Positions 1 to 41,173 of a stretch of 41,173 nt of DNA are shown here, piece by piece. The DNA comes from a virus: the IMG/VR virus record IMGVR_UViG_3300022673_000011, positions 1-41,173 of that record, one strand, 5' to 3'. The stretch's first letter is position 1. The number at the start of each line of letters is the position of its first letter. The position numbers and the translations under genes are program-made. The notes under the pieces were generated by a model, which was not told the origin of the DNA, searched no databases, and saw nothing but the letters and a program-made list of their open reading frames with translations.

Positions 1-717
1 TACGATATCCTTGTGTTCCCGGCCCTCACCTGCCATTTGCTTAACGTAGGCAATCATTCCAGCGGGGTCAGAGGCCCAAGTTGCTGGATAGATACCAGTA
101 TTGACAGGCGATGCGCCGTTTTGGCTAAATTGCCCAAAAAACTCATTGCTTGCTGCTTCCATTTCAGCTTTGTCTTTATAAGGTACAAAGTTAGCCCAAG
201 CCATCAGTTCAATTTCTTTGTCCTCACCGGTGTCACGGTCCTTTAGTACAGTTTTAACGCCGGTGTCAACTTCATCCCAAGTGGCATAAACGCCGGTTGT
301 TTGCAGTGCCTTGCGCTGGACTTTTGTCCACTGCGAAATAGCCGGAAAGACATAATCCTTCCAATAATGTACCTTGTCATCCTTATCAAGAGCACCTTTA
401 TACTGCTTAACTATTTGGTAGTCATTACCATCCTTATCCTGCTTTGTGGCTACTAAAACAAATAGCCTGCGTTGATTGCCAGGCTTCCAACCTTTGAACA
501 GCTTAAGGCCGGTTGCCGGGTCTTTTTCGTCAAAAGTGCCACCGACTACGCTAGGAATAGTAAAGCTTGCCCCGGCCTCGTAAACTTTTTGGACGTTTGC
601 GACGTGCATTTTCAAATGTCCAAAATGTTTACGCCCATCTGAGCCAAATACTTCGTCAGCCCCTTCCAGACCGCTATCCCAATCAAAATCTTGAATCAAA
701 AAATCATCGTTACTCAT
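1..717 (-). CDS. Phage protein of unknown function, partial (C-terminus beyond left edge)
   Basis: Open from an ATG at 717 to the window edge, 239 codons without a stop, so the C-terminus is missing. The start has an AAAGG box 8 bases upstream and overlaps the stop of the small upstream ORF as TAATG, which implies translational coupling. The N-terminus is acidic (MSNDDFLIQDFDWDSG). A central part rich in charged and aromatic residues (FVLVATKQDKDGNDYQIVKQ, then HYWKDYVFPAISQW) resembles phage proteins sometimes annotated as single-stranded DNA binding. I recognise this only as a general resemblance. It is transcribed leftwards from the divergent control region, away from the plus-strand early operon, which fits an early replication or recombination protein. 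Function not assigned. Confidence 0.75.
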   Translation of the reverse strand, partial: MSNDDFLIQDFDWDSGLEGADEVFGSDGRKHFGHLKMHVANVQKVYEAGASFTIPSVVGGTFDEKDPATGLKLFKGWKPGNQRRLFVLVATKQDKDGNDYQIVKQYKGALDKDDKVHYWKDYVFPAISQWTKVQRKALQTTGVYATWDEVDTGVKTVLKDRDTGEDKEIELMAWANFVPYKDKAEMEAASNEFFGQFSQNGASPVNTGIYPATWASDPAGMIAYVKQMAGEGREHKDIV

Positions 718-833
718 TATTTATACCTTTCTTTTTTAATGTTTTTAGAGACAAAATAGCTGATACTAGATTGCCAATCTAATACCAGCCAATAGTGTGT
801 GTTTCTCCATATCCTTGATTTTTCTGTTGGCAA
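717..833 (-). CDS. Small leader ORF, 38 residues, unknown
   Basis: A TTG start at 833 follows one of the strongest Shine-Dalgarno sequences in the window (AAAGGAGGTG at 845-836). The ORF ends in TAATG, overlapping the start of the next gene. The peptide (MPTEKSRIWRNTHYWLVLDW...) is basic and aromatic with no domain I recognise. The frame is open further upstream to 929, but that longer form would run through the promoter. The peptide probably couples translation to the downstream gene or acts as a leader. A strong hairpin (759-789) lies inside its coding sequence, so ribosomes translating it would melt the hairpin. Confidence 0.5.
   Translation of the reverse strand: MPTEKSRIWRNTHYWLVLDWQSSISYFVSKNIKKERYK
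759..789 (-). promoter_or_regulatory. Near-perfect palindrome / RNA hairpin in the leader
   Basis: The minus-strand RNA can fold 14 base pairs around a 3-base GGC loop (773-775). Two of the pairs are G-U wobbles that work only on the minus-strand RNA, which argues for an RNA element rather than only a DNA operator. It lies 42-72 bases upstream of the ATG at 717. No T-run follows, so it is not a classical terminator. Confidence 0.5.
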
Positions 834-875
834 TACACCTCCTTTGGTGTCTAAAAAAACTGCATAACCAAAAAT

Positions 876-905
876 AGCATACCACAGATTACAATAATTT
901 GTCAA
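876..905 (-). promoter_or_regulatory. Sigma70-type promoter, leftward
   Basis: On the minus strand, TTGACA (905-900), an 18-base spacer and TATGCT (881-876) preceded by TGG, an extended -10. Predicted start of transcription is near 869. It faces the leader ORF and the gene starting at 717. Confidence 0.7.
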
Positions 906-908
906 GTA

Positions 909-951
909 TTGACAATCAACCATTGACAATATTCTATAATAATGGTATTCT
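909..951 (+). promoter_or_regulatory. Sigma70-type promoter with duplicated motifs, rightward
   Basis: TTGACA (923-928), a 17-base spacer and TATTCT (946-951) with TGG directly upstream (943-945), an extended -10. A second TTGACAAT lies 14 bases upstream (909-916), and TATTCTAT occurs twice (930-937 and 946-953). A TATAAT also sits at 935-940. The duplicated -35 and -10 blocks could be tandem promoters or repressor half-sites. The early operon begins at 980. Confidence 0.75.
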
Positions 952-979
952 ATCTCTACTTAACGATGAGAGGTGAGTA

Positions 980-1210
980 ATGACAAAAACAATCTATAAC
1001 CTAAAAAGTGTTATCAATTTTGGCAAGTATAAGTCAAAGGATCTAACTATCGAAGAAGCAATAGAAAAAGACCCCGACTATATCGAATGGTGTGCGGAAA
1101 ACATTGAATGGTTTGAACTTGACCAAGCGGCAAGTGATATGTTAGACGATGTACTATTAGATGATATGCCATTTGATAATGACGCTTGGGAAGATGAGAC
1201 ACCCTACTAA
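980..1210 (+). CDS. ExoX C-terminal-like / DUF3820-type small protein
   Basis: A 76-residue protein starting at ATG with GAGAGGTGAG just upstream, first gene after the rightward promoter. Residues about 9-37 show the pattern of the domain found at the C-terminus of exodeoxyribonuclease X and in DUF3820 proteins: NFGKYKSKDL, then KDPDYIEWC. The exonuclease catalytic domain is absent, so this is a stand-alone accessory domain, not a nuclease. The C-terminal third is very acidic (runs of Asp and Glu). The next gene starts on the base after its stop. Role unknown. A DNA-metabolism partner protein is an inference from the family. Confidence 0.75.
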   Translation: MTKTIYNLKSVINFGKYKSKDLTIEEAIEKDPDYIEWCAENIEWFELDQAASDMLDDVLLDDMPFDNDAWEDETPY

Positions 1211-1816
1211 ATGACCAATATCCGCACAATAACTCGTCTAATACTTATAGTACCCTCCACTTTTTGCATCCTACTATACACATGGTTTCACACCGGCGCG
1301 GTCTTGCAATCCTACATTGATGTGTGGCCGGTAGGGTATATAGCCGCTATAGGCATTGAGTTAAGCATAGTTGGTATGTCTCTGGAAATAGGCTGGTTGA
1401 GACATCAGAAAAAAAATGCAAGTACGCAAATAGCTATTCTTGTAGCAGTGCTTGCTGTGTCTGCTTTGGCTAATATTTACGAGGGTTATAAGGTATCAAC
1501 CGATAACCAGCTTGAGGTTGTGCTTATGGATTATAACCTTGTGTTGCCTATTGTGCTTATCGTTTCAACTGGACTATTGTCCATTATTGCTTTTGCTTTA
1601 TCTGAAATGGTATCAAGTACCGTTGAAGATACTGTAAAGTTATTTGGTACAAAACATCAAACAAAAGAAGACAAGCCAACAAAGGAAGACAGGCACAAGT
1701 TGATACCTGAGCTAAAGGGAGCTAGTGCCGAACAATTAGCGGATAGATTCAGAGTATCCCAGGCAACTATCTATAATGACCTTAAGGAGTTAGGGATAAG
1801 TTTGAATGGAAACTAG
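1211..1816 (+). CDS. Membrane protein with C-terminal helix-turn-helix
   Basis: A 201-residue protein. Four hydrophobic segments lie at roughly residues 7-27, 38-60, 72-90 and 105-130, followed by a charged linker (about 145-165, rich in Lys, Glu and Asp). The C-terminus reads SAEQLADRFRVSQATIYNDL, a typical helix-turn-helix. The layout resembles DUF2637-type proteins of actinobacteria and phages, which have a multi-pass membrane domain followed by a DNA-binding tail, although I cannot confirm membership. The start directly abuts the previous stop (TAAATG). The last 11 bases overlap the next gene. A membrane-tethered regulator or DNA tether is an inference. Confidence 0.75.
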   Translation: MTNIRTITRLILIVPSTFCILLYTWFHTGAVLQSYIDVWPVGYIAAIGIELSIVGMSLEIGWLRHQKKNASTQIAILVAVLAVSALANIYEGYKVSTDNQLEVVLMDYNLVLPIVLIVSTGLLSIIAFALSEMVSSTVEDTVKLFGTKHQTKEDKPTKEDRHKLIPELKGASAEQLADRFRVSQATIYNDLKELGISLNGN

Positions 1817-2285
1817 AAAATACAACATCATTCCAATTTCAACCAGTTATAAAGGCATTACATATCGCTCCCAATTAGAGGCAAAGTGGGCAGCATTTTT
1901 TAATAATGCCTCAATACCTTTTCAATATGAAAAAGAACAGTACCGGCTAGGTACTACAACTTATCTACCGGATTTCTTTTTGCCTAACTGTCCATATCGG
2001 ATAGTCGAAATCAAACCTGACCGGCCAACCATAGCCGAGATGCACAAATGCAGACAATTATCACATCAGCGCAATGTAGCTATCTTTGCAGGCCCACCAA
2101 CCTTGGGCCAATTTCAGATACATCTATTCGAGCAAGGCCAAGCATTTGATATTGACACCGGCTATTTATTTACTCTCAAATGTTTAGTCAGGGGTTTACA
2201 ACCTGACATAGCTTTGAATCTAATTAGACTTAAAGCTGTTCTAGGACAGGTCAATAACAAAAAACTATACAATGCTTTTGAATAG
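1806..2285 (+). CDS. PDDEXK-family nuclease
   Basis: A 159-residue protein with the layout of small phage PD-(D/E)XK nucleases. It has an N-terminal Glu helix (YRSQLEAKWAAFF, residues about 21-33), then a partner segment (FQYEKEQY), the catalytic YLPDFFLP (Asp near residue 56) and VEIKPD (Glu and Lys near 68-70). All expected metal-binding residues are present, so it should be active on DNA. It sits in the early operon and overlaps the membrane-HTH gene by 11 bases, so the two are probably co-translated. Possible roles are host DNA degradation, recombination or Holliday-junction/flap processing. The sequence does not decide among them. Confidence 0.85.
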   Translation: METRKYNIIPISTSYKGITYRSQLEAKWAAFFNNASIPFQYEKEQYRLGTTTYLPDFFLPNCPYRIVEIKPDRPTIAEMHKCRQLSHQRNVAIFAGPPTLGQFQIHLFEQGQAFDIDTGYLFTLKCLVRGLQPDIALNLIRLKAVLGQVNNKKLYNAFE

Positions 2286-2294
2286 GAGGCAATA

Positions 2295-2498
2295 TTGAAA
2301 CAAGAGGAAATTGAAGAAAGAGGCACTCAGCGTAATATCAGTTTTAGAAGCGAGGATATAGAGCTTTATAAATACGTCGAGCAATTAGCTAACAGCAAAT
2401 TTAGAGGCAATTTTAGCAATGCTATAGCTGATTGCATCTTAGCTCATAAACGCGCTACAGAAGCGTATGGAGCATGGGAGGTTATGGGCCGTGATTGA
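2295..2498 (+). CDS. Ribbon-helix-helix-like small protein
   Basis: A 67-residue protein starting at TTG 2295, chosen because a perfect AGGAGG (2284-2289) lies 5 bases upstream. The core (RNISFRSEDIELYKYVEQLA followed by KFRGNFSNAIADCIL) has the strand-helix-helix pattern of CopG/Arc-type DNA-binding proteins. The first strand would be RNISFR, and the GNFS turn lies before the second helix. It is probably a dimeric transcription regulator of the early genes, or a plasmid/phage partition-type protein. The family assignment rests on pattern only. Confidence 0.6.
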   Translation: MKQEEIEERGTQRNISFRSEDIELYKYVEQLANSKFRGNFSNAIADCILAHKRATEAYGAWEVMGRD

Positions 2499-2682
2499 CG
2501 AATTAGAAAAGGAAATCAGACAAGAGATTATTGTTAAGTTGTCGCTGGCCCTGCTTGCTCTATTTGTTGTTATCCTTTTCGTGTATTCATCTATTGTCTT
2601 TTTTGACTATTTTACCATCACTAAACAAGGCCAACCGGTAAATACTATAACTGACTTATTTATTTGTCCAGAGGTCGAATGA
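2491..2682 (+). CDS. Small single-pass membrane protein
   Basis: GTG start at 2491 with GGGAGG (2476-2481) 9 bases upstream, giving 63 residues. An ATG in frame at 2467 has no good ribosome binding site and would overlap the previous gene by 32 bases, so I prefer the GTG. One strong transmembrane helix (LSLALLALFVVILFVYSSIV) follows a charged N-terminal helix. The stop overlaps the next start as ATGA. No family recognised. A holin-like or membrane-anchor role cannot be excluded, but its place among early genes argues against lysis. Confidence 0.6.
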   Translation: MIDELEKEIRQEIIVKLSLALLALFVVILFVYSSIVFFDYFTITKQGQPVNTITDLFICPEVE

Positions 2683-3206
2683 CATTACGCTGCCCGCATT
2701 GCAAAAACCGGCTAAAGGTGATTGTAGCTAAAGGCGAGAAGGTTAGAAAAACTAGAACCAACTTTGAATCAACTGCATCTAATCCGCCTCAAGGTTTAGT
2801 CAAATCTTTTCTATGGTTTATGTCTGGTAACAAACCTGGGCCAAAAAACGAGGATAAACAACTTATCACTCTGCGAGTTGAGGAAACAAGCAAGAGTAGA
2901 AAACAGATACTTATCACAGAAGCCGGATTACCTTTAGACGAAAATGAGATGCTAGAGATAGCTTACCTTTACACTTCACCCATCAAGCTACCCTGGACAA
3001 GAGAAAATACCGTATCTAAAACCTCATTAAGTCAAGGGAAGCACAACACCCTTACCCAACGATTTCTCGCTCTTGGAATGTTGGATAATGTTGGGACTGA
3101 TAAAATGCCAAGCTATCGCCTAACAAAGCGCGGTAGGTGGTTTCTAATGGCAATGCTACCCGACGGTGTCTATAGCTATAATTTAGGACACGTCAACAAA
3201 CACTAA
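2679..3206 (+). CDS. Hypothetical protein, N-terminal CPHC motif and winged-helix-like C-terminus
   Basis: ATG at 2679 overlaps the preceding stop (ATGA) and has AGAGGT 3-4 bases upstream. An in-frame TTG at 2664 is less likely. The protein has 175 residues. It opens with MTLRCPHCKNRL, half of a zinc ribbon; no second Cys pair is seen, so metal binding would need dimerisation or is lost. The C-terminal half alternates helices and turns (LTQRFLALGMLDNVGTDK, YRLTKRGRWFLMAML), much like a winged helix of the replication-initiator or MarR type. Probably nucleic-acid related. Function not assigned. Confidence 0.65.
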   Translation: MTLRCPHCKNRLKVIVAKGEKVRKTRTNFESTASNPPQGLVKSFLWFMSGNKPGPKNEDKQLITLRVEETSKSRKQILITEAGLPLDENEMLEIAYLYTSPIKLPWTRENTVSKTSLSQGKHNTLTQRFLALGMLDNVGTDKMPSYRLTKRGRWFLMAMLPDGVYSYNLGHVNKH

Positions 3207-3241
3207 CAAACAAGGTAGTAAACAACAGAGGTAAACACTCA

Positions 3242-3484
3242 ATGGATGAATACCAAATTAAAAGAATTATGAAAATACTACGGCCTGCTATTTGGGCAAT
3301 GTATGGCAGGCAAAAACTCAGGCTAGCAGGTTATACATTGCTAGAGTATGAAGATGATAAAGTAAAAGGCGGCTGGTTTGAAGTAGTTGGGGTGTACAAA
3401 GATGGGGGAGATGAATTTTCCTACAAAGCTAAAATAGAAGATAGGGTTGTAACTTCTTTATCTACTGGACGATTAAGAACTTAA
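3242..3484 (+). CDS. Hypothetical early protein
   Basis: 80 residues, with GAGGT 9 bases upstream of the ATG. The sequence is basic at the N-terminus (MDEYQIKRIMKILRP) and predicted to be a short helix followed by beta strands (GGWFEVVGVYKDGGDEFSYK). No domain is recognised. It is part of the rightward early operon, 35 bases after the preceding gene. Confidence 0.6.
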   Translation: MDEYQIKRIMKILRPAIWAMYGRQKLRLAGYTLLEYEDDKVKGGWFEVVGVYKDGGDEFSYKAKIEDRVVTSLSTGRLRT

Positions 3485-3498
3485 GAGAGGATTAAACT

Positions 3499-3744
3499 AT
3501 GATTATTACAGATGCAATGCAAGTATTTAATGACAATTCTTTGACTAACCTGCCTGACTTTTTACTCATAGAAATGGCTAATCAATTTGATACCGTTTCA
3601 ATTATTTCAGGTGAGCTATCACAAGACATAGACGATGAGCTATCTAATCGCTGTCCAACTCAAGAACTTTTAGAATATCAAGAATATCAGAATCACCCGA
3701 CTGACGAAGGCGCAAAACTGCCTGGCGTTTGGCCGCCTGTTTAG
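3499..3744 (+). CDS. Hypothetical early protein with tail-to-tail overlap
   Basis: 81 residues with a good ribosome binding site (GAGAGGA about 8 bases before ATG). The first ~48 residues are an acidic helical sequence. The last ~33 are read from DNA that also encodes, on the other strand, the C-terminus of the last tail gene (101-base convergent overlap). The C-terminal part (HPTDEGAKLPGVWPPV) is low-complexity and may not be functional. This is the last gene of the early operon, and no terminator separates it from the leftward operon. Confidence 0.5.
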   Translation: MIITDAMQVFNDNSLTNLPDFLLIEMANQFDTVSIISGELSQDIDDELSNRCPTQELLEYQEYQNHPTDEGAKLPGVWPPV

Positions 3745-3862
3745 CTGCCCTTTCAGCCTCTTTTTGCTCTGCATCAGCAATACGTTGATTAACCTGTTCT
3801 ATTTCTTGCCGGGTTAAGTCAATGTATTTTTTTTGCCCGTCCTCTATAACTAGTCTTTGCAT
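3644..3862 (-). CDS. Small helical protein at the end of the tail operon
   Basis: 72 residues. Its ATG overlaps the upstream gene's stop (TAATG). It is highly charged with a long predicted coiled coil (LTRQEIEQVNQRIADAEQKE, then repeated Ala, Lys and Arg). It is the last leftward gene, after the receptor-binding-type protein. Small proteins at this place are often fibre assembly chaperones or XkdW-like proteins. That is an inference from position and size only. Confidence 0.65.
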   Translation of the reverse strand: MQRLVIEDGQKKYIDLTRQEIEQVNQRIADAEQKEAERAAKQAAKRQAVLRLRQSGDSDILDILKVLELDSD

Positions 3863-4440
3863 TATCTTATTCCGTATAATCCAAATTTACAACCTGACAC
3901 AAAGTTAGTACCTGTTACAGGCGCAAAGTCAATTTGTGTTATGGCGTTAGTGTTGCGCCACCTGACGGTGTATATACTCAAAAAAATGTCAGCATCCGCT
4001 GATACATCGCCATACCTAACGGACGGGATAGATACAGCTTGCTTCTCTTGTGAACCAGCATAAAAAGGAATAAGAATATAGCCTGGCGAAAAGTTACTCG
4101 CTCGACTATTCGCCGCTTCAGCGCGTGCTATAGCGGATGTGCTGGTTGCCCTTGCGCCAGCACCTGACAATGTAGTGTCGTTAGCTTGTATATTTTGCGT
4201 GTCGTAATTAGCCGTACCATCCCCATTGAATTGAATCGTTACTCGGTCTCCCTCAGCCACCGAGTCCGTTCTGGTTTGAATAATAGTCAACAAATGTGTG
4301 AAATAATCAGGTACAGAGGTAAAGGATACACTTGTCACACTGCCCGTTAAAACCTCTTGAGCGATAAATGTCAGTCCCTCATTGCGCCCTTTGAGATGAG
4401 GCAAAAGCGATTGTAACACACTATCATTGTATAGTCCCAT
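3862..4440 (-). CDS. Tail tip / receptor-binding-type structural protein
   Basis: 192 residues. The C-terminus (TQIDFAPVTGTNFVSGCKFG, ending LYGIR) matches the common ending of phage baseplate upper and fibre proteins, where a jelly-roll head domain ends in a phrase like 'aGSkasLYGl'. The middle is beta-rich with several Gly/Asn turns. It directly follows the other distal tail genes with one-base spacing. A role in host contact is likely from position, but the receptor is unknown. Confidence 0.65.
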   Translation of the reverse strand: MGLYNDSVLQSLLPHLKGRNEGLTFIAQEVLTGSVTSVSFTSVPDYFTHLLTIIQTRTDSVAEGDRVTIQFNGDGTANYDTQNIQANDTTLSGAGARATSTSAIARAEAANSRASNFSPGYILIPFYAGSQEKQAVSIPSVRYGDVSADADIFLSIYTVRWRNTNAITQIDFAPVTGTNFVSGCKFGLYGIR

Positions 4441-5585
4441 TAGATTCCTAGTCCGTTTTTAACTAGCAATTGGTCAAGCTGGCTGTATTTGGTGCCTGCT
4501 ATATTTAATTCATAAGGCGCAGTGTATTTTACCACGTCAACGAGCATCGCTCTGGGGTCGCTGCCTAAACTCGCTGATGTTACAGGGGGATGTCTGCCAA
4601 CTAGCATATCAGGCTGAAATAACCACTTGGCCGGTCTAACATCCCAGGGGCTAACGATTCCACCTAATCTATCTGTTACCTGTTGCCCCCTCCGCTTTTG
4701 GTATTCAATAGTCGTTGGTACAGTAGCATATACCAATCTTTGATTGCCATAGAATCCGGCATGATACGGGTTATTGCTGGCGTCTCCTATAGAAACGTAA
4801 CGCTTGATAAGCGTCTCCCCAAATTGTTCCTGGTCTACTGCATCAGGCACTTGAATAGTGTTAGCTGTGATTTTAGAGTAGTCTGTGCTAAAAATGGAAT
4901 GAGAAGCGATAACGTCTTGCAGTTTATCGCTTAAATCAACGTCACCTGCCGCACTATTTGTGTAATAAAAGGCATTGAGATAATGCCAATACCCCAAGCA
5001 CTTCAGATTAACAATTAAGTCACTTGATTGCGTATTGAGTTTATTTGAAACATAGGGATATGCCCAGGCCGGGTCATTAACGTAAGTGTCCCTAACTTGT
5101 TCTGCTACTGTTGATGTTGCACCACTTAATGACCGTATCTTTTCCCATACCCCATAGATATTCTGACTTGCGCTATTATCTGCAAAAGCAGTTATAGCCC
5201 GTTCCCCTACTACTGGTTCTGTTTCTGATGTATCAACTGTAGAATAGATAACTGCTACTCTATTTCCAGTATCTACTAGCGGCCCAACAGAGTAAGTATT
5301 CTCTCCAAAAGTAACTTCAACTACATCCACGAAACCGGCCCAGGCTAAATCCAAAGCCGGGTTATGTACTTCAATATGCCTGCCAACTCCTGATTGAATC
5401 CAGTCGTTTATATTTTCTTCGTTATCAACAAAAGCGATGTTTGCCGAATAAAAGCCGCCTAACAACCTTATCTCATGATTATACTCATTAACCGCATTAA
5501 GTTCATATAGCAATGGACTTCTATTTGTTTTTAGTAGTGGGTCACTAGCTCGTATTCTTAAGCCGGTAGATTCAAAGTTGCTCAC
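4440..5585 (-). CDS. Distal tail / baseplate structural protein
   Basis: 381 residues, beta-rich. The N-terminus (ANIAFVDNEENINDWI, then GRHIEVHNPALDLAWAGFVD) looks like the first domain of a tail hub or central tail-tip protein that lays down local coordinates. No peptidase or lysozyme motif is visible. It overlaps both neighbours by one base and sits between the propeller-bearing tail protein and the receptor-binding-type protein, so it is probably part of the tail tip complex. No named family is recognised. Confidence 0.65.
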   Translation of the reverse strand: MSNFESTGLRIRASDPLLKTNRSPLLYELNAVNEYNHEIRLLGGFYSANIAFVDNEENINDWIQSGVGRHIEVHNPALDLAWAGFVDVVEVTFGENTYSVGPLVDTGNRVAVIYSTVDTSETEPVVGERAITAFADNSASQNIYGVWEKIRSLSGATSTVAEQVRDTYVNDPAWAYPYVSNKLNTQSSDLIVNLKCLGYWHYLNAFYYTNSAAGDVDLSDKLQDVIASHSIFSTDYSKITANTIQVPDAVDQEQFGETLIKRYVSIGDASNNPYHAGFYGNQRLVYATVPTTIEYQKRRGQQVTDRLGGIVSPWDVRPAKWLFQPDMLVGRHPPVTSASLGSDPRAMLVDVVKYTAPYELNIAGTKYSQLDQLLVKNGLGI

Positions 5586-8497
5586 TATCTATTGCCTCTT
5601 AGTCCCAGATAGCGTTCATTTTTATATATCTGCACGCTATGCACAATCTCAGGTGGACTAATCCAGCTATAGCTACTGCCTGTTGCACTGGTTTGCGCTG
5701 CCAAGAACCATAACCTTTGCCGAGTATTGGCTTGCAGAATAGCCTCGCCGGGGGTAATTGAATCATAGATAGACGTTATCAGGTTGCTGTCATTTTGTCT
5801 GACCAATGACCGGATGGGTACTTTAGGACGGGTCAGGCTATCTATGTCTAAATACTTTTGGACATCGCCACTTCTGCCTATATCGCTATCACTTTCATTA
5901 GTTTTATCAACGGCATCAATTGACCACTCGTCAACAGGTATTAAAATCAAGTCGTAAAGATATAAGTCGGGTGTACCACTAGCTGCCGATGCTTGAATAG
6001 CTATTGTAGTTGTATCACCTAGCTCGCTTAGGTTTAGATTGCCAGCTACGGGTAACTTTACTTGCCCAAAGTCCAATAATTCAAAAGCAGTAGTTGTTTC
6101 AAGTTGCCTTGATTCGGTAGTAAATGATATACCGCCTGAGCCGCTAGTAATTAGTAATTGTATATCAAAATCCGTTTGACTTCCGGCTGTGCGCCTTGCT
6201 CTTAGGAAAGCGTGAAATGAGCCATAATAATCACGCGCTATTGTTGTATCCAGGGTTACTGTTGCCCTGGTTGCCATTGCCTCAACACCGCCAGGATTAT
6301 AGGTCATGCGCCTACCTGTGGGAGTTTGAATATCAGCGGCAAATGCTGTATTCGTTCCGGCTGATACAGCTATTCCATTGGGTTGCTGTTCATCTGATAA
6401 ATTAAGATATGATTGAAAATTACTACCTCTGTCATAACTTCGCAATCCCACCAAAATACGGTTATCCCACAAGTCAGGTGAACTTCCGGCAGGGCCATCC
6501 AGATCAGATTCATTAGTTATTTTTAGTTGAGTAATTGCTGGAATATCGCCTGCTACTATTGTGCTGGCTACATCCTGATATGGTAAATTTAATGCACTAA
6601 TGTTCTGATTTTGCTGAGAGGGGGCTGTCATAGAACTGGTTAAGGCAGATACCCTAGCTCTTACCCAGTAGGCCGTAACGCTGTTAATACTTACTGTTGC
6701 CCAATCGCTTGGTATTTCCCAGACGACAGAATTAACTCCCTCTATTATAAAAGCAAGCCCATCTTCCGGGGCTGTATTATCAGTTACATTCAATGTAGCC
6801 CAAGATGAACCATTGTAATATTCCCAGGTGATGGTATATGTAGTTACAAATGTAACACCTGTGCCTATATCAAATAGTAAATCAGAAAACGGGCCAGTGT
6901 TTAAACCGGTTGACGATGCACCAAAGTATATAGCATCATCAACTACCGGACTTGCTGGCAAAAACTCAACTGGAAATGATGACATGGGCAACAGATTGCT
7001 ACCGAAAACAGTGCCGTCATCTACAAATATATGAGTAAGATTAGCTATATTTTGCTTATTAACCACATAAGATGTACAAGATGCAACTGTTGAACCTGTG
7101 CTAATAGTGCTATCTTTTGAATACCATATATGATCATCATCGCCGGCAAATATAACATCACTGGTATTGCTTTCCAGAAGAGAACGAGTTGTAGCTGTAA
7201 TTACCTCTGTAAAAGTTGACCAATTTACTCCACCATTGTTAGAATATCTAATTCTGCTGGCATCACCAGCCAATATCACTCCGCTACTTAATTGAATAAT
7301 ATCCTGAATGACGCTAGTAAAATCACTAGCTACTGTATCCCACGTCACCCCGTCATCAAAAGACCGAAATATATCAAATTGTTCACCAGCCAATATTGTT
7401 CCTGATGTCAATTGTACTATTATGTTTACTCTATTTCCTCCCCCATTAAAAGCAATTGACCAATTATCTCCATTGTCGGTAGATACAAAAATCCTACTAT
7501 CTTCACCGGCTAATATTTTTCCCGATGTAGTTTGCATTATGGTATCTACTGGCTGAGATGTGGAGTAAGTTGATGCCCAATTTTCACCATTATCGTCACT
7601 ATAGAGTATGCTGCCGTCAGTTCCCGCCAATATCCTTCCGCTAGATAATTCTACAAATGACCGAATGTCATTGCTTGGATCAGTATAAACAGTCGTCCAT
7701 GATGCTCCATTGTTGTCACTTTTTCGTATTTTGTCATCAGAGCTTCCAGACAATATCCTTCCCGAAGATGTTTTAAGTAAAGCATAAACTTGTCCCGCGC
7801 CGGATATATTTACAGTAGTCCAATTTTCACCATCATCGTCAGTGTATCTAACGCGATTGACTTCCGCAGCTAATATCCTGTTGTTATTTCCATGTATTAA
7901 ATCTCTAACACTGGCATTGCCAGATATTGCTTCGCTTTCTTGCCAATCTGTAAATAGCCAGCTTGTAGAAGATGTAGAATTTGCACATTGATTATCAGTA
8001 TCAACTTGTCCAGGTATGTTACTTAACCAATGCCCCCGCTCAATGCCTAATGTTAAATCGTTCATTGTTGCAAAATCACTGGCACTAAAAAATGGTTGTG
8101 CGTAAGGATTGGTCAAACTGGAAAAACGATAATTTTTAATTAGTGTGTATCTTATATTTGTCTCACAACTAGATTGAGCAATGAGGTAAACCGGTGTATC
8201 TTGCCAAGAGGTTAGCCAATATGCGCGTGCTTTTTGCAATAGTCTCAAAAATTCTTGTAAGTCATAGATGAGGTTATTTTGCGAGGTATGGTTAAGGTGA
8301 AATGTAAAAACTTCATTAACATCGTCAAATTGACCGTAAACTAACTGTTGACCAGGAGCAATATCAGAGCTTTGGTATACCCCGCCACCTTTCAAGCCTG
8401 CTACTTGCGGAGTCCAGTTTGTTAGATGAAAACCTAATGTATTGCTCAACAGGTCAATGGTAGTTGTGCCATCGGTTATTTTTAAGATACTTGGCAT
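5585..8497 (-). CDS. Large distal tail protein with Asp-box beta-propeller
   Basis: I start it at ATG 8497, which has AAGGA 7 bases upstream, giving 970 residues. The frame is open to a TTG at 8599, but that extension lies over a strong hairpin and only mimics a signal peptide. The N-terminus (MPSILKITDGTTTIDLLS, about 1-190) looks like a Dit-type tail domain. Residues about 195-470 hold six Asp-box repeats of the form SxDxGxxW (YTDDDGENW, KSDNNGASW, YSDDNGENW, STDNGDNW, SFDDGVTW, SNNGGVNW) and a worn seventh, spaced about 43 residues, as in BNR/sialidase-like propellers. The C-terminal half is beta-sandwich-like. No sialidase catalytic residues can be identified, so binding rather than cleavage of surface sugars is likelier. 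It lies directly downstream of the tape measure gene. Confidence 0.75.
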   Translation of the reverse strand: MPSILKITDGTTTIDLLSNTLGFHLTNWTPQVAGLKGGGVYQSSDIAPGQQLVYGQFDDVNEVFTFHLNHTSQNNLIYDLQEFLRLLQKARAYWLTSWQDTPVYLIAQSSCETNIRYTLIKNYRFSSLTNPYAQPFFSASDFATMNDLTLGIERGHWLSNIPGQVDTDNQCANSTSSTSWLFTDWQESEAISGNASVRDLIHGNNNRILAAEVNRVRYTDDDGENWTTVNISGAGQVYALLKTSSGRILSGSSDDKIRKSDNNGASWTTVYTDPSNDIRSFVELSSGRILAGTDGSILYSDDNGENWASTYSTSQPVDTIMQTTSGKILAGEDSRIFVSTDNGDNWSIAFNGGGNRVNIIVQLTSGTILAGEQFDIFRSFDDGVTWDTVASDFTSVIQDIIQLSSGVILAGDASRIRYSNNGGVNWSTFTEVITATTRSLLESNTSDVIFAGDDDHIWYSKDSTISTGSTVASCTSYVVNKQNIANLTHIFVDDGTVFGSNLLPMSSFPVEFLPASPVVDDAIYFGASSTGLNTGPFSDLLFDIGTGVTFVTTYTITWEYYNGSSWATLNVTDNTAPEDGLAFIIEGVNSVVWEIPSDWATVSINSVTAYWVRARVSALTSSMTAPSQQNQNISALNLPYQDVASTIVAGDIPAITQLKITNESDLDGPAGSSPDLWDNRILVGLRSYDRGSNFQSYLNLSDEQQPNGIAVSAGTNTAFAADIQTPTGRRMTYNPGGVEAMATRATVTLDTTIARDYYGSFHAFLRARRTAGSQTDFDIQLLITSGSGGISFTTESRQLETTTAFELLDFGQVKLPVAGNLNLSELGDTTTIAIQASAASGTPDLYLYDLILIPVDEWSIDAVDKTNESDSDIGRSGDVQKYLDIDSLTRPKVPIRSLVRQNDSNLITSIYDSITPGEAILQANTRQRLWFLAAQTSATGSSYSWISPPEIVHSVQIYKNERYLGLRGNR

Positions 8498-8524
8498 ATT
8501 GCAATCCTTAAATAATAGAGGTAA

Positions 8525-8575
8525 GTATGTTTTTTCTTGACTGTAAATAGGTACAATCAAAAGAAAAAAACATAC
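8525..8575 (-). promoter_or_regulatory. Long intergenic hairpin between tape measure and distal tail genes
   Basis: GTATG plus six T plus C (8525-8536) pairs with G, A-run and CATAC (8563-8575). The stem continues inward through TTGA/TCAA and TGTA/TACA to a 6-base loop (8546-8551). About 20 base pairs form with two small bulges. No T-run follows, so it is probably a processing or translation-control structure rather than a terminator. Confidence 0.6.
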
Positions 8576-8591
8576 CAAAGTGAGTAGTAAT

Positions 8592-11500
8592 CTAGCCAAA
8601 AGCCTCTGCCACTGTTTGCTTGATGGCCTCTTGGAACATGGCTAAATCCATACCGTTTGAAACGGTGATAGGGCCAGTGAATTGAACAGAAGGAATGTCA
8701 GGACTTGCAGATTGGACGATGGGGCTTAATGTTGGAGTTGACAGACTACTAGCAGATTCAACAGAGAAGCCGCCAAGAGGTTGAACATTGATATTTGCCA
8801 ATGCACCGGGCAAATCTTGGGCCGCACTAAGAGCATCAGCAAGATTGTCTCTTAATTGTGCCGTTGCATTAAGTATGCTGTTTAGGCTAACACTATTAAG
8901 ACCACTTAATGCTTCTTTGGCATCGTCTGCGTTTTCATCCACGTCGCCTAATCTACCTACAATAGTATCAATGGCACTTGCCACTTGTCCTATAGCGTTA
9001 GCATCAAAAGCCTCGCTAAATGCTTTACCAACATCAGATAACTTACTAGACAAACCCGGCAATATCTCATTTTGCAAAAACAATGTATTGTTAACAACCG
9101 ACAATAGAACAGCATCAACCGCCTGCCATGCTGGTAATACTGTTTTTTCAAATAGCTCAATCGCCGGGCCGAGCGTAGATAAAAGCACGCTTTGAAATCG
9201 GCCTATAGCGGTTACAGCTTTCTCTACAAAGTCGCCAAAGCGACTAGCCTGTTCTGCCAACCCAATGGCATCAGGGATAAATGAGGTAAAGCCAGATTCA
9301 TCCCCACCAAATATACCACTAAATATACTGCCTAAAATTGACTGCACTCCACTGGCTAGAGATTGAAGTGAACCAAGTATCGGCTCAATTAACGAGTCAA
9401 ACCAGTAAATCATTTCATTGATAAGGTCAGGTATAATTGAGCCGCCAACTAAGGCCATGTACAGATTATCGAAAAACTCAATCATAGTGATAACAAAACC
9501 ACCGACAAGAGACAAAATAGTACCAAATGTTCCGACAAATGCACCGGCAATGCCTTGCGCTAAACCAACCAGTATAGTAGTTACCCCTCCTACCAAGTCA
9601 CCTTGTAGTATTAACAAGATACCTGTAACCACATTTTGAAATGATTGCTTGAGTATATCAGCCGCATAGAGTAGTGTTTGAAATGCATCAGAGACAGCTC
9701 CTACCACAGATACAACAGTCCCAACAAAAGCCAGAAATATTGCCCCAATAGCAGCAAATACTATTTGCGTTGCTTGCAACAAAGCATTGCCTACATCAGT
9801 CCATGTGATACCCAATGAACCAAGAGAGGTGGTCAACTCTTCGATGACCGGCCCAAGCGTAGCCATGATTGTTTGGCTTAGAATATCAAATGCTTTTGTA
9901 ATCACGGCTATTGCAATCTGTGTTTTTTCTTGGATGCCTCCAAAATTACTGACCCACGCCGCGCCCAACAAGGCTGATAGAGTTATCATTGCCGTAATAG
10001 GATTGAGGATTGACGCCAAAGCCGCCGCGATTCCGGCACTGGCGAGTAGGGCAGCTACGGCTATAATTGCCCCTTTTATTGTCTCAAAATTATCATTCAA
10101 AAAAATAATAGCCTGGCTGATTGTGTCTAAAAACGGGAATGATTGAGCGCCAGTTGATAGCTGGGTAGTAATATCTGTTATGGTATCAATAACTTTTTGC
10201 ACAAGCTCAATAGTAGCAGTTACACCTTCTGGACTCAAGCCTAATGTTTGAGCCAAGAATCCAGCCGCCCCCGCCGCACCACTACCACGAAAAGCCGCAC
10301 CTAATCCAGAGGCAATGTTTTTAATACGGTCAAAAGCCGGAATAACCTGATTGTCTATAGCATCTAAAATAGGCTTAGACCAACGTCCTATAAGCGTTTG
10401 CCCAAAAGTGAGTAACTCTCCAAATATGGGAAAGAGTTTAGTGCCTATTTCATCGCCTAATGCACGTAAGGTATTCTTGAATATTTGGATTTTAGATTCT
10501 ACTGTAGCGTAACGTTTTGCGGCCTCTTCGGTTAAGGCTGTATTTTCTGCAAAGGCTTGATTGCCTGTTATTATGGCATCACCCAATACATCACCCGATT
10601 CAGCGAGAGATAAAAAGGCGCGTTGCAACCTGGTGTCTTTTAATCCCAAGTCATCAAGGATTAAAGCTGCGTTATCACCTGCATCACCTAAACCCTCAAC
10701 AAATAACTGAAATCCCTGCGAAGCATCTTGCTTCCAAACTCTGGCAAATTTCTCTGCACTCACTCCGGCTACTTGTGCAAACTTCTCTAACTTGCTTGTG
10801 TCTATATCTTCTTTTGAACCCGTAGCAAGAGCTATTTGTTCTTGCTGCAATGCCTGTAACGCTTGAATGGTTTGAGCATATTCAACATTAGTAGCACTGC
10901 CAAGTTGAGTGGCAAAGTCACCTACCGCTCCGCCTGAATCAATAAAAGCATCTACTAAGCCGGCCATTTCAGCACGGCTAATTCTAGTAGCTCCCTCGAA
11001 CTCTATTAGAGATGCCTCTACTTTTGCTATGTCTTTATTAACATCGTTTAGTGTCCGGCCTTGCTCTATAAATGCTCCACTAGATTGTGTAACTGCTTTG
11101 TTGATAGATAACAGTGTTTTCTGTACTGCCGTACCACCCGCCTCTGCTTCGATACCCACACTTGACATGGCCGTGCCAATAGCCAAAACATCAGCTTGCG
11201 TTAAGCCAGCTATTTTACCAGCCGCCGCCATTCGTTCTGAGAATCTGGTAATTTCACTTTCGGTAGTCGCAAAATTATTACCCAAATCAACAATGGCACT
11301 ACCCACTCTTGATGTATTTTCGGCTACATCATCAGCTGCTACCTGATAGATATTTTGGAAACGCGCTATTGCCGTTTCCGCCTCTTCTGTTGTCAGGTTA
11401 GTCGATACGCCAAGAGCCGCTATTGTTTCCGAGAATCCGAGTAGTTGGTCACGCGCTATACCTAACTGACCACCCAATTCGCCAATTTTAGCTAACTCTT

Positions 11501-11888
11501 CAAACGTAATGGGTATTTCTTTTGTTAGCTGTACGAATTCAGCCCGTAGCTCTTTACCAATCTCTGTTAATTTTCCAGTTGAATCCGATACGTCATCTAC
11601 TGTTTTACCTACACCAGCAAAAGCAGACTCAAAACTAATAGCTGTTTTAAGACTGGCAACCCCTAAAGCGCCTACTGCTACAGTGGCTACACCTACTGCA
11701 CCTGTTGCAAACTTGGCAATAGTTGCGCCGATTTGCAGCACCCTGTTACCAAGCAACAAATAGTCTTGACCAACACGTCGCGCAGCACCACCAAGTCCTT
11801 GTTGCGCTCTATTGGCTAAAGCTAATTGTCCTAAATATCTATTTAAGCCTTTTGCTACGAATTGTACACCGGTAGGTGTAAAAGCCAT
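8592..11888 (-). CDS. Tape measure protein (TP901 / PhageMin_Tail type)
   Basis: 1098 residues, the longest gene in the window. An N-terminal segment up to about residue 90 is followed by the conserved tape measure domain (SFESAFAGVGKTVDD, FEELAKIGELGGQLGI, VLAIGTAMSSVGIEAEAGGT) typical of the TP901 core family. Hydrophobic helices follow in the middle (for example IIAVAALLASAGIAAALAS and FAAIGAIFLAFVGTVVSVVG). The C-terminus is helical. It sets tail length during assembly and is ejected with the DNA. About 1100 residues corresponds to a tail of roughly 150 nm by the usual rule of thumb. It starts at ATG 11888 with AAGAAGG upstream, just after an intrinsic terminator hairpin. Confidence 0.93.
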   Translation of the reverse strand: MAFTPTGVQFVAKGLNRYLGQLALANRAQQGLGGAARRVGQDYLLLGNRVLQIGATIAKFATGAVGVATVAVGALGVASLKTAISFESAFAGVGKTVDDVSDSTGKLTEIGKELRAEFVQLTKEIPITFEELAKIGELGGQLGIARDQLLGFSETIAALGVSTNLTTEEAETAIARFQNIYQVAADDVAENTSRVGSAIVDLGNNFATTESEITRFSERMAAAGKIAGLTQADVLAIGTAMSSVGIEAEAGGTAVQKTLLSINKAVTQSSGAFIEQGRTLNDVNKDIAKVEASLIEFEGATRISRAEMAGLVDAFIDSGGAVGDFATQLGSATNVEYAQTIQALQALQQEQIALATGSKEDIDTSKLEKFAQVAGVSAEKFARVWKQDASQGFQLFVEGLGDAGDNAALILDDLGLKDTRLQRAFLSLAESGDVLGDAIITGNQAFAENTALTEEAAKRYATVESKIQIFKNTLRALGDEIGTKLFPIFGELLTFGQTLIGRWSKPILDAIDNQVIPAFDRIKNIASGLGAAFRGSGAAGAAGFLAQTLGLSPEGVTATIELVQKVIDTITDITTQLSTGAQSFPFLDTISQAIIFLNDNFETIKGAIIAVAALLASAGIAAALASILNPITAMITLSALLGAAWVSNFGGIQEKTQIAIAVITKAFDILSQTIMATLGPVIEELTTSLGSLGITWTDVGNALLQATQIVFAAIGAIFLAFVGTVVSVVGAVSDAFQTLLYAADILKQSFQNVVTGILLILQGDLVGGVTTILVGLAQGIAGAFVGTFGTILSLVGGFVITMIEFFDNLYMALVGGSIIPDLINEMIYWFDSLIEPILGSLQSLASGVQSILGSIFSGIFGGDESGFTSFIPDAIGLAEQASRFGDFVEKAVTAIGRFQSVLLSTLGPAIELFEKTVLPAWQAVDAVLLSVVNNTLFLQNEILPGLSSKLSDVGKAFSEAFDANAIGQVASAIDTIVGRLGDVDENADDAKEALSGLNSVSLNSILNATAQLRDNLADALSAAQDLPGALANINVQPLGGFSVESASSLSTPTLSPIVQSASPDIPSVQFTGPITVSNGMDLAMFQEAIKQTVAEAFG

Positions 11889-11901
11889 TTCTTACCTTCT
11901 T

Positions 11902-11933
11902 AAAAAAGTGATAGATTAAATCTATCACTTTTT
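11902..11933 (-). terminator. Intrinsic terminator upstream of the tape measure gene
   Basis: GTGATAGA (11908-11915) and TCTATCAC (11921-11928) form a perfect 8-bp stem with a 5-base loop. It is flanked by six A and five T, so it can work in both directions. It overlaps the stop codon of the preceding chaperone-type gene and lies 14 bases before the tape measure start. It may lower tape measure expression relative to upstream tail genes. Confidence 0.75.
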
Positions 11934-12185
11934 AGGTTTTACTATATTCGCATCTTTGGTATGAGCCTCTACCATCTCATGGCCTAGATACCACTCGATA
12001 GTACGCGCCTTAAACCAATTAGGATAGATGTTTTGTTCCCATTGCCACATATCCAGATTAGCCGCTACTCCGGCTTGCCATTCTAAAAAAGGCATCTTGT
12101 AACTGATGTTTGGATTTTTGCCTTTGTTGCGGATAGGATGTGCATCAATGCCTATACCGTTACGCGTCACTCCGAAAGGATTCAC
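11925..12185 (-). CDS. Tail assembly chaperone, second part (possible frameshift product)
   Basis: 86 residues if translated from GTG 12185. It lies between the tail assembly chaperone and the tape measure, the standard place for the 'T' part of a G/GT chaperone pair. It overlaps the upstream gene by 26 bases in the +1 frame. A stop lies 6 bases before the GTG, so any frameshift must occur inside the short overlap. The GTG has only a distant GAGGA (about 14 bases). The protein is Trp-rich (FLEWQAGVAANLDMWQWEQN, IEWYLGHEM). Either independent translation or programmed frameshifting is possible. Confidence 0.65.
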   Translation of the reverse strand: MNPFGVTRNGIGIDAHPIRNKGKNPNISYKMPFLEWQAGVAANLDMWQWEQNIYPNWFKARTIEWYLGHEMVEAHTKDANIVKPKK

Positions 12186-12681
12186 GCGCTAGGCGTCTGT
12201 CCTCTTCGCTGATGCCAGCTTTCTCCGTGAGTAGCTCCAAATCTTCATTGCCGAAAGCTACAAAACGCTTATAAACAAACTCGCGGTCAAGTTCATCTTC
12301 AAGGTCATATTTTCCTAAATTAACCCGGCCCAAGCGTTCCAGATATTTAAGGCGTTTTATCCAGCTGTCATCCTCTGGTAATCCATCGGGCAAATCCACA
12401 AAAGCAATCATCACATCCATGCCAACTGAATATTGTTCGCGTTGGTAATTTTGAATGGCTTGCAAGTAATCAGGGTGATTAGGGTTTTGCACCTTGCGGC
12501 CATCTTCTAATTCCTGCTCAGGCACTTGCGGAACTTTAACCTCAGAGGCGGCTTGTTCAATCAATACCGCCGGAGGAACATTGATGATTACTCTTACTCC
12601 TGTGGATAGCTCCACAGGAGTATTGATTTTTTTGACCTTGCGTACTGCGTCAGTTGCTTTTGTACCGTTTTTTGTTGTCAT
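12160..12681 (-). CDS. Tail assembly chaperone
   Basis: 173 residues, ATG with GAGGAC 6 bases upstream. It is acidic and mostly helical with a basic N-terminus (MTTKNGTKATDAVRKVKKIN) and a segment RVIINVPPAVLIEQAASEVK. By position between tail tube and tape measure it corresponds to gpG-type chaperones that coat the tape measure before tube polymerisation. Sequence similarity to named families is not evident, so the call rests on gene order and on the overlapping +1 partner downstream. Confidence 0.65.
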   Translation of the reverse strand: MTTKNGTKATDAVRKVKKINTPVELSTGVRVIINVPPAVLIEQAASEVKVPQVPEQELEDGRKVQNPNHPDYLQAIQNYQREQYSVGMDVMIAFVDLPDGLPEDDSWIKRLKYLERLGRVNLGKYDLEDELDREFVYKRFVAFGNEDLELLTEKAGISEEDRRLARESFRSDA

Positions 12682-12684
12682 ATA

Positions 12685-14190
12685 TTAGTCCTCGCCTACT
12701 ATCATAATGCCATCGCTGCCGTTAGCACCTAAGCCGCCGCCCACGACAAAGTTAACGTCATATTGACAGGTTGCGATGGCGGTTAAGCGGTCATTGTCGG
12801 GTACTAAGCTGGTGGGCTGCAATACCCAGGACGCACCGCCATTTTTGGTTTTGAATAGTCTGCCAACCGGAGTGGTTGTAGAATGAGAAATAAATCCAAT
12901 CTGCTTGGTGCTAAAGGCAATATCCCGAATAACTCCACTGCCGCTACCGGCAAAGCCCTGCGTAGTCCAGGTTACGCCATTGTTTATCGTATAGCGCAAG
13001 TTGCCATCATTGCCACCTATCCACCATTGATTGCTGTCGTTTTCTTTAACCCATACAGCGGTTAGGTTGACTCCTACGCCTACTGGCCGAGGCGTAACCG
13101 CTGTTACCGTACTTCCATTTTCTGTTTTGACAATTGCCCCGGCGTTGCCTACTGCCACCATGAACGTATCACTAATAGCGTGTACTGCTTGCAAGTCATC
13201 ACTTACTGATGCGCCTGCATCAATGACAGTTACGCCACTTGTGGGGTCAATACATTTGTAAACGTAGCCGCCATCACCTACGACAAAAGCCGTATTGCCT
13301 ACGCTCCAGATATCGTTTGGTTCACCACCAGAAACAAAGCCGGTTGTTACTTCTGTCCAGGTGACGGTAGGAGTAGTGTCAAAATCAGACAATAGGGCAT
13401 AGTGTAGTGAGTTTGAGTCATTGCTGACTACAACCAGATACTCGCCAATTGCAGCCACGCCAGTCGGGTCTTGTGCTGCGCTTAGGGTGTCAATATCTAC
13501 CGCGTACCAAGTAGCGCCTTTGTCTACACTATACACCACATCGGCAGGAGTTGAGGGGCTACCCCCGGCACTCAAGGTTATAGCGTAAATGTTTTGGCAT
13601 CCATCGCTATTGCCAGATGAGCAATCACCGCAACTTGGAGCGTCAGATACAATCACGTCAACCACTTCATTAGTGACAATATCGCCCGCTCTTGCCGCAA
13701 AGGTTAGAGCAATAACTTCATACCACGCTTTCATGCTAATGTCGGCAGTTTCGTTAACTTCTGCCCGACCTTCACTTGACAATGTGCCTAGCTCATCAAT
13801 AGCAAGGTTAGTAAATGACACACTATCAAAGACAAGCGTTTTATCCGTTTCCTTGTTAAAGTTTGATACATCGTCACAAGTACCAATAACCATATAAGCC
13901 TCAAAGTCGCAAGCTAAATCGGCGAATTCTTTGAGAATGCTTGCCTCGTTTGCCGGATAATGACCTACAAGTTGCGTGGTAGGTCGCTCGCTGGCTGACT
14001 TGATTCTGCCTACTTCGACAAAAGCATCGGGTATAGATGGATGGGGACATTCAATCTTGGTAATGTCCCCAAAGGCTTGCTCTAATGAACCAAACCGCAT
14101 ACAGTTATGATATACAATCGCATTAGCTGGTGAAGCCCCATACTTCTGTAAAAATACTCTGGTAAAGCCTGTTTGTAGAGGTGTACTCAT
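12685..14190 (-). CDS. Major tail tube protein with C-terminal beta-propeller
   Basis: 501 residues, ATG with GGAGTG 7 bases upstream. Residues 1 to about 190 are typical of a tail tube protein (early MRFGSLEQAFGDIT, then a segment ending around EVIALTFAARAGD). A short Cys/Gly/Ser linker (CGDCSSGNSDGC) leads to about 300 residues of repeats such as YSVDKGATWYAVD, YTINNGVTWTTQG and FKTKNGGASWVLQ. These are Asp-box/Ycf48-like propeller blades. The propeller would project from the tail surface, making this a tail decoration comparable to Ig-like or other C-terminal domains on lambda gpV. Its place before the chaperone gene supports the tube call. Confidence 0.8.
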   Translation of the reverse strand: MSTPLQTGFTRVFLQKYGASPANAIVYHNCMRFGSLEQAFGDITKIECPHPSIPDAFVEVGRIKSASERPTTQLVGHYPANEASILKEFADLACDFEAYMVIGTCDDVSNFNKETDKTLVFDSVSFTNLAIDELGTLSSEGRAEVNETADISMKAWYEVIALTFAARAGDIVTNEVVDVIVSDAPSCGDCSSGNSDGCQNIYAITLSAGGSPSTPADVVYSVDKGATWYAVDIDTLSAAQDPTGVAAIGEYLVVVSNDSNSLHYALLSDFDTTPTVTWTEVTTGFVSGGEPNDIWSVGNTAFVVGDGGYVYKCIDPTSGVTVIDAGASVSDDLQAVHAISDTFMVAVGNAGAIVKTENGSTVTAVTPRPVGVGVNLTAVWVKENDSNQWWIGGNDGNLRYTINNGVTWTTQGFAGSGSGVIRDIAFSTKQIGFISHSTTTPVGRLFKTKNGGASWVLQPTSLVPDNDRLTAIATCQYDVNFVVGGGLGANGSDGIMIVGED

Positions 14191-14191
14191 T

Positions 14192-14482
14192 TTACACTCC
14201 TTCTTTTTCTATGCTTCTAAATAACGTTACTAAATGTCTTTTTATGATACCTTGCAAGATGCTACTTAAAGCTGTTTGTTCTTTTTGCACTTTATCCCAA
14301 TTGGTTAAGCGACGTTCGACTAGCCGATTATGAAGTTCCAACTTGATTGAGTGCCAGTCTATATTATCTAAATCTGGCGGGTCATTGCTCATTCCTCGCG
14401 GCCCTTGTTCCGGCCCTTCGTTGTCTTTTACCCATGATAAGTGCTTAAAGCCTTCATCGTCTAGCCATTCAATAAGTTTCAT
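14192..14482 (-). CDS. Hypothetical head-tail region protein
   Basis: 96 residues, ATG with AAAGGA 6 bases upstream. It is charged, with Trp in the first half (MKLIEWLDDEGFKHLSWVKD) and a helical second half. One base separates it from the tail tube gene, so the two are probably coupled. The slot between connector and tube normally holds head-completion or tail-terminator proteins. Family not recognised. Confidence 0.6.
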   Translation of the reverse strand: MKLIEWLDDEGFKHLSWVKDNEGPEQGPRGMSNDPPDLDNIDWHSIKLELHNRLVERRLTNWDKVQKEQTALSSILQGIIKRHLVTLFRSIEKEGV

Positions 14483-14493
14483 ATAATGTCCTT

Positions 14494-15846
14494 TTATATA
14501 GTTGCTAAATCTGGCACTCGTTGTGTTAAGTTTTTAATACGCTGATAGGCCATAACCTCACCTTTTTTTGTGCCAAATGGATTATTAATTATGTCCTCTA
14601 CATTAAAAAATGATCCGCCGTCAGGTTCGGAGTATGTCAAGTCGCGTCTTAGTTCTCTAAATAACTCAATAACATTATTGCACCCACAGATGTCTTTTTC
14701 TAGTCTAGCTGTTGCTAACCAAGCTATGGCCTGAGCAAAATAATGGCTTAATGGTTCGCAGCTTGTTTCTTGCAGATATTTTTGGTCTAAATCCCCGGCA
14801 TAGTACCAAAGTTTTACAGTATCAGGTTCACGGCACTCTGTCCAGGTTGAGCCATTCCATTGCGCGTTGTCACTGTCATAAGTTGCCGGTTGTGGTACTA
14901 CCATGCCAAGCATTGAGTCCATTGTGTGGATGCAGCCTGTTTGTGTTGTGTTCTCACAAGCTACACAGCCGCTTCCGTTGCAAGTTGGACAAACGATAGA
15001 TAGCAAGCTACTGCTTGGCTTTGGTTGCCAGCTAAATTCCGCGCTCGCCTGACTAAAGTCCGTGTACTCTCGGTATACGTCAACCTCTGCCACATAGCTA
15101 GATGCCGAAAGTAAGGAAATAGGCTCTAATGGGTCATCTGTGTTTGGGTATTCTTCCTGTAAGTCAGGGTCAATAAGTAGCCAAGCATCAAAGGTAATGG
15201 TCAATGTACCAGATGATAAGGTTTTAGTTTTATAGGGTCTTATTTCCCATTCTTGTTGACCACTTTTGTCCTCGAAATATACTTTCAACTCGCAGGCATC
15301 TGTTGTCGTAATGCCTGTTACGGTGATGGTTGCTAACTCGTTGTAACCATCACCGTCGGGGTCAGAATAAGTTACTGATTGACTATCCCCTACTAATGTT
15401 ACTGCTCGTCTACCCGCCGCAATGTATTTGCCCCAATTAGCTTCAACCGGCTTAAATAGTCCTCTGATGTCTCTGCCATTGCCGTATAAATCACGCCTAT
15501 AATGTTGCGGGTAATGATGTATTTCCTTACTAATCCATTTAGGCGCAGGGTAATAGCCTAATACTCTGGCTATCTCTTCTTCTGCTCCTAGCAACGCTTC
15601 TGCAAGTTGCCACCTTGACACTTGCCCTCCGGCTTGCCAGTCATGCGAGTACCATACACCCTGACAATCTACAGGAAATACAGTAGCACTTGCCGCCTGC
15701 CAGAAATGAACCGGATTGATGCCCATAATACGAGCGTATCTAGCCGGTGAAAGTAAAGTGTAGGGAAATCGTTCCTCTGTTTGAATTGATGCGGCGCTAC
15801 CACCGCCGCTTACCGGAGTGCCTGTTGTGCCGCCTGAACTTGACAT
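14494..15846 (-). CDS. Head-tail connector region protein with DnaJ-like Cys cluster
   Basis: 450 residues. A Gly/Ser-rich N-terminus is followed by a segment (TLLSPARYARIMGINPVHFW) and an alpha-helical adaptor-like part (EALLGAEEEIARVLGYYPAP). A beta-rich domain with an Asp-rich turn (YSDPDGDGYNE) is inserted in the middle. Near residue 290 is a Cys cluster, CPTCNGSGCVAC, nearly a DnaJ-type CxxCxGxG zinc knuckle, with further Cys to about residue 400. It may be a head-tail adaptor of gp6 type carrying extra domains. The start overlaps the previous stop (TAATG). Confidence 0.55.
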   Translation of the reverse strand: MSSSGGTTGTPVSGGGSAASIQTEERFPYTLLSPARYARIMGINPVHFWQAASATVFPVDCQGVWYSHDWQAGGQVSRWQLAEALLGAEEEIARVLGYYPAPKWISKEIHHYPQHYRRDLYGNGRDIRGLFKPVEANWGKYIAAGRRAVTLVGDSQSVTYSDPDGDGYNELATITVTGITTTDACELKVYFEDKSGQQEWEIRPYKTKTLSSGTLTITFDAWLLIDPDLQEEYPNTDDPLEPISLLSASSYVAEVDVYREYTDFSQASAEFSWQPKPSSSLLSIVCPTCNGSGCVACENTTQTGCIHTMDSMLGMVVPQPATYDSDNAQWNGSTWTECREPDTVKLWYYAGDLDQKYLQETSCEPLSHYFAQAIAWLATARLEKDICGCNNVIELFRELRRDLTYSEPDGGSFFNVEDIINNPFGTKKGEVMAYQRIKNLTQRVPDLATI

Positions 15847-16379
15847 TAGCTTACCGTTTCCGTATCAGGGTTGCTAAACGAATAGCCTGATTTCTGTGAC
15901 CAAAAATAATATGTACCAGCATCAAGAAATGGCTTTTCTGAGTTGAGGTCTAATGCTATTCCTGATGCGTTAGTCGTACCGTTCCAAATGATATTATTAC
16001 CACTTATATCTGTTGTTATCCATACTTCTACACCCTCAATAGGATTGGCCAAAGTGTCCGTAACCGTATAAGTAAACTCTATGGCGTTTGGTGTTCTTTG
16101 GCCGACTACGTATTCCAGGTTTTGCTGTACTGCACCTGCGCCCGTAACTTTTACGGCTACTGGGCCAAGTGTGTCAGCTTCGCCTGCTGTTGCCAGATAC
16201 GAGTACCAACCATCGCTTATTTCCGTATCTGTACCAGCCGCCGCTGCAAATGCTGCCCCATTTTTGCTAATTTCAATGGTTAGGTTCCCATCACCTATAC
16301 CTGAGACTTCATTGCCTGACGAGTCAATCATAACAAAGGTTATGCGATTAGTTTGATTCCTAATCCATCTACCATCCAC
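15846..16379 (-). CDS. Virion-type protein with Ig-like / carboxypeptidase-regulatory-like fold
   Basis: 177 residues from a GTG at 16379, overlapping the previous gene by 11 bases. The N-terminal part resembles the first domain of the large protein encoded upstream (16593-18533), with a phrase on assigning values to a genuine surface (NRITFVMIDSSGNEV, SDGWYSYLATAGEADTLGP). The second half (FTYTVTDTLANPIEGVEVWI, then TNASGIALDLN and YYFWSQKSGY) is a typical beta-sandwich repeat of the carboxypeptidase regulatory type. Probably a decoration or fibre component. Confidence 0.65.
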   Translation of the reverse strand: MDGRWIRNQTNRITFVMIDSSGNEVSGIGDGNLTIEISKNGAAFAAAAGTDTEISDGWYSYLATAGEADTLGPVAVKVTGAGAVQQNLEYVVGQRTPNAIEFTYTVTDTLANPIEGVEVWITTDISGNNIIWNGTTNASGIALDLNSEKPFLDAGTYYFWSQKSGYSFSNPDTETVS

Positions 16380-16593
16380 TACGTTGCATCCCCTTAAACA
16401 TTGCCCTGAACATACCCTTAAAAGTTGTGCCTAGTGTGCCAGTGCTGGAAGCTAAAATGCCAGAGTACATAAACAAAGCCGCTTGACGATTGCCTTGTGT
16501 AGTTCCGGCTTCTGTAGCATCTACCAGAGGCCCACGCCAGGGTGAGGTGAGGTTCATTGCTGATATTCTTTTCTGTGCTGTGTCAATTGCCAT
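16369..16593 (-). CDS. Small conserved-looking phage protein
   Basis: 74 residues starting MAIDTAQKRISAMNLTSPWR and followed by GPLVDATEAGTTQGNRQAAL. This opening is familiar from many uncultured phages in the same place between fibre-like proteins. Its function is not known to me. The start overlaps the preceding stop (TAATG). Confidence 0.7.
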   Translation of the reverse strand: MAIDTAQKRISAMNLTSPWRGPLVDATEAGTTQGNRQAALFMYSGILASSTGTLGTTFKGMFRAMFKGMQRSGW

Positions 16594-18533
16594 TATGGGC
16601 CAGTTCCTTTTTCGCCACTGTCAAATGTTGTGCCATCGTCACTTACTGTTGATTTTTGGTCTAGTGTTGTACCATCATCAGCATATAGTGAGTATTGGGT
16701 AGCTGTTTGTGTTGACCTGTTACGCCATGCCTTATAAAGATATTGTATCATTTTTCTGATAGTTTGCGTAGAGGCTGGATTCTCTTGTCCGGGTTCGGAG
16801 TATGTGTCAACGTTTAAGGCATCCACCACTTCAGTATTAACCTCAGCCGCACTTAGGTTATTAAGGTTGCTTATATCGGTTTGCGTTTGGGCATGCTGGC
16901 CGTCCTGTGCAGTATCCAATCCGTCCAATGTTGTGATAGTTCCGGCAGCGGTATTGATTGCGCCGGTCACACTGCCTACTGAGCCGGACAGATTGCCGGT
17001 TATGTCCATTGTCTGGTTTGGCAAGTTAATAGCCGTTAGATGATCGCCATCGCCCCCGGCCTCTGTTAAGTTTGAACCATCGCCTATGTAATCACGGAGT
17101 GCTTCATTAGATTCTGTGGTGTTGGCATAATCACCACCGCCACTACCACCGTCTGCATTGATAGCTGTTAACTCAGTTGCGTTATCAGTAGCTATTGCGC
17201 TGTCAGAACGTAACATCAATTGAACATATTTTAGGAGTTTGCTTAAGATGCTATTGGTATCTGTTGTTAACTCTGCTCTTGTGGGGGGGTCATAGGCGTT
17301 TAAGGCATCAGTGACCTCGCTTTGTACTTCTGCATCCCAGGAAGCGTTCCAGGGAATGGCGGTTAATTGATCGCCTGTTCCACCGGCTTCTGTCAATCCA
17401 GCACCCGCTGCCCCTATTTCGGCAGTGTCTAACAAAATATTATCAACAATACCATCCACCGTATCAAGTTTGCCATCGTGTGTAGTAAGTGCCGTCGCTT
17501 TTGCCGGTGCATAATTTGGCTGACTGGTTGCCAGCGTTGCTCCATCAGTGCCGGTCAGGGTGTCGAGATCAGCCTGAGCCGTTGCAATATCATTTTGGGT
17601 TGTATCATTCTCCGCTTGCAATGCTTCTAAACTGTCAGTGGTAGCCGCATAATCTCCCGCGCCGCTGCCCTCATCGGTATTGATAGCTGATAATTCAGTG
17701 TTTCTATCTGTTGTGATTGCCGCATCGCTCCGCGCCAAGAGTTGCACAAATCCTAATAACTCATCATAAGTCGGAGCATCATAGCTATTTAATTGCGTTG
17801 TCACATCGCCAGTATAGGCGCTGTCAGTGCCTCGCATTGTGTCGCCATTTAAGCCAGTAACATCAGCGTGTATAGCTCTAATAACCTCAGCCAAACTAAC
17901 AGCATTAGCCGGAGCAGCTTCCGCTGGAAATGTGACAACGCCAGCCGTACCAACCAGGATGTTGATTAGCTGCTTAATGTACTGCATCAACGTTTCGCCG
18001 GTTGTCGGATCGCCATCAGCGGCGGCATCTGTTAATGCTCCAACTACAGATGCTAGTGCAACATTGCCGGTTAGATAGCCTAATTTGGTATCTATATCTT
18101 GCCCACCGCCGTCAGAAATAAGCAAGCCACCGGCGGCATCAGCCGCAGCGTTTGGCAATGCGGTTAATCCCAGCCTTACCCCGTCGTAAGGGTTATAGTC
18201 CACAAGTTCTACATATTCACCAATAACCACCATTCCGGTGGCCGTACCATGTACCAATACGCCTGTAACGCCGTCGGCCACCGCCGCGTCCGGTAAATCT
18301 AGGCGATAATAACCATTGCCTATATGCAACATACCCCCGTCGCTGTGAGCGTCTGTTAACGCTGACAAATCGCTTTCGGTGATGTCAGTACTGACCGCTC
18401 CCTCACGTCTGTACTCCAAATCAAGACCAGATGTAGCAGACGTTACACCATTCTCCGGCGTGCCATCTGTACTATCAATAATGCGTATAACGACACTTTG
18501 GTTTGTAGAGCCAGCTTGAATTTGTCTACTCAT
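16593..18533 (-). CDS. Large fibre/decoration-type structural protein with repeats
   Basis: 646 residues. The N-terminal domain (IRIIDSTDGTPENGVTSATS, LEYRREGAV, GYYRLDLPDAAVADG) is a BppU-N-like beta domain common in phage fibres. The rest is acidic and Ala/Asp/Thr-rich with clear internal repeats: SDAAITTDRNTELSAINTDE versus SDSAIATDNATELTAINADG, each followed by a Gly-rich AGDYA/GGDYA phrase, and LTEAGGTGDQLTAI versus LTEAGGDGDHLTAI. Strongly predicted to be a trimeric fibre or shaft. It starts at an ATGA overlap with the gene before it. Confidence 0.75.
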   Translation of the reverse strand: MSRQIQAGSTNQSVVIRIIDSTDGTPENGVTSATSGLDLEYRREGAVSTDITESDLSALTDAHSDGGMLHIGNGYYRLDLPDAAVADGVTGVLVHGTATGMVVIGEYVELVDYNPYDGVRLGLTALPNAAADAAGGLLISDGGGQDIDTKLGYLTGNVALASVVGALTDAAADGDPTTGETLMQYIKQLINILVGTAGVVTFPAEAAPANAVSLAEVIRAIHADVTGLNGDTMRGTDSAYTGDVTTQLNSYDAPTYDELLGFVQLLARSDAAITTDRNTELSAINTDEGSGAGDYAATTDSLEALQAENDTTQNDIATAQADLDTLTGTDGATLATSQPNYAPAKATALTTHDGKLDTVDGIVDNILLDTAEIGAAGAGLTEAGGTGDQLTAIPWNASWDAEVQSEVTDALNAYDPPTRAELTTDTNSILSKLLKYVQLMLRSDSAIATDNATELTAINADGGSGGGDYANTTESNEALRDYIGDGSNLTEAGGDGDHLTAINLPNQTMDITGNLSGSVGSVTGAINTAAGTITTLDGLDTAQDGQHAQTQTDISNLNNLSAAEVNTEVVDALNVDTYSEPGQENPASTQTIRKMIQYLYKAWRNRSTQTATQYSLYADDGTTLDQKSTVSDDGTTFDSGEKGTGP

Positions 18534-19300
18534 AATCTACTGCTCGCATAAAGTCCTTGACTTATCATTTGTGGCAAAATAGTTGTCGCCACACTCGGCA
18601 CAAACCACACCCGGCGCATTGGCTTATATAGCTCGTCCCACGTCCCGGGGAGTCGAGCTATCTCGGTTGGAGATAGAGCGCGGTTGTAGACACGCGCCTC
18701 GTAGATTCTACGATTGCTATACCCGAATGGAGTGCTATCCCCGGACACAAATAACGTGAGGGAATCTAGCGTAAAGGATGTGACTGATGTGGTGCGGGTA
18801 CCGATACTCAAACCATCAATATACAACTCTATGTCACTAAAATCACGGATTACGCCGGTAAGGTGATATACACCCGCCGCTCTTGATACGCCTACATTAT
18901 TGGTGGCATCACCAAATACAGTTAGATTAACTCCTGTGTTATTCTGCCTGGTGCGAACGGATATGTAATCAGTTCCATTCCCATCACCAACTGATAAATA
19001 AATTTTATTTTCTACATTGTTACCAGGATAGTAGGCGATAACAACCAGGCTTAGGGGCACAGATAATGCCGGAATGGATGTTCGCAGTTCCCCATCACTG
19101 GCGTTGCCTTGCAAATAACGGCCAAATTTGTCAAGACCTCTGGTAATGGTGCCGCTGTTTGGTATCCGCGTCCCGGACACGGCATCAAAAACACCGGCTG
19201 CGGGTTGACTCAACGGGAATGCATACATTAGTCCATCATACTGCCAGGAGTCTCTATTCAGTTGGTCTTCGTAGAGCCACCTGGGTCGGGCTATTCTCAC
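18530..19300 (-). CDS. LamG / concanavalin A-like lectin domain protein
   Basis: 256 residues from GTG 19300 (TAGTG overlap). The core shows LamG/concanavalin-like elements: strand VPLSLVVIAYYP, ligand-like IELYIDGLSIGTRTT, and the very typical ending RIYEARVYNRALSPTEIARL. It continues to a Pro/Arg-rich tail (PMRRVWFVP). Such proteins bind sugars and are common on phage particles. It sits in the decoration/fibre group, so a capsid or fibre lectin is likely. Confidence 0.8.
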   Translation of the reverse strand: MRIARPRWLYEDQLNRDSWQYDGLMYAFPLSQPAAGVFDAVSGTRIPNSGTITRGLDKFGRYLQGNASDGELRTSIPALSVPLSLVVIAYYPGNNVENKIYLSVGDGNGTDYISVRTRQNNTGVNLTVFGDATNNVGVSRAAGVYHLTGVIRDFSDIELYIDGLSIGTRTTSVTSFTLDSLTLFVSGDSTPFGYSNRRIYEARVYNRALSPTEIARLPGTWDELYKPMRRVWFVPSVATTILPQMISQGLYASSRL

Positions 19301-19890
19301 TACTGCACCTCGTCAACAATCGGGTCAAATACGATATGCGTTTCTACGGCATCAGAATGGAATGCTGCACCACACTCATTTTTAACAACCAAAATACCGT
19401 AACGGCCTCTTGGCATAAAATTGTTTTGCATTGTTATGTACTGCACCGTGCCGGTCGCCTGCACAGTAGTTACTAGCTGACCAATAAAATGCAATTGCTC
19501 TACACTATCAGCAAGATTCGAGCTATATCCAGTATAAGCCGCATCAGAACCACTTAAATTAGCAGGATTGCCGTTTCCGGCTGTTACCGATTGACTGTAT
19601 CCCATATACAACTCAATAACAGCTCCGGCTGTTGGCGTTGCGGCTAACTCTACCCCAGCCCGTACTACGTATGCTCTAGCCCAATTTGCACCAAAATCAA
19701 ATTTTGCGGACTGTCTGGCTGCGCCATCAGACAGGCTGGTTGCGTCCAACTGGACATCTAACTCGTTACTGCCATCCGTTGATACCCGTAAATCCCCAGC
19801 ACTTGCTGGGCTAAAATCTGTGGCGTGGTCAGCAAAAACTATTTGTTCTGGCGTGCCATCCATTTCTGCGATTAAGATTTTGTTAGGCAT
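19300..19890 (-). CDS. Phage structural protein, fibre/decoration group
   Basis: 196 residues, ATG with GAGG 7 bases upstream. It is beta-rich (DLRVSTDGSNELDVQLDATS, VIELYMGYSQSVTAGNGNPA) with a conserved-looking ending (HIVFDPIVDEVQ). I recognise the pattern from phage virion proteins located next to LamG proteins, but no named domain. Its start overlaps the preceding gene by 8 bases. Confidence 0.65.
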   Translation of the reverse strand: MPNKILIAEMDGTPEQIVFADHATDFSPASAGDLRVSTDGSNELDVQLDATSLSDGAARQSAKFDFGANWARAYVVRAGVELAATPTAGAVIELYMGYSQSVTAGNGNPANLSGSDAAYTGYSSNLADSVEQLHFIGQLVTTVQATGTVQYITMQNNFMPRGRYGILVVKNECGAAFHSDAVETHIVFDPIVDEVQ

Positions 19891-20332
19891 TTAGCAACCT
19901 CGCTTGAGCAACGTGTCCAGGTTTGACCGGCTTGTACAGTACGTTGTTTTCCTCCGCTAATTGCTGGGCGCGGCTAACATACTCCAAAGACAACGCTATT
20001 AAATTGGTGCGAGTTGTTGTGCCACTGAATATATCCAGCAAGGCGGTTTTGGGATTACCAGCTTCCACGTTCAAAGTTTCAACTCCAGTCAACAACAATT
20101 CCACATACTCCCGTTCCGCATCAGTCAATGCGGCAAATTCCGTGTGGACAATCGCCTCAACTATTTCCGCTACTGGAACGGCGGTTCGGGTGCGCTCGAT
20201 GTTTTCTGTGTTTAGTTCATCAGCCAAATTTTGATTGACGGTTTCGTCATCCGGCCCGGCAGCTATGATACCAGCGTAACCGTGCCCATCGGGGTCTGTG
20301 TCCAATTCTGTGGCTAATAGTTGTATGGTCAT
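19883..20332 (-). CDS. Hypothetical phage protein, helical
   Basis: 149 residues with an excellent ribosome binding site (GGAGGA, 3 bases before ATG). The start MTIQLLATELDTDPDGHGYA is followed by a mostly helical acidic protein. Proteins with this opening (GYAG..., DELNT) occur beside fibre genes in many phages. Function unknown, possibly a structural or assembly protein. Confidence 0.65.
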   Translation of the reverse strand: MTIQLLATELDTDPDGHGYAGIIAAGPDDETVNQNLADELNTENIERTRTAVPVAEIVEAIVHTEFAALTDAEREYVELLLTGVETLNVEAGNPKTALLDIFSGTTTRTNLIALSLEYVSRAQQLAEENNVLYKPVKPGHVAQARLLNA

Positions 20333-20550
20333 AGTTCCTCCGGGGTAAACATTGTTTGCTGATTAAACGGCGGTTTTGCCACTTCCCGCGGATGGTCTGC
20401 CGCCTGTCCAGCGTAAATATAAATCACGCTATACTCCCGTTTGCCAATAACCTTGCCGCTGGTGTTGTAAATTGACCGGCTCTGGTACTCCCACTCTGCC
20501 TGGCAACCGGACAGCAATACCACTGCTACCAGAATTATAAGTCTACGCAT
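20329..20550 (-). CDS. Small lipoprotein
   Basis: 73 residues with a signal peptide MRRLIILVAVVLLSGC, whose lipobox LLSGC would be cut before Cys16, then a polar mature part (QAEWEYQSRSIYNTSGKV). GAGGGC lies 5 bases upstream of ATG. The lipoprotein would sit in a membrane. A spanin-type (Rz1-like) role in lysis is possible because a small multi-pass membrane protein follows upstream, but the mature part is not proline-rich as in Rz1. Function open. Confidence 0.65.
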   Translation of the reverse strand: MRRLIILVAVVLLSGCQAEWEYQSRSIYNTSGKVIGKREYSVIYIYAGQAADHPREVAKPPFNQQTMFTPEEL

Positions 20551-20603
20551 CGCGTGCCCTCAGCTATGTCTTGTATTGTGTCTAATTCGGTAGCCAAGTT
20601 CAT
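20535..20603 (-). CDS. Possible 22-residue leader peptide
   Basis: ATG at 20603 with AGAGGA just upstream, ending after the lipoprotein start (16-base overlap in another frame). The peptide is MNLATELDTIQDIAEGTRCV... It is short and only supported by its ribosome binding site. Confidence 0.25.
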   Translation of the reverse strand: MNLATELDTIQDIAEGTRCVDL

Positions 20604-20611
20604 AATTCCTC

Positions 20612-20872
20612 TCATTGACTCCATCTGTCAAACATAATTGCAACTGCACTTAAGGCAAAAGGCAATGCTAAGATTATTGCATACTCTGGCATTAGCACCC
20701 AAAAAACTGTTATTGAAATGCCTACCCAAACAGACATGCACCAAATGCAATCAAATAATTTAGTGTAGTTTCGGATAGTCAATAATACTTGATATGGCCC
20801 ATCTTCCTGAACAAGTAGAGATGAAATGCGCCAAACTGCTAATGATAAAATGATTAAAGTTAGTAGTGTCAT
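20612..20872 (-). CDS. DUF1360-type membrane protein
   Basis: 86 residues. The phrases LAVWRISSLLVQEDGPYQVL and FDCIWCMSVWVGI match the DUF1360 family (small membrane proteins with a CxxC-SVWxG motif). Three hydrophobic segments are visible: about 1-20, 45-62 and 65-80. The ATG at 20872 has no Shine-Dalgarno; it lies right after a terminator T-run, so expression may need readthrough or re-initiation. It is common in phage genomes, often next to head genes or lysis genes. Role unknown. Confidence 0.8.
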   Translation of the reverse strand: MTLLTLIILSLAVWRISSLLVQEDGPYQVLLTIRNYTKLFDCIWCMSVWVGISITVFWVLMPEYAIILALPFALSAVAIMFDRWSQ

Positions 20873-20875
20873 AAA

Positions 20876-20907
20876 ATAAAAAAGAGCAGCTTATTAGGCT
20901 ACTCTTT
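20876..20907 (-). terminator. Intrinsic terminator at the end of the sugar cassette
   Basis: Minus-strand stem of 10 pairs (20907-20898 with 20890-20881, one G-U), 7-base loop (20897-20891) and six T (20883-20878). It directly follows the glycosyltransferase fusion gene and precedes the DUF1360 gene. A leader motif upstream (CTC GTGACAAA GAG, 20915-20902) is shared with the terminator at 35327-35359. Confidence 0.85.
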
Positions 20908-20937
20908 GTCACGAGTTGGTTTATATTAAATTAGTTG

Positions 20938-23900
20938 TTAGTCAGTTTGTAAATAATTGACGATAATAGATGCCCTTTTATCGCCAATGCCTTTGACATT
21001 TTCCAGTCCGGCTATACCTGCTTCAAGAATTGCTTTTCTAGTGGTCAATCCAGCTTGCTCTAATGCTTTGGCTATCGTATCAGTTACGCCGGGTACAGTT
21101 TGTAATTCAAAAGTAATTGACTTTGGCGGTTCTATGATTGGCTTTTCTGCTTCTGGTACAATTACCTCTTCTACGGGTAGCCACTTGCCAACCATCAACT
21201 TAATATCTTCTCGATGTACTAAACTTATTGCACCTTCTTGCCCATATCCGTAGTAATGGGCAAATTCCTGCCCGATACGCCGGGATGGTAATTGTGGCTC
21301 ATTAGGCATCTTATAAGCACCCACAATGTGATGATTGCCACGTTTACCAGTATATTTCGCTCTTACATAATCATTGTCATTTGAAGCTGTTGCTGCCTGT
21401 TCTGTTACTGCTTGTTTGCCGTTGCTACTCTTGCCGCACCCGCAAGCCATTTTATTTATATCCTTTTCTGCTATGTATTTTATCATTTTCTGAGCTACTT
21501 GTCTACCAAGCTCAGTATCACCTGCTGCCTTATCGCGTCTTTGGCCGGTGTAAAAACGATAGCGTAATAATTCTTTTTGTACTCTATAAAAACATTTTCC
21601 AGCCCAGGCCATTCTCAACCAGTAGTCCCAATCTTCCCAGGTTTCCATTGATTCGTCAAAGCCGCCGATGTCATAATGCCACTGTTTGGGGATTAAAGTT
21701 GTGATGTTGCACCAAATATAAGGCGGGGATTCTGGTTGCCTTAAGGCGCGTTCGCAATCAAAATCAAAGGCTTTGTAAGATATAAATGCCTCACCGTCTT
21801 CGGGATTGTAGGATAGTAGCCTCTTTTGTTGTTGTAGTTGCGCTGCTAATTGTTCTTCAATAAAGGCTTGGCCTACATAGTCAGTGTAAATTGCCTTTTG
21901 TTGTTGATTCCAAGCTGTTACCATTGTTTCGATTGCGTCAGGGTGTAAGGTGTCATCAGCATCTAAGAACAGGATAAAAGGTGCTTTAGCTTCTTCGACT
22001 CCACGATTACGGGCTATGCCTGCGCCTTTCGGTTCGCTTGAGCCTGTGTCAATCAAGACAATGTAAGGATAGGAATCAAAAATCATATTCCATATTTTGT
22101 TACTCTCTTCATTATCAAATAACTGAGTATCATCTATTACTATCGCTTCCCACTTCCTAAATGTCTGTGCCTCCAAACTATCTAAGGCGTCTATTACATT
22201 CTGTTCATGCCCCGGCCCAACGGGTATGATAACACTTACCAATGGTTCATCATATTGCCTGACTGGATGCGACTTAAACTCAGGAGTAGCGTAAGAGGCA
22301 AAAGGATGTTGATTATCTTTTGCCCATGGATGCCAGGCTAACCAGTCCGGTTCTTGATAATCCTCTGATGTGTTGCCCCCCAGCGAATAGTTAAATAAAG
22401 CCTCTTGAGTAACTAGCTTTGCACCAAAACCATAAGCCCCGGAACGTGTCCAGAATTCGGCATCTTCTGCCCCTGCTCCTTGTGGTGCATAGCGTTGTCT
22501 AAAGCCGCCTAGACGTTGCCACATATCACGTCTAAAAACACAACAAGTAGGTACTTGATTTTGTCGTTTCTTATAATTGACTTGCCGGTCAAAATCCCAC
22601 TCCCCAGGCCATTCGCTAATGCCGGTTTTAGCTTCGTTATGGTTATGCCATTTTAGTTTCGTGTAGGCGATGTCAAGTGTTTTATCATCTTCTAAAGCGT
22701 TAATGCAAACTTCAAGAAAGGTAGGTTCAATCCAATCATCAGCGTCTAAGCAGCAAATGTATTTTGTGTTGGCTTGAGATATGCCACTATTTCGGGCTAT
22801 AGCCACACCTTGATTATCCTGTTTGATGTATTCAACAGGGTAGTAATTTTCACTTCCCATTGACTCTACAAAATGATAATCTTGTTCGCTTCCATCATTA
22901 ACAACTATTACCTGTTGTGGTTGTAGGGTTTGTTTCAGGCAACTTTCTACTGCTCTTTCAACTTGCCCCGGTGTTTTATTATAAACAGGTATAACTACTG
23001 CTACCGTTGCCGGTTGTGGCTTGTTAGCCAAGCGGTATACATCTGCTACTTTTTCAATTTGTTTAAGCCAAGTCCATTCTTTGGCTATCTGTCTGCCATT
23101 GTCACCTAGTGTTTTTTGATGCTCTAAACAGTAAATTAAACCCTCTACCAAGTCGTCGAAATCTGTTGCTAAATAGCCATTTACACCATGTTCAATCAGG
23201 TCAACGTTACCACCTTGATTATAGCCTAAGACCGGTACACCTGCGGCCATTGCCTCCAAAACACCAATGCCAAACGTTTCTTTTGTGGTGCTGAGGTATA
23301 CTCCGGCCTTCTGGATTAGTTCTTGCATTTCCAGATGATTACGCACGCCTATATTGATGTAATGTGGTGTCAAGCCCTTGCTTCTTATCTCTTGTAACTC
23401 TTGTTGGTTGCGCTTAGATAGGTCAGCGCCGTTGCCGAAGGTGCTTATGAATTCAACCTTATTAAAAATAGCAGCCAGCTTGTTAACGTCTTTTGGGCTG
23501 CATACATCGCCTACCCTGTTTTTATTCCATAAGACGTAACCCTCAGATCTGTAATTGTGCTGCCATTTGTCCCAATCGATGCCATGCCCTATGACGTGCG
23601 GATTGATTCGCATATCACGCTGTAGAGTTTTTGCAACCCACTGGCTAGGAACTGTGACTTGTCTGGCTACTTGTAGTTCATTGACGATGCGGGCATTGGC
23701 CTCAAACTCCCAGTTTGTGCTTTCGTAATCCGCAGTCCAATACAGCCCGTGCAGGTGGGCTACGTCAGCCGTGCCATTGCCCATTCCGGCGTGGGCGACA
23801 AGTAAATCATAGCTTGTAGCATCAGGTTCTACTGTCTCAATGTCGAATTGAGGTAAGTATTTATGGTAAGCTTCGACTACACGTTTAATTCCGGATTCCT

Positions 23901-23943
23901 CTTTTTTGAAGTTTGATAGGTGGGGCAGGGATTTAATCTTCAT
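20938..23943 (-). CDS. Triple glycosyltransferase (GT4-GT2-GT2) fused to head-type Cys/HhH protein
   Basis: 1001 residues. Residues 1-310 form a GT-B glycosyltransferase: a GT4-like EX7E motif (E222 to E230 in KETFGIGVLE) and AGVPVLGYNQGG. Residues 314-530 form a GT2 domain (VVIPVYNKT, DADD at 400-403, ED at 493-494). Residues 568-800 form a second GT2 domain (VSVIIPVGPG, DADD at 661-664, EDWDYW). From residue 832 a different protein begins, MACGCGKSSN, resembling a small phage head protein, followed by two helix-hairpin-helix motifs at the end (TVPGVTDTIAKALEQAGL, NVKGIGDKRASI). That internal ATG (21450) has AAGGA 10 bases upstream, so it may also be made alone. It starts at an ATGA overlap with the aminotransferase gene. 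Confidence 0.85.
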   Translation of the reverse strand: MKIKSLPHLSNFKKEESGIKRVVEAYHKYLPQFDIETVEPDATSYDLLVAHAGMGNGTADVAHLHGLYWTADYESTNWEFEANARIVNELQVARQVTVPSQWVAKTLQRDMRINPHVIGHGIDWDKWQHNYRSEGYVLWNKNRVGDVCSPKDVNKLAAIFNKVEFISTFGNGADLSKRNQQELQEIRSKGLTPHYINIGVRNHLEMQELIQKAGVYLSTTKETFGIGVLEAMAAGVPVLGYNQGGNVDLIEHGVNGYLATDFDDLVEGLIYCLEHQKTLGDNGRQIAKEWTWLKQIEKVADVYRLANKPQPATVAVVIPVYNKTPGQVERAVESCLKQTLQPQQVIVVNDGSEQDYHFVESMGSENYYPVEYIKQDNQGVAIARNSGISQANTKYICCLDADDWIEPTFLEVCINALEDDKTLDIAYTKLKWHNHNEAKTGISEWPGEWDFDRQVNYKKRQNQVPTCCVFRRDMWQRLGGFRQRYAPQGAGAEDAEFWTRSGAYGFGAKLVTQEALFNYSLGGNTSEDYQEPDWLAWHPWAKDNQHPFASYATPEFKSHPVRQYDEPLVSVIIPVGPGHEQNVIDALDSLEAQTFRKWEAIVIDDTQLFDNEESNKIWNMIFDSYPYIVLIDTGSSEPKGAGIARNRGVEEAKAPFILFLDADDTLHPDAIETMVTAWNQQQKAIYTDYVGQAFIEEQLAAQLQQQKRLLSYNPEDGEAFISYKAFDFDCERALRQPESPPYIWCNITTLIPKQWHYDIGGFDESMETWEDWDYWLRMAWAGKCFYRVQKELLRYRFYTGQRRDKAAGDTELGRQVAQKMIKYIAEKDINKMACGCGKSSNGKQAVTEQAATASNDNDYVRAKYTGKRGNHHIVGAYKMPNEPQLPSRRIGQEFAHYYGYGQEGAISLVHREDIKLMVGKWLPVEEVIVPEAEKPIIEPPKSITFELQTVPGVTDTIAKALEQAGLTTRKAILEAGIAGLENVKGIGDKRASIIVNYLQTD

Positions 23944-25025
23944 TCTTTATCCTTCAAAAACTCTTGTGTTAATTCGATAACCGTCATCACATCGTTATAA
24001 GACAAACTCTGATGCAATGGCAAGAGCAAAGTTTCTTGTGCTGCCTTTTCGGTATTAGGTAAACCTACATTGACACCTAAAGCCTTATGGCAAGGCCAAT
24101 ACCTAAAGGTAGTGTAGATGTCATTGTCTCTTAAATGCTTTGCCAATTCATCCCTACGTGGTGTTTGTATCCAGTAGAAGCTATGGCCGCTTGTACAACC
24201 AGGCAATATAGGCAATTCTCCTAAATGTTGCTCATAGATGCTTTTATACATTGCCCGTTTACCTAAAAAGTCTGGTAGTTTGGCGAGTTGGGATAAGCCG
24301 ATAGAGGCTGCAATGTCGTTCATTATCGAACGCCTGCCGGGATATGTGACTTCAAACTCCCACCATTTGTTATTGTCAGATGATATACCACTTTGAGAAG
24401 TCATACCGAGATACATGTAATGCTTTAATCCTTTATCTGGCAAGCTACAATAAATTATTCCCCCATCACCGCAGGTTATTGTTTTCATTGCATCAAATGA
24501 CCATATGCCGAAGTCTGCTAAAGTGCCTACTGGCTTGTTATTGTAAGTTGCACCTAAAGCGCAAGCCGCATCCTCTATTACGCATATAAACTTTTCATTT
24601 GCCATTTTAACAATAGGTTGAATATCGCAAGGGTAGCCACCGTAATGCAATAAAATAATAGCTATTGTTTTATTAGTTACCAAAGGTTCGATGTATTCAA
24701 GCGAAGTGTTAAGCGTTTTGTAATCTACATCACAAAAAACAGGCACGCCACCATTAGCTATTACAGCATTGGCAGCACCCACGAAACTAATGGAAGGTAG
24801 AATAACTTCCATTCCATCTACGTCGATATACTCCAATACTTGAAATAATGCTTCTGTTGCGCTATTTGTTGAGACTACATTGTCAGCCGGTACTCCTAAA
24901 TATTTGGCAAACTGGTATTCAAAGGTCGATACTTTGTCACCCTTGCCTATCCAATTGGATTCAAATGTTTGAGCTACTGCTAAAAGTTCCTCAAGACCAA
25001 GCAAGGGTTGAAAGATGTTAATCAT
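23940..25025 (-). CDS. DegT/DnrJ/EryC1-family sugar aminotransferase
   Basis: 361 residues from ATG 25025. An in-frame GTG 6 bases earlier lies inside the GAGGTG ribosome binding site and is less likely. Hallmarks of the PLP family are present: NSATEALFQVLEYI, the cofactor Asp in IEDAACALGA, and SFDAMKTITCGDGG with the Schiff-base Lys. It probably transfers an amino group to a 4-keto or 3-keto nucleotide sugar; perosamine-synthase-like activity would be possible. Neighbours are glycosyltransferases. Compare the other PLP enzyme at 28631-29785, which lacks the Lys. Confidence 0.9.
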   Translation of the reverse strand: MINIFQPLLGLEELLAVAQTFESNWIGKGDKVSTFEYQFAKYLGVPADNVVSTNSATEALFQVLEYIDVDGMEVILPSISFVGAANAVIANGGVPVFCDVDYKTLNTSLEYIEPLVTNKTIAIILLHYGGYPCDIQPIVKMANEKFICVIEDAACALGATYNNKPVGTLADFGIWSFDAMKTITCGDGGIIYCSLPDKGLKHYMYLGMTSQSGISSDNNKWWEFEVTYPGRRSIMNDIAASIGLSQLAKLPDFLGKRAMYKSIYEQHLGELPILPGCTSGHSFYWIQTPRRDELAKHLRDNDIYTTFRYWPCHKALGVNVGLPNTEKAAQETLLLPLHQSLSYNDVMTVIELTQEFLKDKE

Positions 25026-25191
25026 TATCACCTCTTATGTTTACACTTACCTTGTAGCCGGTTACTGGGTGATAGTCTATGGTAATACTATCTATTATGG
25101 TTTTTGTTATTTGCGAAAATAGAGTAATGGATTGCTCAATTTGCACTTCTATACCGCGTTTTTCTATTTCCAATTGTTGTTCATTTATCAT
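25018..25191 (-). CDS. Small hypothetical protein
   Basis: 57 residues from ATG 25191 with AAGGA 4 bases upstream and an ATGA overlap with the GT10 gene. An in-frame start at 25221 would overlap further and has no support. The peptide is helical at first (MINEQQLEIEKRGIEVQIEQ) then beta (SITIDYHPVTGYKVSVNIRG). No family recognised. Confidence 0.55.
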   Translation of the reverse strand: MINEQQLEIEKRGIEVQIEQSITLFSQITKTIIDSITIDYHPVTGYKVSVNIRGDND

Positions 25192-26042
25192 AGATTCCTT
25201 AAAACATTTAAGTATAGCCAATCTTCAGTTACCGCATATTCTTGAGCTAATTGATAATTGTCTTTAACCGCGTCAAGCATCGAATCATAAACAACATCCA
25301 GTTCGAGTATCCTGGCTTTAGCCAAAATTTCATTCATCTCTACTTTTGTCTCAAACCGAATTACGCCATCGGTATTAAAAAACTCGGACAGATTAGAGCA
25401 TCCCCAATAAATAGGCACTGTACCAAGTATGAAGGCGTCTAATAACCACTCTGTAAAGAGATTATCTTCAAGGCAAGTTTCGGTAATAATTGAAAACTTG
25501 TAATCTGCCAGAGTTTTGTATTTTGTTTGCCATGAATAATCTACAGGTTGACCATAGATACCGTAAAAATCTACTAGCAGGCTGCCTTGTTGGGAAGCGG
25601 CAATATCTTGCCGGATTGTATGGCCTAGTGTTGATGCTTTGTTGCCTACTAGCATTGATATGTTTTTAGTTTTTGGCTTTATGCCCCATTGTGACTGAGG
25701 AATCCAGATGCCGCCATAGGGGATAAATCTAAACTTATCATCTAAATTCAAGAAACCTTGATGATAGGTAAGGCAAGAATCCAGATGTTGCAAATTGTCT
25801 AATGCACGTTCATAGGTGTAAGGATGCAAGCAAAACGGCTCTCTTAGCCAGCCTATCTTTATGTCACTCTTGACTACCGGCATTACCTCATTGTTAATCC
25901 ATTCGTCAGTAAAAATGGTAATGCCGGAATAGGTCTTTTGGCGCTTGGCATAGGTGATGTGTTGTGAAGTTTGGTAAGCGGTAGAACAAGTATGATTACC
26001 AAAGTTACTGTCAAAGAGGTTAACCTCTAGCATTGTGGACAT
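25188..26042 (-). CDS. GT10 fucosyltransferase-like glycosyltransferase
   Basis: 284 residues. The family signature of alpha-1,3-fucosyltransferases (GT10) is in the C-terminal half: KFSIITETCLEDNLFTEWLL, then LGTVPIYWGCSNLSEFFNTD. The N-terminal part is the acceptor side (IKIGWLREPFCLHP, FRFIPYGG). GT10 enzymes use GDP-activated L-fucose or related 6-deoxyhexoses, which agrees with the GDP-fucose-synthase-like SDR at 31288-32160. It would add the final deoxysugar to a glycan or protein acceptor. Confidence 0.85.
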   Translation of the reverse strand: MSTMLEVNLFDSNFGNHTCSTAYQTSQHITYAKRQKTYSGITIFTDEWINNEVMPVVKSDIKIGWLREPFCLHPYTYERALDNLQHLDSCLTYHQGFLNLDDKFRFIPYGGIWIPQSQWGIKPKTKNISMLVGNKASTLGHTIRQDIAASQQGSLLVDFYGIYGQPVDYSWQTKYKTLADYKFSIITETCLEDNLFTEWLLDAFILGTVPIYWGCSNLSEFFNTDGVIRFETKVEMNEILAKARILELDVVYDSMLDAVKDNYQLAQEYAVTEDWLYLNVLRNL

Positions 26043-26152
26043 ATTTCCATAATCAATAAACTAATTCGCACCAAAACTGACAATATACAAAACAGTATTA
26101 TGGCTATGGTAAGCAATTGAATCTTAATCGTTGTGATGTCTTCATCGTCCAA
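26027..26152 (-). CDS. Possible 41-residue membrane peptide
   Basis: TTG at 26152 overlaps the methyltransferase stop, and the frame runs to 26027, into the start of the GT10 gene. The predicted peptide has one strong transmembrane segment (LLTIAIILFCILSVLV). There is no good ribosome binding site, so support is only the hydrophobic composition and the tight packing. Confidence 0.3.
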   Translation of the reverse strand: MDDEDITTIKIQLLTIAIILFCILSVLVRISLLIMEICPQC

Positions 26153-26888
26153 ATGAGTACCAGCTTTCCGGTGGCAAATGGTCTAACCTTTGATGCATCC
26201 ACTCTTTGCCTAAGTCCAGGTTCTGAAAGTAATTAATGTTGTCGTAATCTTCAAATTTGTTAGAGTACAAAAAGAGGTAACTTTTTGCTTTTACTGCATT
26301 TATTACCTTATCTCTTAACCCATAATCCGTTTCGCTTAACGAGTACGAGGCAAAAAGTAAGTCAACTTTTCTCTTGGTAATGCGCTTAAGCCATGTTGCC
26401 GGAGTGTTATTTTCAGATAAATACCACTGTTGCAAAAGGGCAAACTCCGGCAAGTCGTAAATGTAGTATTTGCCGGTAAAACCCAATCGCCTGGCAGCTA
26501 TAACTGATTGCCCAAAGCCGCCACCAAATTCATAAATAGTTTTTAAGTTAGATAACTTTAAGCCAGTTTCCTCTTGCCATTTGTGAAAGTTTGAAAGCTG
26601 GTGAACAAGGGATAAAGAGTCGGCATCATTAAATAATCCATCAGTACAATGTTTTGGCGCTTTAATAAGTTGTTTTATGTTTTCCGGTAGTTGCAAATAT
26701 TCTTGAAGGATAGCATTACGCCAGTGATTGTGAAGCATCGTATGGTAGACGCAAGGCCACCTCATAAATGTTGCCGGGTCATTACACTGGGCCAAGTCCC
26801 ATAGCTGCCATCGCCAATATTCCCAGTAAGGTGGTTTGAGGTCGGTTTCTGTTTGTGGTAGTTTTGCCATTTCTTTTTGTAAGTTCAT
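26142..26888 (-). CDS. Putative sugar O-methyltransferase
   Basis: 248 residues, ATG with GGAG 7 bases upstream. The SAM site is visible in LKTIYEFGGGFGQSVIAARR (EFGGGFG, motif I) and YIYDLPEF (acidic end of the second strand). The N-terminus is Trp/Tyr-rich (PPYWEYWRWQLWDL). This matches the putative sugar O-methyltransferase family found in O-antigen loci. It probably methylates the glycan made by this cassette. It overlaps the upstream HTH gene by 107 bases in another frame. Confidence 0.75.
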   Translation of the reverse strand: MNLQKEMAKLPQTETDLKPPYWEYWRWQLWDLAQCNDPATFMRWPCVYHTMLHNHWRNAILQEYLQLPENIKQLIKAPKHCTDGLFNDADSLSLVHQLSNFHKWQEETGLKLSNLKTIYEFGGGFGQSVIAARRLGFTGKYYIYDLPEFALLQQWYLSENNTPATWLKRITKRKVDLLFASYSLSETDYGLRDKVINAVKAKSYLFLYSNKFEDYDNINYFQNLDLGKEWMHQRLDHLPPESWYSFGR

Positions 26889-27195
26889 ACTTTACTCCGT
26901 ACTTTTCGTTAAACGCTTGCCAGCCTAATTGTTTGCTTTGTTGTCTAAGCAATTCATCTACTTGAGACCGTAGTATTTTAATCTGTTGTCTTAGAGCTAC
27001 TTTTTTGTTCACTCCTGATTTTCGACTTACGGTATAACCCTTGTGTTTTAACTTTTTAAGATGCTGATAAACTGCTTGATTAGTTGTGCCAAAATATAAA
27101 CTTATTTCTTTGGCCGTAGGCTTGCAATCGTTATCCGTCTGGTATTGATCAGAAAAGGCTATAATGTCCAGTTGCCGTTGGGTGAATTTAGTCAA
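26782..27195 (-). CDS. LexA-like winged helix DNA-binding protein
   Basis: 137 residues from TTG 27195 (overlaps previous stop by 8 bases). Residues 1-58 follow the LexA N-terminal pattern: FTQRQLDIIAFSDQY, then PTAKEISLYFGTTNQAVYQH, and KKLKHKGY. The LexA peptidase domain is absent. A basic coiled segment follows (QQIKILRSQVDELLRQQSKQ). The last ~35 residues are read from the start of the methyltransferase gene in another frame. Possible local regulator of the sugar cassette. Confidence 0.7.
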   Translation of the reverse strand: MTKFTQRQLDIIAFSDQYQTDNDCKPTAKEISLYFGTTNQAVYQHLKKLKHKGYTVSRKSGVNKKVALRQQIKILRSQVDELLRQQSKQLGWQAFNEKYGVKYELTKRNGKTTTNRNRPQTTLLGILAMAAMGLGPV

Positions 27196-27841
27196 TTTCT
27201 TGCCACCAATCTAAGTTGTCCACATAGCCCTGTTTTAGCATAAATTCGCCAAGCACTTCGTTAAATGCCCTACCTTGTTCTTTTGTAAAATGATTGCGCC
27301 AATCACCTACTTTGCCTAATCTCATAAAGTGGTCATTGTTAATTGCTTGTCGCATGTTGTCGAATGATTGCCGGTCAATTGCTGCTTGTATTTTTGCTTC
27401 TGGTACTTCAACTCCTAAATCTCTGAATAGTCTTGATAGTTCCCCTACCGGCTTAGAATGTAGATATTCATATCTGGTATTCAAGGTGCTTAACCAGCTA
27501 TTGATATAGTCCTCGTATTTCCATTCGCCGCCCACTTCGTGCATCGTTGGTGTAGCGAGTGCTCGCAAGGCAGAATCAAAGTCGAAATGATTGCGATAGT
27601 ACATGGCGCTTATCATAACGTCTCTTGGGTCACGCTGTAACATAATGACTTGTTTATCGTCAAATTGATTGACATTAGGCTGATGCACCTTGCGAATGAT
27701 GCCTTTATCGCCAGCTAGTCCCCAATAGCCTTGTGCTCCTGCATTAGGATCATCGTGTTGGGTAAGGTCTAAAACATCAGATAGAAGATGAACAAACCAA
27801 GTAATGCCGGACTTGGGATAAGCGGTTATAATTAGCTCCAT
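27188..27841 (-). CDS. PAPS-dependent sulfotransferase
   Basis: 217 residues from ATG 27841; an ATG at 27859 in the same frame is possible. The protein starts with the 5'-phosphosulfate-binding loop (MELIITAYPKSGITWFVHLL). The 3'-phosphate-binding part is present (RDPRDVMISAMYYRNHF), as is the late motif GKVGDWRNHFTKE. These are the key elements of the sulfotransferase family. It would transfer sulfate from PAPS to a sugar hydroxyl. In a glycan cassette this predicts sulfated surface sugar. A PP-loop protein of the PAPS-reductase type lies upstream at 30519. Confidence 0.88.
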   Translation of the reverse strand: MELIITAYPKSGITWFVHLLSDVLDLTQHDDPNAGAQGYWGLAGDKGIIRKVHQPNVNQFDDKQVIMLQRDPRDVMISAMYYRNHFDFDSALRALATPTMHEVGGEWKYEDYINSWLSTLNTRYEYLHSKPVGELSRLFRDLGVEVPEAKIQAAIDRQSFDNMRQAINNDHFMRLGKVGDWRNHFTKEQGRAFNEVLGEFMLKQGYVDNLDWWQEID

Positions 27842-27959
27842 TAAAACTCTTTTCTGCATTGTAAACAGTAAGTTCTATGCCTGCCATGCACAATCGTTAT
27901 ATGATAGCAACATAGCTGAGAGATAAAGGTTAGTATTTTATTGACCGGCCATATTTTAG

Positions 27960-28559
27960 TCATACTCTAAATGCTATTAAACTCTCTACTCTTTTGATTA
28001 GTTTGTAGTTGCCAAGTAATAGTTCATCTACCGCCCTATCAACTCCAGCCCAAGACCTGGGATGAGGTTTGTCGGGTTGATAATCTTCTTCATGTTCGTA
28101 TAGCTCATGTTTGCGGTAATCGTGTATTGCAATAATGCCATTTATTTTTACACAAGGCAACCAGGCCAGAATGTCATTTGAGCATCCTTCATAAGAATGT
28201 TCACCATCAATAAAGACCATATCTATATCTATATCAGATAATTGCCATTCTACTCCTATTTTGAAACTATCATCTTGAATATGCTCCACTCTCTCATTCC
28301 ATAATCCGGCTTCTTTTAATACCTTTTCCTCGGCTGCCAAACACCCCAATGGATTATCATCTCTTTGTACATCTATGGTTATCAGGTGCATATCAGGCCG
28401 CGATTCCATAAATGCCAAGCCGCTAGTGCCTGAGCCTGCACCAATGTTAACGACTGTTGGATTATCGAGCAATGACCTTGCAAGCTCTTTAAGAAATGGC
28501 ACTTCATCAGGAAATAGATACTTAAAAGCTTGCTGTAGTGTTTCGCTACTATGCGCCAT
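27960..28559 (-). CDS. SAM methyltransferase (Methyltransf_24 type)
   Basis: 199 residues, ATG with AAAGGA about 9 bases upstream. Motif I VVNIGAGSGTSGLAF, a segment LITIDVQRDD after strand 2, and the family-specific FIDGEHSYEGCSNDILAWLP with IIAIHDYRKHE. This family includes sugar-modifying methyltransferases (macrocin and cephalosporin-hydroxylase-like proteins). His and Asp in the last two motifs may bind metal. It probably acts on the cassette's glycan. The ~118 bases between it and the sulfotransferase start contain no clear signal. Confidence 0.85.
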   Translation of the reverse strand: MAHSSETLQQAFKYLFPDEVPFLKELARSLLDNPTVVNIGAGSGTSGLAFMESRPDMHLITIDVQRDDNPLGCLAAEEKVLKEAGLWNERVEHIQDDSFKIGVEWQLSDIDIDMVFIDGEHSYEGCSNDILAWLPCVKINGIIAIHDYRKHELYEHEEDYQPDKPHPRSWAGVDRAVDELLLGNYKLIKRVESLIAFRV

Positions 28560-28638
28560 ATATTCTTATCCTTTGTATGTGATAATCTTCAATTGTCAGT
28601 AGCACAACAAGTAACACTAGCCAGTCTTGTTTAGTCAT
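28552..28638 (-). CDS. Possible 28-residue hydrophobic peptide
   Basis: ATG at 28638 inside the end of the PLP enzyme gene, reading MTKQDWLVLLVVLLTIEDYH and ending over the methyltransferase start. One short hydrophobic stretch. No ribosome binding site seen. Similar in kind to the membrane peptide at 26027-26152. Confidence 0.2.
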
Positions 28639-29785
28639 AATATTTTTTGAACACTTCTGTAACATACTCTAATTCTTCACTTGATAGGTTCTGGTGACAA
28701 CCTATATAGAAACCATTATCATCTATCCATTGCGCTACCGGATAGTCATTTGGATTCCATAACCCCTTATAAACCGGCTGATTGATGAGAGGTAACATTC
28801 TGCGAGTTTGTATGCCATACTCGTTAAGATGCTTTGTAAGGTTATCTCTTTGATTATCTTCAAGGCACACTATAGGATACATCATAAAAGCGTGTTGAGT
28901 ATTGGGTCTTATTGCCGGTAGCTGCAAGGGTAAATGCTTGAGGCTTTCCGTCAGGTATCTGGCATTTGCTTGACGGTTGTCTAGCATCGTTTGGTAATCG
29001 CTTAACTGAGCTAAACCTATTGCTGCCTCAAGTTCTGTTATGCGAAAACTATGCCCTACTCGCTCAAAGGCAAAATCACGGTGTACCTTTTGAGGAGTAA
29101 AATCGCCGGTAGATGATAGGTCACTGTATACCAGGCCGTGATTGCACAATGAGCGCATTATCTTTGCGTATAGTGCATTGTTGGTTAATGAGATGCCACC
29201 TACGCCAGTTGTCACCAGGTGGGCCATATAAGTTGAAAAACAAGAAATATCACTCCAACTGCCTACAGGATGAATGTAATGGTCAACGAACATGGACTCG
29301 CAACTATCTTCAATGATTTTGATGGATAGCTCAGAGAATTTATTAAGCTCTTTCCATATTTGCACCATGTTACATGGTTGCCCGAAAGTATGAACGGGTA
29401 TGATAGCTTTTGTCTTATCAGTTATAGCATCTGGTATTAGGTTGCAATCAATGCCGTAATAGTCTTTTTCAACATCGACTAAGACCGGCTTAAGTCCCGA
29501 TTGCAGGACGATATTAACGGTAGCTACAAATGTTAAAGCCGGTACAAGTACCTCATCACCTTCATTCCAACCATGCACCTCTTTAAGAGTTTGGATAGCC
29601 ACGAGTAAAGAGCTAGTGCCAGAATTAGACAAAACGCCAAATTTGCAATCGTGTAGTAAAGCGAAGTCTTGCTCAAATTGTTTGGAGAGTGGGCCATAGG
29701 ATAGTTGTCCTGATTCTATCACCTGATTGATTAGGGCATATGTTTTGGGTAGTGGTTTGAAAGTACCTGTTTCTATTCTAAACAT
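28631..29785 (-). CDS. DegT-fold PLP enzyme with His in place of catalytic Lys (ColD-like 3-dehydratase)
   Basis: 384 residues from ATG 29785, which has AAAGGA 7 bases upstream; ATG 29791 is too close to it. The family fold is clear: SNSGTSSLLVAIQTL, and IIEDSCESMFV with the cofactor Asp. At the Schiff-base position the sequence reads CFSTYMAHLVTTGVGG, so His occupies the usual Lys position. GDP-4-keto-6-deoxymannose 3-dehydratase (ColD) has the same His replacement and uses PMP and glutamate to remove the 3-hydroxyl. A role in making a 3,6-dideoxysugar is therefore plausible, in line with the GDP-fucose-synthase-like SDR and GT10 enzyme. Confidence 0.85.
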   Translation of the reverse strand: MFRIETGTFKPLPKTYALINQVIESGQLSYGPLSKQFEQDFALLHDCKFGVLSNSGTSSLLVAIQTLKEVHGWNEGDEVLVPALTFVATVNIVLQSGLKPVLVDVEKDYYGIDCNLIPDAITDKTKAIIPVHTFGQPCNMVQIWKELNKFSELSIKIIEDSCESMFVDHYIHPVGSWSDISCFSTYMAHLVTTGVGGISLTNNALYAKIMRSLCNHGLVYSDLSSTGDFTPQKVHRDFAFERVGHSFRITELEAAIGLAQLSDYQTMLDNRQANARYLTESLKHLPLQLPAIRPNTQHAFMMYPIVCLEDNQRDNLTKHLNEYGIQTRRMLPLINQPVYKGLWNPNDYPVAQWIDDNGFYIGCHQNLSSEELEYVTEVFKKYYD

Positions 29786-30506
29786 ACCCATGTCCTTTTA
29801 ATTCGTCTCTATCTGCTTTGCTTAACGCCGGTAGCCCGACGTTCGGGTCTTGATTCCATTTGCCGCCCTGGATTACATTTGCGTGTTTCATAGGCGATTG
29901 ACGAGTACCTAAGACTAAAAGCTCGTCGCCCGCTTGGGCCAATCGTCTAGTGCCGTTTAGCTCTATTTGTTGGGCTGTTTCGTTTGGTACTAGAAATCGT
30001 CTTAGTAAATCTTTACGCCACATCCCGCCCCATAAAGAGAGGTGATAGGCTGATTGATAGTCACTCTTGATAAGGTCGAGATAGCCTGCCGTGTCATAAG
30101 TACTGTTATTGTAAGCATACCGACCAGGGTCAGCGTTTAACCGGTCTGAACAAAGGTCAAACTTTATAACATTCTGGAATTGATGCATATAATCGTAAAT
30201 GATATGGATACCCTGAACGTCTAATTGCCGGGTAAGCCAGTAATCATCTAACATCAGAATAAAAACATTATCTGCTACTTCGTCCAGGATTTTGATTAAA
30301 GCGTCTGACCAATTATGAATAGGATAATCCGATTCTTTACCGAGTACAATACGTTCTGGATCATAGCCTAGATTGTAGTCTACGAGTTGCTCGAAACCGC
30401 AAACTGTTACCCGGCCCAGGTGCATGGCATATTTTCTCCACTGGTAAAAGAAGCCTCGCAGGGTATGAAGTTGTTTATCAGAGGTTATGACGATTGTTTG
30501 AACCAT
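29778..30506 (-). CDS. Glycosyltransferase-like protein (GT-A type)
   Basis: 242 residues, ATG preceded by AAAGG. The core phrase VFILMLDDYWLTRQLD gives an Asp-Asp motif at the end of a strand, as in GT-A nucleotide-sugar sites. The N-terminus (MVQTIVITSDKQLHTLRGFF) is like phage and bacterial proteins annotated as putative glycosyltransferases. Later SLWGGMWRKDLLRRF resembles acceptor-side segments. Substrate unknown. Overlaps the PLP enzyme gene slightly. Confidence 0.75.
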   Translation of the reverse strand: MVQTIVITSDKQLHTLRGFFYQWRKYAMHLGRVTVCGFEQLVDYNLGYDPERIVLGKESDYPIHNWSDALIKILDEVADNVFILMLDDYWLTRQLDVQGIHIIYDYMHQFQNVIKFDLCSDRLNADPGRYAYNNSTYDTAGYLDLIKSDYQSAYHLSLWGGMWRKDLLRRFLVPNETAQQIELNGTRRLAQAGDELLVLGTRQSPMKHANVIQGGKWNQDPNVGLPALSKADRDELKGHGYV

Positions 30507-30518
30507 TTACCTTTGTCC

Positions 30519-31307
30519 CTACATAAACATACATATCTGACATGCACCAAAATCGTCATTGTTTTCATCCTTCTTTACCCTGCCCCAATATGATCTTATC
30601 TTTTGGGCAGTTGCCAGTGATTTCTCGTAATATTCTGGATAGTATAGTTTCACATCAGCATATTGTCCTTTTACTTCACCGTCAGGCTTGAGATAGCCTG
30701 ACATATTTTTACACACTAAACAGTTATTATGAGTAAAAACCCTTTTATATTTCTTGCCGCGCCATTCTTTAATGTCATAGATAGCTGGATGCCATCCTAT
30801 TTCACGATCAACCAAGGAAAAGCAATCTTCATCTGATAAATGAGCGATAGGATGATATTTATCTTTTGCCTTTTTTAACTGCTTAGATATTCTGTTTTGC
30901 TCTGTTCTGACATACCCGATTAAGTCCAGGTCTATGTTGTGTTCTTCTGTGTATTCCAGCATAGGGATTATTTTTAATTGTTCGCTGCAAGGTGATAGAA
31001 TGGGATGAGGTATCATATTTTCATTCTTGAAAAACTTTAAGGCACTACCCCATTTTACTTTCCATCGAATGCAATCAAAATGACTTGCTGCGTATCTGAT
31101 ACAATCCTTCATAAAAGAAAAAGTATCTGGACTGTGCTCTTTAAGTTGCACAGCAAATAAATGTACTTCTTTCGGTTGTAGCTCTTTGGGATACTCACTA
31201 GCAAGATAGCAAATCAAAGCCGCCGAGTTGATACCACCTGATATGCCTATTAAAACTTTTAGTTTTGAAAAGTCTTTGTGTTCTGGTTTAAGAATTTGAG
31301 CTTGCAT
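30519..31307 (-). CDS. PP-loop ATP pyrophosphatase (PAPS reductase-like)
   Basis: 262 residues. The N-terminal PP-loop reads LIGISGGINSAALICYLA (SGGxNS). The C-terminal part has Cys pairs CLVCKNM and CQICMFM, which could hold a metal or act in thiol chemistry. The length and the pattern of HCL fit the phosphoadenosine phosphosulfate reductase family, whose members in phages include thiolation and adenylation enzymes (for example DndC-like). Here it is between the SDR and a glycosyltransferase, so a role in the sugar cassette is possible. It cannot be assumed to reduce PAPS. Confidence 0.75.
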   Translation of the reverse strand: MQAQILKPEHKDFSKLKVLIGISGGINSAALICYLASEYPKELQPKEVHLFAVQLKEHSPDTFSFMKDCIRYAASHFDCIRWKVKWGSALKFFKNENMIPHPILSPCSEQLKIIPMLEYTEEHNIDLDLIGYVRTEQNRISKQLKKAKDKYHPIAHLSDEDCFSLVDREIGWHPAIYDIKEWRGKKYKRVFTHNNCLVCKNMSGYLKPDGEVKGQYADVKLYYPEYYEKSLATAQKIRSYWGRVKKDENNDDFGACQICMFM

Positions 31308-32160
31308 TGAACCATTCCCACGTCTCTTTCAGTCCATCATAAAATTTTACTTTAGCTTCCCATCCTAATGACTTAGCTAAGGAATGGTCATACCATCGCT
31401 TGGCTTGTCCTATCGGTCTACTACCATTGTATTCATTATCTCTACCGCTAAACTGCTTTAGATAATCTACCACCTGATGAATGGTTACTGTGTAATCGTT
31501 GCAGATATTTAGCGGATTCCCGTAGTCAAGACCGGTAATCCACGAAATAGCGTTAGCCGCATCCGTAATATATAAAAAGTCGCGTGTTTGGCTACCATCC
31601 CCCCATATCTCTACAGGTTGCGAGGTATCAAGAAACTTACGAATCAAGTCCGGTATTGCATGGTTTGAGTTGTCGCCTGGGCCATAGAGGTTGGCAAGAA
31701 TAGGATATTCAAAGTCCATACCGTATTGCTTTTTGACACTTTGCAACTGGATAAGGGCTAGTCGCTTGGATAGGCCATAGGATAGATTGGACTTTTCCGG
31801 TGGCCCATTAAGCAAATGATGCTCTTTAGTTGGTATTGGAGGGTATTCAGGGTAAGCGCAAACGGAGGAAACAAAGATAAATCTTTTACAACCATGCAAT
31901 GCTGCATAGTTTATCAACTGTGTATTCATTATTACGTTGTTGTAGAAAATTGAAGCAGGATTTTGAATGTTGTACTCAAGGCCGCCTACATCAGCCGCTA
32001 AATGGATTATGGTATCTGATTCATTTAGCGTGTGAGCAAATAAGGCTTGAATATGTGGCATCTCGCGTAAGTCATAAGCGCGACGGGTATGGTGGTAAGC
32101 ATCAGAAAATAGTTGGGAAACATAAGAGCCTAAAAAGCCGTTAGAGCCGGTTATTATCAT
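31288..32160 (-). CDS. GDP-L-fucose synthase-like SDR (NAD-dependent epimerase/reductase)
   Basis: 290 residues. The Rossmann loop GSNGFLGSYV, the family phrase HLAADVGGLEYNIQNPASIF, SSVCAYP with the catalytic Ser, and the YGLSKR (YxxxK) motif are all visible. These are typical of GDP-4-keto-6-deoxymannose epimerase-reductase (GDP-fucose synthase) and of ColC in colitose synthesis. The upstream RHH gene overlaps by ATGA. The enzyme acting before it, GDP-mannose 4,6-dehydratase, is not in the window and would come from host or from elsewhere in the genome. Confidence 0.85.
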   Translation of the reverse strand: MIITGSNGFLGSYVSQLFSDAYHHTRRAYDLREMPHIQALFAHTLNESDTIIHLAADVGGLEYNIQNPASIFYNNVIMNTQLINYAALHGCKRFIFVSSVCAYPEYPPIPTKEHHLLNGPPEKSNLSYGLSKRLALIQLQSVKKQYGMDFEYPILANLYGPGDNSNHAIPDLIRKFLDTSQPVEIWGDGSQTRDFLYITDAANAISWITGLDYGNPLNICNDYTVTIHQVVDYLKQFSGRDNEYNGSRPIGQAKRWYDHSLAKSLGWEAKVKFYDGLKETWEWFNASSNS

Positions 32161-32339
32161 TCTGACACCTGCCCATCATTAGTTTTACGATAAACTTGCA
32201 ATTCTAATTTCCCTCGTTCTTGCTCCAAAAGATAGTTAACATATTTGTTGATACTTGTTTCCGGCTTGATTTCTGCCACATGATTAGATAACCATTTGTG
32301 CAAATCATCATTTAGCCGGATGCTAATTTGTTTAGTCAT
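32157..32339 (-). CDS. Ribbon-helix-helix (CopG/Arc-type) regulator
   Basis: 60 residues starting MTKQISIRLNDDLHKWLSNH, with the beta strand QISIRL, helix DDLHKWLSNHVAE, turn and SINKYVNYLLEQER. This is a full-length RHH protein. It is first in the sugar cassette and preceded by a promoter and a palindrome, so it probably autoregulates the operon. Its stop overlaps the SDR start (ATGA). Confidence 0.85.
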   Translation of the reverse strand: MTKQISIRLNDDLHKWLSNHVAEIKPETSINKYVNYLLEQERGKLELQVYRKTNDGQVSE

Positions 32340-32346
32340 CCCTTTT

Positions 32347-32360
32347 TTACCTTTTGGTAA
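32347..32360. promoter_or_regulatory. Candidate operator for the RHH regulator
   Basis: TTACC TTTT GGTAA, a 5+5 inverted repeat with a 4-base spacer, 8-21 bases upstream of the RHH start and just downstream of the -10. Position suits repression by the RHH protein. The leader RNA could also fold it into a small hairpin. Confidence 0.45.
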
Positions 32361-32377
32361 CTTAAAGTCATAATTCC

Positions 32378-32383
32378 ATTATA
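32378..32383 (-). promoter_or_regulatory. Promoter -10 of the sugar cassette
   Basis: On the minus strand TATAAT at 32383-32378, 39 bases upstream of the RHH gene. No clear TTGACA 17 bases upstream (GGTTAA at best), so the promoter is weak or activator-dependent. It lies between the capsid terminator and the cassette. Confidence 0.5.
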
Positions 32384-32422
32384 CACCATTTCGCTCTATA
32401 TTAACCTTAAATTTTAGAGAAC

Positions 32423-32457
32423 AAAAAAAGGGCAATGTCTAACCGTTGCCCTTTTTT
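32423..32457 (-). terminator. Intrinsic terminator after the major capsid gene
   Basis: AAAAAAGGGCAA (32424-32435) pairs with TTGCCCTTTTTT (32446-32457) around a 10-base loop. The minus strand ends in seven T, so it terminates the capsid transcript 23 bases after the capsid stop. The mirror-image A/T runs make it bidirectional in form. Confidence 0.88.
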
Positions 32458-32479
32458 GAAAACTACTAAAAAGAAAATC

Positions 32480-33994
32480 TTACAACCAGACTGCGTTTTT
32501 GCTAGGTGCGGAACGAAGTGAAACCCCGCCATCTTGCCAGTACGGGCTAGTCGGGTCAAATTCACGAAGGTGCTGAAGCGGGCTGTATAGCACGTTGTCG
32601 ATACGTCCCGCCAGTTGCGGTGTTCTCAATACGATGCGTTGTTCACTTTTGACGCTGAGTTTAACACACCATTTGTTATCCTCAAACGCCCAAGAGAATA
32701 CACCGTCATCTGTCCAGAAACGTTGCATATCACGAAGTAACCGTAATTCCGCAGCTTGCATCCGGCGATAGTCTTTATGCTGCCGGTAGAGTACCGGAAA
32801 GCTACTGTTAATAGTCTTGGGCAGTACAAAGATGCTTGATGCGTAACTGCCAGCCGGAACATTAGCATCTGTGATGTTGGTTGCTTCTGTAATGCCAGGG
32901 TCAGTCACTACATCATAACGTTTGCCGTTAACTATGAGGTATTTACCGTTACGCATTGCATCACGTTGCTGTACCATATCACCGCCATCTACTACCAGGC
33001 GACTGTTGCCGGTTGCCGCTGCCACCTTATCCGTGTTGTAGATGATGGGCCATACAGCGGTTAGTTCCCAAAATAACTGGGGGCGCATTGCTAAACAAAA
33101 CTCTACAGGGTCAAGACCTGTATCTTCTGCCAGAGTTTCAAGAAAGTAGCAGACCATTGACAGGTAAGTAACAATCGTATTTCCTGAACCACTACCTACT
33201 GCCACATAATTGAAGTCTTTTACATCACTGTCCAAAGCAGAACAGGCCGTGCCGGTATCAGCGTCAGTTTGACCGGTAGCTACTTGATTCTCAAGGCCGG
33301 GGAATTCCTTATACCCTCCACCGGCATTGTTGTTTGCCGGTGAACCTTGCCAGTTGTGAACCAAGAGTTTGCGATAGAGGCGTTCACCTGCGCCCACCAT
33401 TTGAGAAGCAGTTAAAACATTGACTACTTGGGCCGGGTCTAAACCACCGGGCATCATGCCGTTGCCTTCCATGCCAAGCCGGAAGCCGTGAAGCATTAAG
33501 TCAGTGAAATCGCCACGATTGATCTTTAATCCTACTTCGTCAAAGTCGATAGTTTCCGTGTCACGATGCACCCGACCAAATTGAGCCGTGAGGTTACAAG
33601 CCTTAATGTAGCCGGTGGGAGCATTATCGCAAGGGTTAGCCGGTTCGCTGCCGATGTCATCAGAGATTCCGGTTAACGCTCCGTAACGTGGGTCTTCTTC
33701 AATAGACGGAAACAATGGTATCTCGGCTGCAATACCGCGCGGGTGAACGTGAGCCGAGATAATGTCCCGATCAAGACCAAGCGTTGAAAAAGTACCAGTC
33801 AAGCCGTGGATTTTGTTAGCAGTCAGGTTTGAAGCCGCTGCTTTTACCACGTCCATTAGCATTTCGTTAGCCTTTTCATCCCACTCTTGGTTATTGTGAG
33901 TATGGCCTATTTCTTTTGCTGCCATTAAAGCCAGCATTTGGCTATTTTGTTGAACGAGTGCACCTATCTGTTCAGAGGTAATTGGGTTAGTCAT
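32480..33994 (-). CDS. Major capsid protein
   Basis: 504 residues, ATG with AGGAG 8 bases upstream. It follows the protease/scaffold gene and precedes a strong terminator. The sequence is typical of a HK97-fold capsid protein of large phages: HVHPRGIAAEIPLFPSIEED, a segment on the E-loop side rich in Gly, and YASSIFVLPKTINSSFPVLY and MQRFWTDDGVFSWAFEDNKW near the end. The N-terminal helical part is of about 60 residues; no cleavage site is obvious. It is likely assembled with the product of 33987-35309. Confidence 0.85.
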   Translation of the reverse strand: MTNPITSEQIGALVQQNSQMLALMAAKEIGHTHNNQEWDEKANEMLMDVVKAAASNLTANKIHGLTGTFSTLGLDRDIISAHVHPRGIAAEIPLFPSIEEDPRYGALTGISDDIGSEPANPCDNAPTGYIKACNLTAQFGRVHRDTETIDFDEVGLKINRGDFTDLMLHGFRLGMEGNGMMPGGLDPAQVVNVLTASQMVGAGERLYRKLLVHNWQGSPANNNAGGGYKEFPGLENQVATGQTDADTGTACSALDSDVKDFNYVAVGSGSGNTIVTYLSMVCYFLETLAEDTGLDPVEFCLAMRPQLFWELTAVWPIIYNTDKVAAATGNSRLVVDGGDMVQQRDAMRNGKYLIVNGKRYDVVTDPGITEATNITDANVPAGSYASSIFVLPKTINSSFPVLYRQHKDYRRMQAAELRLLRDMQRFWTDDGVFSWAFEDNKWCVKLSVKSEQRIVLRTPQLAGRIDNVLYSPLQHLREFDPTSPYWQDGGVSLRSAPSKNAVWL

Positions 33995-35309
33995 TTTCTA
34001 CTCCTGCGGGCTGTAGCCATTGGCTAAAAAATAAGCCTTGCTCTTCTTTTTGAACCGGTGTTTCTTTTGGCCCTGACTTGGCTAAAGTTGACCGGCCATC
34101 TACCTGTTTACCCTGAGAAAAGAGACTTTCAACTTCTTTTTGCGCTAAATACTCCAAAGAGTTTTTAGGTAAGTCGGCTGCTTTTTTAGCAATCTTTTCT
34201 TCATCGGTTGCCGATAGTTCCTTGAGTGCAATTTCTAGGGATTCGATACGCTCCGCTAAAGGTGTTATCACCGTAGAGATTGCCTTAACGATTGCCTCAG
34301 GAGTAAGTTCCGGTTCTTGGGTTGTCTCTTCTTTCTTTTCGAGTCCGGCTTCTTCTGCCTGAGTTGCCTTGTCCTTTACTGACGTTTCAATTTGCTCAAT
34401 GTCAGCATCGGACATTCCCACTTGTTTCAGAAATTCCTTTTTGTCTTTTGGAATTGCCACCTGTTCACCTTCCTTTTTATTAAGTACTTCAAAGCTTGTT
34501 AATTTGTTAGCCGCTGCCGATGCTGGCAAAGGCGATATTTCCCTTGTGATGTGTCGAGTAATGATTGACTTGTCTACTGTGTCGCGCTGGATATGCGTTT
34601 TGGGCATGCCGTGCGAGGTGAGTAACTCGTCATTGTATGCTGCCAATCCCTTAGCTACCTGCTCCTTGCCCTTATCTACATAACCGGAGGCGATTGCAAA
34701 ACCATCATCTGTATAGTGATGCCAATCTGCTTGACCGAATTGAGAGCCGGGAATGTGCCAAAGCCATAATTCGGGATAAGGCACCTCACCGGCATTGACA
34801 GCTTTGTTAAATTGTTCGTGGCTTGCTTTTGAGATTATCTCAGGTGGGTTGTCATTATCACGATAGTTGTTTGAGTAGATGGCTAACCAGCGCCACTGGT
34901 CAGTTTCTTTATTGTACCAGATTGAAAAAGAATCTTGCCTGCTTTCTTCTTTGGTAGCTACCTTCATTACCTTGTCTTTAAGTTTCGCAAGGCTATTAGT
35001 GAGGGGCTGCCACTTTTCTTTTGTGTCAGATTGCGACAAAGCGTCTTGAGCAAAAGAGATAAACTCATTAGATAAGATAGCAAGTGCCGCATCTTTGTCC
35101 TCTATATCAGAACGGTTAATGATTCGTTTTACCATATGCGGAAATTCATAAGCTAAATCTTGCACTTTGTAAGCTGCCTCTTTGGCCTCACGTTCTGATT
35201 GCATTTCAGAAAAGGAAATAGGGCCGGAGTCCATATCATACATCTTGTTATGGTCATCCTTGGATTCTTTTTCTTCTTGCTTTTCTACTTCTGTTATTTC
35301 ATCTGGCAT
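33987..35309 (-). CDS. Capsid protease/scaffold-type protein
   Basis: 440 residues, ATG with AAGG 7 bases upstream. The middle part (LWLWHIPGSQFGQADWHHYT, FAIASGYVDKGKEQVAKGLA, SHGMPKTHIQRD, ITREISPLPASAAANKLTSF) has the layout of XkdF-like prohead proteases with fused scaffold. The N- and C-terminal thirds are acidic, helical and low-complexity, as in scaffolds (EETTQEPELTPEAIVKAIST). It starts after an attenuator-like leader. Catalytic residues cannot be named with confidence; His in LSHGMP and Ser later are candidates. Confidence 0.75.
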   Translation of the reverse strand: MPDEITEVEKQEEKESKDDHNKMYDMDSGPISFSEMQSEREAKEAAYKVQDLAYEFPHMVKRIINRSDIEDKDAALAILSNEFISFAQDALSQSDTKEKWQPLTNSLAKLKDKVMKVATKEESRQDSFSIWYNKETDQWRWLAIYSNNYRDNDNPPEIISKASHEQFNKAVNAGEVPYPELWLWHIPGSQFGQADWHHYTDDGFAIASGYVDKGKEQVAKGLAAYNDELLTSHGMPKTHIQRDTVDKSIITRHITREISPLPASAAANKLTSFEVLNKKEGEQVAIPKDKKEFLKQVGMSDADIEQIETSVKDKATQAEEAGLEKKEETTQEPELTPEAIVKAISTVITPLAERIESLEIALKELSATDEEKIAKKAADLPKNSLEYLAQKEVESLFSQGKQVDGRSTLAKSGPKETPVQKEEQGLFFSQWLQPAGVEND

Positions 35310-35326
35310 AGGTTTACCTTATTAAC

Positions 35327-35359
35327 AAAAAAAGGGCAATGCCGGAAAGCATGCCCTTT
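35327..35359 (-). terminator. Leader terminator/attenuator before the capsid genes
   Basis: Minus-strand stem (35359-35353 with 35337-35331, and GCAT/ATGC inside, one bulged base) with a 6-base loop (35348-35343) and seven T (35333-35327). It lies 18 bases before the protease/scaffold start and about 23 bases after the start of transcription predicted for the promoter at 35389-35418. The motif CCC GCGACAAA GGG (35367-35354) overlaps its 5' arm. Confidence 0.85.
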
Positions 35360-35388
35360 GTCGCGGGTTGTTGAATATAGTTTGATAA

Positions 35389-35418
35389 ATTATAGCATGT
35401 TATATTCTATCATGTCAA
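35389..35418 (-). promoter_or_regulatory. Consensus sigma70 promoter for the capsid operon
   Basis: TTGACA (35418-35413), an 18-base spacer and TATAAT (35394-35389) with TGC directly upstream, an extended -10, on the minus strand. Both hexamers are perfect. Predicted start of transcription near 35382. It lies within the end of the gene at 35390-35692. Confidence 0.85.
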
Positions 35419-35692
35419 CAGGTAGCCCTTTTCGTATAATTATATGCTGATTGTGGTTATTGTTAAGAGATTCTACAACCTCTTGCCAAGTTAAGATTTT
35501 AGTCCCAGGGAGAATAAAATTAACCGGTTCAATTGGCGTAATGGTAGGGCGTAACCAGCCGAGTAAACGGCCTCTTGGTCTAATGAGGGTTACAGACAAT
35601 AAACAGCATTGGTCACTACTGTTGGGGTTGTTTTTGTGATTGTCATTTGAGACTTGCTTAAGCCTCATTTCCAGTTTACCCCATAAGTTCAT
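35390..35692 (-). CDS. Hypothetical protein between head genes
   Basis: 100 residues, ATG with AAGGA 8 bases upstream. N-terminal half polar with two adjacent Cys (SSDQCCLLSV); C-terminal half (ILPGTKILTWQEVVESLNNN, then IIIRKGLPVDM) is plausible globular sequence. Its last codons contain the perfect promoter for the downstream operon. No family recognised. Confidence 0.6.
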   Translation of the reverse strand: MNLWGKLEMRLKQVSNDNHKNNPNSSDQCCLLSVTLIRPRGRLLGWLRPTITPIEPVNFILPGTKILTWQEVVESLNNNHNQHIIIRKGLPVDMIEYNML

Positions 35693-35745
35693 TGATACTT
35701 CCTTTTACGGGTGTGAGCTATTGCACCTTGCCTCAATTGATTATA

Positions 35746-35845
35746 GCGTAGGCGCTTTACTCGTCAAGGGCGCAAACCACGCGCCCTGCTCCACTACGTT
35801 ACGCCCCCTACGGGGTGACTTCGCTACACTTGCCTACGCTTTTTT
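35746..35845 (+). repeat. GC-rich structured palindromic element (possible small RNA or REP-like repeat)
   Basis: A perfect closing stem GCGTAGGC (35746-35753) / GCCTACGC (35832-35839) encloses about 78 bases. Inside are a hairpin GGGCGC-AAACCAC-GCGCCC (35768-35786) and another formed by GTTA with TGAC and CCCC with GGGG (35798-35819). The right arm is followed by six T (35840-35845), as for an intrinsic terminator on the plus strand. It is clearly richer in G+C than its surroundings, and CTACG recurs four times. A second small stem CTTGCC/GGCAAG (35829-35853) overlaps the end. It sits between two structural genes on the opposite strand. Confidence 0.5.
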
Positions 35846-35876
35846 AAGGCAAGCAAGGCGTCGTCCAAACGCGCGG

Positions 35877-36383
35877 CTATTTATAGATGTTCCGCAAGCC
35901 TCTATTCTTGGCTTTAATCATTGCTATTGTGAATGGCTTTGTTCTACGTTTTTGTAAAGTGGATGTCCACTTCCTGGCTTTGATTCCCGACCTTACGCCA
36001 ATGTTGCGATTGGACATTGCCCGTCTACCGGCTATCAGTACCCTGCCGCTGCCTGTCCTACTTTTGAACGACCCCGGCCTTGTTTTGCTTCGCCAATTGT
36101 TAGACATTACTGCCCAGCGTCGCTTTGTGCCTTCGTCAAGCCATCTGAATTTATTAACTGCCTTTGTGCTGCCTGTCGGGCCGGTAATGACTACTATATC
36201 ACCACCTGAAACCTCAGCCAGAGATTCAAACTTAGGTTTTGCACCCGTCCAAGTTGATACGGTTTGCTTCAATTCCCTTTCAACTATCTTGCCTTGTTTT
36301 TTGGCTTCAAGCATTAACCTTATCTTGACTTGAGGAATGTTCATCTTTTTGGCTTTGATTGCTTTTATTTGAAAGACTGTCAT
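35877..36383 (-). CDS. Head completion / minor virion protein (gp10-like)
   Basis: 168 residues, basic. The phrase KFRWLDEGTKRRWAVMSNNW followed by SKTRPGSFKSRTGSGRVLIA and GVRSGIKARKWTSTLQ is familiar from phage proteins encoded near the portal, generally of the HK97 gp10-like type (neck or tail completion). Function by position is head completion. It overlaps the upstream zinc protein by 77 bases in another frame. Confidence 0.65.
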   Translation of the reverse strand: MTVFQIKAIKAKKMNIPQVKIRLMLEAKKQGKIVERELKQTVSTWTGAKPKFESLAEVSGGDIVVITGPTGSTKAVNKFRWLDEGTKRRWAVMSNNWRSKTRPGSFKSRTGSGRVLIAGRRAMSNRNIGVRSGIKARKWTSTLQKRRTKPFTIAMIKAKNRGLRNIYK

Positions 36384-36696
36384 ATTTCTTTTTCATCTTC
36401 CTGTTGTATCTCGTGAACAACGTTTTATACTTGCGCCTTTCGTGCCGGTTAACAAGCGCCTTTTGTAGCCCTTCCAGTTCTCTATTGAGGTAATAGCTTC
36501 TAGTCCAAGTATTGCAATTGGGGCATAAGACTCCTACTTCTTTTGCCCCTTCTGCTATTTCTCGTTCTGTATTTTTTAGCTCGATGGATTGAAATGATAG
36601 TTTGCTGAGAGGTGTTACCCTGCTGCATTTGGTACATTTGACTAGCTGTTGACCTTTTTCTAGCTTACTACTTTGTTTACTAATCCTTTTTTCCAT
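36307..36696 (-). CDS. Zinc-ribbon protein next to portal
   Basis: 129 residues, ATG with AAAGGA upstream. Two Cys pairs, KCTKCSRVT (about residues 20-24) and LCPNCNTWTRS (about 57-60), form a zinc ribbon. A helical basic part follows (GLQKALVNRHERRKYKTLFT) and the end is polar and Ser/Lys/Gln-rich. It is directly after the portal gene. Possible head or packaging accessory protein. Role unknown. Confidence 0.65.
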   Translation of the reverse strand: MEKRISKQSSKLEKGQQLVKCTKCSRVTPLSKLSFQSIELKNTEREIAEGAKEVGVLCPNCNTWTRSYYLNRELEGLQKALVNRHERRKYKTLFTRYNRKMKKKYDSLSNKSNQSQKDEHSSSQDKVNA

Positions 36697-36708
36697 ACTT
36701 ATCCTTTC

Positions 36709-39477
36709 TTATAATGTAGGCAATCTTCCAGGTGTTGCCCGTTTAGTTGTCTCTACCAAACTACAACCACACTTAAAGCCATTACATTCCAGCTTGCCGG
36801 GTCTTGTATCTCTAGGGTAGATGTCAAGTTCTTTCCATCTGCTGGCCCTCATTACTCTGCCTGCTAATCTTGAGCAAGTGCTACAATGTTTCTTACCGGC
36901 TGATACTTGCCATTCGAGTTTCTGATCCTGGCAGGCCATTGTCTTAGCTTGGTACATTACCTCATTGTACCGGTTGGTCCATAAGTCTAGCCGGTATTGC
37001 AAGTCACTAAAAGATTTCGTGTTAGTATCTGTTGCTAATGCAGTACCCGCTACCAATGCGGCATCAATTAAATGCTGTTTATCACGTTTAGATTCTATGA
37101 ATTTCCCTAAATCATAGATATAGCTCTTAGCATTGGCTATCTGGTCATTGAGTGCAAATTGCTCTTGCGATGTTCGTTCCGATGGTTCAATACCGCAACC
37201 TCTTGCGCCTTCTACCCAGGCTTGATTATAGCCTCTGTCAATGGTGCTACCCATTGCAGCGATGAAGTCGATTAGGTCAAATTCTTGATTGTATAAAGCC
37301 CTTGCATTGGCATTGATTGAAGCGGTAAAAGAGGAGAGACTTTTAACCCTTTGGCCTAACGGGATGTTAACTATTGTCCTATCTGTTGTGCTAAATGCTA
37401 CACTGTCAACAGTAACCCTTTGACCATTCAGTAAGTTACTATCAAGATACTTTTGACCTGTCCCCTTTTTCAGATAAGCAATAGTCAAATGAGGGTTGTA
37501 CTCTCCATTATAAAGATCATCCGAGCCGGTATCTGCTATAGCATCATACAACCGCCTTAACTCATTACTCAGTACAATGTCAACCTTTAGTACATCGTTA
37601 TCATTTTCAAACAGGGACAGTCCGGCAAACTCTAATTGTAAATCGTCAAAGTCTTTAACCGCTTCGGCTATAGCCATTGGGTCATTGTGAGTAATGCCGT
37701 ACTTTAAGGTAATGTGCGAATCGTGTTCTATTTCTTCGACATCTTCCCGGTCAATCTGGCTGGCTATTTCAGCGCATAATCTAGTGACCCATACTGGCAT
37801 ATTGAATTGAGTAGAAGCATACTTCTTTTCTTTATTGGCCTGACTAACTCCTATAGCCCAATCTATACCTGTTGTACCTCCCCATCCTAACCACGCTACA
37901 TAGCCAGCATCACGCCAAGGTTCACTCTTGAACTTAGGGTCAACTTCTGCATTTTGTCGATGTCTATTAAAGGCTGCCATACGCTTAGCAATGTCTAACG
38001 AGATAGGCTTGCCGGATGCTAATTGCCGCGCCCTTGTCCATCCTACTTGAGTCATGCCTCGTATCTCATTGGGGTGTTCCTTGCGCCATCTTAAGACTTT
38101 GCGAGCGTTGCCCTGCGCTGCTTTTGGCGGCTGGTAGGTTTTGGCCTTTACCTCTTCTTCAACTTCAATAATCTCAGGCTCTATTTCCGGTTGCGCTTGT
38201 AACGCTTCAAATTGTTCTTGTGTTAAGTCTCCATCTCTTACCATATTTTCACGTTCAATAGCCACATCAGTTACACCGGACTCCAGATTGGTTTTGCGTG
38301 TAGTCGCTCGCTTGTCTCTGTTCTCGGCTTGCGCCTTGTCTTGACTATCGTCTTGGTAGTCAAACTTAAACATAAGATAGTCGGGCAAGAAAAACTCATC
38401 AAGCAAACGTTCAATTTCTTTCATCAAAAAGCCCGGCCCTTTGCCCTTCATTTTTTCGTGTTGCACTTGGGCATCGGCTCTTGTTTGACCACTTACCCCT
38501 AAAGCAAAGGCTAGTTGTCTGCTATCTACTCCGAAGGCCATTGCAAGTACTGCCATATCTAGCTGAGTGCCGGTTAGCTCATCAAAGCCGTCAGGCAATG
38601 AAGCGAAGTCAATCAGGTTTAGAGTGCCTTTACTTGCAAAGATTGGAATCTTGCCGTATCTCGCAAACCCCTGAGCATCTTGCAAATAAGCATATTTTTG
38701 CAATGTACCATCTAAGGCAGCAACTTCTCGATTACCGCCATCTTGGATATGCAAAAGGGCGCGAGTTGGCCTGCTGCCTAATTTCTCTTGTTTGTACCTC
38801 GCCATATCAATTAGGTTTTGCACGGCATTGATACACCGTGAAACAGAACAAAATCCCACGCCTAACATATCGACACTGGCATCTGGTTGTTGGGTAATGT
38901 TAATCAGTCGCGTCTTATGTATCTTGTAACGCTTTCCACCTCTATCTGTAAATATAACCGGCCACTCGCTGCTTGATGTACGCATACAATGTGTAGAATC
39001 AAGATGCACTAATTTGGTGGGCATCCCCGTTAGGGCATCATTGCCCGGCCCCTCAATAGCCATAAAGCCGCCGTTGTCGGTAGACAATACATCTTGAATA
39101 AAAGGAGCAAAAGCCGAAGTGAAGCCGGTCTTAATCTTGCTACTCCGGCTCTCTGTCTTACGGTCTATAATGTCCTGATACATTTCAGCCTGTTTAATAT
39201 GACTTTTTATTCTGGCATTACGAGGCAGTACTTGATGGGGAATGGTCATTATCATCTCAACAATAGTTGCTACCGTGCCCGATAAATGATCACTGTTTTT
39301 AACTAATTGCTTTAAGGCGCTGTCTCTGCCTTGTGACCACCAAGGCGGTATTGTCTCGCCTGCACCGGCCAGATAGTTAAAAAGGGAGATTGAACCACCG
39401 TATACATCTTCGTTGGCATCGTCTTGAAATATCTCTTTGATTTTTGTATCTTCGGGTTGAAAGCTATTTGTAGTCAT
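36709..39477 (-). CDS. Portal protein fused to 2H phosphoesterase and MuF-like domains
   Basis: 922 residues, nearly twice a normal portal. Residues 1 to about 430 match a portal of the DUF935/anti-CBASS-like type (LVHLDSTHCMR, INITQQPDASVDMLGVGFCS, GVSGQTRADAQVQHEKMKGK). Residues about 456-543 form a small domain found in phage head proteins (RKVLRWRKEHPNEIRGMTQV, GWTRARQLASGKPIS, YVAWLGWGGTTGIDWA). Residues about 560-715 form a 2H phosphoesterase with both motifs, HIT at 588-590 and HLT at 663-665. The C-terminus (about 725-922) is MuF-like with Cys at 865, 868, 898, 903 and 905 (KHCSTCSRLAGRVMR). A frame break is not seen, so this is one real fused protein. Confidence 0.85.
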   Translation of the reverse strand: MTTNSFQPEDTKIKEIFQDDANEDVYGGSISLFNYLAGAGETIPPWWSQGRDSALKQLVKNSDHLSGTVATIVEMIMTIPHQVLPRNARIKSHIKQAEMYQDIIDRKTESRSSKIKTGFTSAFAPFIQDVLSTDNGGFMAIEGPGNDALTGMPTKLVHLDSTHCMRTSSSEWPVIFTDRGGKRYKIHKTRLINITQQPDASVDMLGVGFCSVSRCINAVQNLIDMARYKQEKLGSRPTRALLHIQDGGNREVAALDGTLQKYAYLQDAQGFARYGKIPIFASKGTLNLIDFASLPDGFDELTGTQLDMAVLAMAFGVDSRQLAFALGVSGQTRADAQVQHEKMKGKGPGFLMKEIERLLDEFFLPDYLMFKFDYQDDSQDKAQAENRDKRATTRKTNLESGVTDVAIERENMVRDGDLTQEQFEALQAQPEIEPEIIEVEEEVKAKTYQPPKAAQGNARKVLRWRKEHPNEIRGMTQVGWTRARQLASGKPISLDIAKRMAAFNRHRQNAEVDPKFKSEPWRDAGYVAWLGWGGTTGIDWAIGVSQANKEKKYASTQFNMPVWVTRLCAEIASQIDREDVEEIEHDSHITLKYGITHNDPMAIAEAVKDFDDLQLEFAGLSLFENDNDVLKVDIVLSNELRRLYDAIADTGSDDLYNGEYNPHLTIAYLKKGTGQKYLDSNLLNGQRVTVDSVAFSTTDRTIVNIPLGQRVKSLSSFTASINANARALYNQEFDLIDFIAAMGSTIDRGYNQAWVEGARGCGIEPSERTSQEQFALNDQIANAKSYIYDLGKFIESKRDKQHLIDAALVAGTALATDTNTKSFSDLQYRLDLWTNRYNEVMYQAKTMACQDQKLEWQVSAGKKHCSTCSRLAGRVMRASRWKELDIYPRDTRPGKLECNGFKCGCSLVETTKRATPGRLPTL

Positions 39478-39478
39478 C

Positions 39479-40966
39479 TTAATTACCTGCCGGTGTATTC
39501 TCTGTTAGTTCCCACATTGACCAAAATGCAGCGTCGTGCAAATCAAAAGGCTTGCGTAACGGGAATCTATTTAAGGCATCTTCTAATGCCTGATGCGTGC
39601 CTATCACATGCCTGAATCGACCCTTGCTATATTCTGCAAGTTGTAATTGGCCTCTATGTTTTTTGCTGCCTATTGAGCCTGCCCTGCTGGATACAAAGTC
39701 GGGTTGTACAGCCTCTGAATCAAGTAACCCATCTTCAATCAATTGTTCCCAGTTGGCATTGAATGACTCCTGCCATAAATCGCCGCCCTGGTCAGTCTCA
39801 AACAATAGCACATCAGCCCTAAACTCAACAGCTTTAACAATGGCTTCGACAACCGCCTCTTGAGGCGAGGCGTTTTCTTCCCAACTATAAAGTCGGTAGA
39901 TAACATCATCCACGCCTAAACCATCTATCTGTATGGCTTGTTTATCACCCGTCTCGGTTACAGCCGGATCACAAGCACACACAACACTTATTAACTCCGG
40001 TACTTCGGTCACATGCTGAAATTTAATACCAGCATTGTGATACATGCCACCTTCATTAAGGTTAACTTCGTGCTGGCATTCTATACGAAAAGTTAATACC
40101 CCCACATCAGCCGCCAAATCCTGACAAGCTTTTAATGATTGATGCTCCCAAGTTGGTTGACCATCTACAATAACCTGTCTGCCATTCTCATCTAAATCAT
40201 AGACAGGATTTTCGAGTGCCTTAATCGGCCCGATGACTTTACGATTATTGAACAAGTCCAGCTTGTTGTTAATAGCCTGGCTCATAATGCCATTTTCGTG
40301 TATCAAGTTCTGGATAAACATTATAGCCGTATTACTTGTTCCAGCCGGCACAATGTCAAACTTTATGGTATCTACTTTTTTCTTAACGGCATCCGGCGTA
40401 TCGGTACGCGAATCTATATCACTAAGGATAATCAAATCTGGCCTATACTGGTCTAGCCTTAATGACCTAACGTGAGCATCTAATCCTAATCCCACTACAT
40501 TAAATCCATTGGCGCAGCGTAACATATCTACCCGCCAGCCTTTGGACGTGCCATACTTTGACACTTGCCGGGATGCCATTTTAGGGTAGTATTGCTCCAT
40601 TGTGCTATCTTCGAGCATGCTGCTAATAGTCTGTACTGACTTATTAGCGAGGGCTTGGGTAGCGCAAACATACAAAGCAAACTTGCGTTTACCTAGTGCG
40701 CCTAATCTAGCTGTTGCTCCCTGGGCTGAGGCATCTTTCCCACCACCTCTGGCAAGGATAAAAAATAGCACCTCTGGCCTAAGGTCTGATATAGATTCTA
40801 CGTGTTGCCAGAAGTCTAAATGATGAGAAGCAAAAGAAGAAGTGAAAAGGGAGGGGAAGAGGGTGGTTAACCATTCATTATAAGGTAGATGGTCTAAACG
40901 ATTAGGAGTAGTTATTTGCTTTAGCCGATTTCTAACTACTTGCTTAACTATTGGTGCTATTGTCAT
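39479..40966 (-). CDS. Terminase large subunit
   Basis: 495 residues. The ATPase domain has a P-loop-like ARGGGKDASAQ (Walker A, with Asp in place of the usual Ser/Thr after Lys) and PDLIILSDIDSRTDTP (Walker B region, Ser where an acidic residue is usual). The RNase H-like nuclease domain shows VVCACDPAVTETGD, VLLFETDQGGDLW and the final Asp in FDLHDAAFW. It packages DNA through the portal encoded downstream. Its start overlaps the preceding gene by 23 bases. Confidence 0.9.
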   Translation of the reverse strand: MTIAPIVKQVVRNRLKQITTPNRLDHLPYNEWLTTLFPSLFTSSFASHHLDFWQHVESISDLRPEVLFFILARGGGKDASAQGATARLGALGKRKFALYVCATQALANKSVQTISSMLEDSTMEQYYPKMASRQVSKYGTSKGWRVDMLRCANGFNVVGLGLDAHVRSLRLDQYRPDLIILSDIDSRTDTPDAVKKKVDTIKFDIVPAGTSNTAIMFIQNLIHENGIMSQAINNKLDLFNNRKVIGPIKALENPVYDLDENGRQVIVDGQPTWEHQSLKACQDLAADVGVLTFRIECQHEVNLNEGGMYHNAGIKFQHVTEVPELISVVCACDPAVTETGDKQAIQIDGLGVDDVIYRLYSWEENASPQEAVVEAIVKAVEFRADVLLFETDQGGDLWQESFNANWEQLIEDGLLDSEAVQPDFVSSRAGSIGSKKHRGQLQLAEYSKGRFRHVIGTHQALEDALNRFPLRKPFDLHDAAFWSMWELTENTPAGN

Positions 40967-41173
40967 CTTCTACCAGTACCGCAAGTATTTTTTGGTATGT
41001 TTCAGGGTCTAGTGTCTTTTCGAGTTTGTCTAGCACGTTACCCATTTCTTCTTTTAATTTAATAGTCACATTATCGGTAAATAAGGCATGTTTCTTGCCT
41101 ATATTAACTAAGGCGGCATGGGCATCATATAACTCAAGTTCAAGCTCCTCTACTCTATCACCTTGTTTAGTGT
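40944..41173 (-). CDS. Probable terminase small subunit, partial (N-terminus beyond right edge)
   Basis: About 75 codons are in the window, open to the right edge. Acidic and helical: RVEELELELYDAHAALVNIG, then LKEEMGNVLDKLEKTLDPET and YQKILAVLVEDDNS. It overlaps the TerL start by 23 bases. The position directly before TerL is the usual place for the small terminase subunit, and the helical coiled character agrees. The DNA-binding part is not visible. Confidence 0.6.
   Translation of the reverse strand, partial: TKQGDRVEELELELYDAHAALVNIGKKHALFTDNVTIKLKEEMGNVLDKLEKTLDPETYQKILAVLVEDDNSTNS

Follow-up and report, generated by a model that had tools for sequence, protein, structure and literature searches.

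The window analysed here, a 41,173-nucleotide stretch of viral DNA from a 41-kb IMG/VR virus record that is possibly a fragment, carries on its minus strand (36709-39477) one gene whose 922-amino-acid product (P0001) appears to be the portal of a tailed phage, extended on its C-terminal side by a module with a WGG motif, an intact 2H phosphoesterase domain and a MuF-like end. In our judgement the 2H domain of this protein is probably a head-carried enzyme which cleaves or opens a phosphodiester beside a ribose hydroxyl, in RNA or in an immune nucleotide. The protein is an unusually complete further example of an already predicted class of 2H-portal fusions; a preliminary description of the window had treated the architecture as new, and this does not hold, since joinings of 2H domains to portals or MuF are described both in a 2017 survey (PMC5512222) and in a 2022 survey (PMC9503650).

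The gene is a single open reading frame from ATG to stop, and the region is open on the minus strand only. Its start lies one base past the stop of the terminase large subunit gene, with a GGCAGG stretch a few bases upstream. From the N-terminus, the product is divided into a portal-like part (aa 1-430; 38188-39477), the module with the WGG motif (aa 444-541; 37855-38148), the 2H domain (aa 553-708; 37354-37821) and a helical, cysteine-bearing MuF-like end (aa 735-922; 36712-37275). This is the order of domains read in the preliminary description, and that reading is right, the last domain being recognised by its motif and its place. No Shine-Dalgarno-like stretch was seen by eye before M560, where an internal start might have given a free 2H protein. 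Neither the whole protein nor its portal part has close relatives in viral contigs, the portal and MuF parts found no relatives in isolated phages even at an E-value of 10, and PADLOC returned no match. The full-length AlphaFold model (pLDDT 57.6) is too poor for use in its portal and MuF parts; its significant PDB matches are the same set of 2H proteins found with the model of the isolated domain, with no portal among them.

The assignment of residues ~553-708 to the 2H superfamily is a firm prediction, from both sequence and modelled structure. Residues 587-700 match Pfam PF13563 (2'-5' RNA ligase superfamily) at 4e-10, with 40.4 bits against a cut-off of 27. The domain was aligned with 61 non-redundant relatives from viral contigs, taken from among the matches listed, and the AlphaFold model built from these 62 rows (pLDDT 93, pTM 0.85) superposes on known 2H enzymes. 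The PDB gives 45 matches to it at E<=1e-3, all of them either 2H enzymes (bacterial and archaeal proteins of the CPDase/LigT type, plant CPDase, Usb1, the poxvirus cGAMP phosphodiesterase and Acb1) or AKAP central domains, which have a related 2H-like fold. A fold unlike 2H had been named beforehand as the result that would overturn the assignment; the predicted fold is 2H.

Both HxT motifs reported in the preliminary description, 75 residues apart, are present and intact: H588-T590 (37708-37716) and H663-T665 (37483-37491). All four catalytic residues are kept in 62/62 rows of the alignment. The relatives were fetched by patterns that included parts of these motifs, and rows fetched by one pattern only were therefore checked separately: H588 and T590 are present in all 17 rows fetched by the second motif alone, and H663 and T665 in all 31 fetched by the first. 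Since the motifs are kept in recruits to which the search was blind, the active site is under real constraint and not a product of the search. The domain of the window does depart from its clade at several well-conserved non-catalytic sites (among them E582 for G, S587 for P, A618 for G and Y656 for T). These altered residues, together with an adjoining WGG module that moves between head proteins and has no known function, would suit a 2H domain with no enzymatic role, either as a piece of the portal crown or as a remnant of module shuffling. Such a structural role is nevertheless improbable, given the invariant HxT pair, motif-blind recruits included, and the fusion of the same domain to many different portals, beside other enzymes (see below).

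The portal part alone has no significant family match (PHROG_146 at 0.008; none in Pfam), and its identity was approached through the neighbouring terminase. The large subunit gene (39479-40966, minus strand) matches PHROG_38 at 1.1e-33 and is 38-46% identical to its relatives in loci L092-L099, which were used to find proteins in the portal position. In L096 a 532-aa protein adjoining the terminase, itself without a 2H domain, is 27% identical to the portal part of the window over 290 aa (8e-27). The portal and MuF of L092 were ruled out as homologues for want of any BLAST similarity, so L096 and L094 were used instead. When compared by hhalign, the profile of the portal group aligned over 321 columns with portals of the HK97 type (83% probability, E 8.5e-6); it found no match among Mu-type or Phage_portal_3 portals, or in the PDB. 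Position beside the terminase, the homologue in L096 and the profile match together support the reading of aa ~50-430 as a divergent portal that is only weakly recognised by curated family models.

The gene at 32480-33994 (minus strand) probably encodes the major capsid protein, judged by its position and by a faint local similarity to the protein in the capsid position of L096 (E 0.001 in a single comparison); it has no family match, and a search for kin of this capsid gene found none. The product of 33987-35309 (minus strand), possibly a head scaffold or maturation protease, has no family or database match, and we infer from its position and from a string of motifs seen by eye (LWH..G / SHGM / EISPLP..AAN) that it could be the head protease. 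Directly past the fusion gene, 36307-36696 (minus strand) encodes a small protein with a zinc-ribbon-like pair of CxxC motifs (below Pfam cut-offs; PHROG_1315 at 6.4e-5). The capsid-position gene is separated from the tail genes by a block of genes for sugar and small-molecule modification (20938-32160, minus strand). One product of this block, 1001 aa long, has several glycosyltransferase domains together with an HHH domain; the block also encodes two DegT aminotransferases, an NAD epimerase, and fucosyltransferase-like, sulfotransferase, methyltransferase and PAPS-reductase-like proteins.

The module with the WGG motif matches PHROG_2859 (aa 424-554, 1.5e-14). In bacterial and archaeal viruses it recurs within portal, protease and capsid genes and also as a gene of its own; it is found, among others, in the portal-MuF fusion of the haloarchaeal virus HRTV-28, in the portal of HATV-3 and in a protein of HGTV-1 annotated as a prohead protease. 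The copy in the window is 56-60% identical to proteins of very large phages. The C-terminal part (aa 735-922) is tentatively called MuF-like from its place and from the motif W..C-x2-C...C-x-C (C865, C868, C903 and C905); it has no Pfam or PHROG match, and its hhalign score of 19.8 is hardly above the best of 100 shuffles (19.25). A separate small Cys-rich ORF of L096, further past the portal gene, resembles it (E 0.013). L096 thus has one gene for the portal and another for the tail piece, whereas a single gene of the window encodes both, separated by the WGG module and the 2H domain.

At least 557 relatives of this 2H clade were confirmed in IMG/VR by profile search, and 10 loci were found in cellular genomes, in a collection where about 85,000 bacterial and archaeal species are represented by one genome apiece. 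The clade is therefore common in viral contigs and rare in cellular genomes as judged from sequence searches, the contrast being rough because the two scans used partly different patterns. Among the 61 non-redundant viral relatives, drawn from the matches listed, the domain lies in an ORF of at most 260 aa in 17 cases and of more than 650 aa in 42, and 32 of the latter exceed 1300 aa. When 14 of the larger ORFs were scanned for protein families, the domain proved to lie in nine or more further portal proteins, drawn from at least four portal families, as well as in giant phage proteins. The portals are of Mu type (L034, L056 and L080), lambda type (L025), HK97 type (PF04860; L081, L076 and L024) and Phage_portal_3 type (L090 and L018). 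A MuF match is also seen in three of these fusions (L056, L076 and, below cut-off, L081), and four carry a second predicted enzyme: an ADP-ribosyltransferase (ART) in L080, a zeta-toxin-like kinase in L090, a PI3/4-kinase-like domain in L024 (5282-9685) and a pterin-4a-carbinolamine dehydratase domain in L018 (2741-7879). Outside the portals, the same type of 2H domain is fused in a 635-kb uncultured phage (L002, 4950-6266) to an apparent DnaQ-like exonuclease domain, recognised by eye, and an ORF of L059 (1-3900) combines it with a polyvalent-type ART, a GNAT domain and domains of the poly(A) polymerase/tRNA nucleotidyltransferase kind.

In a tree of the 62 domains the portal-fused rows are scattered, requiring seven changes for the seven labelled rows, no fewer than with shuffled labels. 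Repeated capture of the clade by different portals is therefore the simplest reading of these sequences. Deep nodes of the tree have low support, and the placement of the window itself is unsure, its long branch being paired with a second long one. A bolder view would be that this is a phage-specific 2H clade, distinct from both Acb1 and LigT, which unrelated portals captured repeatedly because the enzyme is needed in the head at DNA entry, to destroy an immune nucleotide produced as soon as infection begins and before phage gene expression; we put this forward as speculation that is unlikely to be correct.

The substrate was approached by comparison with Acb1. With the 62-row profile, the nearest solved chain is a phosphodiesterase of Burkholderia phage BCSR5 filed as Acb1 (9q2g, 5e-9), followed by FBB1 Acb1 (7t26, 3e-4), both ahead of YjcG and plant CPDase. 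The published mapping of T4 Acb1 (PMC9117128) gives a catalytic tetrad of H44, T46, H113 and T115, base-binding residues Y12, W74, F107 and W147, and an adenine-reading E141. The tetrad is kept in the window. The W74 position is also aromatic (F623, with F in 61/62 rows), and the F107 position is H, Y or F in 57/62 rows of the clade; these are the grounds on which the domain might be an anti-CBASS enzyme proper, cutting 3'3'-cGAMP, cAAA and similar molecules in the manner of Acb1 right after DNA entry. In the window itself, however, the F107 position is N657, and E141 and W147 fall on T701 and L707 and so have no counterparts; Y12 could not be aligned, and these C-terminal columns come from one alignment in which they are unsure. 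W74 is thus the only base-binding position kept as an aromatic. Furthermore, the Pfam Acb1 model gives the window 14.3 bits against a cut-off of 27, which one relative (L069) does pass, CPDase, Usb1 and LigT score better than Acb1 by fold, and no C-terminal lid has been demonstrated. By the Pfam cut-off and the base contacts, the window domain is not a member of the Acb1 family at the sequence level, although it could plausibly work like Acb1 from outside that family. Taken together, an anti-CBASS enzyme proper seems a doubtful identification.

These results bear directly on the suggestion in the preliminary description that the domain is an injected anti-immune enzyme. In essence this is the published proposal, with which it agrees (PMC5512222, PMC9503650), and the profile does place proteins of the Acb1 type nearest; what falls away is Acb1 identity, as the fold does not single out Acb1 and most base contacts are not kept. 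For the same reasons, the cutting of cyclic oligonucleotides by this domain is not supported.

The fold comparison leans instead towards enzymes of RNA ends or tRNA, which would open 2',3'-cyclic phosphates or trim in the manner of Usb1, to repair RNA that host defences have cut or to attack host RNA. An RNA 2',3'-CPDase (5h7e, 1.2e-6), Usb1 and LigT are the best fold matches, at 9-17% identity, and the TIGR02258 CPDase model matches weakly (4.3e-5, under its cut-off). RNase activity is also one of the two functions that Iyer et al. propose for 2H domains fused to portals or MuF in phage polyvalent proteins (Fig. 5B of PMC5512222), the other being degradation of the nucleotides of counter-invader systems; these authors also remark that the 2H versions concerned are not paired with RNA ligases. 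Against a role at RNA ends, the sequence profile is nearer Acb1, repair enzymes need no location in the head, and neither an RNA ligase nor a kinase turned up in the scanned proteins of the window, which are part of the ORFs of an incomplete genome. We regard it as possible, if on the unlikely side, and as slightly better placed than the anti-CBASS reading.

On the favoured, broader reading, a head-carried 2H enzyme acts on RNA or on an immune nucleotide. With its two histidines and without a metal, it would cleave or open a phosphodiester beside a ribose hydroxyl, and the substrate would belong to the class of RNA or of host immune nucleotides (a cyclic oligonucleotide or a 2'-5' oligoadenylate). 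The C-terminal side of a portal faces the inside of the capsid, and the appended modules should therefore lie within the head, where the enzyme would be carried and from where it would be used at the start of infection. The predicted architecture, with an effector enzyme fused to a virion head domain, is that of a polyvalent or head-injected effector protein. Because a portal ring is left in the emptied head, it is not obvious how an enzyme fused to it would be delivered; to act in the host cell, the enzyme would have to be released by cleavage, probably proteolytic, in or after the linkers. The enzyme may be injected; packaging and injection are suggested for such fusions in the 2022 survey (PMC9503650). 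The literature searched contained no experimental test of head-borne 2H enzymes. If they do hit immune nucleotides, counter-defence would reside in the particle instead of being made after entry, and would pre-empt CBASS or type III CRISPR signalling. To the class predicted in 2017, the present analysis adds an unusually complete member, nine or more other portal fusions spread over at least four families, and conservation that argues, from sequence, for a kept activity.

Among known systems, Acb1 (T4 57B, FBB1 Acb1 and 9q2g of BCSR5) shares the 2H fold, the HxT/HxT tetrad and a phage origin with the window domain; T4 Acb1 is a free small protein whereas the window domain is part of a fusion, and unlike Acb1 the clade carries, past the second HxT, a K-x-G-x-G-x-K-Y stretch of its own. 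LigT and the RNA 2',3'-cyclic phosphodiesterases, plant AppR>p CPDase and Usb1 share the fold and the catalytic tetrad, but the window falls under the cut-offs of these families. Portal and MuF are likewise joined in one protein in gp9 of HRTV-28 (Pormufvirus), which has the WGG module too, and in Microbacterium phages of clusters EA/EB (PMC7302621), with no 2H domain reported in either; gp22 of Microbacterium phage OneinaGillian has MuF with a weak, below-cut-off 2H match, and there the portal is separate. The fusions of PMC5512222 and PMC9503650 show the same joining of 2H to portal or MuF, and for them, too, packaging, injection and a substrate of nucleotides or RNA are proposed; to these the window protein adds the PHROG_2859 module and a very divergent portal outside the database families.
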